Positions 1-64,000 of a stretch of 64,000 nt of DNA are shown piece after piece. This DNA is from Pararhizobium capsulatum DSM 1112 (lineage in GTDB: Bacteria > Pseudomonadota > Alphaproteobacteria > Rhizobiales > Rhizobiaceae): positions 641,001 through 705,000 of the forward strand of contig NZ_JAUSVF010000001.1 in the NCBI RefSeq assembly GCF_030814475.1, given 5' to 3'. The notes below the pieces were generated by a model. That model did not search any database, was not told the DNA's origin, and saw only the letters and a list, made by a program, of their open reading frames with translations. Numbering within the stretch: position 1 is the stretch's first letter; the number at the start of each line of letters is the position of its first letter. Made by a program: the position numbers and the translations under genes.

Positions 1-603
1 ATTGAGCGGAATGAAAAAGGCAAGCCCGTCGGCGATCTCCTCGCGGATGCCTTCTGGGAAAGCGACCAGATCAATGCGACGTTCGACGCGCTGCTGCGGA
101 TATCGCAGATCGAGGCTGGCGGACGCAAGGTTCGGTTCCGCTCGGTCGATCTTGTGGATGTGATGGCCGAGGTAGCCGAAATCTATGCAGACGTTGCAGA
201 GGACAATGGCCAGACATTGACGCTCGCAAACCCTCCGGCCTCGGATTGCCGCGTTCTGGGAGACCGCGAGCTTTTGACCCAGCTGTTCGTCAATCTCGTC
301 GAAAACGCCATTAATCATGGTCCGCCGGGAACCCGAATCGGCCTTGCGCTTGACGTCGATGGGAATAAAGTAACAGCGACTGTGCGTGACACCGGTCCCG
401 GCATTCCGTTGGAGGAGCGCGAGAATGTCTTCCGCCGGCTCTATAGACTGGACAAAAGCCGTTCGACGCCCGGAAGCGGCCTTGGTCTCAGCCTGGTTCA
501 GGCCATCGCCGAGCTTCATATGGGCGAAATACAACTGTCCGACAATGCGCCAGGCCTTGTTGTCTCTTTGATCCTTCCGGTTGTGCTTCCCGCCGACTTT
601 TAG
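1..603 (+). CDS. Sensor histidine kinase, C-terminal part (cut by window start)
   Basis: The reading frame is open from the first base, so the gene begins to the left of the window. Visible are the end of the dimerisation helix (LLRISQIEAGG) and a full HATPase domain: an N box (NLVENAINH), a G1 box (DTGPGIP), an F box region and a G2 box (GSGLGLSLV). It would autophosphorylate on an upstream histidine outside the window and signal to a response regulator, probably encoded just to the left. The protein ends shortly after the G2 box, as is usual for the family. The input domain and stimulus cannot be seen. Confidence 0.9.
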   Translation: MERNEKGKPVGDLLADAFWESDQINATFDALLRISQIEAGGRKVRFRSVDLVDVMAEVAEIYADVAEDNGQTLTLANPPASDCRVLGDRELLTQLFVNLVENAINHGPPGTRIGLALDVDGNKVTATVRDTGPGIPLEERENVFRRLYRLDKSRSTPGSGLGLSLVQAIAELHMGEIQLSDNAPGLVVSLILPVVLPADF

Positions 604-668
604 GTGTGTCGTTCAGCTTCCTGTCAGGACAATAAGCGAAAAGTGTGCTGATCAACAGGAAACAGTCG

Positions 669-1232
669 ATGCGTAAAATGTTGAAATGGTCCGGAATCTC
701 GGCATGCCTGGCCGGGATCGGTCTTGGGGCGTACCTTGTCGGGATCCAGTTGACGGGTAACTTCGCCGTTGTCGTGCCCGGCGAGGTTTATCGTTCCAAC
801 CAGCCATCGGCCTCCGAAATAGCGGACTATGCGCAACTCTATGACATCAAGTCGATCGTCAATTTGCGCGGCAGTGATGACAAGGCTGCCTGGTACAAGG
901 ACGAGGTCACCGCTGCGAAAGGTCTGGGCCTGACCCACATCGACTTCAAGATGTCAGCCGACCAGGAATTGACTCTCGAAGAAGCGCGTCAACTGACAGC
1001 CATTCTTCGCGATGCGCCAAAGCCCCTTCTGATCCACTGCCGTTCCGGCGCCGATCGGACCGGTCTTGCATCGGTCATCTATCTCAATCGTATCGCGAAG
1101 GTCGATGAGAGCACCGCGGAGCGACAGCTCTCCATCCGCTTCGGCCACGTCGGTATTCCGTTCTTTTCGCCCACCTACGCTATGGACGAAACCTGGGAGC
1201 GGATTGAAAAGGACGACAATTTCGCAGGCTAG
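669..1232 (+). CDS. Dual-specificity/tyrosine phosphatase-like protein with N-terminal membrane anchor
   Basis: About 187 residues. An N-terminal hydrophobic segment (ISACLAGIGLGAYLVG) suggests a membrane anchor or uncleaved signal, so the catalytic part probably faces the periplasm. The phosphatase signature HCRSGADRTG (CX5R) is intact, preceded by the substrate-pocket region typical of DSP/PTP-like enzymes (VNLRG). An in-frame GTG lies at 645, but the ATG at 669 has AGGA eight bases upstream and is preferred. It follows the histidine kinase by 66 bases. Substrate unknown; phosphoinositide, phosphoprotein or lipid phosphate are all possible for this family. Confidence 0.8.
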   Translation: MRKMLKWSGISACLAGIGLGAYLVGIQLTGNFAVVVPGEVYRSNQPSASEIADYAQLYDIKSIVNLRGSDDKAAWYKDEVTAAKGLGLTHIDFKMSADQELTLEEARQLTAILRDAPKPLLIHCRSGADRTGLASVIYLNRIAKVDESTAERQLSIRFGHVGIPFFSPTYAMDETWERIEKDDNFAG

Positions 1233-1280
1233 AGCCTGTCGCGTAAAACTGTGCAGCGGTTTTGCGATAACGACATTCGC
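1233..1280. repeat. Imperfect palindromic intergenic repeat (tgtcg…cgaca type)
   Basis: Directly after the phosphatase stop. The arms TGTCG and CGACA flank a second pair of complementary tracts (aaaac / gtttt). The element at 32808-32858 has the same architecture, which suggests a dispersed palindrome of the kind common in rhizobial intergenic regions. Family membership is inferred from the shape and partial similarity only. Confidence 0.5.
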
Positions 1281-1335
1281 AAGAACAAAGAGCTAAGGCG
1301 TGGGGAGCGAATCTGAAAGATCGTGACGCGCTTTG

Positions 1336-1437
1336 GAGTTTGTCAGGGAAAAGTGGAAACCGGTTTTCCAGAAAAGACAAACGAAAACAAAAGAATCTAG
1401 AGGATGTCCGGTTCGATCTGAACCGGACATCCTCTAG
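1336..1437 (+). repeat. Dispersed RIME-like palindromic element, copy 1
   Basis: About 100 bp, starting near GAGTTTGTCAGGG and ending in a near-perfect palindrome (CTAGAGGATGTC … GACATCCTCTAG). A second copy lies in the opposite orientation at 42428-42530 and is nearly identical, including the AAGTGGAAACCGG stretch. Palindrome differences between copies are compensatory (CCGG/CCGG here, CTGG/CCAG there), so the hairpin is conserved. The last CTAG contains the TAG stop of the PAP2 gene that enters it from the right. It resembles published Rhizobium intergenic mosaic elements, but the family assignment is inferred. Confidence 0.85.
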
Positions 1438-2198
1438 CGACTTTCGTGCAGCTCTTCCTTTTCACGACTTTCGGTACCGAAAACCAAAGTCCGCGCCACG
1501 ATCCAGCAAAGCGTTGCCCAGACGGTACCCGCGCACCACCCCCCAAGAACATCTGTCGGATAGTGTACGCCGAGATAGACGCGGCTCATGCCGATCAGCA
1601 GCGTCAGCAGAACGGCAATACAGATGATATAGATCCGGGCGCTGCGGCGGAGCTGCAGGCGTGACAGAAGTGCGCCCAAGGTCAGATACGTCACCGCCGA
1701 CAGCATGGCATGGCCGCTTGGAAAACTGAGATCGTGCACGTCAACGAGATGCGGGACGATCTCGGGTCTCGGCCGGGCGATGCCGAGCTTCAACAGCGTG
1801 CTAATTCCCCAACCCCCGAGGACGCCGAGAAGCACGAAAATTCCCAGGCGTCTTTGCCGAATGATCAGCAGATAGAAGACGGTGACAAGCGTGATCAGGG
1901 TGAGGACCGTCGTTCCGCCGAGACTGGTGATGTCATCAACCGAATGGGTCAGCCAACCGGGTCCGATCGGTACCGAAAGATCGTTTGCCCGTCGCAGGGA
2001 AAGCAGGATTTCTTCGTCGAAACCCCTCGTGTCACCCTCGGTGACCTCGCTGGCCAGTTGCAGAAACAGGAAGCCGCCTGCCGATACCAGGCCGAACATC
2101 ATCAGAAGCCAGGGCTCAATCGAACGCAGACGGGCAATCAGCGGCTTGATCAAGGTAAGGGGATGCAACAAGTCATGTTTCCATTCATGATCAGGCAA
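1434..2198 (-). CDS. PAP2-superfamily membrane phosphatase
   Basis: 254 residues with about six hydrophobic segments. The three phosphatase motifs are present: KLGIARPRP, SFPSGHAM and SRVYLGVHYPTDVLGG, with the catalytic and phosphate-binding His and Arg residues. The family removes phosphate from lipid pyrophosphates or phosphates such as undecaprenyl pyrophosphate, phosphatidic acid or lipid A. It ends inside a dispersed palindrome that provides its stop codon. It lies downstream of the eptA-dgkA-kinase operon on the same strand with a gap of about 33 bases, so it may be the last gene of that operon and act on the same lipid pool. Confidence 0.88.
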   Translation of the reverse strand: MPDHEWKHDLLHPLTLIKPLIARLRSIEPWLLMMFGLVSAGGFLFLQLASEVTEGDTRGFDEEILLSLRRANDLSVPIGPGWLTHSVDDITSLGGTTVLTLITLVTVFYLLIIRQRRLGIFVLLGVLGGWGISTLLKLGIARPRPEIVPHLVDVHDLSFPSGHAMLSAVTYLTLGALLSRLQLRRSARIYIICIAVLLTLLIGMSRVYLGVHYPTDVLGGWCAGTVWATLCWIVARTLVFGTESREKEELHESR

Positions 2199-2231
2199 AG
2201 GGCGATGGAACGATAGCCCCTGCGAGGGTAT

Positions 2232-3539
2232 TCAAAGTTCAATGCGGGCTTCAAAACCGGCCGTCTTCCCTCTCGCCGGTGACGCAAGGATCAATCTTCC
2301 CTTCATTTCTTCCACCAGACGCTTCGCAATTGCCAGTCCCAGTCCAGAGCCCGCAGCCTTTGTTGGTCCGCGCATGAAGCGTGTCGTCAGCCCCGCCAGA
2401 ACCTGCGGCTCGATCACATTGGCGTCATTTAATATACAGATGCAGCCGTCTTTTTGTACCCGGACGTCGATCTTGCTTTTCGGCGGACTGTGGATGAGTG
2501 CATTTTCCAGGACATTTCGAACCACGATCGCGAAAGCATCCTGGCTAGTTGCGCGCTGTAGGTCGACACCGTCCTCAACGATAAAATCCATACGACCGGA
2601 TCCGAGCGAAGACCGTTCGAAATCCTGCACGATCAATCCTAGGACCGGCAGCAGGTCGATCTCCTTGTCGACGATACCGAGGCCCGCTTCCGCGCGGGAC
2701 ATTTGCAGCAGCTTTTCAGCAAGCCGCGCGAGATTTGAGAGCGAGCGCTCGATCCGTCTCGTGCGCTCCTTGAATTCGGCGGGTACTTCAGCCCGTAACC
2801 GTTGTGTCTGCGCCAGTGCCGCGGCGATCGGTGTTCGCAATTCATGGGCGCTGTTTGCCGTGAATTCGCGTTCAGCTTCAAAGGCCGCTCGCAATCGACG
2901 GAGCAGAATATTGACCGACCGCGCAATCGGCTTCAATTCTATCGGCAACGATTTGTCCGCGACCGATGCCAGATTACCGCCATCCTTCTGGGCAATTTCT
3001 GCGCGCAGTTGATTGATTGGTTCCAGAAAGCGTCGCGTTGCCAGAAATATGGCAAATATGCTTGCTGGAACGAGAATGATCAGGGGTAGGAAAAGTGCAA
3101 TTCCGCCCTCAAACAGCGCCTCCCGCCGATGCTTCAGAGAATCGGCGACCTGGACAAAGATCGAATTGTCGTCAGTGCTTGTAGTGTAGATTCTCTGAGA
3201 CGGCGTATCGGTGAAGCCGTTGACAAGGGGCACATCAAACGGCTTTGCGCCCGCACCGCGGGAGTGCAACAGCACCATGCCTTTGCGATCGCGGGCCTGA
3301 AATGTCAGATATTCATCGTTTGAAGGCTGCCTTTCGGTGGTTTCCTGCGGCGTCGTGGTCGTTGCCTTCAGCTTCAGATCGTCTACGACAATCGGCAGCA
3401 GTCGTTCGGCCGCCTGCCGCAGGCCATTGTCGAAGATTTCCGAATATTCGTCCTGCATGATGGCCAGCCCGAGGCCGATGGTGAAAAGCCAGACGATGAC
3501 CGTAACTGCCGTAAGAGCAATCGTCAGCCTGCGGATCAT
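2232..3539 (-). CDS. Membrane sensor histidine kinase (PmrB/QseC-like position)
   Basis: 435 residues from the ATG at 3539; the frame is open further upstream, but that part is not protein-like. One transmembrane segment lies near the N-terminus, then a periplasmic sensor region, a second membrane segment (LFLPLIILVPASIFAIFLAT) and a HAMP-like linker. The DHp motif SAHELRTPIAAAL contains the phospho-acceptor His at about residue 232. The HATPase N box (NVLENALIHSPP) and G2 box (GSGLGLAIAKRL) are intact. It follows dgkA by 59 bases. No response regulator accompanies it in this cluster, which is unusual because kinases next to eptA are normally paired with one. Confidence 0.88.
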   Translation of the reverse strand: MIRRLTIALTAVTVIVWLFTIGLGLAIMQDEYSEIFDNGLRQAAERLLPIVVDDLKLKATTTTPQETTERQPSNDEYLTFQARDRKGMVLLHSRGAGAKPFDVPLVNGFTDTPSQRIYTTSTDDNSIFVQVADSLKHRREALFEGGIALFLPLIILVPASIFAIFLATRRFLEPINQLRAEIAQKDGGNLASVADKSLPIELKPIARSVNILLRRLRAAFEAEREFTANSAHELRTPIAAALAQTQRLRAEVPAEFKERTRRIERSLSNLARLAEKLLQMSRAEAGLGIVDKEIDLLPVLGLIVQDFERSSLGSGRMDFIVEDGVDLQRATSQDAFAIVVRNVLENALIHSPPKSKIDVRVQKDGCICILNDANVIEPQVLAGLTTRFMRGPTKAAGSGLGLAIAKRLVEEMKGRLILASPARGKTAGFEARIEL

Positions 3540-3598
3540 GCTGGTGCGATACTCTCGCCTTGTTCTATCCGCAGCCGCCATCGATCGGCATCCTCCCG

Positions 3599-3982
3599 CT
3601 ATGGCAGCAGCGAAGTGCCGATCGTGTAGAGCAGAAGAATCCCGTTGGCGCACAGCAGGCAAAAGACGGAAAATGACCCCAGATCCTTGGCATGTCGTCC
3701 CGTTGCCGAGATCTCCGGTGAAATTCGATCGATGATTTCCTCGATCGCTGTGTTTATTGCCTCCACAGCAAGGAGCAGCAGAAAGAGGATCAGCGCGGCC
3801 ACAAGAGTGAGGCCGCTGGCACCGATCCACCCGTAAATGGCCACAAGAACCAGGAAACCGAACACCTCATGCCGGAAGGCCGCTTCCTTCCAAGCACGCA
3901 CGGCCCCGCTGGCAGAATACTGGGCCGCGGCGAAAAAGTGCCTCACGCTGGTAAGTTTCGGGACGGTAGAGGTCATGCTCAT
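3599..3982 (-). CDS. dgkA: Diacylglycerol kinase
   Basis: 127 residues, small integral-membrane kinase with three hydrophobic helices. It shows the family core AVEAINTAIEEIIDRI followed by HAKDLGS, where the Glu and Asn-Thr residues belong to the active site. It phosphorylates diacylglycerol to phosphatidic acid at the inner membrane. The ATG at 3982 overlaps the TGA of eptA (ATGA) and has GGGAG eight bases upstream, so this start is chosen over a longer reading from 4003. The pairing makes sense: phosphoethanolamine transfer from phosphatidylethanolamine by EptA releases diacylglycerol, which DgkA recycles. Confidence 0.93.
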   Translation of the reverse strand: MSMTSTVPKLTSVRHFFAAAQYSASGAVRAWKEAAFRHEVFGFLVLVAIYGWIGASGLTLVAALILFLLLLAVEAINTAIEEIIDRISPEISATGRHAKDLGSFSVFCLLCANGILLLYTIGTSLLP

Positions 3983-5631
3983 GAGGACACTCCCGTCTTG
4001 CATGGGCTGAATACGTCGAGCGACTTGTCGTATATGGAGGTTTGCACGTTCGTCATTCCGAGAACGCTATGAAACAGGTTGTCATGGGAGCGTCCCCCGG
4101 CCGCTGCCTCCTTGGACAGGCAACTGCGATCGACCCCGATCGAGCGCGCAAAATCCTCATCGAGCCAAACGACGAACGGAACATGCGTTTGCACGTCAGG
4201 GGCGAAAAGATAGGGGGTGCCGTGAAGATAAAGGCCACTCTCCCCGAGTGACTCTCCGTGGTCGGACATATAGAGCATGCTGCTGGCAAGCTTGTCTGAG
4301 CGTTTGGCCAGTCGGTCGATCACTTCGGAAAGAAAATGGTCGGTATAGAGGATCGTGTTGTCGTAGGCGTTGACGATTTCCTCATCCGAACAGTTGGCGA
4401 TTTCAGCAGTCCTGCAATCAGGCTTAAAGCGCCGGAATTCCTCGGGATAGCGCAGGTAGTAGGTCGGACCATGGCTTCCCAACTGGTGGAGGACAAGAAC
4501 GCTGTCTTTCGTCACGGAGTCCAGCCATGCGTCCAACCTGTCGAGGAAGATGGCGTCCTTGCATTCGCCTTCCGTGCACAGCGTGGGATCTTTCGTATTT
4601 GCAAGATCGATATACTTGATCCGGTCGGCGACGCCTTTGCTGCCGGTGTTGTTGTCCCACCAGGCAACGTCAAGACCGGCATGCGCCAGCACGTCGACGA
4701 GTGTCTCTTGCGCGAGAGCGCCCGCGTGGGAATAGCCGGCGCGCGTCAGGTTGGAGAACATGCAAGGCAGGGAGGTCGCGGTTGCGGTTCCGCAGCTTTC
4801 CGTGTTCGGGAAATAGATCACATCGCGTTTCTTGAGCTCCGGGTCGGTTTCCCGGCTATAGCCATTGAGCGAGAAATTGGCGGCCCGGGCAGTTTCGCCC
4901 GCCACGATGATAGTCACGCGAGGTTTGCGAAGTCCCGCCAGCGGAGGCATCAGCGTCGCGTCCTGCCCGAGCGGCTTGGCAATGATCGTCTTTTCCCTGC
5001 CAGTAAGAATGAGATATTTCACGGCGCCGGAGATGGGAGTGACGGGGTTGAGCATCTTGACCAAATCCCTGTGCTGCCGAATGGCGGCGGTATAGGGTTT
5101 GGAGAAGGCAACAGAGACAATGCCCACGATCACCAGACTACCGGCGACGACAGCTGTATTCCTGGCAATCTTCTGCAGGACCGGTCTGTGGACGACGCGA
5201 ACCCACAGAACAAGCAGGATCGGCAACACGACAAACAACGCCATATGCAGCAGGAATTCAGGTGTGATGAGATGGTTTGCTTCAGCTGGCGTCGTCTCGG
5301 CGGCATTGCGAATCATGTCACTGTCAATGACGACGCCAAAGCGATCCATGAACCACGCGGCGCTTCCGGCCGCTGCGATCAACAGGATAAAAAATGCCTT
5401 TGTCACGTACTTGATTGAAAAGGGGATCACAACGGCGATGAAAAGGAAGCTCAGGCCGACATAGAGCCCGATGAGTGCGCCGGGATGATCTGCCAGATAA
5501 GTATTCGCCCTGGACCAGAAGGTGAAGTTGGTGAGGAATACAAGGTAGAGCGCGACGATCGCGCTTAGCGTGACACTACCAATCGCAGGCCTGCGCCAGA
5601 TGCCGCCGGCCTGCTTGCTGTCATTTTGCAT
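3979..5631 (-). CDS. eptA: Phosphoethanolamine–lipid A transferase, EptA/MCR family
   Basis: 550 residues. About five N-terminal transmembrane helices (to roughly residue 180) are followed by a periplasmic alkaline-phosphatase-fold domain. Catalytic features are present: GETARAANFSLNGYSR, with the metal-binding Glu near 246; SCGTATATSLPCMFS, with the phospho-acceptor Thr near 282; SDHGESLGESGLYLHG, with metal ligands; and paired cysteines expected to form disulfides. It transfers phosphoethanolamine from phosphatidylethanolamine to lipid A, lowering surface charge and usually raising tolerance to cationic peptides. It is the first gene of an operon with dgkA and a histidine kinase, so expression is probably stress-controlled. 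The substrate site on rhizobial lipid A, which often lacks standard phosphates, is uncertain. Confidence 0.93.
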   Translation of the reverse strand: MQNDSKQAGGIWRRPAIGSVTLSAIVALYLVFLTNFTFWSRANTYLADHPGALIGLYVGLSFLFIAVVIPFSIKYVTKAFFILLIAAAGSAAWFMDRFGVVIDSDMIRNAAETTPAEANHLITPEFLLHMALFVVLPILLVLWVRVVHRPVLQKIARNTAVVAGSLVIVGIVSVAFSKPYTAAIRQHRDLVKMLNPVTPISGAVKYLILTGREKTIIAKPLGQDATLMPPLAGLRKPRVTIIVAGETARAANFSLNGYSRETDPELKKRDVIYFPNTESCGTATATSLPCMFSNLTRAGYSHAGALAQETLVDVLAHAGLDVAWWDNNTGSKGVADRIKYIDLANTKDPTLCTEGECKDAIFLDRLDAWLDSVTKDSVLVLHQLGSHGPTYYLRYPEEFRRFKPDCRTAEIANCSDEEIVNAYDNTILYTDHFLSEVIDRLAKRSDKLASSMLYMSDHGESLGESGLYLHGTPYLFAPDVQTHVPFVVWLDEDFARSIGVDRSCLSKEAAAGGRSHDNLFHSVLGMTNVQTSIYDKSLDVFSPCKTGVSS

Positions 5632-5849
5632 TTTTCAACTGCCAGATTAATTCGATGGGATGCCGCGCCTTTTGTACACCGACGCGATACCCCAGGCAAA
5701 GCATCGGCGTCCTTGCGGAGCGCCGTTTGGCTCGCCTCATCGACTATCAATCTGACACGTACCTGAATGGCCAGGTCTTTGGCATCACCGAGCCCGCATG
5801 GCGACCGAGCCGCCATTGGATTTCTGTCGTGTTTAATAGACCTAACCTG

Positions 5850-6420
5850 CGAGAGGGCACCGCAAGGGGGTGCGGAAATAGGGCTGGCTCTTGCCGCTGA
5901 TCATCTCAAACACCCCATCGACCTTGAAGACAGATTGAAGGTGTCCGCTTGAGGCCAAGTCGGCACTTGCGCCTTCAAACGCGCGCTTTCCGCCTGACAT
6001 AACATCACCCGATCGGCAATGGCCATCGTATGGTTGAGATCGTTGATTGTCAGAACGATGGCAAAACCACGTTCCGTGCTCAGACGGTCGAGCAATTGCA
6101 GGATCTCCATCTGGTGGCCGATGTCGAGAAAGGACGTTGGCTTTTCGAGCAGCAGCGTATCGGCTTCCTGTGCGAGGGCGGTTGCAATCCAGCCCCTTGT
6201 CGTCCCCCGCCGGAGAGAGCTTTGAGGTCGCGGTCAGCGAGAGCGACGAGGCCTGTTTGCTCGAGGGCTCGGTTGACAGCCTCCCGATCCTTGCTCGAAA
6301 AGCCCTGAAACGGGCCCAGATCCGCAAACCGTCCCTGCCGGACGAGCTGCTCCACCCGTCTGTTCTCCGGGGAGGTCGGGTTTTGCGTAAGAAACGACAG
6401 GCGCCTGGCGAGTTCCCGGC
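5850..6420 (-). pseudogene. Decayed iron/siderophore-type ABC transporter ATPase (FecE/FhuC-like)
   Basis: Fragments in several minus-strand frames together make an ABC ATPase. The stretch ELARRLSFLTQNPTSPENR corresponds to the Q-loop region. VNRALEQTGLVALADRDL with LSGGG is a damaged signature motif, expected LSGGQRQR. FAIVLTINDLNHTMAIADRV is the H-loop region, with Asn where His is expected, and FKVDGVFEMI is a C-terminal piece. At least two frame changes separate them, and no Walker A region is found upstream. The partner permease and binding protein are absent. It lies downstream of napC on the same strand and is judged non-functional. Confidence 0.8.
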
Positions 6421-6616
6421 GCTTTCAAGTGTTGACCAGCCGATCCACGTGGTGGGCGTCTATGAGGTCTCGAAAGCTCCTGATGTCGGCTATGCCAGGC
6501 AATTTCTGCTTTGGCTTGAGAAATGGCACACAATGGAGCTGAGTGATCCTGCTTTTCGGGTCGATTGGATCATAATGGGTTTGGGACGCCGCAGATTCCG
6601 ACTCAGGCGTATCTGG

Positions 6617-7315
6617 TCAGAATGCCTCGGCGTGGGCTTCGGCCAAAGCACGCCGAAGATCTTCGATGGGCGTGTTGTCCGCCATCTTCTTTCCTTCGAG
6701 TTCCTTCGGCATTTTCCAGCCTGGATCGATCCCCTCCATATTGGGTAATTCGTGAGCGATGCCTTTGTGACAATCGATGCACGTCGCCTTTCCCGAAAGG
6801 AGATATCGCGTATGGATTTCGGCGGCTCTCTGGGTTTGCTTCTGAAGATCCATCGCGACTGAAGAATGGCAGTTGCGGCATTCCAGACTATCGTTGGCCT
6901 TCATCCGGGCCCATTCGTGCTGGGCCAGCTCGAGGCGATGTTCGAGGAATTTGGATCGCGTATTGATCGTGCCGAACATCTTGCCCCAGACTTCCTTCGA
7001 CGCCTGCATCTTGCGGGCGATCTTATCGGTCCACTGGTGCGGCACATGACAGTCGGGACAGCTCGCGCGCACGCCTGAGCGGTTGGAAAAATGAATGGTA
7101 CGCGTCAGTTCCTGATAAACATTGTCATGCATCTCATGGCAGGACGTGCAGAATTTCTCGGTATTGGTCAATTCGAGCGCCGTATTGAACGCGCCCCAGA
7201 ACATCACACCGCCGACGAAACCGCCCAGCGTCAGGAAGCCAAGACCGAGGCTTCCGGCTGGCGTGATCATGATCGCCCAGGCCCAGGCGACAAGTTTCAT
7301 GATCCATCCGATCAT
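6617..7315 (-). CDS. napC: NapC/NirT-type membrane tetraheme cytochrome c
   Basis: 232 residues. A single N-terminal membrane anchor ([20 protein letters not shown]) is followed by four CXXCH haem motifs: CTSCH, CPDCH, CRNCH and CIDCH. It takes electrons from the quinol pool and passes them to NapB and NapA in the periplasm. It is the last gene of the napEFDABC order, four bases after napB, and is itself intact. Since napA upstream is interrupted by a 3.4-kb insertion transcribed in the opposite direction, its expression from the nap promoter may be reduced. Confidence 0.96.
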
Positions 7316-7319
7316 GGCA

Positions 7320-7823
7320 TTACTCGCTTCCCGCCGGCTTGAATCCCAATTCGCTCATGTCCTTGAAGATATTGCGTACCAGTGGTTGGGTATTTGCCTG
7401 CGGAACGTGACAGGCCGTGCAGAAGTAGCGCCTCGGTGAAACATCGGCGATCATCTGTCCGTCCCGGGTCATGTAGTGCGTCACGCTGATCATCGGGGCA
7501 CCGGAATCCTGCGTGAACTCACGCTTGTGACAGGTAAGACACCGGTTGGCGTTGACGGAAAGCTCGTAGCCCTCGATCGAGTGCGGGATAATGGGCGGCT
7601 GGTCGGGATAGGCACGCATCCTGCGCTGGTCATCAATGACCCATTTTGGCAAAATGGCCGCAGCGCCGGTCTCCATGGACGGCGTCGGACCCTCGAGCTG
7701 CGGCACCGTCTGCGACACAACCTGACCAATCGCAGTCGTCGCGGCAAACATCAGTATCCCAACGACGAGTACTATCCATTCAGGTCGCCTCAAATGGCGA
7801 CGGGGAGAATCTTGACCGCGCAT
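7320..7823 (-). CDS. napB: Periplasmic nitrate reductase diheme cytochrome c subunit
   Basis: 167 residues from the ATG at 7823, overlapping the 3' end of napA by 34 bases, as is common in this operon. An N-terminal hydrophobic export signal ([18 protein letters not shown]) is followed by two haem sites, CLTCH and CTACH, and the conserved region [20 protein letters not shown]. It transfers electrons from NapC to NapA. The gene is complete, so only its partner NapA is broken. Confidence 0.95.
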
Positions 7824-9526
7824 TTTTTGAAATCCGTCTGTTTGGAGATGGGATCGGTGGCGTCGAGAGTAACCTTGTTGATCAATTGACTGGCGTCGAA
7901 CCATGGAACGAAGATGACACCGGACGGCATGCGATTGCGGCCACGAATGTCTATGCGGGAACGGATCTCGCCACGACGCGAGATGATGCGGACTTCCGCC
8001 CCTTGGTTGATACCCCGCTTGCGCGCGTCATCGGCATTCATGAAGCAGCGTGCACCGGGAAAAGCCTTGTAAAGTTCAGGCACCCGCATGGTCATAGATC
8101 CGGAATGCCAGTGTTCCAGCACCCGCCCCGTGACCAGCCAGAAATCAAACTCCTCATCGGGCGATTCTGCCGGCGGCTCGTAAGGTACTGCGAGGATGAT
8201 CGCCTTGCCGTCCTTCTGCCCGTAGAACTTCACGCCTTCGCCAGCCTTCACATAGGGGTCGTACCCCTCACGGTAGCGCCACCGTGTTTCCTGGCCGTTC
8301 ACAACGGGCCAACGCCGGCCACGGACCTCGTGATAGAGGTCGTAGGGCGCGAGATCGTGACCGTGTCCCCGCCCGAACGATGCATATTCCTCGAACCGGC
8401 CTTTCTGAACGTAGAACCCGAATGCCTGGGCCTCGCTGTTGTCGTATTCGCCATTGATCTCGTTGAGCGGAAACCGATCGACCTCGCCGTTGCGAAACAG
8501 CACATCGAAAAGGGTCTTGCCCCGATAGGTCGGATTGGCGTCGAGCATCTCCGCCGGCCAAACCTCGTCCGTGGTGAAGCGCTTCGAAAATTCCATCATC
8601 TGCCAGAGGTCAGAGCGCGCTTCGCCAGGAGCCTGGACAAGCTGATGCCAGACGTGGGTCCTGCGTTCTGCGTTGCCGTAAGCACCTTCCTTTTCCACCC
8701 ACATGGCCGCAGGAAGGATGAGATCGGCACTCATCGCAGTGATTGTCGGATAGGCGTCGGAGACGACGATAAAGTTTTCGGGATTGCGATATCCCTGATA
8801 GGTCTCGTTGCTGGTGTTGGGTGCTGCCTGGACGTTGTTGTTCACCTGAACCCAATAGAAATTGAGCTTGCCGTCCTTCAGCATCCGGTCCTGCTGGACT
8901 GCATGATAGCCGGGTTTCTCGGGAATGATGCCATGGGGAATGCGCCAGATTTCCTCCGCATGTTTGCGATGCTCGGGATTGGTTACAACCATGTCTGCCG
9001 GCAGGCGGTGTGCGAACGTTCCCACCTCGCGTGCCGTGCCGCAGGCAGAAGGCTGCCCCGTCAGCGAGAACGGACTGTTGCCCGGCTCGGAGATTTTTCC
9101 CGTCAGCAGATGCAGGTTGTAGACCATCTGGTTTGCCCAGACGCCGCGGACATGCTGGTTGAACCCCATGGTCCAGAGTGACATGACCTTGCGATCGGGA
9201 TCTGCGTAAAGCTCCGCCAATTGTTCAAGGAACTCCGGATCGACACCGGTCATCTCGACCGTTTTCTCCAGTGTGTATTCAGCGACGAACTCCTTGAAGG
9301 CCTCGAAATCCATCGGCTCGGTCTTACCCGGATCGGCCGAATTGGCAGCCTTCATTTCCACCGGGTTGTCCGGTCGCAGGCCGTAACCGATGTCAGTCGC
9401 GCCGCGGGCGAATTTGGTATGTTGCTCGACAAAGGCCGTGTTCACACGTCCCGTCTGGATGATGTGGTTGGCGATGTAGTTGAGGATTGCAAGATCGGTT
9501 CCCGGCTTGAAGATGATCGGAATGTC
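7790..9526 (-). pseudogene. napA: napA, 3' part (catalytic subunit C-terminal two thirds), split by RIT element
   Basis: The 578 C-terminal residues of periplasmic nitrate reductase. They begin at the codon for Asp in [18 protein letters not shown] and include the molybdopterin-dinucleotide binding regions ([47 protein letters not shown]). The 5' part lies at 12941-13711, beyond a 3.4-kb recombinase element. Both halves are free of frameshifts and join exactly codon to codon (…SMDLA | DIPIIF…), giving a normal-length protein of about 835 residues. The gene is therefore interrupted but not otherwise decayed. This fragment has no start of its own. Confidence 0.95.
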
Positions 9527-9528
9527 AT

Positions 9529-9554
9529 GTGATATGTTCGCCAGAACATATCAC
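9529..9554. repeat. Perfect palindrome at the left end of the RIT element
   Basis: Arms GTGATATGTTC and GAACATATCAC (11 bp each) around GCCA. It lies between napA and the left terminal inverted repeat and has no counterpart at the right end. It could be part of an asymmetric recombination site or a leftover of an earlier event. Confidence 0.85.
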
Positions 9555-9556
9555 CT

Positions 9557-9584
9557 GTTATGTTGCGGCCGGATTTATGTTGCG
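9557..9584 (+). repeat. RIT terminal inverted repeat, left
   Basis: 28 bp beginning GTTATGTTGCGGCC; identical to the reverse complement of 12913-12940. It contains two copies of the core ATGTTGCG, and a related CGCAACATAA tract recurs at about 9631-9640 inside the element. Confidence 0.95.
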
Positions 9585-9682
9585 CAAGCCTCTCAGTTGC
9601 TAGGGCGCTTGGGCGTCGTGGGGTTCTTGACGCAACATAATTCAAGGGGTGGGTAGCAAGCCTTTTCCAATGGAGGTTTGCT

Positions 9683-10909
9683 ATGGATCTGACGACTGAT
9701 ACCGACCATCCGGCCGGCTGCTACCATGATGACGCGCCGTTTGCCGAAGAGCGGGACCGTTACCTTCACCACTGTGCGGAATGCGGGGCGACTGCCGCTT
9801 CGCTGACGATAAAGCGCAACGAGCTGTTGTGGATTGCCACGCGTCTCGGCCCGGATGTTTCTTCGAAGCACATCGACATCGAGGCACTCCGACGGATTGC
9901 TATTGAGAGGCAACAAGCCCACGGAGCAGTCACAGCAGCGCGAAGAGTTGTCGATATCGGACGACCTTGGCTTCGATTTCTCGGCTGGTGGCGTGAACCG
10001 AGTGCCGGATTTGAGTATCAGAGCCAACTCGACGAGTATGTGACATGGATGCGCGATGAGCGCGGCTTCACACCATCGACACTCGAGCAATGGACCCGTG
10101 TGATCGGAAGGTTCCTGCGCTGGTGTGACGAGACAAATCGGCATCTTGGCGATCTTCAGGCCGGCGACATCGACGCTTATTTCGTTACCCAGGCAACGGG
10201 ACGATGGTCCCGCGTGTCGGTCGCCAACACTGCTTCGGCTCTGCGCGGATTTCTACGCTACGCCGGAAAGCGGGGAATGTGCGAAGACAGTCTGGCCGGA
10301 TCGATTTGCCGTCCCCGGCTCTACCAACAGGAGTCTCTGCCGTACGCCCCGGACTGGTCAGATGTGCAGCGCATGTTGGCCGATGCCGAGACCGACAAGC
10401 CGCGGGACATCCGCGATCGTGCAATCCTGCTGCTGCTTGCGGTCTATGGAATGCGTAGCGGCGAGGTCGTTGCATTGCGCCTCGATCAGATCGACTGGTC
10501 CGGTCGGACGCTCAGGCTTTTCCGTCTGAAGCGCCGCCAGCCACAGATCTATCCGCTCGTTTCGTCTGTTGCTGAGGCGCTCGCCCGCTACATCGACACG
10601 GTACGGCCGCCGTCATCGTGCCCGGAAGTCTTCCTCTGCATGCAAGCGCCCCGTCGGTCGTTGAAGGCAGGCAGCATCTATGACGTCGCCAACCGCAGAT
10701 TTGTCGCGCTTGGAATCGAAGCGGCCCATCGCGGAGGGCATGCCCTGCGCCATGCCTGCGCCTCTCGGCTTCTCGCCGAAGGTCTATCGATAAAGGAGAT
10801 CGGGGACCACTTGGGGCACCGTAGCGCGACGGCAACCAGTATCTACGCCAAGGTTAACATGAAAGCCCTTCGCGAGGTTGGTGCATTCGACCTGGGAGCG
10901 CTGCAATGA
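9683..10909 (+). CDS. RIT tyrosine recombinase A
   Basis: 408 residues. An N-terminal region containing two Cys pairs precedes a core-binding SAM-like domain (about residues 115-215) and a C-terminal phage-integrase catalytic domain. Catalytic signatures are visible: Arg in YGMRSGEV, His-X-X-Arg in HALRHACASRL, His in GHRSATATS, and the nucleophilic Tyr in SIYAKV. It is the first of three overlapping recombinase genes. Its start is preceded by GGAGG in CCAATGGAGGTTTGCT, eight bases from the ATG. It probably acts together with the two downstream proteins on the element ends. All catalytic positions look intact. Confidence 0.92.
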   Translation: MDLTTDTDHPAGCYHDDAPFAEERDRYLHHCAECGATAASLTIKRNELLWIATRLGPDVSSKHIDIEALRRIAIERQQAHGAVTAARRVVDIGRPWLRFLGWWREPSAGFEYQSQLDEYVTWMRDERGFTPSTLEQWTRVIGRFLRWCDETNRHLGDLQAGDIDAYFVTQATGRWSRVSVANTASALRGFLRYAGKRGMCEDSLAGSICRPRLYQQESLPYAPDWSDVQRMLADAETDKPRDIRDRAILLLLAVYGMRSGEVVALRLDQIDWSGRTLRLFRLKRRQPQIYPLVSSVAEALARYIDTVRPPSSCPEVFLCMQAPRRSLKAGSIYDVANRRFVALGIEAAHRGGHALRHACASRLLAEGLSIKEIGDHLGHRSATATSIYAKVNMKALREVGAFDLGALQ

Positions 10910-11844
10910 TGCTGACCGATGTTGTCGACGCGTATCTGGCCAAGCAGCGGTCATTGGGCATGCGTTTCGAGTCCGCCGAGGTGCTGCTGCGCAGGTTCTG
11001 CCGCGTAATGGGCAATCTCGGGATCAGCGAGATTGCCCCAGAGGCCGTAGCCGCGTTTCTCCAAGGCAGCGGCTCGCTCAGCGCCACCTGGATGCTGCGT
11101 TACAGGGTTTTGAGCGGTCTTTACCGCTTCGCCGTCAGCCGCGGCTACGCAGCGTCCTCGCCAATGCCGACAATGTTCCCGAAGTTGCCGCCGCAACAAA
11201 CGCCATATGTCTATTCGACGGAAGAGCTACGCCGGCTGCTGGACGCGACCTCGATCCTGAAGCTTGGGCACAGTCCTCAGGTGCCGGCAATGTATCGCAC
11301 CCTTCTCCTGCTGCTTTACGGTAGCGGTATGCGCATCGGCGAGGTGCTTCGCTTGGTCTTGCAAGACGTGGACCTGACCGAGCAGATCATCACTGTCCGC
11401 GACACGAAGTTCTTCAAAACGCGTCTCGTGCCGATCGGACCAAAGCTCAACTACGAGCTGGCTGCGCATATCGAACGCCGGCGTCTTCTCCCTTTGCCGC
11501 GTGGAGAAGAATCACCGTTGTTCACCACGCGCGATGGCCGGCCGTGGCACTATGTGCGGGTTATTTCCTGGTTCCAGCATGTCCGTCGAGCCGCCGGAAT
11601 CGATTGCCCGTTCGGCGAGCTTCGGCCGCCACGACTGCACGATATTCGTCACACCGCCGCCGTGCACCGGGTGGTCGCCTGGTATCGCTCCGGTCAAGAC
11701 GTGCAACGGTTGCTTCCGCAACTCACAACCTACCTTGGCCACATCGATATACGTTCAACGCAGCGCTATTTGCACATGACGCCCGATCTTCTCGATGCAG
11801 CCAGCCAGCGCTTTGCGCAATATGCAATGGGGGCCGGACCATGA
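10906..11844 (+). CDS. RIT tyrosine recombinase B
   Basis: 312 residues, starting in an ATGA overlap with the first recombinase. It has an N-terminal core-binding domain and a C-terminal integrase domain with Arg in GSGMRIGEV, Lys in TKFFKTRLVPIG, His-X-X-Arg in HDIRHTAAVH, His in YLGHIDIRS and Tyr in TQRYLHMT. The catalytic set is complete. Together with its neighbours it forms a translationally coupled trio, which is the defining trait of RIT elements. Confidence 0.92.
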   Translation: MMLTDVVDAYLAKQRSLGMRFESAEVLLRRFCRVMGNLGISEIAPEAVAAFLQGSGSLSATWMLRYRVLSGLYRFAVSRGYAASSPMPTMFPKLPPQQTPYVYSTEELRRLLDATSILKLGHSPQVPAMYRTLLLLLYGSGMRIGEVLRLVLQDVDLTEQIITVRDTKFFKTRLVPIGPKLNYELAAHIERRRLLPLPRGEESPLFTTRDGRPWHYVRVISWFQHVRRAAGIDCPFGELRPPRLHDIRHTAAVHRVVAWYRSGQDVQRLLPQLTTYLGHIDIRSTQRYLHMTPDLLDAASQRFAQYAMGAGP

Positions 11845-12836
11845 AGGATGAGAACCCCCTTGGTCCGTGGATCCGTCGCTTCCTGTTGGAGCATCTGGTC
11901 GCTGAACGCAATCTATCCCGCAACACCCAAGCCAGCTACCGCGACACGCTTAAACTACTGTTGCCGTTTGCAAGTAAGCAAGGAGGTTGCGCCATCGAAC
12001 GTATGACAGTGGAAGAGCTGACGCCGGCGGTCGTCCGCAAATTCCTGGCCCATCTAGAACGCGATCGCCAATGCAGCGAAGCAACCCGTAACCAACGGCT
12101 TGCGACCATTCATTCATTGGCACGCTACATCGGCATGCGTTCGCCGGTCCATCTGGCCTGGTGTTCCGAGATAAGGGCGATCCCATTCAAGAAAACGGCA
12201 AAAGCCTCGATCGGCTATCTCGAAAAGGCCGAGATGGATGCGCTTCTCGGTCAACCCGACAGGCGTACGAACCTTGGAGTGCGCGACCATGCCCTGCTGT
12301 TATTCCTATACAACAGTGGTGCGCGCGCTGATGAGGCAGCAAAATTGACGATCGGCAATCTTCAGCTGGGCACGTCTCCGTCAGTGCGGCTTCATGGTAA
12401 GGGAAACAAGATCCGGATCTGCCCATTGTGGCCAGCGACTGCGGTATCGCTGGCTCGCCTCGTCACCGATCGGGATGGGAGCGATGCAGTCTTCCTGGGG
12501 CGGAGGAAGGATCCTTTGACACGGTTCGGAATACACCGCATCGTCACGCAATATGCCGCTGCGGCGAGCAAAATGGTGCCGGCCCTGGCCACAAAGCGCG
12601 TCAGCCCCCATACGATTAGGCATACGACAGCAGTCCACCTCCTGCGCGCGGGCGTCGACATCAACACAATCCGCGCCTGGTTGGGCCACGTGTCGTTGGA
12701 TACCACCAATATCTACGCCGAGGTGGATCTGGAGATGAAGGCAAAAGCATTGGCCAAAGTTGATATCAGCGGCCTGAAGGAGCCCCCAAGGCAACAAACC
12801 CTGCCGTCACTAATGGCATTCCTGAAAGCATTGTAG
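11841..12836 (+). CDS. RIT tyrosine recombinase C
   Basis: 331 residues from the ATG at 11841, overlapping the TGA of the second recombinase. The same frame is open further upstream, but the ATGA coupling and the typical N-terminus (FLLEHLVAERNLSRNTQASY) fix the start. Catalytic residues: Arg in NSGARADE, Lys in HGKGNKIRICPLW, His-X-X-Arg in HTIRHTTAVHLL, His in WLGHVSLDT and Tyr in NIYAEVD. It resembles classical XerD-like integrases more closely than its partners do. Intact. Confidence 0.92.
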   Translation: MKDENPLGPWIRRFLLEHLVAERNLSRNTQASYRDTLKLLLPFASKQGGCAIERMTVEELTPAVVRKFLAHLERDRQCSEATRNQRLATIHSLARYIGMRSPVHLAWCSEIRAIPFKKTAKASIGYLEKAEMDALLGQPDRRTNLGVRDHALLLFLYNSGARADEAAKLTIGNLQLGTSPSVRLHGKGNKIRICPLWPATAVSLARLVTDRDGSDAVFLGRRKDPLTRFGIHRIVTQYAAAASKMVPALATKRVSPHTIRHTTAVHLLRAGVDINTIRAWLGHVSLDTTNIYAEVDLEMKAKALAKVDISGLKEPPRQQTLPSLMAFLKAL

Positions 12837-12869
12837 TCACCACCATCCCGTTCTTCTTATGTGGCGCTA

Positions 12870-12900
12870 GGGCCAAGGAAACATCGATGATCCTTGGCCC
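12870..12900. repeat. Hairpin near the right end of the RIT element
   Basis: Perfect 10-bp arms (GGGCCAAGGA / TCCTTGGCCC) with an 11-nt loop, 12 bp inside the right inverted repeat. It could end the recombinase transcript before it reaches napA antisense sequence, or be part of the recombination site. There is no clear T run. Confidence 0.7.
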
Positions 12901-12912
12901 ATCCCCCGCAGT

Positions 12913-12940
12913 CGCAACATAAATCCGGCCGCAACATAAC
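12913..12940 (-). repeat. RIT terminal inverted repeat, right
   Basis: 28 bp ending …GGCCGCAACATAAC, the exact reverse complement of 9557-9584. It abuts the napA codons directly at 12941. Confidence 0.95.
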
Positions 12941-13711
12941 GGCCAGATCCATACTGCGATGGGTGAAGGTGGACAAAACCGCGACGCGAACATGTGGCTG
13001 GCCGAGGCGGCGATCAGCAACCCGCGTCCACAGGATCGGGTGCATCTCGGCCATGTTCGATCCCCAGAGCACGAAGGCATCCGCATTCTCGAAATCGTCG
13101 TAACATCCCATCGGCTCATCCATGCCGAAAGTACGCATGAAGGCGACGGCAGCCGACGCCATGCAGTGGCGGGCGTTTGGATCGAGATTGTTCGATCGGA
13201 ATCCGGCCCGCATCAGCTTGGTTGCTGCATAGCCCTCGAAGATCGTCCACTGGCCGGAGCCGAACATGCCGACGGCTATTGGCCCTTTCTCCTTCAGCAC
13301 TTTCTTGCACTGCTGCGCCATCACATCGAAGGCTTCGTCCCAACTCACCGGCGTGAACTCGCCATCCTTGGCGTAGGCGCCGTTGCTCTTGCGTAGAAGC
13401 GGAGTCTTTAATCTGTCCTCGCCGTACATGATCTTGGAAAGGAAGTAGCCCTTGATGCAGTTCAAGCCGCGGTTTACCTCCGCCTGCATGTCGCCGTGGG
13501 TTGCTACGACCTGACCTTGCTTGACGCCGACCATCACGCCGCAACCGGTCCCGCAAAATCGGCAGGGCGCTTTCGACCATTTGATCTCCAGCGCAGTGAC
13601 GCCACCGGGCACCGGCTGTGCGGCAGCGGGAAGCGCTATGCCTGCCGTGGCGGCGGCAATGCCGGCTGCATGGGCCTTCAGGATTTCACGCCGCGTCAGT
13701 TCTCCAGTCAT
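12941..13711 (-). pseudogene. napA: napA, 5' part (Fe-S and Mo-ligand region), split by RIT element
   Basis: 257 codons from the ATG at 13711 to the RIT junction. It holds a twin-arginine signal ([16 protein letters not shown]), the [4Fe-4S] cysteines ([13 protein letters not shown] and C in GLNCIKGY) and the molybdenum-ligand Cys in [12 protein letters not shown]. The start overlaps the end of napD by 26 bases; an earlier ATG at 13738 is possible. After the junction the frame reads 28 codons into the element and stops. No mutation other than the insertion is visible. Confidence 0.95.
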
Positions 13712-13961
13712 CGTTCTGCGCCTCTCCCGTTTCGACATGTTCGAAAACCATGTTCGCGGCGATCACTCCCTCAAGAAGTGAAATGGCCGTCAGGCACTGC
13801 CCCATCACCCCGGTGCTCGTTCCCTCAATGACGATGATGATCTTCCCGTTTGCGTGAGCATGGATTTCGACATTTTCCATCTTGGCGATCTCTGCAAGAA
13901 CGTCGCCCGTCCTTGCAGGCAGCGTCGCAACGACCGCGCTTGAAATGTGATATGTCGCCAT
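13686..13961 (-). CDS. napD: Nap assembly chaperone NapD
   Basis: 91 residues. NapD binds the twin-arginine signal of NapA and is needed for its maturation. It begins with the conserved type HISSAVV followed by an alternating beta-alpha pattern ([20 protein letters not shown]), as in the ferredoxin-like fold of the family. The start at 13961 lies four bases after the napF stop, and the gene overlaps napA. Intact. Confidence 0.93.
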
Positions 13962-13965
13962 CGGC

Positions 13966-14466
13966 TCAGGCATGGACCAGCTCCAGTGCACGTGGCTTTG
14001 TCCCGATCGATCCGACAGGGCAAACCTGCAGGCATGCGCCGCAACCGCTGCAAATCTGGTCGTCGAGTTCCGGAACGAACGGGCCGCCCAGACGTGGCCG
14101 GAAACGGATAGCCTGGACAGGACAACTCTCGCCGCAGGACTGGCACGCAACATCTTGTTTCGCCAGGCAGCTATCCGCAATCGCGGCGACGTGGGGGAAG
14201 CGGAAGACAGCTTCCGGTTCGAATACAGGTTCCGGACAAGCCGTCCCGCATTCGCCGCAGAACGTACATGCACCCAACGAGAAATCAACCGACGGCAGGC
14301 CATCGACCAGAACGATTATCCCGGTGGGACAGTGTTCGGCACAGAGATTACAGCCTGTACAGGTGGAAAGGCCAAGGTCCGATGCGCCCGGTGGATAAAT
14401 TCCACCGGCGCTCCTGGTCGGGAGGCCACGGAACAAGTCACGACGTGAGATGGATTTTGTAAACAT
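13966..14466 (-). CDS. napF: Ferredoxin-type protein NapF
   Basis: 166 residues from the ATG at 14466 (MFTKSISRRDLFRG). An upstream in-frame ATG at 14547 would overlap napE and is not chosen. Cysteine motifs for several [4Fe-4S] clusters are visible: CTGCNLCAEHCP, CTFCGECGTACP, CQSCGESCP and CSGCGACLQVCP. NapF is cytoplasmic and is thought to help load the iron-sulfur cluster of NapA. Second gene of the operon. Confidence 0.94.
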   Translation of the reverse strand: MFTKSISRRDLFRGLPTRSAGGIYPPGASDLGLSTCTGCNLCAEHCPTGIIVLVDGLPSVDFSLGACTFCGECGTACPEPVFEPEAVFRFPHVAAIADSCLAKQDVACQSCGESCPVQAIRFRPRLGGPFVPELDDQICSGCGACLQVCPVGSIGTKPRALELVHA

Positions 14467-14473
14467 CGCCGCC

Positions 14474-14659
14474 TCAATGCCCGGGAGGGCCTGGCGGACC
14501 GAAAACGATCTGCCACATCCACACGGAAAACCCGTAGCCGCCGACAATGCCTACTGCAATGATTGGCCATATGCCGAATGCAAGGGCAATAAAGGTGAGA
14601 AGCTCCGCACGCCGCCGTGGATGCGCGTTGGTCAAACTATCGTGAGACGGCTCTGACAT
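14474..14659 (-). CDS. napE: NapE small membrane protein
   Basis: 61 residues from the ATG at 14659, which has GGGAG five bases upstream. The GTG at 14665 overlaps that site and is less likely. One or two hydrophobic stretches (LLTFIALAFGIWPIIAVGIVG) are followed by FSVWMWQIVFGPPGPPGH, the conserved NapE tail. First gene of the operon; molecular role not established. Confidence 0.9.
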   Translation of the reverse strand: MSEPSHDSLTNAHPRRRAELLTFIALAFGIWPIIAVGIVGGYGFSVWMWQIVFGPPGPPGH

Positions 14660-14839
14660 CAGCACTCCCTCAACTTGAAGTGTATAGTATCAAGGGCGAT
14701 GATTAAATAAAGGGCAAAGATACTACATTTTTATACTCAGGTTTTGAGGGTTCAATCGGTATGTAGCGCTATGCTATTGGCGACGTTTGACAGGGTCGCG
14801 TTTGATCATTCCCTGTTTTAGCAGGATAGTTTGTCTGCA
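14660..14839 (-). promoter_or_regulatory. Region expected to hold the nap promoter
   Basis: AT-rich stretch upstream of napE. I see an imperfect inverted repeat (TTGAAGTGT…AGTATCAA, 14675-14693), but it does not have the 14-bp FNR-box spacing, so no anaerobic regulator site is claimed. The promoter location is inferred from operon layout only. Confidence 0.35.
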
Positions 14840-15062
14840 TCTGAAGTCGGCGTCGGCCGAGAAAGCCTCTATCGGGGCATTTATGGCCGCTTCCGGGCTG
14901 ATTGTCTGAACCAGCATTGGTTCCTGACACTTGCGGATGTACGCGAAAAGATGGAGGATCGGCGTCGATAGCTATGATGAGGCGCGACCTCATGGTGCAG
15001 TCGGCAACAAGGTGCCGGTCCTGCTTGTAAATTCGGGAAGCGTATTCAGCCCGCCTCCCTGA
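14840..15062 (+). pseudogene. IS3-family transposase OrfB remnant (C-terminal piece)
   Basis: Two pieces in different plus-strand frames match the C-terminal end of IS3-family OrfB integrases: YGRFRADCLNQHWFLTLADV followed by REKMEDRRR and a stop; then, after a frame shift, YDEARPHGAVGNKVPV. The DDE catalytic Glu region is missing and no inverted repeats are seen. It lies immediately before the RTX gene, so an old insertion or deletion event probably reshaped the 5' end of that gene. Confidence 0.75.
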
Positions 15063-15136
15063 ATGATACCGGAAACGCTAACCTCCGGTAATCCAGAAAT
15101 CTGGGGCGGTTCACTCGCGATCCAACTGCCCCAATT

Positions 15137-15323
15137 TTGGATATGGCATTTATCAGCAATGTTTTTGATGCCAATGGCGATGCCATCGGCACCGAAATCC
15201 GAGGCATACGACACACTCCAAATGCAATTTGCCCCCCAGACCACCGCGTTGCCTGGTGGTCGCTGGGTCGTAGCCTGGGCGTCAGGTTCAGAAGGAAACG
15301 AAGTCTATCAGAGGAAGTTTTCC
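15137..15323 (+). pseudogene. Remnant of an upstream RTX-protein module, frame-disrupted
   Basis: In one frame FISNVFDANGDAIGTEI and in another QFAPQTTALPGGRWVVAWAS followed by VYQRKF. Together they look like one copy of the ~100-residue sugar-hydrolase-like repeats found at the N-terminus of many large RTX proteins (YDANG.KIGTE … P.VTAL.DGGFVVTW … VYGQRF). The frame change between them and the adjacent IS3 remnant suggest that the original gene was longer at its 5' end. Confidence 0.6.
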
Positions 15324-18300
15324 ATGAGTACCGGAGTTGGCGAAACGATCGATGGTGATGAAGACGACAACGTTCTTAATGGAACAAGCGGCGACGATAC
15401 GATCAGCGGCTATGGTGGCAACGACACAATCAATGGCTATTGTGGCAACGATATCCTCGATGGTGGCGAGGGTGACGACACCATCGAGGGTGGAGACGGC
15501 GACGACACGATCCGCGGCGGCAGCGGCATCAACACGCTGAACGGTGGCATCGGCAATGATAAAATTTTTGGCGAGTGGTATAGCGGCAATACGATCAATG
15601 CCGGCAGCGGAGACGATATCATCACCGTCGTTGACAGTACCGATACTGTCGATGGTGGCGACGGAAATGATATTCTCCGGGTTTACTGGGCCAATCTTCA
15701 AACCTCGACCGCAACAAAAGTGGAGACACTTGAAGCGGGTTACGTCTCTGCTACCGCAGCCTTCCTGAGCGGCTTTGATACCATTCGCGGACACGCCGAC
15801 TACGCAGGCTTCGAAACGATCTATCTCCATCTCAACGGGGCGGGAGATGCCGTTCTCAACATTCAATCAGGTGTGGGTGGTGAGATCTGGGGGAGTGCAC
15901 ACAACAACGGCATCGATTTTTCCAGCGCGACCCAGGCATTCGCAATATACGCCGGCAAGGGCGATGACATCGTCAAGGCCGGCGCAGGGGACGATATCAT
16001 CTACGGGGGAGATGGCCTCGATACCCTTGTCCTGGACGGCGCGCGCACGGACTACGAGATTGTCATCGGTGACGACGGCCATGTGACAATCACAGACTTG
16101 CGCGAAGGGTCGCCCGGTGGGACGGACGAAATTTATAATGTCGAGCTGGCCCAATTCTCGGACGGGTCGGAGGGATTGGACGGGTCAATAGGTAGCAATT
16201 TCGACGACATATTGGTTGGAACGGAAGGTGACGATAGCCTGTATGGGTTTGGCGGAAACGACAGCCTGCGCGGGCTTGGCGGCGCCGATACGCTCGATGG
16301 CGGGAAAGACGACGACAAAGTTGAAGGTAGTGCTGGCGATGACGTGCTGATTGCAGGCGATGGCAATGACATCCTGATCGGCGGTTCCGGCAATGACACG
16401 TTCCGTGTTGAAGCCTCTGGCACGCCCGAAGAAGGCGACAAGGTTCTTATCAAGGACATCGGCGGCACCGACACAATCGACGCATCCAAAGCCCGCTCCG
16501 GCGTGACGCTTGACCTGACGACGGGCGGTGTTGTGGATGGGCGTAGCGTTGAATTCGAAAGTGGCGCCTTCAGCGGCGAGGCAAAGCCGCTCGATCTCAT
16601 GTTCGTGCAGGATCTCAGTGGTTCCTATGGGGATGATATCTCTACCGTCAGGACATTCCTGCCGGATTTGCTGAACCTGGTCCTGGCCAGCAACACGAAT
16701 GCCCATTTTGGATTGAGCTCCTTCGTAGACAAGCCGGTATATCCCTTTGGTAGCAGTGGCGATTACGTGTATCGCACGGATCTCGCGCTCACCAATGATG
16801 CCGCGGATTTTCTCGATACATATAGAAATCTCGCCATCCTCGGTGGGAACGATACCGAGGAAAGCCAGCTGGAAGCCCTCATGCAGGTCGCTCTGCGGAC
16901 CGTCGAGGTGGGGTGGCGCCCGGGCGCGAACAAAGTTGCGATCCTGTTCACTGATGCTCCGCCCCACATCGCTGGTGACGGCGCCGCCGGCGGCATCACC
17001 GTTGCCAACAACGGCGATGCGGTTCTGAACGGTACGATCCCCGGTACGGGCGAGGACTATCCCGCCATTGCCCAGGTCGCGGCCGCACTTCTTGCGGCCG
17101 GTATCATTCCCGTGTTCGCGGTCACCGAAGGCGTAGCATCCGCCTATGAGGAATTCGTTGAAACGCTGGGCGCCGGCGCCGTGCTGGATTTGAGCTCCGA
17201 TAGCGCCAACGCCCTGGCCGTCATCAACTCGGCACTCGGCTTCCTTGAAGGCGATGGTTATATCGAAAATGCGGTTGGTTCCGATTTTGCGGATACGTTG
17301 AAGGGCAACCGGCTCGACAACCGGCTTGAAGGCGGCGCGGGTGCCGACACGCTCGACGGTGACGCCGGCAACGATACGCTGGTCGGCGGGGCTGGGAATG
17401 ACACGCTGAAAGGTGGCCTTGGCTCCGACAAGGCCGTCTATTCAGGCGATATCGTCGACTACCTCGTGACGGTAAATTCCAATGGCAGCAAGACCGTCAA
17501 AGACTTGCGCGGGGGTAGCCCTGACGGAACCGATACGCTTACGGGCATCGAGATACTGCAGTTCAACGACGGAACGCTTGGCAGCAGTTCCGCACCGGAG
17601 AACGTGACACTTTCGGGTCACGTTCTCACGCCGAAAGCGGTAGCAGGCACAGTCGTCGGCACGCTTTCTGCCCATGATGTTGATGGTGATGCGATAAGTT
17701 TCAGTCTCACATCCGACAGTTCGGCACTGTTTGAGATTGTCGGTAATCAGCTGCGTCTCAAGACCAACGCCAATCTCGATCCGCTGGCAACGCCCGTGCT
17801 GACGATTATCATCACTGCGACGGATATCGCTGGTCTCACCGCCTCAAAGGCCTTCGAGATCAATATCAACCAGCCACCTGAGGGATTGGCGCTTTCCAAG
17901 GCAACCGTTGCCGAGAATGTCGCTGTCGGTACCGAGGTCGGCGCGCTGTCTGCGACCGATCCGGAAGGCGGAGCGCTGAGCTACAGCCTGACCGACAATG
18001 CCGGTGGCCTGTTCAAGCTTTCCGGCAACAAGCTGGTGACGGCCAAGGTGATCAACTTCGAAACGACACCGTCCGACACGGTGGCGGTTCAGGTATCGGA
18101 TGCCGCCGGCAACAAGATATCGAAGACCTTCACGATCAATGTGACGAACGTCAATGAAGCGCCGACCGGGCTTGGTCTTTCCAAGGCAACCGTTGCCGAG
18201 AATGTCGCTGTCGGTACCGAGGTCGGCGCGCTGTCTGCGACCGATCCGGAAGGCGGAGCGCTGAGCTACAGCCTGACCGACAATGCCGGTGGCCTGTTCA

Positions 18301-21224
18301 AGCTTTCCGGCAACAAGCTGGTGACGGCCAAGGTGATCAACTTCGAAACGACACCGTCCGACACGGTGGCGGTTCAGGTATCGGATGCCGCCGGCAACAA
18401 GATATCGAAGACCTTCACGATCAATGTGACGAACGTCAATGAAGCGCCGACGGGGCTTGGTCTTTCCAAGGCAACCGTTGCCGAGAATGTCGCTGTCGGT
18501 ACCGAGGTCGGCGCGCTGTCTGCGACCGATCCGGAAGGCGGAGCGCTGAGCTACAGCCTGACCGACAGTGCCGGTGGCCTGTTCAAGCTTTCCGGCAACA
18601 AGCTGGTGACGGCCAAGGCGATCAACTTCGAAACGACACCGTCCGACACGGTGGCGGTTCAGGTATCGGATGCCGCCGGCAACAAGATATCGAAGACCTT
18701 CACGATCAATGTGACGAACGCCAATGAAGCGCCGACGGGGCTTGGTCTTTCCAAGGCAACCGTTGCCGAGAATGTCGCTGTCGGTACCGAGGTCGGCGCG
18801 CTGTCTGCGACCGATCCGGAAGGCGGAGCGCTGAGCTACAGCCTGACCGACAGTGCCGGTGGCCTGTTCAAGCTTTCCGGCAACAAGCTGGTGACGGCCA
18901 AGGCGATCAACTTCGAAACGACACCGTCCGACACGGTGACCGTTCAGGTATCGGATGCCGCCGGCAACAAGATATCGAAGACCTTCACGATCAATGTGAC
19001 GAACGTCAATGAAGCGCCGACCGGGCTTGGTCTTTCCAAGGCAACCGTTGCCGAGAATGTCGCTGTCGGTACCGAGGTCGGCGCGCTGTCTGCGACCGAT
19101 CCGGAAGGCGGAGCGCTGAGCTACAGCCTGACCGACAATGCCGGTGGCCTGTTCAAGCTTTCCGGCAACAAGCTGGTGACGGCCAAGGTGATCAACTTCG
19201 AAACGACACCGTCCGACACGGTGGCGGTTCAGGTATCGGATGCCGCCGGCAACAAGATATCGAAGACCTTCACGATCAATGTGACGAACGTCAATGAAGC
19301 GCCGACGGGGCTTGGTCTTTCCAAGGCAACCGTTGCCGAGAATGTCGCTGTCGGTACCGAGGTCGGCGCGCTGTCTGCGACCGATCCGGAAGGCGGAGCG
19401 CTGAGCTACAGCCTGACCGACAGTGCCGGTGGCCTGTTCAAGCTTTCCGGCAACAAGCTGGTGACGGCCAAGGCGATCAACTTCGAAACGACACCGTCCG
19501 ACACGGTGGCGGTTCAGGTATCGGATGCCGCCGGCAACAAGATATCGAAGACCTTCACGATCAATGTGACGAACGCCAATGAAGCGCCGACGGGGCTTGG
19601 TCTTTCCAAGGCAACCGTTGCCGAGAATGTCGCTGTCGGTACCGAGGTCGGCGCGCTGTCTGCGACCGATCCGGAAGGCGGAGCGCTGAGCTACAGCCTG
19701 ACCGACAGTGCCGGTGGCCTGTTCAAGCTTTCCGGCAACAAGCTGGTGACGGCCAAGGCGATCAACTTCGAAACGACACCGTCCGACACGGTGACCGTTC
19801 AGGTATCGGATGCCGCCGGCAACAAGATATCGAAGACCTTCACGATCAATGTGACGAACGTCAATGAAGCGCCGACCGGGCTTGGTCTTTCCAAGGCAAC
19901 CGTTGCCGAGAATGTCGCTGTCGGTACCGAGGTCGGCGCGCTGTCTGCGACCGATCCGGAAGGCGGAGCGCTGAGCTACAGCCTGACCGACAATGCCGGT
20001 GGCCTGTTCAAGCTTTCCGGCAACAAGCTGGTGACGGCCAAGGTGATCAACTTCGAAACGACACCGTCCGACACGGTGGCGGTTCAGGTATCGGATGCCG
20101 CCGGCAACAAGATATCGAAGACCTTCACGATCAATGTGACGAACGTCAATGAAGCGCCGACGGGGCTTGGTCTTTCCAAGGCAACCGTTGCCGAGAATGT
20201 CGCTGTCGGTACCGAGGTCGGCGCGCTGTCTGCGACCGATCCGGAAGGCGGAGCGCTGAGCTACAGCCTGACCGACAGTGCCGGTGGCCTGTTCAAGCTT
20301 TCCGGCAACAAGCTGGTGACGGCCAAGGCGATCAACTTCGAAACGACACCGTCCGACACGGTGACCGTTCAGGTATCGGATGCCGCCGGCAACAAGATAT
20401 CGAAGACCTTCACGATCAATGTGACGAACCTTGATGAAGGCCCGGCAAACATTAAGCTTTCCCACACAAACGTTGATGAGAATGTCAATATTGGCACCAC
20501 GGTCGGCACGTTCTCGACTGCGGAACCGGAAAGCAGGACGCAGGTATACAGCCTGACCGACGATGCCGGCGGCCTGTTCACGCTTTTGGGCAACAAGCTG
20601 GTGACGGCGAATTCGGTCAACTACGAAACCTTGCAAAGCGACACCATCACCGTGCAAGTGGTCGATAAAAATGGAGAGAAGACCACCAAGACGTTCACGA
20701 TCACTGTGAACGATCTGCTTGAGACCGTAAACGGCACATTCAGGAGCGAGACGCTCAAGGGTGGGATCGGCAAGGATAAAATTGTCGCAGGAGCCGGCAA
20801 TGATACGTTGCAAGGCGGCGATGGCAATGACCAATTGTTTGGCGATATCGGCAACGATACGCTGTACGGTGGTAAAGGGGCGGATCATCTGACTGGCGGC
20901 GTCGGCGCCGACATATTCGTCTTCAAGGCTCTGTCCGATACGATGGTCTCGGCAACGAGCCGCGATACCGTCCTCGACTTCAATGCCGGGCAGGGTGACC
21001 GCATCGACATCTCTGCGTTTGACGCGAATACTCAACTATCCGGGGACCAAGCCTTTTCTTTCATCGGAACCAAAGCCTTCGCGGGGAAAGCCGGAGAACT
21101 CCGTTACGAGAAAACGACCTCGGACACCTATATCTATGGCGACGTAAACGGTGACAAAAAGGCGGATTTCGCAATCCACCTGGACGATGCTGTTACGCTC
21201 GATAAGGGGTATTTTTTGCTTTGA
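15324..21224 (+). CDS. Giant RTX adhesin with VWA-like domain and cadherin-like repeats
   Basis: 1966 residues from the ATG at 15324, which has AGAGGAAG six bases upstream. The frame is open back to 15063, but that part is disrupted remnant. Domains: glycine/aspartate RTX nonapeptides (about 10-110 and 290-360); a von Willebrand/integrin-like domain (about 420-650) with a MIDAS-type DLSGS near 429 and ILFTDAPPH; more RTX repeats (650-700); a cadherin-like block (760-1800) with nine near-identical 95-residue units; a last RTX set; and a serralysin-like C-terminal region (VLDFNAGQGDRIDIS … IYGDVNGDKKADFAI) expected to carry the type I secretion signal. There is no N-terminal signal peptide, as usual for this route. 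No type I secretion genes are nearby. Likely a calcium-stabilised surface or secreted adhesin. Confidence 0.9.
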   Translation: MSTGVGETIDGDEDDNVLNGTSGDDTISGYGGNDTINGYCGNDILDGGEGDDTIEGGDGDDTIRGGSGINTLNGGIGNDKIFGEWYSGNTINAGSGDDIITVVDSTDTVDGGDGNDILRVYWANLQTSTATKVETLEAGYVSATAAFLSGFDTIRGHADYAGFETIYLHLNGAGDAVLNIQSGVGGEIWGSAHNNGIDFSSATQAFAIYAGKGDDIVKAGAGDDIIYGGDGLDTLVLDGARTDYEIVIGDDGHVTITDLREGSPGGTDEIYNVELAQFSDGSEGLDGSIGSNFDDILVGTEGDDSLYGFGGNDSLRGLGGADTLDGGKDDDKVEGSAGDDVLIAGDGNDILIGGSGNDTFRVEASGTPEEGDKVLIKDIGGTDTIDASKARSGVTLDLTTGGVVDGRSVEFESGAFSGEAKPLDLMFVQDLSGSYGDDISTVRTFLPDLLNLVLASNTNAHFGLSSFVDKPVYPFGSSGDYVYRTDLALTNDAADFLDTYRNLAILGGNDTEESQLEALMQVALRTVEVGWRPGANKVAILFTDAPPHIAGDGAAGGITVANNGDAVLNGTIPGTGEDYPAIAQVAAALLAAGIIPVFAVTEGVASAYEEFVETLGAGAVLDLSSDSANALAVINSALGFLEGDGYIENAVGSDFADTLKGNRLDNRLEGGAGADTLDGDAGNDTLVGGAGNDTLKGGLGSDKAVYSGDIVDYLVTVNSNGSKTVKDLRGGSPDGTDTLTGIEILQFNDGTLGSSSAPENVTLSGHVLTPKAVAGTVVGTLSAHDVDGDAISFSLTSDSSALFEIVGNQLRLKTNANLDPLATPVLTIIITATDIAGLTASKAFEININQPPEGLALSKATVAENVAVGTEVGALSATDPEGGALSYSLTDNAGGLFKLSGNKLVTAKVINFETTPSDTVAVQVSDAAGNKISKTFTINVTNVNEAPTGLGLSKATVAENVAVGTEVGALSATDPEGGALSYSLTDNAGGLFKLSGNKLVTAKVINFETTPSDTVAVQVSDAAGNKISKTFTINVTNVNEAPTGLGLSKATVAENVAVGTEVGALSATDPEGGALSYSLTDSAGGLFKLSGNKLVTAKAINFETTPSDTVAVQVSDAAGNKISKTFTINVTNANEAPTGLGLSKATVAENVAVGTEVGALSATDPEGGALSYSLTDSAGGLFKLSGNKLVTAKAINFETTPSDTVTVQVSDAAGNKISKTFTINVTNVNEAPTGLGLSKATVAENVAVGTEVGALSATDPEGGALSYSLTDNAGGLFKLSGNKLVTAKVINFETTPSDTVAVQVSDAAGNKISKTFTINVTNVNEAPTGLGLSKATVAENVAVGTEVGALSATDPEGGALSYSLTDSAGGLFKLSGNKLVTAKAINFETTPSDTVAVQVSDAAGNKISKTFTINVTNANEAPTGLGLSKATVAENVAVGTEVGALSATDPEGGALSYSLTDSAGGLFKLSGNKLVTAKAINFETTPSDTVTVQVSDAAGNKISKTFTINVTNVNEAPTGLGLSKATVAENVAVGTEVGALSATDPEGGALSYSLTDNAGGLFKLSGNKLVTAKVINFETTPSDTVAVQVSDAAGNKISKTFTINVTNVNEAPTGLGLSKATVAENVAVGTEVGALSATDPEGGALSYSLTDSAGGLFKLSGNKLVTAKAINFETTPSDTVTVQVSDAAGNKISKTFTINVTNLDEGPANIKLSHTNVDENVNIGTTVGTFSTAEPESRTQVYSLTDDAGGLFTLLGNKLVTANSVNYETLQSDTITVQVVDKNGEKTTKTFTITVNDLLETVNGTFRSETLKGGIGKDKIVAGAGNDTLQGGDGNDQLFGDIGNDTLYGGKGADHLTGGVGADIFVFKALSDTMVSATSRDTVLDFNAGQGDRIDISAFDANTQLSGDQAFSFIGTKAFAGKAGELRYEKTTSDTYIYGDVNGDKKADFAIHLDDAVTLDKGYFLL
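17892..20456 (+). repeat. Nine tandem 285-bp repeats (95 residues each) in the RTX gene
   Basis: Units start at 17892, 18177, 18462, 18747, 19032, 19317, 19602, 19887 and 20172. They differ at only a few diagnostic sites (AAT/AGT in D-N/S-AGG, V/A in AK-V/A-INF, VAV/VTV, NVNEAP/NANEAP, ACCGGG/ACGGGG). Units 2-4 and 5-7 carry the same variants in the same order, so an 855-bp three-unit block has been duplicated. A diverged tenth unit follows to about 20730 and a diverged one precedes. Confidence 0.97.
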
Positions 21225-21496
21225 TCCGCAAGGTCAATTTTCATCGCCGGGTTGGGTGCCTCTCCGGTCGGCATCGCCGTGATGGTGATGCACGAAAGGT
21301 ACCCTTCGAAATTTCTTTTTGGAAATCTTTGGACGGGACATCGCGCGCTGCCCAATCACGAGCTGGCCGATCGGAAATAATTTCGAGGCCGTTCAAGGAT
21401 GTGCTGATACGTGATAATATCAGCAATCTTGACACACAGACGATCAGGCTTCGTCTATCTGTCATGGATAGACTATGGGTTGCTGGGAGCGCGCCT

Positions 21497-21856
21497 ATGA
21501 CTCGATCATCGCTTGTAACAATGAAAAAATCTCTGAAGACGGTTGTGGCGACGCTCGCTGCCATTTGGATGATGTTGGGAGTGCTTGAAGTTTCCGCCGC
21601 CTACGCGCAAGAGGATCCTTTCGCTCAATTTCCGTTTGTTATCACCTGCAAGAACAAGGGCACTCAACTCGCATTCTATTTATCCAGGGTCACCGAAGAC
21701 GGCACCGCAACTTATTTGGCCGCGGATAGGCTTGCCGGCACGATCACGTTGGACGGGAATGCAAAAGCGGTTGGTGACACGGTAGGTGGCACCTGTTTGG
21801 GCAAAACGCTTGAACAGTTGCGCGCGTCTGGCCAAGCCCACGACCTCAAGCCCTAG
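21497..21856 (+). CDS. Small secreted protein of unknown function
   Basis: 119 residues from the ATG at 21497 with GGGAG seven bases upstream. An alternative in-frame ATG at 21521 would give a shorter signal. N-terminal signal peptide (VVATLAAIWMMLGVLEVSAAYA, cleavage likely after AYA). The mature part is about 80 residues with two cysteines (ITCKNKGTQ and GGTCLGKTL) that could form a disulfide in the periplasm. I do not recognise a family. A GC-rich hairpin lies just after the stop (21859-21878). Confidence 0.65.
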   Translation: MTRSSLVTMKKSLKTVVATLAAIWMMLGVLEVSAAYAQEDPFAQFPFVITCKNKGTQLAFYLSRVTEDGTATYLAADRLAGTITLDGNAKAVGDTVGGTCLGKTLEQLRASGQAHDLKP

Positions 21857-22243
21857 TGGGCAGGGAATATCCCCTGCCAGACAGGCGCAGGAACCAAGGC
21901 ACGCGCCGGAAGGATCCTGGTTCAGATGAGGAAATGCCGCCATGGTTCTCCTTGAGCCCCTGCGTGAAAAAAATATCCTGATTGTTGCGCCTCAGGGTCC
22001 TCTCGGGCAGGCGGACTTCGAGACGATCGCAAAAGCGGTCGATGCCTGCCAGACTTCAGAGGGCAAGGTCGCCGGTCTGATGATCACGATCGGTTTGTTT
22101 CCCGGATGGCAGAGCTTTTCGGCTTTCACTGCACATCTGAAGTTTGTCGCTCGTCACCACCGAAGAATCCACCGTATCGCAGTCGTGACGAATAGTGCGC
22201 TTTTGAAAATCGTTCCGGGTATCGCCGGCGTTTTCCTTCACCC

Positions 22244-22251
22244 GGAAATCC
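22244..22251 (+). repeat. 8-bp target duplication, left of IS66
   Basis: GGAAATCC, repeated exactly at 26536-26543. Eight-base duplications are typical of IS66-family insertion. Confidence 0.97.
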
Positions 22252-22355
22252 GTAAGCGTCCGGCGAGCAGATTTCTCTGATCGGCCAAATCAGGCGATGT
22301 TCTGGCATTAGAACCAGCATTAGTGCTGACATTAATTCCAGATCAAAGAGGTTTC

Positions 22356-22718
22356 ATGGCTCGAATTGAGATCATGTCCGGGACTGAGCGCAGACGGCGT
22401 TGGTCGGACGAAGCGAAACTGAGGATATTGGCAGAAGCGGATCAACCTGGTGTTCGCATTGGTGATGTGGCTCGCCGGCATGACATTCATCCTGGCCAAA
22501 TCCGTTTGTGGCGGCAGTCCTTCAGCTATGTTGGTCGACCAGCGATGTTCCTTCCGGTGGAAATCACCGAGGAAGTGAGCGCTACCCAGGCACCTGATAC
22601 GCCACCGACGCCAGCGGTCATTGAGATCTCGCTACGAAACGGTCGGGGCTTGAAAGTCCCGATTGATGTTGAGCTGAAGCTGCTTACGTCGCTGGTGGCC
22701 TGTCTGGAGGCGGCATGA
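22356..22718 (+). CDS. tnpA: IS66 accessory protein TnpA (IS66 Orf1, helix-turn-helix)
   Basis: 120 residues from the ATG at 22356 with AGAGG upstream. An N-terminal helix-turn-helix typical of transposase-8-like proteins is visible (RRRWSDEAKLRILAEADQPG, then VARRHDIHPGQIRLWRQSF). It is required with TnpB and TnpC for IS66 transposition. Its stop overlaps the tnpB start (ATGA). Intact. Confidence 0.92.
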   Translation: MARIEIMSGTERRRRWSDEAKLRILAEADQPGVRIGDVARRHDIHPGQIRLWRQSFSYVGRPAMFLPVEITEEVSATQAPDTPPTPAVIEISLRNGRGLKVPIDVELKLLTSLVACLEAA

Positions 22719-23035
22719 TCGGACCTTCCGGGAATGTGCGGGTCTATCTGGCCTGCGGAGTAACGGACATGCGGCGTGGCATTGATGGTCTATCGGCGCT
22801 GGTCGAGACGGCGATTAAGGAGGCACCGGGCTCGAGTGCGATCTTCGGCTTCCGCGGAAAGCGCGCCGATCGGATCAAGCTTCTCTGGTGGGATGGCCAA
22901 GGGTTTTGCCTATTTTACAAGGTTCTTGAGCGCGGATACTTTCCATGGCCGACGGCGAAAGAGGGCGTTGCGCACCTGACGCAGGCGCAGCTCTCGATGC
23001 TTGTGGAAGGGATTGATTGGCGCCGACCTGCATGA
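22715..23035 (+). CDS. tnpB: IS66 Orf2 protein TnpB, slightly truncated
   Basis: 106 residues. Contains the family core YLACGVTDMRRGIDGLSALV, GKRADRIKLLWWDGQGFCLF and the end region LSMLVEGIDWRRPA. Family members usually continue about 9-11 residues past WRRPA. Here the codon expected to be TGG reads TGA, as if one G had been lost, so the tail is missing. This IS66 TnpB is unrelated to the RNA-guided TnpB nucleases. Confidence 0.88.
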   Translation: MIGPSGNVRVYLACGVTDMRRGIDGLSALVETAIKEAPGSSAIFGFRGKRADRIKLLWWDGQGFCLFYKVLERGYFPWPTAKEGVAHLTQAQLSMLVEGIDWRRPA

Positions 23036-24500
23036 CTTCGGCCCCGGCGAGAACGGGCTAAAACGCTTATTTTGCAGGGAAATCCGGGGCAAAATTCTGG
23101 CGCTCCAGGGGCAAATCTGCTACGTTTACGGGCATGGGAACAACGCCTCTGCACAGTCAGGACGAGCTATCTGTTTTGCGCGCACTCGTCGCGGAACAGG
23201 CGGCGAAACTTGAGAGCCAGGAAGCCGAAGTCATCAAGCGCGACTCCATTATCGGGCTGTTGCGGGCGCAACTGGAATTGCTCCGACACCGGCAGCATGG
23301 CGCGTCTTCGGAAAAGATCGACCGGAAGATCGAGCAGTTTGAGCTGATGCTGGAGGAGATCGAGGCCTCTCGTGCCGAGGCTGAACTGCGCTCCGGGAAA
23401 ACCCCTCTGCCGGAGTTGGACGACACATCCGAGAAGCCGAAGCGCAAGCCATTGCCAGATGGTCTCGCCACCGAAGAACTGGTCTATGCAGCTCCCTGCA
23501 ATTGCCCGACCTGCGGTGGCACCTCGTTCCTGAAGGCGGCCGACAGGGTGGTCCAGGTGCTGGAGCACGTGCCGGCGTCGGTGAAGATTGTCCGCCATGT
23601 CGAAAAGCGCATGATCTGCAGGGAATGCGATACGACAGTGGCTGGCGAGATGCCGACCCTGCCGATCGAGCGCGGCAAACCCGGACCGGGATTGCTCGCC
23701 CATATCATGGTCGCCAAGTTCGACGATCACATCCCCCTCTACCGCCTGTCCGAGATGTACGACCGGTTGGGGATAGACATCTCCCGATCCGTGATGGCGG
23801 ACTGGGTCGGTCGCGTCTCCGTTCTACTGGCTCCTCTCATCTTGCTGATCAGAGCCCATATCGCCGCGCTTGACCGAATACATACGGACGATACCCCCGT
23901 CGATGTTCTCGACCCCGGACGGGGCAAGACAAAAACCGGCAGGGTCTGGGTCTATGTCTTCGACGGCAGTGGCTATCGAGCCGCCACTCCCGGTGCCATC
24001 GCTTATTACTATAGCCCTGACCGCAAGGGCATGCATCCGGCCGACCACCTCGCAAACTTCAGCGGTGTGATGCATGCCGATGGCTATGGGGGTTACAAGA
24101 AGCTCTACGGCAACCAGATCGTCGAGGCCGCCTGCATGGCGCATGTGCGCCGCAAGTTCCATGACGTGATCAAGCTGAAGCCGTCTCCGATCGCTGAGGA
24201 AGCGTTGTCGCGGATCGGAGCGCTCTACGATATCGAGAACCGTATCCGCGGCATGTCGGCTGACGAGCGGCGTACCCTGCGCCAACAACATGCCAGCTGG
24301 GAGAGTTGAAGGCCTGGATCGAGGCGACGCTTCCGATGCTGCCACAGAAGCAGAAGCTGGCCGAAGCAATGCGATACGCCCTCTCGCGATGGACAGCCTT
24401 GAGCGTTTACATCGACGATGGCCGTGTCGAAATCGATAACAACATAGCTGAACGAGCCATGCGTCCACTTGGAATTGGAAGGAAAAATTCTTATGACCAT

Positions 24501-24772
24501 TATCAAGTATTGGGACGCACTTTAAAGCGCCACCCACCACGCAGGCAGCGTATAGCATTGCGTCACGGTCGGGATGGGTCAGAGCGCCAGGAATACTCGA
24601 CGGTTGCTCAAACTCTTGTCCTGGGATTGGCTACCCAATGGTGACGATGCGTCGGAAGGCTGCCTCGATCTGGCTACGGACATAGGATAAACCCGTCCAA
24701 ATTTTTGCCCGAGGATTCCTTCTCCGCTCCCGACGCTCTGACCATTCCCGATCGCTGATTATGGGCTAGCTC
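24501..24772 (-). ncRNA. Candidate bridge-RNA region of the IS1111-type element
   Basis: About 270 bp of non-coding sequence between the transposase stop and the end of the nested element. In IS1111-type elements the bridge RNA, which pairs with donor and target DNA, is encoded in the end downstream of the recombinase; that matches this location. No structure was computed, so this is a positional inference. Confidence 0.3.
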
Positions 24773-25894
24773 TCAAGCAGCAGGTGACATTGTTTCGACT
24801 TCCGTTTTGCGAGCAACATCCCATAGGAAGCCGACAAGCTCGCGAGCGACCGCGGTGATGGCCACGTTGCTCTTTTTACCTGATCCGACCAATTTGCGGT
24901 ATCGAGAGCTCAGCCGCACCTGTGCTTTCCAGGCGATGTCATTAATGGCCTGCGGGACGTCCGGGCGTCGCTTATGCATCCAGTTCCCAACCTTGGCCTG
25001 AACGCGGTAGGACCAGGCAGCTTCGAAGAGCAAGGCGCGAAGGGCCGAGTTGCCTGTCTTCGTTATCCCGCGTGGTCGAACGGAACCGCCGCTTGAGTGC
25101 TCTCCAGGGACCAGTCCAAGGTATGCCATGAGCTTCCGGGGACTGTCGAAGCGAGAAAATATTCCGACCTCGGCGACCAGTGTTGCGGCAATGACCAAGC
25201 CTATGCCTTTGAAGGCCTGCAGGTTCATCACTGTACGTGCCAGGGACCATGTTTGAGAAATGACAGCGATCTGATCCTCCAACTCCTTTTTGCGGGCCTC
25301 GGCCTGTTCCAGTCGATTTAGATAGCTTTGAAACGCGATCTGCTGTGCATGATGTTGGAAATGTCGGTTGCGTAGCCAGGTTCTATGCCTCGAAGTCCAT
25401 GACTTGGCTGAATACCGGAGGTCATGCTTTAACAAAAACAGTTGGATCAATGTTCGTGCTTTCCGCGCATCGTGAGACGCGACAGACCGGGCTCGCACTA
25501 GGTCACGCATCGCCTCGTGCACGACATCAGGAACCCAAACGAAGGTAAGTTCTCCGGCGCGCAACAGCCTTGCAAGCATCATGGCGTCGCGAGTGTCGTT
25601 CTTCTGCCGATTGCCCGGTCGGACAGGGGTATGGCTTGGCGCGACTACCCGGCAAACAAACCCCAACGCCTCAATTTGCCGAAAGACGTTGTATCCACAC
25701 GGCCCTGCCTCGTAAACAAACTCTACCCGTCCGTGCCTGCTCGAAAGTTTCTTTACAAGTTTGGAGATCGCGTCTGGCTCGTTCGGAATCGCTCCGAATA
25801 GACGGACCTCGCCAGAACGGCCAGCGTCTGCAATGGCAACGGAGATCGAGTCTTTGTGGACGTCCAACCCAATATATGCATCGTAGTCAGTCAT
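24773..25894 (-). CDS. IS110/IS1111-family transposase
   Basis: 373 residues. An N-terminal RuvC-like DEDD domain starts with YIGLDVHKDSISVAIAD and includes FVYEAGPCGYNVFRQ and NDTRDAMMLARLLRAGEL. The C-terminal Transposase_20 domain has FKGIGLVIAATLVAEVG and YLGLVPGEHSSGGSVRPRG, containing the serine expected to be the nucleophile. The ATG at 25894 has GGAGGA about nine bases upstream. The protein looks complete, so the element may be active. It is oriented opposite to the IS66 genes. Confidence 0.94.
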   Translation of the reverse strand: MTDYDAYIGLDVHKDSISVAIADAGRSGEVRLFGAIPNEPDAISKLVKKLSSRHGRVEFVYEAGPCGYNVFRQIEALGFVCRVVAPSHTPVRPGNRQKNDTRDAMMLARLLRAGELTFVWVPDVVHEAMRDLVRARSVASHDARKARTLIQLFLLKHDLRYSAKSWTSRHRTWLRNRHFQHHAQQIAFQSYLNRLEQAEARKKELEDQIAVISQTWSLARTVMNLQAFKGIGLVIAATLVAEVGIFSRFDSPRKLMAYLGLVPGEHSSGGSVRPRGITKTGNSALRALLFEAAWSYRVQAKVGNWMHKRRPDVPQAINDIAWKAQVRLSSRYRKLVGSGKKSNVAITAVARELVGFLWDVARKTEVETMSPAA

Positions 25895-26186
25895 GACGAA
25901 TCCATCCTCCCCATCGGCCGAAATGGCACCAGGCTATGCTGCGCTCAACGAATGACATCGCAAGGAGGAATGGTCATAGCATCTGGTTATTCGCAGGCTC
26001 GGACAAGGGTGGCGATCGCATCGCCAACATCCTGACCATCATCGAAACGGTCAAATTGCACGGCCATAATCCGGAGGTCTATCTGACAGATGTCCTGATC
26101 CGGATCCAGGATCACCCCAAGGACCGACTTGAAGACCTGTTGCCCTGGAATTGGACACCAGCAAAAGCCCGATGCGAGGCCGCCTG

Positions 26187-26513
26187 ATGGCACGCTCGAC
26201 CCGCGTATACACGATCAAAGCCGTCGCGGACCTCATCGACGAGGATATGGAGCTGCTCGAAGAGATCACGTACAATTCCGACAACATCGACTACGGCGAG
26301 ATGATCCACATAGAAGACGGGTCCGAAGATGGCATAACCGGATTTACAGATCGCGGCATCGAATGCATAGAGGAACTCCTGCGCGATGCCCGGAGCTGGA
26401 AGGGCGGACTACGAAGCTTCCTGGTCGCGGATCATTGTGACCCGGAAACGATCGAACGCATCATGGCTAAAGAACAGGTTCGAATCGAGGCTCAAAACCG
26501 TAAGCAGGCATAA
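26187..26513 (+). CDS. IS66 passenger gene, unknown function
   Basis: 108 residues. The ATG at 26187 shares bases with the tnpC stop (TGATG), so it is translationally coupled to tnpC and belongs to the element; it ends just before the right terminal repeat. The sequence is acidic and helical: YTIKAVADLIDEDMELLEE followed by NIDYGEMIHIEDG and FTDRGIECIEELL. No catalytic motif is recognised. Its position at the 3' end of the tnp operon suggests a role in transposition control or host benefit, but nothing in the sequence proves either. Confidence 0.7.
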   Translation: MARSTRVYTIKAVADLIDEDMELLEEITYNSDNIDYGEMIHIEDGSEDGITGFTDRGIECIEELLRDARSWKGGLRSFLVADHCDPETIERIMAKEQVRIEAQNRKQA

Positions 26514-26535
26514 AATCTATTCGCCGGACGCTTAC

Positions 26536-26543
26536 GGAAATCC
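26536..26543 (+). repeat. 8-bp target duplication, right of IS66
   Basis: GGAAATCC, identical to 22244-22251. Confidence 0.97.
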
Positions 26544-26596
26544 GGTGTTTTACGCAAAAGGAACAGGCCCTTGCATGGTTGGAAAGCCGTCGATGA

Positions 26597-26966
26597 CGAG
26601 GGGTTTGCGAGGGACTGCCGAAGGCGCTCCTGAGGGTGGACGGTGTGATCGGGTTCCTGCCTGAACCACTGCAGGCTCACAGAAGTGAAGTGGCGCGAAT
26701 GTCCCGGGAACGGCTCTTTACCCAAACCGGCCTTGTTCAAACAAGGAAGAGGTGCTCGCAAGGAGGGCCGGCGATCCGGCTTCAATGGACGAAGGGCGCC
26801 GACTTTGGCTGGGAATTTTGCTCTTGCAGCACCCCTCATTTGATCCGTGGATGCAAGGTAGCCTATTGGTTGAGTTGACCTCCAGCGTGGACCGGGAGAC
26901 CTTCCACTGTCAACTTGATGAAGAACGATCACAGTCGCGATCGTCAAAGCTGAGGAGTATTTCACG
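26597..26966. other. 370-bp stretch without recognised gene
   Basis: Between the end of the split SpoIIAA-like gene and the next small membrane protein. Short open frames exist, but none has a convincing start signal or protein-like sequence, and I see no strong hairpin or repeat. The promoter of the following gene should lie in its right part. Confidence 0.5.
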
Positions 26967-27215
26967 ATGATAATTGCCGTGATCGCCTATTTCGTCGTGG
27001 CACTTGCCTTTATGGGATTCTCTTACGCGGAGGGTCGGGTTGCATTGCGACCTTCGTGGACGCCGACCAGGGTTCTGGGGCTACTGCTCGCGATCGTTTG
27101 GCCCGGAATACTTTTGGTCGTTCTGATTACGCACTTTGTAATGAAGTTCGAACAGCCGCAAAACACGACAATGATCCCTGGAAGGGTAATTGGAGTCCAC
27201 AGCAACTGGCGTTGA
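26967..27215 (+). CDS. Small membrane protein of unknown function
   Basis: 82 residues with two hydrophobic helices (IIAVIAYFVVALAFMGFSYA and VLGLLLAIVWPGILLVVLITH) separated by a short basic loop. GAGGAG lies nine bases before the ATG. No family recognised. It stands alone, upstream of and convergent with the SDR operon. The good ribosome site and two clean helices support it being real. Confidence 0.55.
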   Translation: MIIAVIAYFVVALAFMGFSYAEGRVALRPSWTPTRVLGLLLAIVWPGILLVVLITHFVMKFEQPQNTTMIPGRVIGVHSNWR

Positions 27216-27374
27216 ACCGGCGATGATTCCCCATTTGCCTTTGCATCTGTTGCGGGCCTGCAAGGTCACACGGCGGGTTAGGATTTCCGTGTGCTTGGCG
27301 TCATGGCAAGCATCATCTCTCAAGTGTGCTCTGCCCCGGGGACCGAATACCCCGACCGTCTTCGAGCCGAGATC

Positions 27375-28178
27375 TCATGAATCCTTCCTCCTGCGCTGCA
27401 GGCGGCCTATCAGGGGTAGAATTATTGCAGTCGGCAGGAGCGCGGCGACAAGAGTGATCAACTTGGCTGAAATACCGGGAACAACGCGGCGACGGCCGGA
27501 CTTGAAACCGCTCCAGGCGCGCTCGGCGACATAGTCAGCATCCAGCTTCGGCAATATCTTGAATAGAGCCGCCCGGTCCGCGCCGGACCTTTCAAGGAAT
27601 TCTGTGGATACCGGTCCAGGCGAGACGCAGGTCACAGTTACACCCGCGCGCGACACTTCCTGATGGAGTGCGTCGGAAAATGAGCGTACGAACCCCTTGC
27701 TTGCATAATATAAAGCCATGTACGGCCCGGGAAAGAAACCCGCTATGGAGCCGAGATTGATCACGCCGCCACGTCCGCGCGCCAGCATTCCAGGCAGGAA
27801 GCGAAGTGTCATGTCGGTCAGGGCGCGGATATTGAGATCGATGATCCCAAGCTGATCGTTGACGGGGAGTGCTGCTGCCGGGCCTCGCAGGCCATACCCA
27901 GCACTGTTGACCAGGACACCGCAGATCAACTCTTTGGCGGCTAGGAAAGCTTCCAGACGTGCCGACGCATCGGCTGCGAGGAGATCCAGTTCCAGCGTGA
28001 AAGCCTTACCTCCGGCCTGCTCCACATCGAGCGCCGCTGCGGCGAGACCCTCAGGCGAGCGCGCCACGAGCACGACGACATTGTGCTCTCGGGCGGCAAC
28101 TTTGGCGATTGCCCGTCCGATGCCGCGGGAAGCACCGACCACGACGACGGATGAACGAAATTCATCCTGTAAAGTCAT
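27375..28178 (-). CDS. Short-chain dehydrogenase/reductase
   Basis: 267 residues of the classical SDR fold. The cofactor site GASRGIGRA near the N-terminus, NSAGYG in place of NNAG, a catalytic Ser in NLGSIAG and YYASKGF with the Tyr-X3-Lys pair are all present. The C-terminus has a hydrophobic segment (LITLVAALLPTAIILPLIG) followed by RRRK, suggesting membrane association, as in some lipid-acting SDRs (DltE/YbbO-like). It overlaps the upstream acyltransferase gene by four bases, so the two are co-transcribed. Substrate unknown, probably a lipid-linked carbonyl or alcohol. Confidence 0.87.
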   Translation of the reverse strand: MTLQDEFRSSVVVVGASRGIGRAIAKVAAREHNVVVLVARSPEGLAAAALDVEQAGGKAFTLELDLLAADASARLEAFLAAKELICGVLVNSAGYGLRGPAAALPVNDQLGIIDLNIRALTDMTLRFLPGMLARGRGGVINLGSIAGFFPGPYMALYYASKGFVRSFSDALHQEVSRAGVTVTCVSPGPVSTEFLERSGADRAALFKILPKLDADYVAERAWSGFKSGRRRVVPGISAKLITLVAALLPTAIILPLIGRLQRRRKDS

Positions 28179-28960
28179 TTCGATGCTCCTGCTGCCGATG
28201 TGATGGCAGGGGCGCCGCTCTGGGCGAGGACTTTGATTTCCTCGACGATCTCGCCGTTCAAGATCCTTTCGAACCGTTCCAATGCCCGTGCGATATTCGC
28301 TCCATCCATGACCCTGTGGTCATAGTGGACACGGACAGCAACCGATCCATCCTCGCTGATTGGACCGTAGTTGAGGAGTGTGGTCAGTGGGGTGAGGGGG
28401 TTGAGGGACTCCGCCCCGAGGCCCGAATAGACGGACAATTGAAACGTGCCGAAAAAGCGCGCACGCTTCCGCCCGATATTGAGCCCGAGCCACATGAGCA
28501 GCCACCTGACAGGCGCGGGCGCGCGAGCAAGTTTCAGAGAGCGCCGAAAGTCCTTGATCTCCAGAACAGGAAGGGACCTTGCAGAGCGAACAAGTGCTTC
28601 CAGCTGGGGGATTGAGCATTGCTCGGGACCTTTGATGGTGCTCAGCAGAACGACCCGTTCTCCGTCATGCTCGCGCTCGTGGGCAATGGAGGCCACGCTT
28701 GTCGGATATTCATAGAGCTGCGGCCTTGGAAACTTGATGTAGGCGCGCCGCAGCTCAGGCGTTTCCTGAGAGAGCAGAGCGTATCCCTTCAAGAAAAGCA
28801 CCGTCCAGGACGGGCGGGTATCCAGCCCGTGTCTGGCCTCCAGCAGGGGGCGGAGGTTCATTTGCCGCTGAACTGTCACACGCGGCACTCCGATCGAAAA
28901 CCTCATGAGATCTCCGACGAGTCGTCGTGACGCCGAAAGCTTGATCGTTCGGCCTCTCAT
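28175..28960 (-). CDS. 2-oxoacid-dehydrogenase-type acyltransferase domain protein
   Basis: 261 residues resembling the catalytic domain of dihydrolipoamide acyltransferases, without lipoyl or subunit-binding domains. The end motif HYDHRVMDGANIARALERFE carries the His and Asp of the CAT-like active site (HXXXDG), and WTVLFLKGYALLSQETPELR matches the fold core. The substrate is therefore likely an acyl-CoA or acyl carrier species other than a lipoyl arm. Second gene of a three-gene operon with a membrane methyltransferase and an SDR; a small-lipid biosynthesis role is inferred. Confidence 0.72.
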   Translation of the reverse strand: MRGRTIKLSASRRLVGDLMRFSIGVPRVTVQRQMNLRPLLEARHGLDTRPSWTVLFLKGYALLSQETPELRRAYIKFPRPQLYEYPTSVASIAHEREHDGERVVLLSTIKGPEQCSIPQLEALVRSARSLPVLEIKDFRRSLKLARAPAPVRWLLMWLGLNIGRKRARFFGTFQLSVYSGLGAESLNPLTPLTTLLNYGPISEDGSVAVRVHYDHRVMDGANIARALERFERILNGEIVEEIKVLAQSGAPAITSAAGASK

Positions 28961-28970
28961 CTTGATACCT

Positions 28971-29564
28971 CTAGTAAAGATAGGGGATGATGCGCTTGGT
29001 CTTCGCCATATAGGCGCTGTACTCTGGGCCGAAAACTTCCAACATCATACGCTCTTCCTTGTCCACCCTCAGGAAGAATAGTACCGCGAAGCCGATCAGG
29101 CCCGCCATTCCGGCCACCCAGTTCGACAGCAGAAACGCTTGAGAAAGCCCCATCAGAAGGAACGACGTATACATAGGGTGACGGACAAGGGAGTACGGGC
29201 CGGCGCTGATCAATTCGTGCTTTTGTCGGATCTCCAGCGTAATGGACCAGTTTCGCCCTAATTGCTTGTGGGTTCTTCGAAAGACCCACATTGCGGTGCA
29301 AAAGAGTATCGCACCGATCACAACGGCCCATAAATGGGAGGTATAGTCGGCCGCTCCAGGGATGCCGGTCGCGACGTAAAATCCCGGCACAATCGCAAGC
29401 CCTGCGAGAGCTGCAGCAAGTCCAACCGCCTCCGAAACGGTACGGCGGTTACTGACGACCGGCACTCGTTTTGCGCGACGCTCGAATGGGTATCGTATGA
29501 TGCACCATGCGACAATTCCAAGAACCCAGACAATCTCGCCGACAACGGCTACTGATAAGTTCAA
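28971..29564 (-). CDS. ICMT/PEMT-type membrane methyltransferase family protein
   Basis: 197 residues with about five transmembrane segments. The C-terminal signature of isoprenylcysteine/phospholipid methyltransferases is present: HELISAGPYSLVRHPMYTS followed by DKEERMMLEVFGPEYSAYM, containing the SAM-binding RHP and Glu-Glu residues. It would methylate a lipid-like substrate at the inner membrane. It is first in an operon with the acyltransferase (10-base gap) and SDR genes. Confidence 0.85.
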   Translation of the reverse strand: MNLSVAVVGEIVWVLGIVAWCIIRYPFERRAKRVPVVSNRRTVSEAVGLAAALAGLAIVPGFYVATGIPGAADYTSHLWAVVIGAILFCTAMWVFRRTHKQLGRNWSITLEIRQKHELISAGPYSLVRHPMYTSFLLMGLSQAFLLSNWVAGMAGLIGFAVLFFLRVDKEERMMLEVFGPEYSAYMAKTKRIIPYLY

Positions 29565-29617
29565 ATCAAGTCACCAGAACCTTTCTGTGATCTGCCTTCC
29601 TGGATGCCCGTGCGCCA

Positions 29618-30202
29618 TCAACCTGTATTCATTTGCCGAAGTTTTGTAATGAACTGTTGCGGCCTTAGCCAGATGCCTGGCGTCTTGTAGCCCATATGCT
29701 GCGCGATATCCGCAACAAAGGCGTTGCAATTATAAACCGACGCCTCCCAGAGATGGGATTTTGCCTGCAATTTGCGTATATATGCAACTGTGTCGCTGTA
29801 TTCATCATCAGTCAGCATCACGCGCCAGCTCGCCGACCTGTACTGCTCTTCCAGGTCACCGTCTGTTGCTCCGGTCGAGGCCTGAACGGGTATGAAGTGG
29901 CCGACGACATAGGACGCGGCATCAGGAGAAGCTGGGGCAAGTCCTGCGACTTCGGGATTGATCATATTTCCGTTCTTATCCGTCCGGCCGAAAACGACAT
30001 AGGTGTGGCCGTAGGTTAGCGCATAGCGGGAGCGGAACTCGATGAAATACCGATTTGATTTGTTTTCGGCCGCATTGGTTGGAGCGAGGCCCCTGCCGTT
30101 GGACGTATAATGCGGTAACGGTCTTTGATCTTCTGTCTGGCACGATGATAGAACAACCGCCATCACAATAACTAGCGGCACACCGCCTCTTCCAAGCGCC
30201 AT
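29618..30202 (-). CDS. Putative lipoprotein of unknown function with Cys and His near C-terminus
   Basis: 194 residues from the ATG at 30202, with GGAG seven bases upstream; a longer reading from 30289 lacks a signal at its start. Lipoprotein signal VPLVIVMAVVLSSC with the lipobox Cys at about residue 21. The mature part includes HTYVVFGRTDKNGN and the stretch YNCNAFVADIAQHMGY, which resembles the Cys/His arrangement of small papain-like (NlpC/LRAT-like or DUF4105-like) folds. Family not assigned with confidence. Confidence 0.72.
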   Translation of the reverse strand: MALGRGGVPLVIVMAVVLSSCQTEDQRPLPHYTSNGRGLAPTNAAENKSNRYFIEFRSRYALTYGHTYVVFGRTDKNGNMINPEVAGLAPASPDAASYVVGHFIPVQASTGATDGDLEEQYRSASWRVMLTDDEYSDTVAYIRKLQAKSHLWEASVYNCNAFVADIAQHMGYKTPGIWLRPQQFITKLRQMNTG

Positions 30203-30316
30203 TAGTAAGCTCCAGATGCAGGCCCTGACGAACACGAGCCCGAAGTCAGCATTAAGTCCACGCGTGCGCTGTGAGTTGCGAAGAAGCACAAGCCTGGCGA
30301 TCTATGGGGATGAAGA

Positions 30317-30339
30317 GGAAGGGTCTACGTGACCCTTCC
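30317..30339 (-). terminator. Hairpin downstream of the small lipoprotein gene
   Basis: Perfect 9-bp stem (GGAAGGGTC / GACCCTTCC) with a 5-nt loop, 21 bases after the stop of the 40-residue lipoprotein. The following minus-strand sequence is pyrimidine-rich (TCTTC) but lacks a long T run, so termination is likely yet not certain. Confidence 0.55.
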
Positions 30340-30359
30340 CAAGAATCAAACGCGATATG

Positions 30360-30482
30360 CTACTTGTAGACAGCTTCTGCTGGCGGTGGGGCCTTCCCCT
30401 TGCCTTTGCCAATCGTTCCGCAAGCACTCAGATTGGCTACGGCAAACATCGCAACGATTACGAATAGAATTCTGCTGATCAT
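30360..30482 (-). CDS. 40-residue lipoprotein (entericidin-like size)
   Basis: Reading the minus strand from the ATG at 30482 gives MISRILFVIVAMF… with the lipobox NLSAC (Cys at residue 21) and a mature tail of only 20 residues rich in Gly, Lys and Pro. GAGGAGAGG stands six bases before the ATG, a strong ribosome site, and a hairpin follows the stop. This is the pattern of very small outer-membrane lipoproteins. A short perfect inverted repeat (TGCATG-TAG-CATGCA, 30569-30583) lies about 90 bases upstream and may be regulatory. Confidence 0.72.
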   Translation of the reverse strand: MISRILFVIVAMFAVANLSACGTIGKGKGKAPPPAEAVYK

Positions 30483-30648
30483 GAAGTCCTCTCCTCGTCA
30501 TGGGATAGCTTTTCGAAGGCTACACCTTAAAGTTGGGCTGACGATCTGCACCTTGAATAGGGCAGATATGCATGTAGCATGCAACGAATCTACATTAGCA
30601 TACACATATCGAGATGGCCAACCCTACGATTTCAATTGGTAAACGCCG

Positions 30649-31242
30649 TCAGATGACCACCACGCGTGTGCCAATATGAACTCGAGAGTAGAGATCGACA
30701 ATGTTCGTGTTCGTCAAGCGAATGCACCCATTCGAAACTGCATGGCCTATTGACCAGGGAGCATTCGTTCCGTGCAAGCGGAACAAGGTGTCTTGTCCGT
30801 TCTGGTAGAGATAAAGGGCCGCGGCACCGAGAGGGTTGAGTGGCCCTCCCGGTACCCCATCGGCATACTTCGCCAGCCGGGGCTTGCGCTCAATCATGTC
30901 TTCGGTGGGCTTCCACGAAGGCCACTCTGCCTTGCGGCCGATGGTGGCTTCGCCCTTGAAACTCAGCCCTTCCTCCCCGACGGCAACGCCGTAGCGGGTC
31001 GCTTGTCCGCCCGCCTCCACAAGGTAAAGGTAGCGGCTCGCCGTATCGACGACGATAGTTCCAGGCGGTTCACTGCCCGGGTAGGCGACCTCCCGTCGTC
31101 GATAGCGGGGATGGATGTCCGGGCTCATCGAAAATGCGTAGCTCAATGGCGGCCTATCGTCCGAAGTGCATCCAGAAAGCACCAAAGCCAGGCTACCCAG
31201 CACGAGCCCGCGGCGTGTAATATCTTGTCTGTCCATTTCCAC
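30649..31242 (-). CDS. L,D-transpeptidase (YkuD family), lipoprotein
   Basis: 197 residues; a start two codons later is also possible. Lipoprotein signal with lipobox VLSGC, preceded by a basic N-terminus. The YkuD domain covers most of the rest: HGTNAPWSIGHAVSNGCIRL holds the catalytic His and Cys in the family motif. It would form 3-3 cross-links in peptidoglycan or attach proteins to it; rhizobia rely heavily on such enzymes for polar growth. Monocistronic as far as can be seen. Confidence 0.92.
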   Translation of the reverse strand: MEMDRQDITRRGLVLGSLALVLSGCTSDDRPPLSYAFSMSPDIHPRYRRREVAYPGSEPPGTIVVDTASRYLYLVEAGGQATRYGVAVGEEGLSFKGEATIGRKAEWPSWKPTEDMIERKPRLAKYADGVPGGPLNPLGAAALYLYQNGQDTLFRLHGTNAPWSIGHAVSNGCIRLTNTNIVDLYSRVHIGTRVVVI

Positions 31243-31447
31243 CTGCCAAGTGATTCGGTCGACCCCGTTTATTCCAAGCTAGATTATGACATCTTTTGAC
31301 AAAGACACTCAACTCTGTGGAGTATGAGTTCGCCACACCGGCAACTTCTGAAGCTGCGCAATACCATGCGCTTCCATTTATCCGTAAAACCTTTGCATCA
31401 ACAACGTGCTCTGGTCAAACATTAGCATATTAACGGGGGCCGAAACG

Positions 31448-32203
31448 ATGAAGCTTTGCCTGGAAGGAAAGGTTGCGATTGTAACGGGGGCAGGTTCGGG
31501 AATTGGTGCCGCCGTTTCCCGGCAACTCGCTGACGAGGGGGCTGAGGTTGTCGTTGCCGATATCAATGCGGAAGCGGCAGACGAGATTGCTGCTGCGATC
31601 AGGTCAGAGGGAGGCCGCGCCCGTGATTTTGTCGTCGATGTTGGCGACAGTGACAGTGTCCAGAGACTTGTCGATTTTGCAGTCGAGACCTGTGGCGGCT
31701 TGGATTTGGCGGTGAACAACGCCGGAATTGATGGAGTTCGCGCGCCAGTCGGAGCCTATCCGCTCGACAATTGGCACAAGGTGATGAATGTCAACCTGAA
31801 CGGAGTTTTCTATTGCATGAGGTGCGAAATTGCCGCGATGCGTAAGCTGAGCGGCGGCGCAATCGTGAATATGTCTTCAACGCTCGGTTCCGTTGGATTG
31901 CCCACCGCGGCGGCATACACCGCAGCCAAGCACGGGGTTGTCGGACTGACGAAAGTCGCTGCGATGGAGTATGCAAGATTCGATATCCGCATCAATGCCG
32001 TCGGTCCAGGCTGGATTGAAACACCACTTCTGTCAGAGCATATCGAGGCGGCGAGTACGCGACGCGCGGCATCACTTCAACCGATGGGCAGGCGTGGAAC
32101 GCCGGAGGAGGTCGCGGCTCTCGTGTGTTTCCTCCTGTCCGAGCAGGCCAGCTTCATCACGGGGGCGCACTATCTGGTGGACGGCGCCTATACCGCTCAC
32201 TGA
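31448..32203 (+). CDS. Short-chain dehydrogenase/reductase (FabG-like)
   Basis: 251 residues from the ATG at 31448. The Rossmann motif TGAGSGIG, DVGDSDS, NNAGIDG, the catalytic Ser (NMSSTLGSVG), YTAAKHG with Tyr and Lys, and the tail FITGAHYLVDGAYTAH are all typical of classical NAD(P)-dependent SDRs. The substrate cannot be told from sequence. It stands alone between the divergent transpeptidase and the tRNA region. Confidence 0.9.
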   Translation: MKLCLEGKVAIVTGAGSGIGAAVSRQLADEGAEVVVADINAEAADEIAAAIRSEGGRARDFVVDVGDSDSVQRLVDFAVETCGGLDLAVNNAGIDGVRAPVGAYPLDNWHKVMNVNLNGVFYCMRCEIAAMRKLSGGAIVNMSSTLGSVGLPTAAAYTAAKHGVVGLTKVAAMEYARFDIRINAVGPGWIETPLLSEHIEAASTRRAASLQPMGRRGTPEEVAALVCFLLSEQASFITGAHYLVDGAYTAH

Positions 32204-32527
32204 AGAAGGGGCCTGGAGAGTGGACGTCGATTTTCTGGCTGTTCCGATTTTTTGCTAGAAGCTTGCCATTGCCGGAGGGACGCCAGTGTCCTGCCCCGAA
32301 GGGGCGGACTGTGTCGGAGAATTTACGGTCGGGCGTGACGCCTCGTGAGGTTTTGGAGCGGTTTGGACCAATGCCGAACCACTGTCTTTGTGAAGGGGCG
32401 GTGGTTGGCGGGTAGCTTGGCCGCGCAGCAATTTAAGCTTGGGTAGGGTCGTGCCGCACCGGCGTGTCCCAGAAATTCTGCCAGCTCGCGATCACGCCTG
32501 CAAACAATTGGTAGTCTGGAAAAAATT
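32204..32527. other. Intergenic region of 324 bp before the tRNA gene
   Basis: No protein-like frame. It contains short GC-rich inverted repeats (GCCCC-GAA-GGGGC at about 32293 and AACCAC…GTGGTT near 32380-32405). A T-rich tract (AATTTTTT on the minus strand) directly follows the tRNA and can end its transcript. A structured small RNA is possible but I recognise none. Confidence 0.4.
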
Positions 32528-32603
<76 letters not shown>

Positions 32604-32807
32604 ATATCGGGTTCCGGCAAAGCCGGTCCGGGAAGTCCGTCCGGGCGTTTCGTCCCGGGCAGGTGGCGGCTTATTACTTGCGCTTTTGGCAGATAGCAAG
32701 CCGAAAAATCAGACCGGGTACAATTTTCTTGATCTGGCCCGATGAAAGCCCCGCGCGACGAAACGAATGCCCGCGAGGATATCAAATGCAAGCCTTATGA
32801 AAGGCTT

Positions 32808-32858
32808 AAAGCATGTCGAGCAAATGCGCAGAGTGGATTTGCGGCAGCGACATGCTTT
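32808..32858. repeat. Long palindromic repeat 3' of the FYDLN-acid gene
   Basis: Perfect 11-bp outer arms (AAAGCATGTCG / CGACATGCTTT) and an inner pair (GCAAAT / ATTTGC). Same architecture as the element at 1233-1280. A smaller hairpin (AAGCCTT-ATGA-AAGGCTT, 32790-32807) abuts it. Together they probably form the transcript end of the gene at 32865. Confidence 0.75.
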
Positions 32859-32864
32859 GGAGTT

Positions 32865-33251
32865 TTAGACTTCGTCGTCGTCGTCCGAAACGCCGATCAG
32901 GTCGGACAAGCCGTCATCATCGTCGTCTTCGTCTTCTTCGAGGAAGGTGTCGTCGTCGTCGCCTTCGATCTCGACGTCGTCATCGCCCAGGTCCGGAATG
33001 TCGTCGCCGCTATTGGCTTCGTCGGCCTCCTCCAGCGAAACCAGTTCGACTTCAGTGTTCTCGGTATCGACTTCCTGCACGTCCTCTTCCTCGGCCTTTT
33101 CAAGGACCTTGGCAACCGACGTCTCTTCGAAGAAGGACAGCGGATAGGACTTGCCGGTATAGGGAGAAACGATCGGGTCCTTGTTCAGATCGTAAAACTT
33201 ACGGCCCGTTTCCGGATCGATACGCTTGGTTCCAAGTTCCGCTTTTGCCAC
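32865..33251 (-). CDS. FYDLN-acid domain protein (TIGR02300 family)
   Basis: 128 residues from a GTG at 33251, preceded by AGAGG; the start is fixed by the family N-terminus AKAELGTKRIDPETG. The conserved KFYDLNKDPIVSPYTG follows. The C-terminal half is extremely acidic (long Asp/Glu runs such as EGDDDD and EDDDDDG). Known only in alphaproteobacteria; function unknown. In related genomes this gene usually sits next to aroA-cmk-rpsA; here it is followed directly by cmk on the other strand. Confidence 0.92.
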   Translation of the reverse strand: MAKAELGTKRIDPETGRKFYDLNKDPIVSPYTGKSYPLSFFEETSVAKVLEKAEEEDVQEVDTENTEVELVSLEEADEANSGDDIPDLGDDDVEIEGDDDDTFLEEDEDDDDDGLSDLIGVSDDDDEV

Positions 33252-33560
33252 GGTCAATGCCTCTCGTATGGCCGGGAGAGCCGGCATCTGCCGGAAAACC
33301 GGCGTTGACGAAGAAATGAATTAGCCGGTCCCCATAATCATCTTGGCCTTGTCTGTCAAAGCCTAACTTTCCTAGGGTGCGGCAAGCAGAGGTGGGATTG
33401 CATGCATGAAAGTCAAGAAGGACAGTTGGGGGAGACTTTCACATGGGAGGATCTGACGCAACCGGCTTGGCCTTCCTTTGTTTTTTCCGTTAACAGAGGA
33501 AAACCATGGCTGTGGAATCACTCTTCGCAACAGCCGATCGAACGCTTGAGGATTTCGACC

Positions 33561-34187
33561 ATGATCATCGCCATCGACGGACCCGCTGCGGCCGGAAAGG
33601 GAACACTTTCACGCCGGATCGCCGCCGAATACGGCTTTCATCATCTCGATACCGGCCTCACCTATCGCGCCACTGCCAAGGCACTGCTCGATGCGGGGCT
33701 ACCACTCGACAACGAGCCGGTCGCGGAGAAGATGGCGCTTGAGGTGGAGCTCGCAGGTCTCGACCGCGAGGTGCTCTCGGCCCATGATATCGGTGAGGCT
33801 GCCTCCAAGATCGCGGTCATGCCCTCCGTACGAGGTGCGCTCGTCGAGGCGCAACGTGCCTTTGCAACCCGCAAGCCAGGTGCCGTGCTCGACGGCCGCG
33901 ATATCGGCACGGTCGTTTGCCCCGATGCGCCGGTAAAGCTCTACGTGACGGCTTCTCCCGAAGTGCGCGCTCGGCGGCGTTTCGACGAAATGGTCGGAAA
34001 TGGCGTTCCGGCTGATTATCTGGCCGTTCTGGCCGATATCCGGAAGCGCGACGAGCGCGACATGGGCCGTTCCGACAGCCCGCTTCGCCCGGCTGAAGAC
34101 GCGCACTTGCTTGATACGTCCGAAATGAGTATAGAGGCCGCATTCTTGGCGGCGAAGGTCCTCATCGACGCTGCATTGAACAAATAG
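33561..34187 (+). CDS. cmk: Cytidylate kinase
   Basis: 208 residues. P-loop [15 protein letters not shown] at residues 6-20, then [26 protein letters not shown] and RRRFDEM … [15 protein letters not shown], all diagnostic of CMP/dCMP kinase. It converts CMP and dCMP to diphosphates. The ATG at 33561 has GAGG nine bases upstream. The frame is open back to 33402, but that extension is not protein-like. Followed by rpsA, the usual pairing. Confidence 0.95.
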
Positions 34188-34303
34188 TCCGAAAGACCGT
34201 CCCCGCGCCGGATTTGCTCCCTGATGAATGGAGCGGATGGATTTTGGACATGATCAACACGAACCACCGGCGCTTGTGCCCATGCGGCACATCAGGAGTA
34301 TTC

Positions 34304-36007
34304 ATGTCTCAAGCCAATCCCACCCGCGACGATTTCGCCGCGCTGCTGCAGGAATCCTTTGCCACGCAGGATCTTGCCGAAGGCTACGTTACCAAGGGTA
34401 TCGTCACCGCCATCGAAAAGGACGTCGCGATCGTCGACGTCGGTCTGAAGGTCGAAGGCCGCATCGCGCTCAAGGAATTCGGCGCCAAGGCCAAGGACGG
34501 CACGCTGAAGGTCGGCGACGAAGTCGAAGTCTATGTCGAGCGCATCGAAAATGCACTTGGCGAAGCTGTTCTGTCGCGCGAGAAGGCTCGCCGCGAAGAG
34601 AGCTGGGTTCGTCTCGAAGTCAAGTTCGAAGCCGGCGAACGCGTCGAAGGCGTCATCTTCAACCAGGTCAAGGGTGGTTTCACCGTCGATCTGGATGGTG
34701 CCGTTGCCTTCCTTCCGCGCTCCCAGGTCGACATCCGTCCGATCCGCGACGTTACCCCGCTGATGCACAACCCGCAGCCCTTCGAAATCCTCAAGATGGA
34801 CAAGCGTCGCGGCAACATCGTCGTATCGCGTCGTACGGTTCTTGAAGAGAGCCGCGCTGAGCAGCGTTCGGAAATCGTTCAGAACCTTGAAGAAGGTCAG
34901 GTTGTTGACGGCGTCGTCAAGAACATCACCGATTACGGTGCGTTCGTTGACCTCGGCGGCATCGACGGCCTGCTGCACGTTACCGACATGGCATGGCGCC
35001 GCGTCAACCATCCGTCGGAGATCCTGTCCATCGGCCAGCAGGTCAAGGTTCAGATCATCCGTATCAACCAGGAAACCCACCGCATCTCGCTCGGCATGAA
35101 GCAGCTCGAGTCGGATCCGTGGGATGGCATCGGTGCCAAGTACCCGGTCGGCAAGAAGATCTCCGGTACTGTCACCAACATCACCGACTACGGCGCATTC
35201 GTAGAGCTGGAGCCGGGCATCGAAGGCCTGATCCACATCTCCGAAATGTCCTGGACCAAGAAGAACGTACATCCCGGCAAGATCCTGTCCACGACGCAGG
35301 AAGTCGACGTTGTCGTTCTCGAAGTTGACCCGACCAAGCGCCGCATCTCGCTCGGCCTCAAGCAGACGCTTGAGAACCCGTGGCAGGCCTTCGCGCACAG
35401 CCATCCGGCTGGCACGGAAGTTGAAGGCGAAGTCAAGAACAAGACCGAATTCGGTCTGTTCATCGGTCTCGACGGCGATGTTGACGGCATGGTGCACCTC
35501 TCCGACCTCGACTGGAACCGTCCGGGCGAACAGGTCATCGAAGAGTTCAACAAGGGCGACGTCGTCAAGGCTGTCGTTTTGGATGTGGACGTCGACAAGG
35601 AGCGCATCTCGCTCGGCATCAAGCAGCTTGGCAAGGACTCGGTTGGCGAAGCAGCGGCTTCCGGCGACCTGCGCAAGAATGCTGTCGTTTCGTGCGAAAT
35701 CCTCGCCATCAACGACGGTGGCATCGAAGTGAAGCTTGTCAACCACGAAGACATCACCTCGTTCATCCGCCGTGCCGATCTGTCGCGTGACCGCGACGAG
35801 CAGCGTCCGGAGCGTTTCTCCGTTGGTCAGGTTGTCGACGCCCGCGTCACCAACTTCTCCAAGAAGGATCGCAAGGTCATGCTGTCGATCAAGGCTCTGG
35901 AAATCGCTGAAGAGAAGGAAGCCGTCGCACAGTTCGGTTCGTCCGACTCCGGCGCTTCCCTCGGCGACATCCTCGGCGCGGCTCTGAAGAACCGTTCGGG
36001 CGAATAA
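34304..36007 (+). CDS. rpsA: 30S ribosomal protein S1
   Basis: 567 residues with six S1 RNA-binding domains (for example GYVTKGIVTAIEKDVAIVDV, VDGVVKNITDYGAFVDLGGI, ISGTVTNITDYGAFVELEPG, VEGEVKNKTEFGLFIGLDGD). It binds mRNA on the 30S subunit and promotes initiation. AGGAG lies five bases before the ATG at 34304. The 116-base leader after cmk could hold a promoter or the autoregulatory S1 site, but no structure is assigned. A strong terminator follows. Confidence 0.97.
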   Translation: MSQANPTRDDFAALLQESFATQDLAEGYVTKGIVTAIEKDVAIVDVGLKVEGRIALKEFGAKAKDGTLKVGDEVEVYVERIENALGEAVLSREKARREESWVRLEVKFEAGERVEGVIFNQVKGGFTVDLDGAVAFLPRSQVDIRPIRDVTPLMHNPQPFEILKMDKRRGNIVVSRRTVLEESRAEQRSEIVQNLEEGQVVDGVVKNITDYGAFVDLGGIDGLLHVTDMAWRRVNHPSEILSIGQQVKVQIIRINQETHRISLGMKQLESDPWDGIGAKYPVGKKISGTVTNITDYGAFVELEPGIEGLIHISEMSWTKKNVHPGKILSTTQEVDVVVLEVDPTKRRISLGLKQTLENPWQAFAHSHPAGTEVEGEVKNKTEFGLFIGLDGDVDGMVHLSDLDWNRPGEQVIEEFNKGDVVKAVVLDVDVDKERISLGIKQLGKDSVGEAAASGDLRKNAVVSCEILAINDGGIEVKLVNHEDITSFIRRADLSRDRDEQRPERFSVGQVVDARVTNFSKKDRKVMLSIKALEIAEEKEAVAQFGSSDSGASLGDILGAALKNRSGE

Positions 36008-36031
36008 GTCTTAACTCACGACATCAAGAAG

Positions 36032-36061
36032 CCCGCGGAAAGCAATTTCCGCGGGTTTTTT
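36032..36061 (+). terminator. Intrinsic terminator of rpsA
   Basis: Perfect 10-bp stem CCCGCGGAAA / TTTCCGCGGG with a 4-nt loop, followed by six T, 24 bases after the rpsA stop. Confidence 0.95.
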
Positions 36062-36087
36062 CTTTGAGTGGAATGGTTGCTGCCTTC

Positions 36088-36693
36088 TCAGTTCAGCGGA
36101 ATGGCGTTGGCATCCTTGCCGGACTGATAGGTCGCGGAAAGCGCGTCGTATTTGCGGCTGATCGCCTCGGCGCGTTCCCTCAGATGCTTGCGCTCTGGCT
36201 CCGCAATACGCTCGATCAGATTGTGGATCGACTGGCCCTTCCAGAAGGCGTTTGCCTTGTTGTAGCCGCCCGGCTCCAGGGTGAAGACTTCCTTCAGGAT
36301 CTTGAGATCGTGCGGAATGGAAAAGGCGTCGCGGGAATCCTCGTGGCTGAAGAAGTAGTAGAAGTTATCGAAACCCGCCCAGGTAATCGCCGAAAGACAC
36401 ATCGAGCAAGGCTCGTGCGTCGATAGAAAGATGAGCTCGCGGGAGGCGGGACGGTCGGATTGCGTCATCTCGTAGAAGCGCTTCAGCGTGTGCACTTCGC
36501 CATGCCAGAGCGGATTTTCCGTTTCATTGTTCGTCTCGACGAGAACCGTCGAATAATCAGACTTCCTCATGAGCGCGGCGCCGAAGATTTTGTTGCCCGC
36601 GGCAACACCGGCCTCGGTGGCGGGTATGATGCCGCTTTCCATCGCGGCAAGCAGCGCGTCGAGCAGCTCATAGGTTTCGTTTCGTTCAGTCAT
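36088..36693 (-). CDS. Zinc-dependent nucleoside/nucleobase deaminase family protein
   Basis: 201 residues from the ATG at 36693 with AGAGGA upstream. The cytidine-deaminase-like zinc site is complete: HGEVHTLKRFYE supplies His and the catalytic Glu, and STHEPCSMCLSAITWAG supplies the two Cys. The length and the motif FDNFYYFFSHEDSRDAF differ from tRNA adenosine deaminase. The adjacent gene (77 bases upstream) is an NCS2 purine/xanthine-type permease, so a role in purine or related base salvage is likely. The substrate is not defined by the sequence. Confidence 0.83.
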   Translation of the reverse strand: MTERNETYELLDALLAAMESGIIPATEAGVAAGNKIFGAALMRKSDYSTVLVETNNETENPLWHGEVHTLKRFYEMTQSDRPASRELIFLSTHEPCSMCLSAITWAGFDNFYYFFSHEDSRDAFSIPHDLKILKEVFTLEPGGYNKANAFWKGQSIHNLIERIAEPERKHLRERAEAISRKYDALSATYQSGKDANAIPLN

Positions 36694-36769
36694 GTCGTCC
36701 TCTTTTGATAGGGATGAGGTGTCGCAGGTCAGGCATCTGCAGTTGGCTGCGACCAACTCTCGAAATTGA

Positions 36770-38242
36770 TCAATGGGCTTCCGCTGGGATCAGCTGCACC
36801 TCGGCGCCCTTGGCGTCGTAGAGCTTGCCGTTCAGGAAATAATCGCCGTCATGCAGACGGGCGATGTCCTGATAGCGAATTGTCCGCTCTGTTCCTGCCA
36901 CGAAGACCGACTGCTGGTCCGAATTCCCCAAGGTGAGGTGGTTGAACAGCAGATTGAGAGCGATTGCCATCAGCGCGGCGGAACTGATGCCGGAGTGGAA
37001 GATGGTCGCAACCCAGCCCGGAAAATGCTCGTAGAAGCCGGGAGACGCGATCGGTATCATGCCGAAGCCGATCGAGGTGGCCACGATGACCAGATTCATA
37101 TTGTTGTTGTAGTCGACCTTCGACAGCGTGCGGATGCCGCTGGCGGCAACCGTGCCGAACAGCACGATGCCGGCGCCGCCGAGGACCGAGCTTGGAATTG
37201 CCGCGGCGACCCGGCCCATGACCGGTAGCAGGCCAAGGGCGACCAGGAAAATGCCGCCGGTGGCCACCACGAAACGGCTCTTGACGCCGGTGACGGCAAC
37301 CAGACCGACATTCTGGGCAAAGGCGCTCTGCGTGAAGGAACCGAAGACGGGCGCGACGATGCTGGACAGCATATCGGCGCGAAGGCCGTCACCAAGACGA
37401 CGGGAATCCACCTTCGTACCGACGATCTCGCCGACTGCAAGGATATCCGCCGAGGTCTCGACCAAGGTTACCATAATGACGATGAACATCGAAATGATAG
37501 CCGCGATCTCGAACGTGGGATAACCGAAGTGGAAAACGGCGGGCAGCGCAACGAGTGGCCCGTTGGTGACCTGCGAGAAATTGGTCATGCCCACGACATA
37601 GGCGATGCCCGTGCCGATGATGAGGGCGAGCAGGATCGACAGTCTCGAGATCGAAGCGCTGCCGAGCTTGCTGAGCAGCAGCACGATGAGCAGTGTCACC
37701 GCCGAGAGCTGGATGTTGGCCGGACTGCCGAAGTCGGGCGAGGCGCGGTTGCCGCCCATGGCCCAGAAGGCGGCGACGGGCATCAGCGTCAGGCCGATTG
37801 TGGTAATCACGATGCCGGTAACGAGGGGTGGAAAGAAGCGGGTAATGCGCGAAAAGACCGGCGTGATCAGCAAGCCGATCAGTGATGCCACGATCACAGC
37901 GCCTAGCACGGACTGTATGCCACCGCTACCGGCAATGGCGATCATCGTCGAAACCCCGGAGAACGAGACACCCTGCACAAGCGGCAAGCGGCTGCCGAAG
38001 AACGGCAAGCCCATGGTCTGCAGGATCGTGGCGAGCCCGCCGGCAAACAGCGACGCGGTGATCAACAGACCCGTATCGTTGGCACTCAGCCCTGCGGCTT
38101 GACCCAGAATGAGCGGAACGGCAACGATGCCGCCATACATTGTAAGGACATGTTGAAGTCCGTAGGCGATATTGGCTCCAATGCTGAGCCTCTCGTCTTC
38201 CGGACATAGGTATGATGCTTTTTCCTCTGTTATGTTTGCCAA
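36770..38242 (-). CDS. NCS2-family nucleobase permease (xanthine/urate type)
   Basis: 490 residues with about 12-14 transmembrane segments. NCS2 features: GLQHVLTMYGGIVAVPLILG at the N-terminus, a conserved acidic position in TLVETSADILAVGE, and the family signature QNVGLVAVTGVKSR. It takes up purine bases or uric acid with protons or sodium. GGAGGAGATA before the ATG is a strong ribosome site. Probably co-transcribed with the deaminase gene. The substrate is inferred from family and context. Confidence 0.9.
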   Translation of the reverse strand: MANITEEKASYLCPEDERLSIGANIAYGLQHVLTMYGGIVAVPLILGQAAGLSANDTGLLITASLFAGGLATILQTMGLPFFGSRLPLVQGVSFSGVSTMIAIAGSGGIQSVLGAVIVASLIGLLITPVFSRITRFFPPLVTGIVITTIGLTLMPVAAFWAMGGNRASPDFGSPANIQLSAVTLLIVLLLSKLGSASISRLSILLALIIGTGIAYVVGMTNFSQVTNGPLVALPAVFHFGYPTFEIAAIISMFIVIMVTLVETSADILAVGEIVGTKVDSRRLGDGLRADMLSSIVAPVFGSFTQSAFAQNVGLVAVTGVKSRFVVATGGIFLVALGLLPVMGRVAAAIPSSVLGGAGIVLFGTVAASGIRTLSKVDYNNNMNLVIVATSIGFGMIPIASPGFYEHFPGWVATIFHSGISSAALMAIALNLLFNHLTLGNSDQQSVFVAGTERTIRYQDIARLHDGDYFLNGKLYDAKGAEVQLIPAEAH

Positions 38243-38406
38243 GGGTATCTCCTCCTATACCTTCGCGAACGTCCCGGTTTCATCGGGACGAGATCAAGCT
38301 AGGGCAGGAGATCGCAAGCAGCCTTCCATAAAAAAGCGAAACACCTTACGGAAAAGCAGGCAAGTGCTGGCGCGCCACTCTTGAAATGACGGCTGGTGCA
38401 TAGGTG

Positions 38407-40269
38407 CTAGCTGAAGCCGCCGAGGCGGCTGTAAAGCGCATAAGTATCGGAATCGCTGACATTTTCGTTGGGCGTGTTGACACCTTCCGAGAGTTCTTCG
38501 GCACTGTTGTCACGACGCTCGCCCGCTTCATTATCACGCGGCTCGTCGTCGCCCGAGGCGTCTTCGTCTTCCCGGCGACCAGAATCCTGCCATTCCTCTT
38601 CTTCTGCCATGGATGGAGTATGATTAGACTTGCCTGGCACCGGCATGGCAAGGAAGGGGATGCCCTCACGCAGGAAAAGCGCCTCCGGCAGTCTCTGCGG
38701 CAGCGAATCACGCTGTACATCGTCATTTAGCATGGTGCGGTTTGCAGTGGGGGCAGCCTCGCGTTCAGCGGTATCGAGCTCTGCAGGCATGTCCTGCGTC
38801 AATGGTAAATCGCGCGCCAAGTCGTCGCGCGCCGGTGTGCTTCCCGTTGAAAGCGACTTGCCATTGGCACTGGCGGGCAACTCGTTTTCCGTCCGGGACA
38901 GGGCAAAATCGGCCAGCAGCTGTTCCAGTGGCTCGTTGAGGCCATCGCTCGACAGGGGCATGCCGACCTCGATGAGGGTTTTCAGGGCATCGGCGATCGT
39001 GCGTGCCGTCCGCTCCGACACGGATGGTGCATTATGAGGCGAAGCCGTTTCGCCGGCCTTGTCTTGCGCTTGCCACCGTTCGACATCTGCGGTGCCATCC
39101 GAGGCATCGAGGTGTGACGGGATGTCATCTCCGACCGCAGCGTCCGGACCGGCGTCGTATGGCGCGTATTCCACCTCTTCCGTTTCGATCGCGACCGCAC
39201 CCAGCGAGGTCTGTGGTTCCTCGGCCTTGATTGTCGACGATGCCATGTCGGACAAATCCCCGGTAGCCGACGAGGTCGGAATTTCCAATCCGCCCTCGCC
39301 AGGAAAGGCGGTCTCCAGCGGCAGGTCCATTTCCAGCGCCTGTTTGACCGCGTCGAACAGTTCTTCGTCTATGTCGCCACTGGCAATGGCGATGACCTGC
39401 GCCAGCGTCTCCGGATCGCTTGCAAGGAAGCGCACGACGGCATGAAGCGTCGGGATTGCTTCTCCGCCCAAACCTGAAGCCTGCCGCATGGCGGACATCG
39501 ATGTGGTTGGGCGATCGGAACGTGTTGTCGCATCATGGGTCGTGGGTTCGCCGCTGCTGTCCTCCACGTCATCGGGGGCTCGGTCGATTGCCCGCAGCTC
39601 CTCGTCTACATTGAAGGCGCTGCGCAGGGCAGCCTGCAGCGCACCGGCATCGAATCCACCGGGAACGAAGGCGAAAGCGGCCGATTGCAGGGAGGAAAGC
39701 AGCGGCTGCGCTGGTACGGGCGAGCCGGACAGCCGCGGTTGAGGCTGGGGCAATGCCTGGCCATTCGCCTGCGACGCGGTCGTGCGCGCGACACCAGTCT
39801 GGCCGGGATCAGTCGTTGACCGCTGCGGCATGGCTGGCGCCGCATCAGGACGGCGCGAAGCCTCGGGCAACGGCATGGCCTTGACGATTTCCGCCAGGAC
39901 CCGCACCGAGAGCGTGAGATTGCGCTGGCCGAGCTGCTTTTCAAGGGCAAGACGTGCGGCGGGCGGCAGGGTTTCGATGGCCGCAGCGATGCGCTTGCCA
40001 AAGTCGCGCAGGCTTTCCTGCGGAAGCGGCTCCACTTTCAAAAGACGCGACAGTGTGTCGAGGAGGCGCACCAGCGCTTCTTTCGGCAGGACCTCGGTCC
40101 CGACGAGATGCCGGTTCAGGGTTTCGAGAATGCGCAGTGCCGCTTCCGAGCGCTGGCCGGACTGGGCCGCCTGCTTCGGTGCAACCGTTTCCTTCGCCGG
40201 CACCTCGCCTGTGGGAATGGCAGCGGCGGGCGAGGTCACCGTCTTGACCGTGAGAATGGGTGTCAGCAT
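38407..40269 (-). CDS. Large acidic, low-complexity protein of unknown function
   Basis: 620 residues from the ATG at 40269, which has GGGAG six bases upstream; the frame is open to 40659, but the extra part is unlike the rest. An N-terminal third with helical repeats (ALRILETLNRHLVGTEVLPK, LVRLLDTLSRLLKVEPLPQE) gives way to Pro/Ala/Ser-rich linkers, and the C-terminal half is strongly acidic, ending EEEEWQDSGRREDED … YALYSRLGGFS. No transmembrane segment or signal peptide. It may be a scaffold or a FliK-like length-control protein, but the FliK C-terminal domain is not evident. No flagellar genes are nearby. Confidence 0.6.
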   Translation of the reverse strand: MLTPILTVKTVTSPAAAIPTGEVPAKETVAPKQAAQSGQRSEAALRILETLNRHLVGTEVLPKEALVRLLDTLSRLLKVEPLPQESLRDFGKRIAAAIETLPPAARLALEKQLGQRNLTLSVRVLAEIVKAMPLPEASRRPDAAPAMPQRSTTDPGQTGVARTTASQANGQALPQPQPRLSGSPVPAQPLLSSLQSAAFAFVPGGFDAGALQAALRSAFNVDEELRAIDRAPDDVEDSSGEPTTHDATTRSDRPTTSMSAMRQASGLGGEAIPTLHAVVRFLASDPETLAQVIAIASGDIDEELFDAVKQALEMDLPLETAFPGEGGLEIPTSSATGDLSDMASSTIKAEEPQTSLGAVAIETEEVEYAPYDAGPDAAVGDDIPSHLDASDGTADVERWQAQDKAGETASPHNAPSVSERTARTIADALKTLIEVGMPLSSDGLNEPLEQLLADFALSRTENELPASANGKSLSTGSTPARDDLARDLPLTQDMPAELDTAEREAAPTANRTMLNDDVQRDSLPQRLPEALFLREGIPFLAMPVPGKSNHTPSMAEEEEWQDSGRREDEDASGDDEPRDNEAGERRDNSAEELSEGVNTPNENVSDSDTYALYSRLGGFS

Positions 40270-40630
40270 CGCAATCTCCCGTCCGCTCGTGTTTCCCGCT
40301 TGTGTTTCGCCAACCGGCGTTGCCGGCATATTTAAAAATCGGCGGCCGTCGGCAGTGCCGGGTGACAAGGGAGATCGTCTGGGCGATGGAATAGAGCGCG
40401 TCATGCGCAGGCCCGGATGATAAATGCCACCCTCGGCAGTCTGCAGCATTCTCGACCGCGGCTTGCGATCGTCTTCATAGATTATCAATTTATGCGGAAA
40501 TTCTTGATACTTCATTAAGCATATTGCGGTTGCGAAGAGCCATGTCACTCGCCTTTGCTTTGTGCTTGCCGCTCTCCGGGGCCTCGCGTACATCTGGCAA
40601 AAATCGACAGCCGCTTCGGGGAGGAGCGAT

Positions 40631-42013
40631 ATGGACTTCGGCAACCCAATCCTGAACACCGACAGTTACAAGTTCGGGCATTTTCTACAATATCCGCCGG
40701 GAACCCGGGCCATCTCCTCCTACATTGAGACCCGTGGTCAGCCCGACGAGGCGGATGTGTTGTTCTTCGGGCTGCAGATGTTCCTCAAGGACTATCTCGC
40801 ACGCCCGGTGACGCGCGCCGATGTCGATGAAGCGGAAGCGATTGTCACCGCCCATGGTCAACCTTTCGACCGCGACGGATGGCTCCATATCGTTGAGCGG
40901 TTTGGTGGCTATCTGCCGCTTCGGATCGAAGCATTGCCGGAAGGAACGCTGGTGCGGCGCGGCGTTCCGCTCGTCCAGGTCGTTAATACCGATCCGCGAT
41001 GCTTTTGGTTGACCTCCCATATCGAGACCGCATTGCTGCGCGCCGTCTGGTATCCGTCCACCGTCGCCAGCCAGATCCGCAAGCTGAAGCGTATCCTCCA
41101 GCCGATGCTGGAAAAAACAGCTGACAATCCCGAGGCCGTGCTGCCCTTCAGCCTTCATGATTTTGGCGCACGCGGCGCAACCTCCATGGAGCAGGCAGGC
41201 CTCGGCGGGGCGGCCCACCTCGTGCATTTCCGCGCCACCGACACGATGACCGGCATCCTCTATGCCCGACGCTATTACGATGCGGCGATGGCCGGTCTCT
41301 CCATGCCCGCGTCCGAGCACTCGACGATGACCACCTGGCGCGTGGGCGGAGAAACCCGCGCCTATGCCAACATGGTCGATCATTTCGCGGCCAAAGGCAG
41401 CGTGTCCGTCGTTTCCGACAGCTTTGACATCAACTACGCCGTCACCGAGATCTGGGGCAAGGAACTGAGGGAAAAGGTAAAGGCCAGCGGCGGCCGCGTC
41501 GTCATTCGCCCCGACAGCGGCGATCCGATCGAAACGCCCGTGCATGTGGTGCGCCAGCTCGATTATCATTTCGGCTCCACGCTGAACGGCAAGGGATACA
41601 AGGTGCTGCATCCCTCCGTCCGGGTGCTGCAGGGGGATGGCCTGTCTTCTGCCGACATGGGGCAGATCCTCGGCCGGCTGGAAGCGTTTGGCTTCTCGGC
41701 GGAAAACATCTCCTTTGCCATGGGGTCGGGCATCCTGCAGAAGGTGAACCGCGATACCTATTCCTTTGCCATGAAGGCGAACGGTCGAATGGACGACAAG
41801 GGCCGCTGGCACGATGTCTTCAAGCGACCTGCGACGATGAATGTGAAGGCTTCTAAGGCAGGGCGGCAGGCTGTCGTGAACACTGCCCTTGGGCTTGAGG
41901 CCGTGCGGCTTGCCGACCTCGGCGACCGCCACAACCACCTTATCCCTATCTGGGAAAATGGCCGATTGCTCAAGGACTGGAGCCTTGCGGAGGTGCGCGA
42001 ACGCGCCCGCTGA
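40631..42013 (+). CDS. nadV: Nicotinamide phosphoribosyltransferase
   Basis: 460 residues from the ATG at 40631 with GGGGAGGAG just upstream. Clear Nampt/NadV features: NTDSYKFGHFLQYPPGT at the N-terminus, SLHDFGARGATSMEQAG, VVSDSFDINYAV and the PRPP-site RPDSGDPIETP. It makes nicotinamide mononucleotide from nicotinamide and PRPP, a one-enzyme entry to NAD salvage. It is followed by a small DUF6665-like gene after 82 bases on the same strand. Confidence 0.95.
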   Translation: MDFGNPILNTDSYKFGHFLQYPPGTRAISSYIETRGQPDEADVLFFGLQMFLKDYLARPVTRADVDEAEAIVTAHGQPFDRDGWLHIVERFGGYLPLRIEALPEGTLVRRGVPLVQVVNTDPRCFWLTSHIETALLRAVWYPSTVASQIRKLKRILQPMLEKTADNPEAVLPFSLHDFGARGATSMEQAGLGGAAHLVHFRATDTMTGILYARRYYDAAMAGLSMPASEHSTMTTWRVGGETRAYANMVDHFAAKGSVSVVSDSFDINYAVTEIWGKELREKVKASGGRVVIRPDSGDPIETPVHVVRQLDYHFGSTLNGKGYKVLHPSVRVLQGDGLSSADMGQILGRLEAFGFSAENISFAMGSGILQKVNRDTYSFAMKANGRMDDKGRWHDVFKRPATMNVKASKAGRQAVVNTALGLEAVRLADLGDRHNHLIPIWENGRLLKDWSLAEVRERAR

Positions 42014-42095
42014 AAGCGCCGTTCGGTATGAGAATGGTCTTGCGGATTGGCGTGGCGCGCTCCATGTTTCCTGGCGAGAAAACAGGAAGCTTCCC

Positions 42096-42431
42096 ATGAC
42101 GGTTCGCCCACCGCAGGCGCTTGCACCTTCCTTCAGCCGTAACAGCGGGCTGAACCTGCTCGAATACGAGCTGATGTCCGAGCGGGCCGATTCGCTTGGC
42201 CGCCATGGCCTGAAAGTGGAAAAGGCGATTGCCGCTCTCGCCGCGATTGACCTGCACACCCCGCCGGAGCGGCGCGAGGCACTGTTGAATGAAGCGGCAG
42301 ATGTCGTCTGGGCGTTCTTCATTCAGCGCGAAATCTGTGGCCTGCGTTCAAATCGCGATGCCATCCAGCGCTATGGCATCCCTAAACAAGTGATTGCCCG
42401 ACTTGGGATCGTGCGACCGAAGTCGATCTAG
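42096..42431 (+). CDS. DUF6665-like small protein
   Basis: 111 residues from the ATG at 42096 with AGGAAG seven bases upstream. The sequence is helical: LLEYELMSERADSLGRHGL, EKAIAAL and ALLNEAADVVWAFFIQREIC, as in a family of short alphaproteobacterial proteins of unknown function. The TAG stop is the first TAG of a dispersed palindromic repeat. Probably co-transcribed with nadV. Confidence 0.75.
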   Translation: MTVRPPQALAPSFSRNSGLNLLEYELMSERADSLGRHGLKVEKAIAALAAIDLHTPPERREALLNEAADVVWAFFIQREICGLRSNRDAIQRYGIPKQVIARLGIVRPKSI

Positions 42432-42530
42432 AGGATGTCTGGTTCAGATTGAACCAGACATCCTCTAGCTCCTTTTGTTTCCGTTTGTCTTTTCGGGAAA
42501 ACCGGTTTCCACTTTTCCCTGACAAACTCT
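42428..42530 (-). repeat. Dispersed RIME-like palindromic element, copy 2
   Basis: Opposite orientation to the copy at 1336-1437. Palindrome CTAGAGGATGTC … GACATCCTCTAG at 42428-42468, then a conserved tail to TGACAAACTC. It supplies the stop codon of the gene that reads into it, as at copy 1. Confidence 0.9.
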
Positions 42531-42591
42531 AGCCGCCGGAAAGCCGCAGCGATCGGTTCCCCAGTGTTTCAGGACTTTCCAGCTGCCCAAT

Positions 42592-43218
42592 TCAGCTGTG
42601 TGCGAAAATGTCGGTTTCTTCCCATCCGAGAAGATCGAGCTTGCAGCGTGTCGGCAGGAACGCGAAGCATGCATCCGCATGCTCCATGCGCCCGTCGCGC
42701 AGCAGGCGCGCTGTGAGTTTGTCGCGCAGGGCATGAAGATGCAGCACATCCGAAGCCGCATATTCGAGCTGCGCCTGCGAGAGCTTTTCAGCACCCCAGT
42801 CGGAAGACTGCTGTTGCTTGGAGATATCAACTTCAAGCAGTTCCTTGAGATTGTCCTTCAGGCCGTGGCGGTCCGTATAGGTGCGGGTCAGTCGCGAGGC
42901 AATCTTGGTGCAAAACACCGGTGTCGTCGTGACGCCGAAGGTGTGAAACAGAACGGCAATATCGAAGCGCCCGAAGTGAAAGATCTTCTGCCGGGTCGGA
43001 TCCTCAAGCATGGCAACCAGTTTGGGCGCCTGCTTCTGTCCCGCGGCGATCTGGATGACATCGGCCGTTCCGTCGCCGGGGGAAAGCTGGACGACACAGA
43101 GACGGTCGCGGCGCGGGATCAGGCCAAGGGTTTCGGTGTCGATGGCAATCGCGCCTCTGTAGCGCTCGGCATCGGCGGCCGGGATATCGCCATTGTGAAA
43201 CCGTATTGTAGTGGCCAT
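42592..43218 (-). CDS. Ribonuclease D-like 3'-5' exonuclease
   Basis: 208 residues from the ATG at 43218 (GGAG seven bases upstream). A single DEDD exonuclease domain with Exo I AIDTETLGLIP, Exo II HFGRFDIAVL and Exo III YAASDVLHLHALRD. The HRDC domains of full RNase D are absent, which is common for the short alphaproteobacterial form. It should trim 3' ends of structured RNAs. Confidence 0.9.
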   Translation of the reverse strand: MATTIRFHNGDIPAADAERYRGAIAIDTETLGLIPRRDRLCVVQLSPGDGTADVIQIAAGQKQAPKLVAMLEDPTRQKIFHFGRFDIAVLFHTFGVTTTPVFCTKIASRLTRTYTDRHGLKDNLKELLEVDISKQQQSSDWGAEKLSQAQLEYAASDVLHLHALRDKLTARLLRDGRMEHADACFAFLPTRCKLDLLGWEETDIFAHS

Positions 43219-43318
43219 GGAAAATCTCCACATGTCATATAGATGGATGCGCTATAACGCATGTGGCTGTGGAGCGATACCGTTTCAACATGCACAGCAA
43301 GGTAAGCTGGAGTAGAGG

Positions 43319-43657
43319 ATGTCATTGTCGAAAATCCGGTTCCTGTTGCCCGCCACCCTGCTGCTCCTGGTTCCTGCGTCCGTCCACGCGCAGCTCGCGG
43401 CAGCGAATGAGGCTTCTCCCCCGCGCGAGATCGCGCAATTCTTCAACGACCTGCCGGGCGTTCACGCCCAGGACCTGCTCAACGAGCCAAGCAAGGTGGT
43501 TTGCGAGCAAATCGTGCAACACCGGCCAGGCGTCGAGCCGACCAATGGTCTGCGCTACCACGTTCTCAACAGCTGCAGTGATGAAGGTGGTCCTGCATTC
43601 CAATCTCCGCAGTTACCGCTTTCCCTTGAGCGTGAAAAACGGGGACTTGGTTACTGA
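43319..43657 (+). CDS. Small secreted protein of unknown function
   Basis: 112 residues. GGAG stands six bases before the ATG. Signal peptide FLLPATLLLLVPASVHA, cleavage after VHA. The mature part has two cysteines (KVVCEQIVQ and LNSCSDEGG) and no recognised domain. Divergent from the exonuclease gene. Confidence 0.6.
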   Translation: MSLSKIRFLLPATLLLLVPASVHAQLAAANEASPPREIAQFFNDLPGVHAQDLLNEPSKVVCEQIVQHRPGVEPTNGLRYHVLNSCSDEGGPAFQSPQLPLSLEREKRGLGY

Positions 43658-43850
43658 GAAAAGTATTTCGGGCGAACTTCGGCGCCGTGCTCTATGCGTA
43701 AGATTCCGGCTACCTACCCGCAAAACCTTGTATCTTAAGCATTTCACGAGAATCCGTATTGACAGTCGCCATAAGAGGATTCTAATGTGGTTAGTATAAG
43801 TTTAATGGCGTCAGGCGTACAGAGTCTTTCGCATATTGAGAGGTTTTATT

Positions 43851-44276
43851 ATGTTTAAGAAGACTTTCTTTGTTGCAGCTCTAGCTTTTGCGAGTGTCTC
43901 TGCTCTCTCTTCCGCGCAGGCAGCGACGCCGGCAGAGACTGATCTGGCCATTTCGTCCGTCTCCGGATGTGAGGCTTCCTCCTGCGTCGGTCTTGTACAG
44001 GCTGCTCTGGCGGCCGCAAACAGCCTTCCGGATGGTGCTGAAAAGGATGCGTTGTTGCAGAAGTTGATTGCTGCTGTTGCGGCAGCAGGTGTTGCGAATC
44101 CTGAGATCGCCGGTGAATTGAGTGCCTTGGCCGAGAGCGCAAATGGTTCGCTTTCCGCTGAAGCAAAGGCTGCTGCAGCTACAGCCGCTACAGAGACCAC
44201 TGCTGGCGCATCCACGGATAGCGGCGCATCGCATGGTGAGCAGGGTGACGGTTTAGGCGGCGTTGACGCAAGCTGA
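43851..44276 (+). CDS. Secreted alanine-rich protein of unknown function
   Basis: 141 residues from the ATG at 43851 with GAGAGG eight bases upstream. Signal peptide FFVAALAFASVSALSSAQA, then a pair of Cys (GCEASSCVG) and a helical Ala-rich stretch, ending in a Ser/Gly-rich tail. No catalytic motif. The gene has its own terminator and an AT-rich upstream region, so it is probably expressed alone. It precedes the polysaccharide genes and may be a small exported protein linked to them. Confidence 0.68.
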   Translation: MFKKTFFVAALAFASVSALSSAQAATPAETDLAISSVSGCEASSCVGLVQAALAAANSLPDGAEKDALLQKLIAAVAAAGVANPEIAGELSALAESANGSLSAEAKAAAATAATETTAGASTDSGASHGEQGDGLGGVDAS

Positions 44277-44303
44277 TATCGGCTCCAAATTTTGTGTATT
44301 AAA

Positions 44304-44328
44304 AGCGTCCTCTCGGGGCGCTTTTTTT
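44304..44328 (+). terminator. Intrinsic terminator
   Basis: Stem AGCGTCC / GGGCGCT (one G-T pair), 5-nt loop and seven T, 27 bases after the preceding stop. Confidence 0.9.
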
Positions 44329-44416
44329 ATACCGCAGGTTTCATTCTTTTTTTAAGCGGAATGCGTTACGAAAGAATACTGAACTGTAGGGCATCTTCAG
44401 CTCAGGGTCATGGTAG

Positions 44417-45085
44417 ATGAAAAAAACATATATATTCTTTTCTGTAGTATGCCTTGCTCTTGCTGCTGGAAGTCTACACGTCTTGTCTGGAGAGCTTGAA
44501 CCATTTGTTGCAGAGCGGTTTCCCGACGCAAAGATAAGTGGTGCCTTTTCGGCAGATGCTTTGGCGCATGGCATGTCTTCATATTCAAAGGAAATGATTA
44601 TGAAGGACTGTTTCGTGGGCATTCGCGGTTATAACAAAGCGGATATCTACAATATCAAGGCAATGAGCGCCGTCGAAAAATGTCGCATACGAGCTTCAGG
44701 GATTGTGAAAACAACGCCTACGGACTCCTTTGCCTGGTTGGTACGCGCGGCGGCTTCAATTCGTTTGGGAAAAGTAGAAGAGTTCAACCAGTCTGTCACG
44801 AATTCGCAGATGAGCGGGCCAAACGAGCAGTGGATTGCGCGTCATCGAGTTGAGCTAGTCGAAAATTTTCTACCGCAAGCAGATGCTCCAACTCTTGCAT
44901 CGCATACGATAGATCTTGGAAGTCTTGCTAGCAGCGGGCGCGGGGTAAGATATCTTGCGGGGCGTTACATTTCGAATCCGGATTTCAGAGAGAGAATCAC
45001 TGCAATCGTCGAGACTTTGCCTCCAAAGGAACAGCGTGCTTTTCTCGCGAACATAAAACGGGTGATGCGTGAAGGTGAGATTTGA
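44417..45085 (+). CDS. Exported protein in polysaccharide region, unknown function
   Basis: 222 residues. N-terminal hydrophobic segment (IFFSVVCLALAAGSLHVLSG) serving as signal or anchor, then a helical periplasmic domain (SFAWLVRAAASIRLGKVEEF, ERITAIVETLPPKEQRAFLA) with TPR-like character. Base composition is more AT-rich than most of the window. Proteins of this size and layout often accompany O-antigen ligase and Wzz genes. It lies 119 bases before the ligase-like gene on the same strand. Confidence 0.65.
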   Translation: MKKTYIFFSVVCLALAAGSLHVLSGELEPFVAERFPDAKISGAFSADALAHGMSSYSKEMIMKDCFVGIRGYNKADIYNIKAMSAVEKCRIRASGIVKTTPTDSFAWLVRAAASIRLGKVEEFNQSVTNSQMSGPNEQWIARHRVELVENFLPQADAPTLASHTIDLGSLASSGRGVRYLAGRYISNPDFRERITAIVETLPPKEQRAFLANIKRVMREGEI

Positions 45086-45204
45086 CGTGATCTAGCGTTG
45101 CTGAAGTTGGACGTGTAGCACACGAGGCCATTCATCTTAAAGTCCGCCTGCCATTTTGGAAGATTGGGCTTCATATCGCTCCGCGTACAGAAGACATCTA
45201 AGTC

Positions 45205-46608
45205 ATGAAATCATCCACCTCTCCCAATCTGCCGCGCACCCGCCTCAACGGCCAAATCATGTGGCCGATCTTGTTGGTACTTGCAGTTGCGCCCTATCTG
45301 TTCGGAAGTACAAAACCTGCGGCGTGGGCGTTGTGGGCAACGATTATATTCGCATGCGGTTTCTACTTCTTTCTGCGTATGGGGTTTTCCAATGCGCGAC
45401 TGCGTATATCGCCGCGAAATTTCCTGGTCATTGGCGTGCTTTTTTTGTTGTGCGCTTTCTACATGGTCATTCAGGTTACCCCGATCGCTGATCTCTCTCC
45501 TGCCATGCCGACAGGGACACAGGGAGAAATTGGTCTTCCGATAGGAACGATAAGTCTAACGCCAGATGATACCGTTTTATCGCTCGTCAGGTGGCTAACC
45601 TACGGATTATTGTTCTTTCTCGTTATGCAACTCTCTGCCAACCAGCAGCGCGCGCAGCTTTTTCTGAAAATCGTCTTTTGGAGCATTGTTCTGCATGCGA
45701 TCCTCGCTCTGCTGTTTCTTCTGCAGTTTGGGGATACGATCCTTGGCATTCCCAAGTGGAAATATTTCGGCGATGCGCTGGGCGGCTTCATCAATAGAAA
45801 TTCCTTTGCAACGTTCCTGGCGCTGGGGAGCCTCATCGGCATCAACATGCTGCTTCCGGGAACCATGGCGTCAAGCAAATCCAAGGCCGGCAAAGCGCGG
45901 GATCGCGTTGGGCAAGACACCATCTTGATCGCGGTCGGCCTCCTGATCCTGTTGGTAACGCTGATCGCCACGAACTCGCGCATGGGCGTGTTTGCGGCGC
46001 TCTGCGGCATGGCTTTTTCCCTGGGTCTCGCGTTCTTCAAGCGAATCGAAGGCGTCCAGGGATTTCGCTTTTGGCCGTTCCTGGTTCTTCTTCTTGCCGC
46101 GGTCGTCTTTGGCGTCGTCACCTATGGCGCGACATTTACGGAGCGGCTCGGTCGCGCTGGCGACGACGCGGCAATCCGTCAGCAGCTCTATGCGCAGGTG
46201 CTCGAGATGATCCGCTTGCGGCCATTGACCGGGTATGGCGGCGAGAGCTTTGAACGCGTCTTTCCGCTGTTCCACCGCCCGCCGGTGAGCGTTGATCTGA
46301 TCTGGAGCAAGACGCACTCGACCTATCTCGCACTTTGGAGCGACTACGGTTTGATTTTCGGCACGTTGCCAATGTTGCTCGTTGCCTTCGTTTTCTTCCA
46401 GCTCCTTTCCATTCATCGCAGAATAGCTGGACAGGATGCCTTGCTGAGATGCGGCATCGGCGCAATCGTGGTCGGCGCGGTTCATTCTCTGGTGGATTTC
46501 AGCCTGGAGATCGAAGCTGTGACCTTTGTCTTCGTTTCGATACTTGCCGTGGCCTGCGCGCGACAGTACGAACTTCGCAACATGATAGAGCGAGAGGAGG
46601 CCTTGTGA
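45205..46608 (+). CDS. O-antigen ligase/polymerase-like membrane protein (Wzy_C)
   Basis: 467 residues with 10-12 transmembrane helices. The Wzy_C domain region is recognisable: GFINRNSFATFLALGSLIGI, then a large loop with GYGGESFERVFPLFHRP and THSTYLALWSDYGLIFGTLP, which carries the His and Arg-rich periplasmic part typical of ligases and polymerases. It polymerises or attaches sugar repeat units on the periplasmic face. It overlaps the following phosphatase gene by four bases (GTGA), so the two are translationally coupled. Confidence 0.88.
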   Translation: MKSSTSPNLPRTRLNGQIMWPILLVLAVAPYLFGSTKPAAWALWATIIFACGFYFFLRMGFSNARLRISPRNFLVIGVLFLLCAFYMVIQVTPIADLSPAMPTGTQGEIGLPIGTISLTPDDTVLSLVRWLTYGLLFFLVMQLSANQQRAQLFLKIVFWSIVLHAILALLFLLQFGDTILGIPKWKYFGDALGGFINRNSFATFLALGSLIGINMLLPGTMASSKSKAGKARDRVGQDTILIAVGLLILLVTLIATNSRMGVFAALCGMAFSLGLAFFKRIEGVQGFRFWPFLVLLLAAVVFGVVTYGATFTERLGRAGDDAAIRQQLYAQVLEMIRLRPLTGYGGESFERVFPLFHRPPVSVDLIWSKTHSTYLALWSDYGLIFGTLPMLLVAFVFFQLLSIHRRIAGQDALLRCGIGAIVVGAVHSLVDFSLEIEAVTFVFVSILAVACARQYELRNMIEREEAL

Positions 46609-47381
46609 TCGCCAACCTTTTTGGCTTCCTGCGCCGCAATCGCGACCCGCAGCCCGTTGGCCAACGGACAAAGCAGATATTGGATACGGGTCCGGACCAT
46701 TTGTATGCGATTGGCGACGTACATGGTTGTGAAGACCTGCTGGAGAAACTGGAAGCGAAGATCCGCGAAGATGGCCGACATCGGGAGGGCCGCAAATGGA
46801 TCGTCATGCTGGGCGACTACGTCGATCGAGGACCCAAATCAGCCTCCGTTCTGGATCGGTTGACGGCGCGTGCGCCGGAGGGGTTTCAACGCTTCTGCCT
46901 GGCCGGCAACCATGAGGAGGTCATGCTCGATTTCCTGAACCATCCGGCACCTGACCATCGGTGGCTCGATTTCGGCGGGTTGGAAACGTTGTACTCCTAT
47001 GGCATCCACAAACTGCCGAGCAATCGGCAGGCGATTCACAATGTGCTTCTCAGCCATATTCCGCAGGAGCACATCACCTTTCTGGAAACGTTGCCATCGC
47101 TGCTGAGTGTTCCGGGAATTTGCCTGGTGCATGCAGGTATTCGTGAGGACGTGCCTCTGGAAGAGCAGAAGGATGCGGATCTATTGTGGCTACGTCCGCG
47201 ATCGAGTGAGAGCCCGCCGACGGCCAGATCGTTTGTCGTCGTTCATGGTCACACGCCTGTACCCCAGGTCGAGATCACGCAGGGTCGGATCAACATCGAT
47301 ACCGGCGCCTATATGTCTGCAAAACTGTCCGCCATTCGCCTTTCGAAAAACGAAGCTCCTGCCATTCTTCAATGCGATTAA
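46605..47381 (+). CDS. PPP-family serine/threonine phosphatase (bacterial PrpA/PphA type)
   Basis: 258 residues from the GTG at 46605, which has AGGAGG upstream and overlaps the ligase stop. All metal-site motifs are present: GDVHG, GDYVDRGP, GNHEE, VHAG and VHGHTP. It would remove phosphate from Ser/Thr, possibly Tyr, residues or small molecules in the cytoplasm. It lies between the ligase-like gene and the BY-kinase, a place often filled by a low-molecular-weight tyrosine phosphatase, so counteracting the kinase is a reasonable but unproven idea. Confidence 0.9.
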   Translation: MIANLFGFLRRNRDPQPVGQRTKQILDTGPDHLYAIGDVHGCEDLLEKLEAKIREDGRHREGRKWIVMLGDYVDRGPKSASVLDRLTARAPEGFQRFCLAGNHEEVMLDFLNHPAPDHRWLDFGGLETLYSYGIHKLPSNRQAIHNVLLSHIPQEHITFLETLPSLLSVPGICLVHAGIREDVPLEEQKDADLLWLRPRSSESPPTARSFVVVHGHTPVPQVEITQGRINIDTGAYMSAKLSAIRLSKNEAPAILQCD

Positions 47382-47521
47382 TGATGTTGCAATTTCGCAA
47401 TTGTCGCTCTGTGTTTATCTGCTAAGACTAATGAGCATAAGAAGGCATTTCTATGCCCGCGAGAAAATTCGCATTTTTTTATTAATAGCGGCAAGATCCG
47501 CAAAATAATGGTCGCCACATA

Positions 47522-49669
47522 ATGGATGCAGAAATTGATCTCAAAGGCATTCTCGGAATAGTTCGTCGCCAGATGTGGCTTATTCTGAGTACTATAGCCA
47601 CCATACTTGTTGTTACGATTATTTTCACATACTCATTAACACCAAAGTATACTGCTACTTCTCTCATTCTTGTCGATACAAGTCAGAAGAATGTTTTGGA
47701 CGCGACCAACGCCCTCGCTAATCCGAGTGCCGACAACGCGCGCGTTGAGAGCGAGGTCGGCATCCTGAAGTCCAACCGGATTCTTCTTGACGTCGTTCGG
47801 GATAACAACCTCGTCACCGATGACGAGTTCGGCCTCAAAGTGTCGATGAAGGATCGTGTCCTGTCGTGGCTACGTGTGCCCCTGCCGCCGGCTCCAACGC
47901 CTGACGAGGCTGTGGCCATGGTTCTCGACAAGTTCAAGAATGCCGTGACGGTCAGCCGTTCGGGTCTTACCTATCTGATCAATGTCAGCGCCGTTTCGGT
48001 CGATCCTGCAAAGGCCGCCAAGCTCGCGAACTCCGTGTCTGACACCTATATCGAAGCCCAGATCGGGGCCAAGGTGGCCTCCACGCTTGCGGCGCGTAAC
48101 GCGATCCAGAATCGCGTGCCGTCAGCGAGCGCGGCGATCGTGGAAAACGAGAAGCGTTTCGATTCCTACATCAACGAGAACATTGATCGCCTGGAGCAAT
48201 CCAATTCCATTGGCCTGAAAGCGCTTCGCAGCGAGTTGGACAAGATCAATGCTCAGCGGACCGCGGAAGCAACCCGTATCGACACCGTTCAACGTTCGCT
48301 GCAGACCCAGGATTTTGCCTCGCTGGTCAATGAGCTGGGATCCGACGCTCTGAAGCAGTTGCAGGACCAGCGGGAAACGCTGGCGACACAGATGTCGCAG
48401 GTCGCGGAAGGCACCACGGAGGCTATCAACCTTAAAGCTGAGCTTGCCAAGCTCGACGAGAGGCTGACAGCGACTGCGAGCAATGAAGTAAGCGGACTGC
48501 AGCAGTCTCTGGGTTCCTATCAGGAACGGGCCAACGACGTCCGCCAGCAGATCCGCACCACCGTGCTCCAGGGCGACCTGCCGCCGGAAGTGCTGACAGA
48601 ATTCCTGGGCTTGCAGCAATCCGCCGAGAGCGCGCGCGCCCAATACCAGAACCTGCTGAAGCGCGTTCAGGATCTTGATGCCCAGTCGACGCTGCAGCTG
48701 CCCGACAGCCGCGTCGCTTCGGCGGCGATGGTTCCCAATTCGCCCTCCTTCCCGAACAAGACGCTGATCATTTCGCTGTCGTTGCTTGTTGCGATCGGCC
48801 TCGGTCTCGGCCTTGCGATCCTGCGGGAGTATTTCATTGGCGGCTTCGTTGATGAAAATCAGATCGAAACGGTGCTCAAGCTGCCGCTTTCGGCGATTGC
48901 GCCGCGCCAGTCGAGCAGTGACGAGCATAACAAGCTCGCTACGCCAACATCCAGTCTTTCTGATCTGATGGTCACAGCACCGCTTTCGCTCTTTGCGGAA
49001 TCGGTGCGACGCCTGCGTCTGACCCTTGACCAGCAGGAAAGAAAACGCCCGCAGGCGGCCCGGGGCGAGAGCGATGATGGCCAGATCATCATGGTCTCCT
49101 CGGCCCTTCCGAACGAAGGCAAGTCGACGATGGCCCTGTCGCTGGCGCGGGCCTACGCGCTGACCGGCAAGCGGACTCTGCTGATCGACTGCGACCTGCG
49201 CAAACCGAGCATCAATCGTCACCTGAACCTCGAGCCGAACCATGACTTCATCGACTATCTGCGCCAGGATCGAAATACGGCAACGCTGACGTCGCTGATC
49301 ATGCGGGATCCGATGACAAATCTGACCGTGCTTCTCGGCGGCCGGCGCAGCGATATCGCGACCGACGAGTTGGTCATGAGCGAGAAGATGGGCCGCATCC
49401 TCGCAAGCGCCCGCAAGCATTTTGACTATATCGTTCTCGATACGCCGCCGATCGAGCCTGTCGTCGATGGTCTCTATCTCGCGCGCCATGCCGACATGAT
49501 TGTCTTCGTGATCAAGTGGGCCAGCACGCCGCAATCGAGTGCCAAGCACTCCGTCAATGCGCTCAAGGAAAACCGCAATCCCCATGCGGGGATCGTCACG
49601 CTGCTCAACCAGCAGGACCGGGCGAAAATGTCGGGTAACTACAGCTACTCGGGTTACTATTCCGAGTAA
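47522..49669 (+). CDS. Polysaccharide chain-length regulator with tyrosine autokinase domain (ExoP/Wzc-like)
   Basis: 715 residues. A Wzz domain begins at the N-terminus (membrane helix LILSTIATILVVTIIFTYSL), followed by a coiled-coil periplasmic part (about 60-410) and a second helix (TLIISLSLLVAIGLGLGLAI). The cytoplasmic BY-kinase has Walker A SSALPNEGKSTMALSLA, A' LLIDCDLRKPS and Walker B YIVLDTPP. The C-terminus ends in a tyrosine cluster (YSYSGYYSE), the autophosphorylation target. It controls length and export of an exopolysaccharide. An AT-rich 140-base upstream region probably holds its own promoter; a terminator follows. Confidence 0.95.
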   Translation: MDAEIDLKGILGIVRRQMWLILSTIATILVVTIIFTYSLTPKYTATSLILVDTSQKNVLDATNALANPSADNARVESEVGILKSNRILLDVVRDNNLVTDDEFGLKVSMKDRVLSWLRVPLPPAPTPDEAVAMVLDKFKNAVTVSRSGLTYLINVSAVSVDPAKAAKLANSVSDTYIEAQIGAKVASTLAARNAIQNRVPSASAAIVENEKRFDSYINENIDRLEQSNSIGLKALRSELDKINAQRTAEATRIDTVQRSLQTQDFASLVNELGSDALKQLQDQRETLATQMSQVAEGTTEAINLKAELAKLDERLTATASNEVSGLQQSLGSYQERANDVRQQIRTTVLQGDLPPEVLTEFLGLQQSAESARAQYQNLLKRVQDLDAQSTLQLPDSRVASAAMVPNSPSFPNKTLIISLSLLVAIGLGLGLAILREYFIGGFVDENQIETVLKLPLSAIAPRQSSSDEHNKLATPTSSLSDLMVTAPLSLFAESVRRLRLTLDQQERKRPQAARGESDDGQIIMVSSALPNEGKSTMALSLARAYALTGKRTLLIDCDLRKPSINRHLNLEPNHDFIDYLRQDRNTATLTSLIMRDPMTNLTVLLGGRRSDIATDELVMSEKMGRILASARKHFDYIVLDTPPIEPVVDGLYLARHADMIVFVIKWASTPQSSAKHSVNALKENRNPHAGIVTLLNQQDRAKMSGNYSYSGYYSE

Positions 49670-49708
49670 CGACGAAGCGGCACGTATTCCAACTTGTAAG
49701 TCTGCATA

Positions 49709-49743
49709 AAACCCCGAAATCGGAGATTGATTTTCGGGGTTTC
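49709..49743 (+). terminator. Intrinsic terminator of the BY-kinase gene
   Basis: Stem AAACCCCGAAA / TTTTCGGGGTTT with GC-rich core and T-rich end, 40 bases after the stop. A-rich on the other side, so it may also work for the convergent MOSC gene. Confidence 0.88.
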
Positions 49744-49845
49744 TCTTGCGGAGCCAGACGTCGACGCTGTTGTCCGGCGTGTTCTCGATTATTTCGATGA
49801 AACGGCGTCATCTTCATCGCGGTCCTGCCGATGGATTAAAGCAAC

Positions 49846-50478
49846 TCAGGCGCTCGTCAGCTTCGCCCGGAGCTTCTGGTGAATCGGTGCTGCCAGATAG
49901 CGGTCGCGATCTTCGTCTGAGAGGTTCTTCCCGAAGGTTTCCAGAAGCTCGGGCATGGTTACCGGCGCACCGGTATAGGCATGGTAGGAGACGGCATCGC
50001 CCGCTTGCAGCGTCCCGTCCCGCAGCACACGGCAATAGAAGCCCGGCCTGCCCGCTTGGAGGAACCTCCGGGAAAAGGCGGCATTATCCATGCGCACGGC
50101 AAGCGTCGCGCAGGGAATGCGCGCCGAGGTCACCTCCAGCGTCACCGTTTCCGTCTCGAACCGGTCACCGACTGCAATCCGCCGGCTGTCGACATCTTCG
50201 ATGACGAGGTTTTCGCCAAATGTACCCGGTACGATCTCCCGCCCCATCTCCGCCGACCACCAGTCAAGATCGAGGGAGCCCATGCAATAGACGGCCTGAT
50301 CCGGCCCGCCATGGTGTTTGCGATTGCAGATGGCATCGCCAATCAGCCCCTCGCGATCCACCATTACGCCGGCATCGACGGAATGCTTGAAGATGCCGGT
50401 TTTATAGCTCTTGCCGGCGAGGCGCTCGGCGCGGCCGGTGCAGACGGCGACAATTTTCATGGGCGAGGGTGCCTCCAT
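49846..50478 (-). CDS. MOSC-domain protein (YiiM-like)
   Basis: 210 residues from the ATG at 50478; the ATG at 50460 is also possible. The MOSC domain is clear: DREGLIGDAICNRKHHGG, GTFGENLVIEDVDSRRIAVG and ARIPCATLA, where the Cys would bind the molybdenum-cofactor sulfur, and a C-terminal 3-alpha region as in YiiM. Relatives reduce N-hydroxylated substrates with Moco. It diverges from recR with a 40-base gap, so promoters may overlap. Confidence 0.88.
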   Translation of the reverse strand: MEAPSPMKIVAVCTGRAERLAGKSYKTGIFKHSVDAGVMVDREGLIGDAICNRKHHGGPDQAVYCMGSLDLDWWSAEMGREIVPGTFGENLVIEDVDSRRIAVGDRFETETVTLEVTSARIPCATLAVRMDNAAFSRRFLQAGRPGFYCRVLRDGTLQAGDAVSYHAYTGAPVTMPELLETFGKNLSDEDRDRYLAAPIHQKLRAKLTSA

Positions 50479-50518
50479 GGCGATTCCGTTCAAGAGGGAT
50501 ATGGAGTAGAACCGGCCA

Positions 50519-51124
50519 ATGGCAAAGCGAGTCACTGGTCCCGAAATCGAAAAACTCATCCAGCTCCTGGCGAAGGTGCCGGGGCTTGGCCCCCGTTCCG
50601 CCCGACGCGCGGCGCTGCATCTCGTCAAGAAGAAGGACCAGCTCCTGGGTCCGCTGGCGGAGGCGATGGGGGAGGCGCACCGCAAGGTCTGCACGTGCTC
50701 CACCTGCGGCAATGTCGATACCCAGGATCCCTGCAGCGTCTGCACCGACGACCGCCGCGACAATTCCGTGATCATCGTCGTCGAGGACGTCTCCGATCTC
50801 TGGGCGCTGGAGCGGGCAGGTGCGATGAACACCGCCTATCACGTTCTCGGCGGCACGCTCTCGCCGCTTGATGGCGTTGGTCCCGAGGATCTGAACATTC
50901 GCGGCCTCGTCGATCGCATCGCCAAGGGCGGCGTGCGCGAACTGATCATCGCCGTCAATGCGACGGTGGAGGGTACCACGACAGCCCACTATATCACCGA
51001 CCAGCTCGAAGGCTTCGACATCAAGATCAGCCGCCTCGCCCACGGCGTCCCCGTCGGTGGTGAACTGGATTATCTGGACGAGGGCACGCTCACCGCAGCC
51101 TTGCGGGCGAGGACGTCGATATGA
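50519..51124 (+). CDS. recR: Recombination protein RecR
   Basis: 201 residues. Helix-hairpin-helix [17 protein letters not shown], a C4 zinc finger ([16 protein letters not shown]) and a Toprim domain ([17 protein letters not shown]) followed by the conserved [14 protein letters not shown] end. RecR works with RecF/RecO to load RecA on gapped DNA. In many bacteria it follows dnaX and the YbaB gene; here it stands apart and overlaps a transglycosylase gene by four bases. Confidence 0.97.
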
Positions 51125-52389
51125 GAGTGCTGCTCAGGCTTCTGAATGCGTGGCGGCATATTCAAACGATGTTGCTTGCCATCCTCCTTGCGCTCACTCC
51201 GCTTCCTGCCTTTGCGGCATCCAAAGCCGAGACCGAAGCGCAGTTCCGACAATGGCTGCAGCAGGATCTCTGGCCCGAAGCCCAAAAGGCCGGTATCTCC
51301 GCTTCCGCCTTCAAGGCCGCCTTTGCCGATGTGAAACTCAACTGGGATCTGCCGGATCTCGCGCCTCCAGGCACGAAGCCCCCGAATGAGCAGAAGCAGA
51401 GCCAGGCCGAATTCTCCTCGCCCGGCGCTTATTTTTCGGAGCAGCGCCTGCAGGGGCTTGCCGCCACCGGTCGCAGTCTTGCCAAAACCCATGCGGCGAC
51501 GCTCCGGCGGATTGAGAAGAACTATGGTGTGCCCGGTTCCGTCGTGCTCGCCATCTGGGGTCGAGAATCCGGCTTCGGACGCGCAAAAATCCCCCATCCC
51601 GTGATGGACGTGCTTGCAACGAAAGCCTTCATGTCCTCACGGCCCGAGCTTTTTCGCCGCGAACTGATCGCCGCCCTTCATATCCTGGAAAGCGGCGATG
51701 TGCGGGAGGCCGATATGCGCGGCTCCTGGGCAGGCGCCATGGGTCAACCGCAGTTCCTGCCGTCAAGCTTCCTGCAATATGCCGTCGATTTCGATGGTGA
51801 CGGCAGACGCGACATCTGGAGTTCAGTGCCGGATGTCCTTGGTTCGATTGCCCACTATCTCTCGGAGAAGGGCTGGCAACGCGGCCGCGACTGGGGTTTC
51901 GAAGTTTCGATCCCTGAGGGTGTCTCCTGCGCACAGGAAGGTCCGGATCTCGCAAAGCCGATCTCTGCCTGGGCCAGGGATGGCATCACCCGCATTTCCG
52001 GCAAGGCTTTTCCTTCCTCCGAAGCGTCCGCCAGCGGCATGATGCTGGTCCCCGCCGGCCGCCACGGCCCGGAATTCATCGTCACGCCCAATTTTTACGT
52101 GATCAAGGAATACAACAATTCAGATCTTTATGCGCTGTTCATCGGCAACCTCGCGGACCGCATTTCGTCCGGTGGCGGTGCCTTCCGCGGCACCTGGGGC
52201 GATGTCGGCAAGATGCTGCGTTCCGAGGTCCTGAAGATGCAGAAGAGCCTGCAGGCGAAGGGTTACGACGTCGGCAAGGCCGATGGTCTCGCCGGCTACA
52301 AGACCCGCCGCTCGCTTGGCGACTGGCAGACCAGGAACGGTCTCGCCGCGACCTGTTTCCCCGATGTGTCGCTGAAGGCGAAGCTCTGA
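51121..52389 (+). CDS. Lytic murein transglycosylase (MltB-like) with peptidoglycan-binding domain
   Basis: 422 residues. Signal peptide [16 protein letters not shown], MltB catalytic domain with Glu in [13 protein letters not shown] and the conserved [20 protein letters not shown] and [13 protein letters not shown]-terminal PG_binding_1 domain ([20 protein letters not shown]) follows. It cleaves peptidoglycan glycan strands to 1,6-anhydro ends. The start is in an ATGA overlap with the recR stop, a coupling with no obvious functional link. Confidence 0.94.
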
Positions 52390-52403
52390 TTTATGGGCTG
52401 TCC

Positions 52404-53621
52404 TCAGCTTTTCGTCAGTCTTAAAATCGTCGAAGAATCCCCGTCTTCCGTCACCGCATAGACGGCGCCATCCGGACCAACCTTCACATCCCGGATGCGC
52501 GCATCGAGCGGTACGCGCTCCTCGAATTTCACCTGGTCACCCTCCATGTGCAGCACGACGAGTCCCTGGGCTACCAGCCCGCCGATCAGGATCGCATCCT
52601 TCCACTCCGGGATTGCGTCGCCCTCGTAGAAGGCCATGCCGGAGGGGCCGATCACCGGGTCCCAATAGTAGACCGGCTGTTCCATGCCCTCGGCTGCGGT
52701 GATGCCGTCGCCGATCGGCCTGCCACTGTAGTCGATGCCATAGGTGATCACCGGCCAGCCGTAGTTTCTTCCAGCTTCCGGCCGGTTCAGTTCGTCGCCG
52801 CCCTTCGGCCCGTGTTCGACCGTCCAGAGCCGCCCCCGGCTGTCGATGGTGGCGGATTGCATGTTGCGGTGACCGTAGCTCCAGATTTCCGGCTGGGCAT
52901 CGTCACGGCCGACAAAGGGATTATCAGCCGGCGCCTTGCCCTCGGCATTGATGCGGAAAACCTTGCCGAAGCCTCTCGACAGGTCCTGCGCATGCACACG
53001 CGTCTTTCGGTCGGAGCGCTCGCCGACGGTCACGTAGAGCATGTTGTCCGGCCCGAAGACGAGCCGCGAGCCGAAATGCTTGCTGTTGGAATAGCTCGGT
53101 GTCTGGCGGAAGATCACCTTGGTGCCTTCGAGCGCCGCTCCATCTCCGTCCTCGATGAGTTTTGCCGACGCGACGGAGGTGCCGTTGCCGTCGTCGCGCG
53201 GCTCGGAGAACGAGAAGTAAATCAGCCGCGATTGCGTGAAGTCCGGTGCTATCGCCACATCCAGCAGCCCGCCCTGGCCGCCAGATTCGACCGTAGGCAC
53301 GCCTTCAACTTCTTGCGTGCCGCCACCGTTAGGCGACACGAGAACAATCTCCCCATCCTTGGCGGTCGCCAGCATGCGCCCGTCCGGTAGAAATTCCATG
53401 GCCCAGAGATGCGGCAAGCCATCGGCGACAACTTCGGTCTTGATCTGTAGTTTGCTGGTGGGCTGCGGCGCTCTGGTCTGGTTTGGGAAGGCCGGCGTCT
53501 GCCCTTTGGCATTCGGTGCGCGGGTCTCGAACGGCTGCCCAGCGGATTGCGAAAAAACGGGCGTCGCGGCGAGCGCCAGCGAAAGAATGGTTCCGGTCAA
53601 AAGAAGGGGCGGTGCGCGCAT
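52404..53621 (-). CDS. PQQ-dependent sugar dehydrogenase-like protein (GSDH fold)
   Basis: 405 residues with a signal peptide (GTILSLALAATPVFS). Six-bladed propeller of the soluble glucose dehydrogenase/YliI type: LWAMEFLPDGRMLATAKDGE, QGGLLDVAIAPDF, SNSKHFGSRLVFGPDNMLYV, YGHRNMQSATID and EHGPKGGDELN contain the conserved PQQ and calcium contacts. Periplasmic oxidation of an aldose is expected. The gene ends 14 bases from the convergent transglycosylase stop. Confidence 0.92.
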   Translation of the reverse strand: MRAPPLLLTGTILSLALAATPVFSQSAGQPFETRAPNAKGQTPAFPNQTRAPQPTSKLQIKTEVVADGLPHLWAMEFLPDGRMLATAKDGEIVLVSPNGGGTQEVEGVPTVESGGQGGLLDVAIAPDFTQSRLIYFSFSEPRDDGNGTSVASAKLIEDGDGAALEGTKVIFRQTPSYSNSKHFGSRLVFGPDNMLYVTVGERSDRKTRVHAQDLSRGFGKVFRINAEGKAPADNPFVGRDDAQPEIWSYGHRNMQSATIDSRGRLWTVEHGPKGGDELNRPEAGRNYGWPVITYGIDYSGRPIGDGITAAEGMEQPVYYWDPVIGPSGMAFYEGDAIPEWKDAILIGGLVAQGLVVLHMEGDQVKFEERVPLDARIRDVKVGPDGAVYAVTEDGDSSTILRLTKS

Positions 53622-53823
53622 CGTTTAGGCTCCTGTCTCTGAAAAACTTGAGCAGCTTGTCTTTGGCGCATCGCGCAGACGCGCCCATGCGTGACGGAAC
53701 CGATAAGCCCGCATTTCGTTGCAGGCATCCCGTTCAACATCGAATCAACAAGAGTTTATTGCCGTGCGATCAAAGCGCCCGATGCACGTCGCGACTGCTT
53801 TTCAAAAGGAGCTGATGCCCGCT

Positions 53824-55452
53824 TCAGTGCATATCCATCTGCTGCTTGTAACGCTCGTAGTCGTAGGGAAGTATGGTCTGGCGTTCGATCATGCGGTGCA
53901 CGTAAGGCGCAGTCGCTCCGCGATGCAGCGCGAGCAATTGCTCGCCAATCGCCGCGTCGGCCTGCGTGCGCCGTTGGTTGTGGCGCACATATTCCACCCA
54001 GGTCGGCACATGGTAGGTCTCGGTCCAGACATTCGGCTTTTCGAGATCGCGCATCAGCGCCCATTGCCCGGCCCCGTCGCGAATGCGGATGCGCCGCCGC
54101 TCGGCCATGACGGTCAGGAATGTCGATACATCCTCGTCGGCAATGTCGTAGTCGATCATCACCACGATAGGCCCGCTTCGCGGCTTGAGGTCGAGCTTCA
54201 GCAGCGGCTCGGAAAAACTGTTGAGCGGATCGAGATTGAGCGATTCGAACTGCGGCAGGGAAAGCGCAAAACCGATAGCAGCACCGACCACCATCAGGAA
54301 TGCCGAACAGAGCAGAGCAAATTCCGCGCCATAATTCTCTGCCGTCAGACCCCAGATCCAGCTGCCGAATGCCATGCCGCCAAAAGTGGTCGTCTGATAG
54401 AGCGACAGCGCCCGTCCGACGACCCAGCGCGGCGTCGAAAGCTGTACGGTCGTGTTGAAGAGCGACAGTGCCAGAACCCAGCCGGCACCGGAGCCGAGCA
54501 GGGCAACGCTGGTCAGCGCGCCATTGGTGCTCATCGCCGTGATGATGCTCGATACGGCAAAGACAGCAAAGGCGATGCGCACGATCATCTCGCTCGACAT
54601 CCGCTCGCGCAGACGGGCACTGAGCAGCGCTCCGCCGATCGCACCGACGCCGAAGGCGCCGAGCAGGATGCCGTAAGTCAACGGACCGCCAGCGACCAGA
54701 TCGCGAGCGACAAGCGGCAGAAGCGCCAGGATCGCACTTGCGGAGAGACCGAAAACGAAGCTCCTGAGCAGAACCTTCAGGATATTGGGAGACATCGCCA
54801 CATAGCGCAGGCCGGCCGAGATCGCCCGCCCGAGCGATTCGCGCGGCAAGGTCGGCAGAGCCTCGTCTCGCTGCCAGCGAGTCAGGGCAAAGATCAACGC
54901 AAAATAACTCAGCGCATTGACGGCAAAGGCGGCGGCTGCGCCCGCGGCAGCAACGATCGCGCCGCCGATCGCAGGGCCGACGGAGCGGGTGATGTTGAAG
55001 CCCATGCTGTTCAGCGCCACGGCTCCCGGCAAATCCTCCCGCGGCACCATGTCGCCGACCGAGGCCTGCCAGGCGGGATTGTTGAGCGCCGTGCCGCAGC
55101 CGATCAGGAAGGTGAAAAGCAGCAGCGACCAGGGGGTCAATACGCCCATCCAGGCACAGACGGTCAGTGCAACCGACACGACGAGCATGAAGCTCTGGGC
55201 GGTGAGCATAATGCGGCGACGGTCAAAATTGTCGGCGAGCGCACCCGAAACCAGCGAGAACAGCATGATCGGCAGCGTGGTCGAGGCCTGCACGAGGGCG
55301 ATGATGTCGGCCGACTTGGAAAGCGTGGTCATCATCCAGGCCGCGCCAACCGCCTGGACGAGACCGCCGAAATTCGAGGCGAGGCTGGCGATCCAGATGG
55401 TTCGGAATATCTGGTGCCGGAAGGGTGCGAGCGGCGAGAGTCGAGACGGCAC
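53824..55452 (-). CDS. MFS exporter with C-terminal cytoplasmic domain (MFS_3 type)
   Basis: 542 residues. Twelve transmembrane helices typical of enterobactin-exporter-like MFS proteins (NFGGLVQAVGAAWMMTTLS, GALADNFDRRRIML, NITRSVGPAIGGAIV). About 130 C-terminal residues form a soluble ferredoxin-like domain (VVMIDYDIADEDVSTFLTVM, GAGQWALMRDLEKP) that is a known addition in this subfamily. Substrate unknown. Transcribed alone, upstream region shared with the divergent rimP operon. Confidence 0.9.
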   Translation of the reverse strand: MPSRLSPLAPFRHQIFRTIWIASLASNFGGLVQAVGAAWMMTTLSKSADIIALVQASTTLPIMLFSLVSGALADNFDRRRIMLTAQSFMLVVSVALTVCAWMGVLTPWSLLLFTFLIGCGTALNNPAWQASVGDMVPREDLPGAVALNSMGFNITRSVGPAIGGAIVAAAGAAAAFAVNALSYFALIFALTRWQRDEALPTLPRESLGRAISAGLRYVAMSPNILKVLLRSFVFGLSASAILALLPLVARDLVAGGPLTYGILLGAFGVGAIGGALLSARLRERMSSEMIVRIAFAVFAVSSIITAMSTNGALTSVALLGSGAGWVLALSLFNTTVQLSTPRWVVGRALSLYQTTTFGGMAFGSWIWGLTAENYGAEFALLCSAFLMVVGAAIGFALSLPQFESLNLDPLNSFSEPLLKLDLKPRSGPIVVMIDYDIADEDVSTFLTVMAERRRIRIRDGAGQWALMRDLEKPNVWTETYHVPTWVEYVRHNQRRTQADAAIGEQLLALHRGATAPYVHRMIERQTILPYDYERYKQQMDMH

Positions 55453-55655
55453 GGCGTATCCTGCTTTCTATCGGGTGACCGGAAGGAAACTAGAAAAGGA
55501 TTAGCGCGAGACAACCGGGAGTGCCATCGTGAACGGCAGGATTTCGCGGTAACAAGTGACCTAAATCACCAACCCGATCCAGCTTTACCCGAGATAACTT
55601 GCATTTGCCGATGATGAAGCGTATATGACGCTCAAATTCTTGATCGGTTGATGAA

Positions 55656-55685
55656 GAGTGGGCCCGTCAGGACCCGCTCTTTTTT
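55656..55685 (+). terminator. Terminator-like hairpin in the rimP leader
   Basis: GC-rich stem GAGTGGG / CCCGCTC with small internal irregularity, loop around CGTCA, followed by six T, 27 bases before the rimP start. No gene ends just upstream on this strand, so it may be an attenuator or antiterminator target for the operon. Confidence 0.65.
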
Positions 55686-55711
55686 ATTACCGATGGTACG
55701 GGAGAGCATCG

Positions 55712-56344
55712 TTGTCCGACACTACGCCGGCCGCATCTGAGCAGGAACCGCGTCTCGTCATCGAGACCGGCGTTGACCTGCGCGTCGCCGAAATCATCGA
55801 GCCCGTCATTGTTCCCATGGGCTACCAGCTGGTGCGCGTGCGCCTGTCTTCGCAGAATGGCGCGACGCTGCAGATCATGGCTGAACGCACCGACGGCACC
55901 ATGACCGTGGAAGATTGTGAAGCAATCTCGACCGCGATTTCGCCGGTTCTCGATGTGGAAGACCCGATCGACAAGCAATATCATCTGGAAGTGTCGTCGC
56001 CGGGCATCGACCGGCCGATGGTGCGTAAGTCCGATTTCGGTCGCTGGGTCGGCCATCTGGTCAAGCTGGAAACGTCGATCCTGGTCGAGAGCCGCAAGCG
56101 TTTCCGCGGCAAGATCACCGACGCTGACGAAGAGGGCTTCACCATCGAGCGCGACCAGCCAGCCTATGGCGAGGAACCGGTCGTCAAGATCCCGTTCACG
56201 GCACTTGCCGAAGCGCGGTTGATTCTGACGGACGATCTGATCCGCGACGCTCTGACCGCGGACAAGAAGGCCAAGGCTGCCCAGGCCGCACAAGGGATCG
56301 CGGCCAACGAAAACTTCGAAGACGAAGATTCGCCGATCAACTGA
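55712..56344 (+). CDS. rimP: Ribosome maturation factor RimP
   Basis: 210 residues from a TTG start at 55712 (GGGAG seven bases upstream); this matches the family N-terminus and avoids the hairpin region. Conserved [42 protein letters not shown] and EDSPI tail. It helps assemble the 30S subunit. First gene of rimP-nusA-ylxR-infB. Confidence 0.95.
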
Positions 56345-56409
56345 GTTTATGAGTTCAAGAGCGCGGGACGCCTCCACAGAGGCCCCGGCAATCAGACGGA
56401 GACTTTAAC

Positions 56410-58020
56410 ATGGCAGTGAGTGCTAACCGGCTCGAACTTCTGCAAATCGCGGATGCCGTCGCGCGCGAAAAAGTGATCGACCGCGAAATCGTTCTGGCCG
56501 CCATGGCCGATGCGATCCAGAAAGCGGCCCGCTCGCGCTACGGTTCGGAGAGCAACATCCGCGCCGACATCAATTCCAAAACCGGCGAAATCCGGCTTCA
56601 GCGTCTGCTCGAAGTCGTCGAGGTCGCTGAGGATTACTCGACGCAGATCCCGCTTGAGCTGGCCCGTGACCGCAACCCGGATGCCAAGCTCGGCGATTTC
56701 ATCGCCGATCCGCTGCCGCCGATGGATTTCGGCCGCATCGCCGCCCAGTCGGCCAAGCAGGTCATCGTCCAGAAGGTGCGCGAAGCAGAGCGTGACCGCC
56801 AGTTCGACGAGTTCAAGGATCGCATCGGCGAAATCGTCAACGGCACGGTCAAGCGCGTCGAATACGGCAACGTCATCGTCGATCTCGGCCGGGGCGAAGG
56901 TATCATTCGCCGCGACGAAATGATCCCGCGCGAAAACATGCGCTACGGCGATCGCGTCCGTGCATACGTCTATGATGTCCGTCGCGAACAGCGCGGGCCC
57001 CAGATCTTCCTGTCGCGTACCCATCCGCAGTTCATGGTGAAGCTCTTCACCATGGAAGTCCCGGAAATCTACGACGGCATCATCCAGATCCGCTCGGTCG
57101 CCCGCGATCCGGGTTCGCGCGCCAAGATCGCCGTGATCTCGAACGATTCATCGATCGATCCGGTCGGCGCCTGCGTCGGTATGCGCGGCTCGCGCGTTCA
57201 GGCCGTCGTCGGCGAGCTGCAGGGCGAAAAGATCGACATCATTCCGTGGTCGCAGGATCCGGCGTCGTTCATCGTCAATGCACTGCAGCCGGCGGAAGTC
57301 GCCAAGGTCGTTCTCGACGAGGATGCGGAGCGCATTGAAGTCGTCGTTCCGGACGAACAGCTGTCGCTGGCCATCGGCCGTCGCGGCCAGAACGTTCGCC
57401 TGGCCTCGCAGCTCACCGGCTGGGACATCGACATCATGACGGAAGCGGAAGAATCCGAGCGCCGCCAGAAGGAATTCAACGAGCGCACCGCCCTCTTCAT
57501 GGACGCGCTCGATGTCGACGAGATGGTCGGCCAGGTTCTGGCTTCGGAAGGCTTCGCGGCCGTCGAGGAACTGGCCTATGTCGATCTCGACGAAATCGCC
57601 TCGATCGATGGTTTCGACGAGGACACGGCAAGCGAGCTCCAGACCCGCGCTCGCGAGTACCTGGAAAAGCTCGAAGGCGAAATGGATGCCAAGCGCAAGG
57701 AACTCGGCGTTGCCGACGAGCTGCGCACCATCGACGGCATGACCGGCCAGATGCTGGTCGCGCTCGGCGAAGACGGCATCAAGACGATGGAAGATTTTGC
57801 AGGCTGCGCTGCTGACGATCTCGTCGGCTGGTCGGAGCGCAAGAACGGCGAGACCAAGCGCTTCGAGGGCCTGTTCTCCAAGTTCGAGCTTTCGCGCACG
57901 GAAGCCGAGCGCATGGTTCTCCAGGCCCGTCTCGCTGCTGGCTGGATCACGGAAGAGGATCTGGTGCGCGAAGAAGCGGCCCTTGAAGAAACCGTCGAAG
58001 GCGCGGAAGAGGACGCATGA
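56410..58020 (+). CDS. nusA: Transcription termination/antitermination factor NusA
   Basis: 536 residues. N-terminal RNA polymerase-binding domain, S1 domain ([20 protein letters not shown]), two KH domains ([20 protein letters not shown] and [19 protein letters not shown]) and C-terminal helix-hairpin repeats ([20 protein letters not shown] and [16 protein letters not shown]). Binds RNA polymerase and controls pausing, termination and rRNA antitermination. Ends acidic. Confidence 0.97.
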
Positions 58021-58050
58021 GCGCGTCCTCCTTTGTGACCGGGGCATCCC

Positions 58051-58743
58051 ATGTTGCCTGAAGACAACGAACCCGCCGGCGATATCGGCGGGGATGCGGA
58101 AGGCGGCGAGATCAATGGCCGCATGTGCATCGTAACGCGGCAGAGCGGATCGACAGACGATCTGATCCGCTTCGTCGCAGCGCCCGACGGGCGTGTGGTG
58201 ACCGATTTGAAGAAGCAGCTGCCCGGTCGCGGCTGCTGGGTGACAGCCGAACGGGCTGTCGTTGAAAAGGCAATCGCAAAGAAGCTCTTTGCGCGTGCAC
58301 TCAAGGCCGATGTCACGGCTGGACCGGAGCTTGCCGACGAGGTCGACAGGATACTGTCGGTCCAGCTCGCAGGCATGATGAACATGGCTCGCAAGGCGGC
58401 CCAGTTCGTCACCGGGGCTTCGAAGGTGGAGCAGGCCGTGCGCGGTCTGGCCGCAATCGCGACGTTTCATGCGGTTGATGCTGCAGCGGACGGCGTGCGC
58501 AAGATAGACCAGGCGCGCAAGGCGATGAGCTTTGTAGTGGCCGACGAACAGGAAATACCCTCCTTCCGCTTCCATACTGAGGCGGAAATGGAAGGGCTTT
58601 TGGCAAGTAATGCTTTTATCCATGCCGCGGCGCTTGCAGGGCAGGCGGGTGAGGGTGTAGTGAAGCGCGCAAACATGCTCGAACGTTATCGGGGAACCGT
58701 CCCGGACCGAGCCTCTGGCCCTGCGCGCCAGACGAGAACATGA
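58051..58743 (+). CDS. YlxR (DUF448)–L7Ae-like fusion, RNA-binding protein
   Basis: 230 residues. An N-terminal YlxR domain (MCIVTRQSGSTDDLIRFV, LPGRGCWV) is fused to an L7Ae-like RNA-binding domain (VDRILSVQLAGMMNMARKAA, VTGASKVEQAV), the usual alphaproteobacterial arrangement. It lies between nusA (30-base gap) and infB, where it probably has a role in RNA or nucleoid control. Confidence 0.92.
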   Translation: MLPEDNEPAGDIGGDAEGGEINGRMCIVTRQSGSTDDLIRFVAAPDGRVVTDLKKQLPGRGCWVTAERAVVEKAIAKKLFARALKADVTAGPELADEVDRILSVQLAGMMNMARKAAQFVTGASKVEQAVRGLAAIATFHAVDAAADGVRKIDQARKAMSFVVADEQEIPSFRFHTEAEMEGLLASNAFIHAAALAGQAGEGVVKRANMLERYRGTVPDRASGPARQTRT

Positions 58744-58844
58744 CGCGGGTCACCGGCCGAGCCCGGAGCCATCGCGAACGTAATTCGAGAGAACGACAGG
58801 GTCTGGTGATACGCATCCGGCCTTGATCTTAGGAACGGAACGGA

Positions 58845-61523
58845 ATGACCGACAACAACGACGACAAGACATTCGGCAAGAAGACGCTGACCCTGCGGCC
58901 CTCGGGCGTAAACCAGGGAACGGTCCGCCAGGACATGGGGCGCGGCCGAACCAAGGCTGTCGTAGTAGAAACCCGCAAACGCCGGCCGCATCGTCCCGAA
59001 GACGATAAGCCGGTGACGCCGATCACCCCGGTGGCGCGCGCGCCCGAGCCGCGTCCGGCTCCCGTTCAGCAGCAGCGCCCGACACCGGCGCCCCAGCAGC
59101 GGCCCGACAACAATCGTCCGCGCACCGGCGTGGTTCTTAACCAGCTTTCCGCTGGTGAGATCGACGCCCGCCGCCGCGCGCTGGCCGAAGCCCAGATCCG
59201 TGATGCCGAGGAAGCCAAGGTCCGCGCCGCCGAAGAGGTGCGCCGCGCCGCCGAGGAAGCCGAACGCCTGAAGCGCGAGCAGGAAGAAGCTGCACGCCGT
59301 GCCGCTGAGGAAGCCGCCCGTCCGGCCGCCGAACGCGAAGCCGAAAAGGCTGCCGCAGAAGCCAAGGCTGCAGCTGACGCGAAGGCCGCGGAAGAAGCCG
59401 CCGCCGCCGCTGCTGCAGCGCCAGCCGTTGTTGCACGCCGCAGTGACGAACAGCCGCGTCCGCAATCGGCCCGTCCGGGCGCTGCCGCACCGGCACCAGC
59501 CCTGCGTGGCCGCAAGCCGGAAGGCGAGGACGATGCCCGTCCGAACCGTGGCGCCGCGGCACCTGCTCGTGGCAAGGTTACCCGTCCGGAACCGGCCAAG
59601 GTTCCCGCCCGTCCGAAGACCGAAGACGAACGCCGCAAGGGCAAGCTGACGCTGACTGCCGCTCTCGACGACGAGGGCAGCTCGCGTGGCCGCTCCATGG
59701 CTGCGATGCGTCGCCGCCAGGAGAAGTTCCGCCGCAGCCAGATGCAGGAAACTCGCGAAAAGGTCATTCGCGAAGTCATCCTGCCGGAAACCATCACCAT
59801 TCAGGAACTGTCGCAGCGCATGTCCGAACGCGCCGTCGATGTCATCAAGTACCTGATGAAGGAAGGCCAGATGATGAAGCCGGGCGACGTCATCGACGCC
59901 GATCTGGCTGAACTGATTGCCAGCGAATTCGGCCACACGGTCAAGCGCGTCTCGGAATCCGATGTTGAAGAAGGCATCTTCGACGTTAAGGACGACGAAG
60001 GCGAAATGCAGTCGCGTCCGCCGATCGTCACGATCATGGGTCACGTCGACCACGGCAAGACCTCGCTGCTTGATGCGATCAGAAAGACCAATGTGGTTTC
60101 CGGTGAAGCGGGTGGCATCACCCAGCACATCGGCGCCTATCAGGTCGAGCACAACGGCCACAAGATCACCTTCATCGACACCCCCGGCCACGCCGCGTTC
60201 ACCGCGATGCGTGCCCGTGGCGCCCAGGCGACCGACATTGCGATCCTTGTGGTTGCCGCCGATGACAGTGTCATGCCGCAGACGATCGAATCCATCGCCC
60301 ATGCAAAGGCGGCCGGCGTTCCGATCATCGTGGCGATCAACAAGATCGACAAGCATGAAGCCGATCCGCAGAAGGTGCGCAACCAGCTGCTCCAGCACGA
60401 CGTCTTCGTCGAAACCATGGGCGGTGAAGTTCTCGACGTCGAAGTTTCGGCCAAGAACCGCCTCAACCTCGACAAGCTGCTCGAAGCGGTCCTGCTGCAG
60501 GCCGAAATCCTCGACCTGAAGGCGGACACGAGCCGCACGGCCGAAGGTACGGTCATCGAAGCCCAGCTCGACCGCGGACGCGGTTCTGTGGCCACCGTGC
60601 TGGTCCAGAAGGGCACATTGAAGCCAGGCCAGATCATCGTTGCTGGCGATCAGTGGGGCCGTGTCCGCGCTCTCGTCAACGATCGTGGTGAGCACGTCAA
60701 GGAGGCTGGCCCGTCCATGCCGGTCGAGGTTCTCGGCTTGTCGGGTACGCCATCGGCGGGCGACCGTTTTGCCGTGGTTGAAAACGAAAGCCGCGCTCGC
60801 GAAATCTCCGAGTACCGCCAGCGTCTGGCGCGCGACAAGGCCGTTGCCCGTGCATCCGGCCAGCGCGGCTCGCTCGAGCAGATGATGAGCAAGCTGCAGA
60901 ACACCGGCTACAAGGAATTCCCGCTGCTTATCAAGGGCGACGTTCAGGGCTCGATCGAAGCCATCATCGGCGCTCTCGACAAGCTCGGGACAGACGAGGT
61001 TCGCGCCCGTATCGTTCATTCGGGTGCCGGTGGCATCACCGAGTCGGATATCTCGCTGGCCGAATCCTCGGATGCGGCGATCATCGGCTTCAACGTCCGC
61101 GCCAACGCGCAGGCACGGGCAGCAGCCGAGCGTGCCGGCATCGAGATCCGCTACTACAACATCATCTACGATCTGGTGGATGACGTGAAGTCGGCGATGT
61201 CGGGTCTGTTGTCGCCGGAACGTCGCGAAACCTTCCTCGGCAATGCCGAAATCCTGGAAGTGTTCAACATCACCAAGACCGGCAAGGTCGCGGGTTGCCG
61301 TGTCGTCGAAGGCAAGGTCGAACGTGGTGCCGGTGTCCGCCTGGTGCGCGACAACGTCGTCATCCACGAAGGCAAGCTCAAGACCCTCAAGCGCTTCAAG
61401 GACGAAGTCTCCGAAGTGCCGGTGGGCCAGGAATGCGGCATGGCCTTCGAAAACTACGAAGACATCCGCGCCGGAGACACGATCGAGTGCTTCCGCGTCG
61501 AACACATCACCCGCACGCTGTAA
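58845..61523 (+). CDS. infB: Translation initiation factor IF-2
   Basis: 892 residues. A long Ala/Glu/Arg-rich N-terminal region with coiled coil (about 90-200) and an IF2_N domain ([20 protein letters not shown]) precede the G domain with GHVDHGKT near 399, DTPGHAAF and NKID, then domains II-IV ending [17 protein letters not shown]. It places initiator tRNA on the ribosome. GGAACGGA lies before the ATG. Last gene of the rimP operon; a strong hairpin terminator follows. Confidence 0.98.
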
Positions 61524-62052
61524 GCGCCACGGGTTTGATGGATGCAAAAATGGCGGCCTCTCGGCCGCCATTTTTCGTTTGATGTTTTTTCGCTGGGGCT
61601 GATGAAATCTGCTTCCCGATCCTGGCGTCCACCGACTGTGCGTTCGAGCCGCGGATTGCGAAGAACAGGAAGATCGCAGCCCAGAGGATCGACTTTTCGG
61701 CGCCGCCGAGGCCTTCGCCCTGAACGACGCCATGGAAATAGACGGTCACCAGCAACACGATCATCGCGGCAAAGGATGCCGGGCGGGTGAAGAGGCCGAT
61801 GGCGACCAGAATGCCGCCGAAGAACTCAGTTGCGGCAAGAAGCGGCGACCAGAAGACGCCCGGATAGAAACCAAGCCCTTCTACCATGCCGACGGCGCCG
61901 AACGGGTTCATGATCTTGCCATAGCCATGGGTGACTAGCAGAACGCCCGCGACCACGCGCAGGATGGTTTCGGCGGTCGTGCCGAGCGGCAGATAGAGGC
62001 GGGCAAGGCTGGGCAGGATCGGTTGCGGACGGCTGGAAGAAATGTCGGTCAT
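61507..62052 (-). CDS. DoxX-family membrane protein
   Basis: 181 residues with four transmembrane helices: [54 protein letters not shown] and [14 protein letters not shown]. The motif [11 protein letters not shown] and the overall layout match DoxX/SURF4-like proteins linked to redox stress. The last ~30 residues are translated from the infB terminator and the end of infB in antisense, giving a convergent overlap of 17 bases; this tail is probably not functional and may reflect a lost stop codon. Confidence 0.85.
61549..61575 (+). terminator. Bidirectional terminator after infB
   Basis: Perfect 10-bp stem AATGGCGGCC / GGCCGCCATT, loop TCTC, five T on the plus side and A-rich on the left, 25 bases after infB. 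The minus-strand DoxX reading frame runs through it. Confidence 0.93.
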
Positions 62053-62170
62053 TGGGTTCCCCGAGGGTTGTTGCACTGCGGCATTCTGTTGCCGCGAATT
62101 CCGCCAAGGGCAACCGTCAGGGATTTGAAACTTGATAAATTTAGTTGACATTCCCGCGAGATGATCGTGC

Positions 62171-62226
62171 GCTTGTCGCTTGTCGCTTGTCGCTTGTCGC
62201 TTGTCGCTTGTCGCTTGTCGCTTGTC
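62171..62226. repeat. Tandem heptanucleotide repeat, eight copies
   Basis: GCTTGTC repeated eight times without error between the divergent DoxX and SelT-like genes. It lies 119 bases upstream of the DoxX start and 103 bases upstream of the SelT-like start. Copy number could change by slippage. Confidence 0.97.
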
Positions 62227-62328
62227 GCTCGAAAGGTTATTGGCAAGGCCATGCGCCTCTTGCGGGCGGAATGAGCTTTGCCATTTGCCGCAAGAACGGC
62301 AGCATGCCCATGAAAGGACATTCGAACG

Positions 62329-62610
62329 ATGAGCGACAAACCCCGCGTCACCATCCTCTACTGTACCCAGTGCAGCTGGCTCCTGCGGGCCGCGTGGATG
62401 GCCCAGGAACTGCTCTCGACCTTTTCCGATAGCTTGGGCGAAGTGGCGCTCATCCCCGGCACGGGTGGCAATTTTGAAATCCGCGTCAATGACGAACTTA
62501 TCTGGGAGCGCAAGCGTGACGGCGGCTTTCCGGGACCGAAGGAGCTGAAACAGCGGGTGCGTGACATCATCGAGCCCGAACGGGATCTCGGCCATACGGA
62601 CCGGACCTGA
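62329..62610 (+). CDS. SelT/SelW/SelH family thioredoxin-like protein (Rdx)
   Basis: 93 residues, AAAGGA upstream of the ATG at 62329. The N-terminal redox motif CTQC sits in VTILYCTQCSWLLRAAWMAQ, the family's CXXC (Cys in place of selenocysteine), followed by LIPGTGGNFEIRVNDELIWE and the FPGPKELKQRVRDII end. A redox role is expected. Followed six bases later by a YqaA-like membrane gene. Confidence 0.93.
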   Translation: MSDKPRVTILYCTQCSWLLRAAWMAQELLSTFSDSLGEVALIPGTGGNFEIRVNDELIWERKRDGGFPGPKELKQRVRDIIEPERDLGHTDRT

Positions 62611-62616
62611 TCGCGC

Positions 62617-63048
62617 GTGACAAGCACCCTCATTGGCGTCTTTGTCGCCTCGTTCCTGTCGGCGACGCTGTTGTTCGGCCTGTCCGAGGCAGCTCTGGTG
62701 CTTGCGGTGCAGGCAGGCGAGGTCCCGGTGACCGCGCTCTTCGTCGCTGCGACTATGGGCAATGTGCTCGGCGCGGTTCTCAATTTCCTCCTCGGCCGCT
62801 TCCTGATCCGTTTTGAAAGCCGCCGATGGTTCCCGCTTAATCCGAGAAACCGCGCAAAGGCCGAAGCGCTGTTTGCGCGCTACGGCCGCCCGGTGCTTCT
62901 GTTTTCCTTCCTCCCCGTCATCGGCGATCCGCTGACGCTTGTGGCCGGCCTGCTGCGAACGCCGCTTCCCGTCTTCCTTGCCTATGTGACGATTGGCAAG
63001 GCCGCCCGTTATGCTCTCATCCTCTGGGGCATCACTCTTCTCGGCTGA
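62617..63048 (+). CDS. YqaA/DedA-like small membrane protein
   Basis: 143 residues from a GTG at 62617. Four hydrophobic segments with the VTT-like features GNVLGAVLNFLLGR and FSFLPVIGDPLTLVAGLLR. Family members are thought to help membrane lipid or protein homeostasis. Likely co-transcribed with the Rdx-family gene. Ends four bases from the convergent BA14K gene. Confidence 0.88.
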   Translation: MTSTLIGVFVASFLSATLLFGLSEAALVLAVQAGEVPVTALFVAATMGNVLGAVLNFLLGRFLIRFESRRWFPLNPRNRAKAEALFARYGRPVLLFSFLPVIGDPLTLVAGLLRTPLPVFLAYVTIGKAARYALILWGITLLG

Positions 63049-63051
63049 TCC

Positions 63052-63477
63052 TCAGCGATAGGGAGAGTGGCAATATTTGTAGATGCCACCATAGGTCAGG
63101 AACCTGTTGGTCTGCGGATTGTAGGAGCGATAGCGCGCAAGGCACCACTCCACGTGCAGATTGGCCGCGTCACGATAGGCGGGTCGAGGCGTCACGTAAA
63201 CCTCGACGCCCGGTCGATAGTAGGGCCTGTAATACGGCCGGTAGGCGTAGGGTGCTGCATATGGTCGATAGGGTCTGTAGGGGCGGTATTCGTAGGGGCG
63301 ATAAGGCCGGTAGCCGGTGCCGTTCCATCCGCGATAATCGATCGTTTGAAGCGGGTTGGCTGCGGTTGTCTCAACGGCCGGTGCGGCAAGCGGCACCGCC
63401 TGTAGCCCTGCCGATGGCGTGATGATTGAAAGCGCGCTGAACACACTTCCAAATATGAAACTGCGATATCCCGACAT
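63052..63477 (-). CDS. BA14K-family secreted protein with Tyr-Arg-Pro repeats
   Basis: 141 residues from the ATG at 63477 (GGAGG seven bases upstream). N-terminal export signal (FIFGSVFSALSIITPSAG), then a low-complexity stretch of YRPY-type repeats (about 50-90), and the BA14K end region HVEWCLARYRSYNPQTNRFL with GGIYKYCHSPYR, in which two Cys probably pair. In Brucella the family is immunoreactive and linked to lectin-like activity; here a surface role is inferred. Confidence 0.88.
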   Translation of the reverse strand: MSGYRSFIFGSVFSALSIITPSAGLQAVPLAAPAVETTAANPLQTIDYRGWNGTGYRPYRPYEYRPYRPYRPYAAPYAYRPYYRPYYRPGVEVYVTPRPAYRDAANLHVEWCLARYRSYNPQTNRFLTYGGIYKYCHSPYR

Positions 63478-63815
63478 GCTGTTTCCTCCCGTCGAAGGCG
63501 GCATCGCCCGCATCGTATTGACATATGGCCGCAGTCTCGGTTCGCGACCCGCATCCACTGTGGTTTATCGGGCAGGTACGGCCGCGCGTGCAGCCCAATC
63601 TTTGACAACGATTAGAGCACAGATTTTATTCTGGGTATTCACGCGGTCGTGATGCCGCGCCGTCGGCCGCTTGCGTTCAGGAAATCGACGTTTCATAAAG
63701 TGATAGCATCACTCTGTTTTGATTACCCCGCAAGCGGCCCGACTTTCCATCGCTGCCCAAAGCCGTAGTTTATCTTTTTCTTTGCCATTCCTGTTTGACG
63801 ACGAGGATACATCTC
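63478..63815. other. Divergent promoter region (338 bp)
   Basis: Between the BA14K gene and the phosphohexomutase gene. It holds an inverted repeat AGTGAT-AGC-ATCACT (63699-63713) that could be an operator, about 100 bases before the mutase start. No coding sequence is evident. Confidence 0.45.
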
Positions 63816-64000
63816 TTGAGCCTGAAATTCGGAACCAGCGGTTTGCGCGGCCTTTCTGTCGATCTGGACGGGCCTGCTGCCGCAATCTATTCCACCGCCT
63901 TTGCCCGTTATCTCTTTGCCTCCGGCCAGGCCCAGCCCGGCGACCGCATCATGATCGGCCGCGATTTTCGTGCCTCCAGCCCCTCGATAGCGGCAATCTG
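63816..64000 (+). CDS. Phosphomannomutase/phosphoglucomutase, N-terminal start (cut by window end)
   Basis: Starts at a TTG at 63816 with GAGGA eight bases upstream. The first 61 codons read LKFGTSGLRGL…, the conserved N-terminus of alpha-D-phosphohexomutases, followed by IMIGRDFRASSPSIAA. The catalytic serine lies beyond or at the window end. It would interconvert hexose 1- and 6-phosphates for polysaccharide precursors. Confidence 0.88.
   Translation, partial: MSLKFGTSGLRGLSVDLDGPAAAIYSTAFARYLFASGQAQPGDRIMIGRDFRASSPSIAAI

Follow-up and report, generated by a model that had tools for sequence, protein, structure and literature searches.

In Pararhizobium capsulatum DSM 1112, a chromosomal napA gene is interrupted by a RIT (recombinase in trio) element, which most likely entered by site-specific tyrosine recombination via a circular form with its ends joined through a palindrome (P). 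Judged from sequence comparison, the insertion inactivated this copy and left the genome two other napA genes; it looks like an ordinary insertion, informative on RIT movement, rather than a switch. For nitrate respiration the event is ordinary, i.e., a transposable element in one of three napA copies. Together with identical RIT copies elsewhere, the napA junctions yield exact predictions of the circle joint, the overlap and a rule for orientation.

The split gene and its RIT element

The gene is encoded on the minus strand and is cut in two at positions 9527-12940 of the window (the whole stretch of 64,000 nucleotides that was analysed). The features are as follows.

6617..7315, minus strand: napC, open
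7320..7904, minus strand: napB, open
7790..9526, minus strand: napA C-terminal part, 578 codons plus stop, downstream flank (D); TIGR01706 (NAPA) positions 255-830
9525..9532, no strand: outer spacer y8, junction of P and D, TCACATGA on the coding strand
9527..9556, no strand: palindrome P with flanking bases, 30 bp, stem 9529-9539 / 9544-9554, between napA and the left terminal repeat
9551..9558, no strand: inner spacer in8, from P to the ritA-side repeat, TCACCTGT
9557..9584, plus strand: terminal inverted repeat, ritA side, 28 bp
9683..10909, plus strand: ritA-like tyrosine recombinase, 408 aa, Phage_integrase domain
10906..11844, plus strand: ritB-like tyrosine recombinase, 312 aa, Phage_integrase domain, 4-base overlap with ritA
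11841..12836, plus strand: ritC-like tyrosine recombinase, 331 aa, Phage_integrase domain, 4-base overlap with ritB
12913..12940, minus strand: terminal inverted repeat, ritC side, 28 bp
12939..12946, no strand: spacer x8, junction of the upstream flank (U) and the repeat, CTGGCCGT on the coding strand, contains the target hexamer TGGCCG
12941..13738, minus strand: napA N-terminal part, 266 codons, upstream flank (U); TIGR01706 (NAPA) positions 2-254
13686..14000, minus strand: napD (end of open frame)
13966..14547, minus strand: napF-like 4Fe-4S protein, named from position and domains
14474..14665, minus strand: small membrane protein that we take to be napE-like, the name resting on resemblance

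The TIGR01706 matches of the two napA parts abut (254 followed by 255), and without the element the gene is a stop-free frame of 844 residues with the junction HRSMDLA/DIPIIF and no disabling change in either half. The sequence-only reading, which held that napA can be rebuilt at this junction and shows no sign of decay, is thereby borne out, as it is for the remaining nap genes (napC, B, D and F are stop-free and the napE-like frame is present). HRSMDLAD is contiguous in all 14 other napA copies found in the genus (E <= 1e-30). Placing the insertion exactly between codons is one reading, and a second is equally valid, because the G at base 12940 may be counted with either flank.

The element measures 3384 bp from repeat to repeat and 3414 bp with P. 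Its two terminal repeats are identical (100%) and enclose three overlapping tyrosine recombinases, each with the catalytic R, HxxRH, LGH and Y motifs, in agreement with the earlier description of a RIT element with all catalytic residues kept. Misassembly across a repeat would be unlikely, because the element is present in a single copy on a 4.27-Mb contig. Overlooked in the sequence-only reading was P, a near-perfect palindrome with a single occurrence in the genome and a much more stable predicted fold than shuffled sequences (z -7.5). The trio with its short overlaps, the catalytic motifs, the inverted repeat, the length of ~3.5 kb and the palindrome at one end identify the element as a RIT. 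Elements of this type, ritABC, were described by Van Houdt et al. 2012 (PMC3414803) and in C. metallidurans CH34 (PMC2864759). In the portions of these two papers covered here, they likewise consist of three adjacent recombinases with 4-base overlaps, are about 3.4-3.5 kb long and carry a 28-bp inverted repeat and a palindrome; they sit in IS66 tnpA or other genes (radC), whereas the present host gene is napA, and a literature search found no report of such an insertion in napA. A RitA with two CB domains is also given as a RIT feature (PMC8138268, in part).

Between the trio and the repeats lie 98 bases on one side and 76 on the other, too few to hold an additional regulator or excisionase gene of the usual size, and every other listed frame of 80 aa or more within the element overlaps rit genes. 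No sigma-70-like site was found in a promoter scan of the element, and an Rfam scan of the window returned one tRNA only, located elsewhere. Two terminator-like hits fall within the element, one of them P itself, where 2.8 are expected by chance.

Insertion or switch

The sequence-only reading had raised the possibility of a programmed switch, in which excision of the element, triggered for instance by low oxygen or nitrate, restores napA. The undamaged napA halves (dN/dS 0.03-0.06 against six homologues), the kept recombinase motifs and the two outer cores, which lie in direct orientation and could recombine, are compatible with such a function. We nevertheless consider a switch very improbable. 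The genome harbors two further uninterrupted napA genes, each beside napF, D, B and C, and among 26 genomes of the genus 14 of 15 napA copies are uninterrupted (E <= 1e-30). The element itself was found in one of these 26 genomes and not in the other 25 (E <= 1e-100), and close relatives of RitC are present in 2 of 385 genomes across the class, one being the source genome (E 1e-90). As a minor point, the napB match on C4, which carries one of the two further napA genes, has a single stop; it falls at codon 9, ahead of the likely start (codon 28), where the frame overlaps the napA end.

The junctions also argue against a switch. The two spacers, CTGGCCGT on the U side and TCACATGA on the D side, are unlike; strict overlap homology fails here, because the outer spacer matches the target hexamer at one of six positions (TGGCCG vs CACATG), and matching overlap repeats are absent. 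Because the spacers differ, wild-type napA need not return on excision, for which the products on paper are DLAD or DPHD at the junction. Excision by the same reaction as insertion would in principle be possible and could leave Pro-His instead of Leu-Ala. Programmed excision is a property of the nif-gene elements of heterocyst-forming cyanobacteria, which resemble the present element in that they carry a recombinase and reside within a gene of nitrogen metabolism; the present genome differs in having two more napA genes. Neither a sole gene copy, nor conservation among relatives, nor matching overlap repeats, as in the nif-type case, is found here.

Clean joins are moreover common among the RITs tested. 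Joining the flanks yields an open, recognisable gene at 15 of the 19 sites tested, and also at L084. Because transposase, HU and other genes rejoin in the same manner, a clean join does not point to a function in napA. The automatic rule recognised no frame at the other four sites (L029, L030, L033 and L049), of which L029 and L030 display an istA motif readable by hand.

A plain recent insertion, in which the recombinases are now inactive and the intact napA halves indicate youth only, is an unlikely but reasonable account. It would explain the lack of disabling changes in napA, the single copy in the genome and the complete identity of the repeats, but the motifs are intact in all three recombinases. 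The age of the insertion is not readable from the six homologues, because all are at dS 0.64 or more; the closest napA by DNA (G014, 89%) was left out of the dN/dS comparison.

The preferred reading, an insertion via a circle, is consistent with the choice of site. Using a 14-bp matrix of IS21 targets, the napA site takes rank 5 among 121,146 positions, in a scan confined to the window and with a matrix length picked after the match had been viewed; with longer IS21 matrices the rank is 151 (18 bp) or 211 (24 bp), and IS66 matrices do not favour the site in the same window. Given this resemblance to the IS21 target used by related RITs, napA was probably an off-target hit, which is the best reading of the site.

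The palindrome in related RIT elements

The comparison set comprises 37 intact RIT trios, not all independent, and terminal repeats were called in 34. With a strict test, P is found at one end in 23 of these 34, compared to 12 of 3000 random window stretches; this count drops L034, where the match is a run of N, and includes L031, which has palindromes at both ends, the second being weaker. P is seen by eye also in L030, L042, L048 and L084. In L038, L045 and L082 repeats are present and P is lacking. The ends of L040, L053, L054, L055, L064 and L065 were not properly called.

All 15 sites from three target families (IS21, 6; IS66, 5; IS110, 4; read by eye) have P on the same side of the target, while relative to the element it is at the ritA side in nine and at the ritC side in six. 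On these sequences, the side of P follows the polarity of the target whichever way the element points. In two sets of identical copies, P moves with the element. The bodies of six RIT copies in Salipiger, 3824 bases each, are identical, and among these copies L059/L062 and L060 occupy one shared IS110 target in opposite orientations; P is reverse-complemented between them, the loop reading ATCACCTCTC in one orientation and GAGAGGTGAT in the other. In Mesorhizobium amorphae, the bodies of L041 and L084 are 100% identical and lie in different IS66 targets, and P is flipped. Here, the repeat-side hexamers stay with their repeats (CAGCGG at ritA, TGGAGG at ritC). Identical copies at different sites in these two genera are an indirect sign of mobility.

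The constant target side could also be explained if P were part of the target, an older remnant beside which the RIT inserted later. The flipped copies led us to reject P as target sequence: P is reverse-complemented at the same IS110 target when the element is flipped and turns with identical elements in the two IS66 genes, and it is absent at the napA site in the 14 other napA copies found in the genus. An origin of P in the target is thus highly unlikely. Two observations fit our model less well, i.e., the outer hexamer of L041, CAGTGG, is neither of the two expected, and L029 and L030 differ in the orientation of P with respect to the element, for which the model needs an extra inversion.

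Two other candidates were rejected. The 6-bp sequence GCCAGA, shared by the loop of P and the right junction in the window, was considered as a crossover core, but most other RITs are without such sharing. For a P-like inverted repeat in the upstream flank of the target, the arm matches are 5/6 in the window and L039, and 1 to 3 in most others. L031, the element with a second palindrome, also has 5 arm matches.

The proposed circle and route of insertion

The proposed route, in which circle, cores and overlap are deduced from comparing copies, would start from a circle where the terminal repeats are joined through the ~20-bp palindrome in the order repeat-spacer-P-spacer-repeat. The joint would thus contain two cores, AACATA-8 bp-TATGTT, inverted relative to each other. 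Either core may recombine with the target, which would place the element in either direction with P always on one target side. Exchange would be limited to the ~6-bp overlap, so that the target neither gains nor loses a base and, on paper, the joined gene stays in frame. Here, the target would be a 14-bp stretch of napA that resembles the IS21 istA site of close relatives. On balance, we favour a wider application of this scheme: RITs may in general move via a P-joined circle whose two inverted cores each carry their own 6-bp address, such that two target hexamers could be addressed and the entered gene would keep every base.

Related elements suggest a different fate of the donor site. Circles could be made without leaving the donor, as is reported for SEs, another type of multi-recombinase element, such that napA would never be restored; we regard such copying out as possible, though doubtful. 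According to Table 1 of PMC10214605, SEs form circles while their donor site is not emptied, and no empty site is reported for SEs and some GInt strains in the covered portions of PMC10214605 and PMC5385486. The same Table 1 enters RITs as not tested for an empty site. Salipiger plasmids with at least six identical RIT copies would also fit, but multiple copies could arise as well from cut-out movement combined with replication or plasmid transfer. No empty copy of the IS110 target of L063 was found in the plasmid collection.

An overlap from the donor at a single end, as in the RIT model, has a parallel in Tn916-type elements, whose donor-derived coupling sequences can end up at one end only. 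Those elements use one recombinase and an excisionase, and we know of no palindromic joint in them. The SE and GInt elements have three tyrosine-recombinase-type proteins (PMC10214605 and PMC5385486, in part), and SEs also carry over 6 bp from the donor flank (PMC10214605, in part). They differ from the present element in a fourth conserved gene, absent here as judged from the frames listed. The string "palindrom" is absent from the main texts of both papers. The Tn554 family shares several recombination proteins and the 6-bp carry-over (PMC10214605, in part), and is set apart by description through its gene set of TnpA, TnpB and TnpC. Neither a one-sided, target-oriented palindrome nor a two-core joint is described in the covered portions of PMC3414803 and PMC2864759; the main RIT paper, Ricker et al. 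2013, lies outside this comparison.

The authors of PMC10214605 (2023; covered in part) knew of no laboratory experiment in which RIT movement had been reproduced, and the need for three recombinases was left open in PMC3414803 (in part). If true, the two-core circle would provide RITs with a defined mechanism of movement, allow napA, in principle, to be restored precisely and perhaps explain why three recombinases are retained. In M. amorphae, two variants of the IS66 target would match the two addresses.

The split napA gene and the inserted element

The chromosomal napA gene is divided into two parts that, upon removal of positions 9527-12940, form a single reading frame of 844 residues, as had been claimed from the sequence alone, and the three overlapping tyrosine recombinase genes found between these parts (ritA, ritB and ritC, i.e., a recombinase-in-trio or RIT element) all retain their motifs, also in agreement with that claim.

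12941-13738 and 7790-9526, minus strand: napA in two parts, matching NAPA positions 2-254 and 255-830 with no gap between the matches
9527-9556: near-perfect palindrome of 30 bp (P), separating the left (ritA-side) repeat from napA
9631-9643: a further CGCAACATAA motif, the third, located within the element at its left end and inverted relative to the repeat; possibly a recombinase binding site

The trio is bounded by perfect inverted repeats of 28 bp, the left one of which does not adjoin napA directly; P, which the sequence-only reading overlooked, lies in between. P is found once in the genome, even when up to three mismatches are allowed, and its folding as DNA gives a z value of -7.5 relative to shuffles. 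RITs with a 28-9 bp inverted repeat and an overlapping palindrome are described in a passage of Van Houdt 2012 (PMC3414803), where mobility is left unproven, and two CB domains are assigned to RitA in part of Smyshlyaev 2021 (PMC8138268). An excerpt of the CH34 genome paper (PMC2864759) places RITs in radC and in an IS66 tnpA. According to sections of the SE paper (PMC10214605), RIT transposition had, to its authors' knowledge, not been reproduced, and RIT empty sites are marked there as not tested; in the GInt paper (PMC5385486), circles are reported for the bacteria tested, with an empty site in just three of these.

Additional napA genes and the age of the insertion

Two further napA genes (93% identity in protein), without internal stops, are found on other contigs of the same genome, in nap clusters at 108000-122000 of contig C4 and 61000-75000 of contig C5. 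On both contigs napF, D, B and C adjoin napA (tblastn). The matched nap stretches contain one internal stop, at codon 9 of the C4 napB, before the likely start. At the DNA level these two napA genes are 97.6% identical to each other and about 87% identical to the napA of the window. Because two more napA genes with nap neighbors exist, periplasmic nitrate reduction could persist without the chromosomal copy, and the proposed on/off switch of this activity would have little to act on. Within the genus, napA was found at E <= 1e-30 in 12 of the 26 genomes (15 copies), and 14 of these copies are uninterrupted at the insertion site. One of the latter, in a 78% complete genome (G014), displays several small frameshifts elsewhere, perhaps sequencing errors.

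Compared with six napA homologues, the window napA gives dS values of 0.64 or more and dN/dS of 0.03-0.06 (0.02-0.06 for pairs excluding the window napA), which shows no sign of relaxed selection. The insertion event cannot be dated from this comparison, which left out the napA nearest by DNA (89%, G014). The element is present as a single copy, and at E <= 1e-100 it was not found in any of the remaining 25 genomes of the genus; one of these (G033) harbors a distant RitC relative (44%). Among seven related loci compared, the nearest by DNA is that of Ensifer sp. LC163 (92.1% identical).

The palindrome and the joining of flanks in related elements

Related trios were fetched from plasmids and genomes, covering part of the matches listed, and 37 were taken as intact, of which some are not independent of each other: there are six Salipiger copies, and several trios have common flanks. 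Excluded were L028, L036, L037, L052 and one copy each of L043 and L050 (ritA-only or broken) as well as L025, L026, L046 and L056-L058 (distant). Calling of terminal repeats succeeded for 34 of the 37. A strict palindrome test identified P at one end in 23 trios, against a background of 12 in 3000 random stretches; L034, where the match was a run of N, was dropped, and L031, which is counted, has a second, weaker palindrome at its other end. P did not pass the strict test in L030, L042, L048 and L084, where it can be seen by eye, and is absent from L038, L045 and L082. L038 and L082 have sequence from the upstream side of the target at each end and resemble copies that have recombined. In L082, the same istA upstream flank stands at both ends with no palindrome, as if RIT copies had recombined; L082 and L083 are identical RIT bodies on one plasmid (pTiK1_93). 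Ends were not properly called in L040, L053, L054, L055, L064 and L065, in the case of L053 and L064 (in Sagittula and Rhodobacter) because each has a toprim-domain gene on one side and an inverted copy of it on the other.

Joining the flanks by rule at 19 sites with P yielded an open, recognizable gene in 15: napA, IS21 (2), IS66 (4), IS110 (4, two being the same target), a Mutator/IS256-type transposase, IstB, HU and a recombinase. Thus, judged from these sequences, clean restoration is not special to napA. The joined genes that were compared with profiles are all supported by them (L027, L039, L035, L041, L047, L048, L039b, L050b, L059 and L063), and those of L042, L044, L060 and L061 were recognized by their similarity to this set. 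For L029 and L030 the automatic rule chose the other strand, and hand reading gives the istA motif YSRFC in both; the L033 join stops at the contig end, and that of L049 gave no recognized gene. In Paraburkholderia phymatum pBPHY02 (L048) the RIT interrupts the gene of an HU-like DNA-binding protein, whose Pfam match is complete once the flanks are joined; in Mesorhizobium sp. AR02 (L050) it lies at the HxxRH motif of a RitB-like recombinase gene, 48% identical to the window RitB.

A proposed insertion model and the choice of target

At 15 sites scored by eye, in IS21 istA (L027, L039, L029, L030, L032, L033), IS66 (L035, L041, L042, L044, L084) and IS110 (L059, L060, L061, L063), P is always on the same target side, and it is at the ritA side of the element in nine and the ritC side in six. 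L032 shows the P-side flank only, and duplicate flanks were left out (L062, equal to L059; the second copy of L066, equal to L061; L083, equal to L039). Salipiger profundus JLT2016 has six copies with identical bodies, and on two of its plasmids the element occupies the same IS110 target in opposite directions, with P on the same target side and its ten-base loop reverse-complemented. Mesorhizobium amorphae has two copies with 100% identical bodies in different IS66 genes, with P at opposite element sides and reverse-complemented, while the hexamers beside the repeats are unchanged (CAGCGG at ritA, TGGAGG at ritC). Both pairs are what would be expected of a circle, repeat-hexamer-P-hexamer-repeat, in which either of two cores could be used for insertion. 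The inversion of P between L029 and L030, whose bodies are 94.8% identical, would also result if both cores of a single circle recombined with each other. The outer hexamer of L041, CAGTGG, counts against the simplest form of the circle model.

The core of the AACATA-type RITs is AACATA-8 bp-TATGTT. Its spacers were compared in the 15 of 19 entries with P and both ends clear (dropped: L038 and L045, no P; L031, ambiguous; L032, cut off). In 14 of 15 (exception L041), the gene-repeat junction has the same base 8 as the inner spacer, between P and the repeat; at the P-gene junction, base 8 is not that of the inner spacer in 8 of 15. At the gene-repeat junction, base 8 behaves like part of the element, so the exchanged stretch would be about 6 bp. 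The outer hexamer (P-gene junction) equals the inner one in 8 of 15 and the target hexamer (gene-repeat junction) in 5 of 15, and in 4 of 15 it equals the inner one and differs from the target. From these counts, the outer hexamer may often be either carried in, rather than target-derived, or corrected against the inner one. The window hexamers are CACATG (outer), CACCTG (inner) and TGGCCG (target); if excised by the outer cores, the element would leave DLAD or DPHD in napA, depending on which hexamer stays.

A stretch of 14 bases in napA, TATGGATCTGGCCG, agrees at 12 positions with TATGGATATAGCCG, which a related RIT uses as its target in IS21. Scored with a matrix built from five IS21 targets, the napA site takes rank 5 among 121,146 positions of the window minus the element; the 14-bp length of this matrix was chosen after the match was seen. 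Within the window, it ranks 151 and 211 on longer IS21 matrices (197 with ten downstream bases) and 1913 to 17,225 on IS66 matrices. Off-target insertion at an istA-like stretch is the likely explanation of the napA site, as far as sequence resemblance indicates.

Elsewhere in the window, one large frame was observed:

15063-21224, plus strand: open frame of 2053 residues with RTX calcium-binding repeats, about nine cadherin-like repeats and a VWA/integrin-like domain; by resemblance, a large secreted adhesin-like protein
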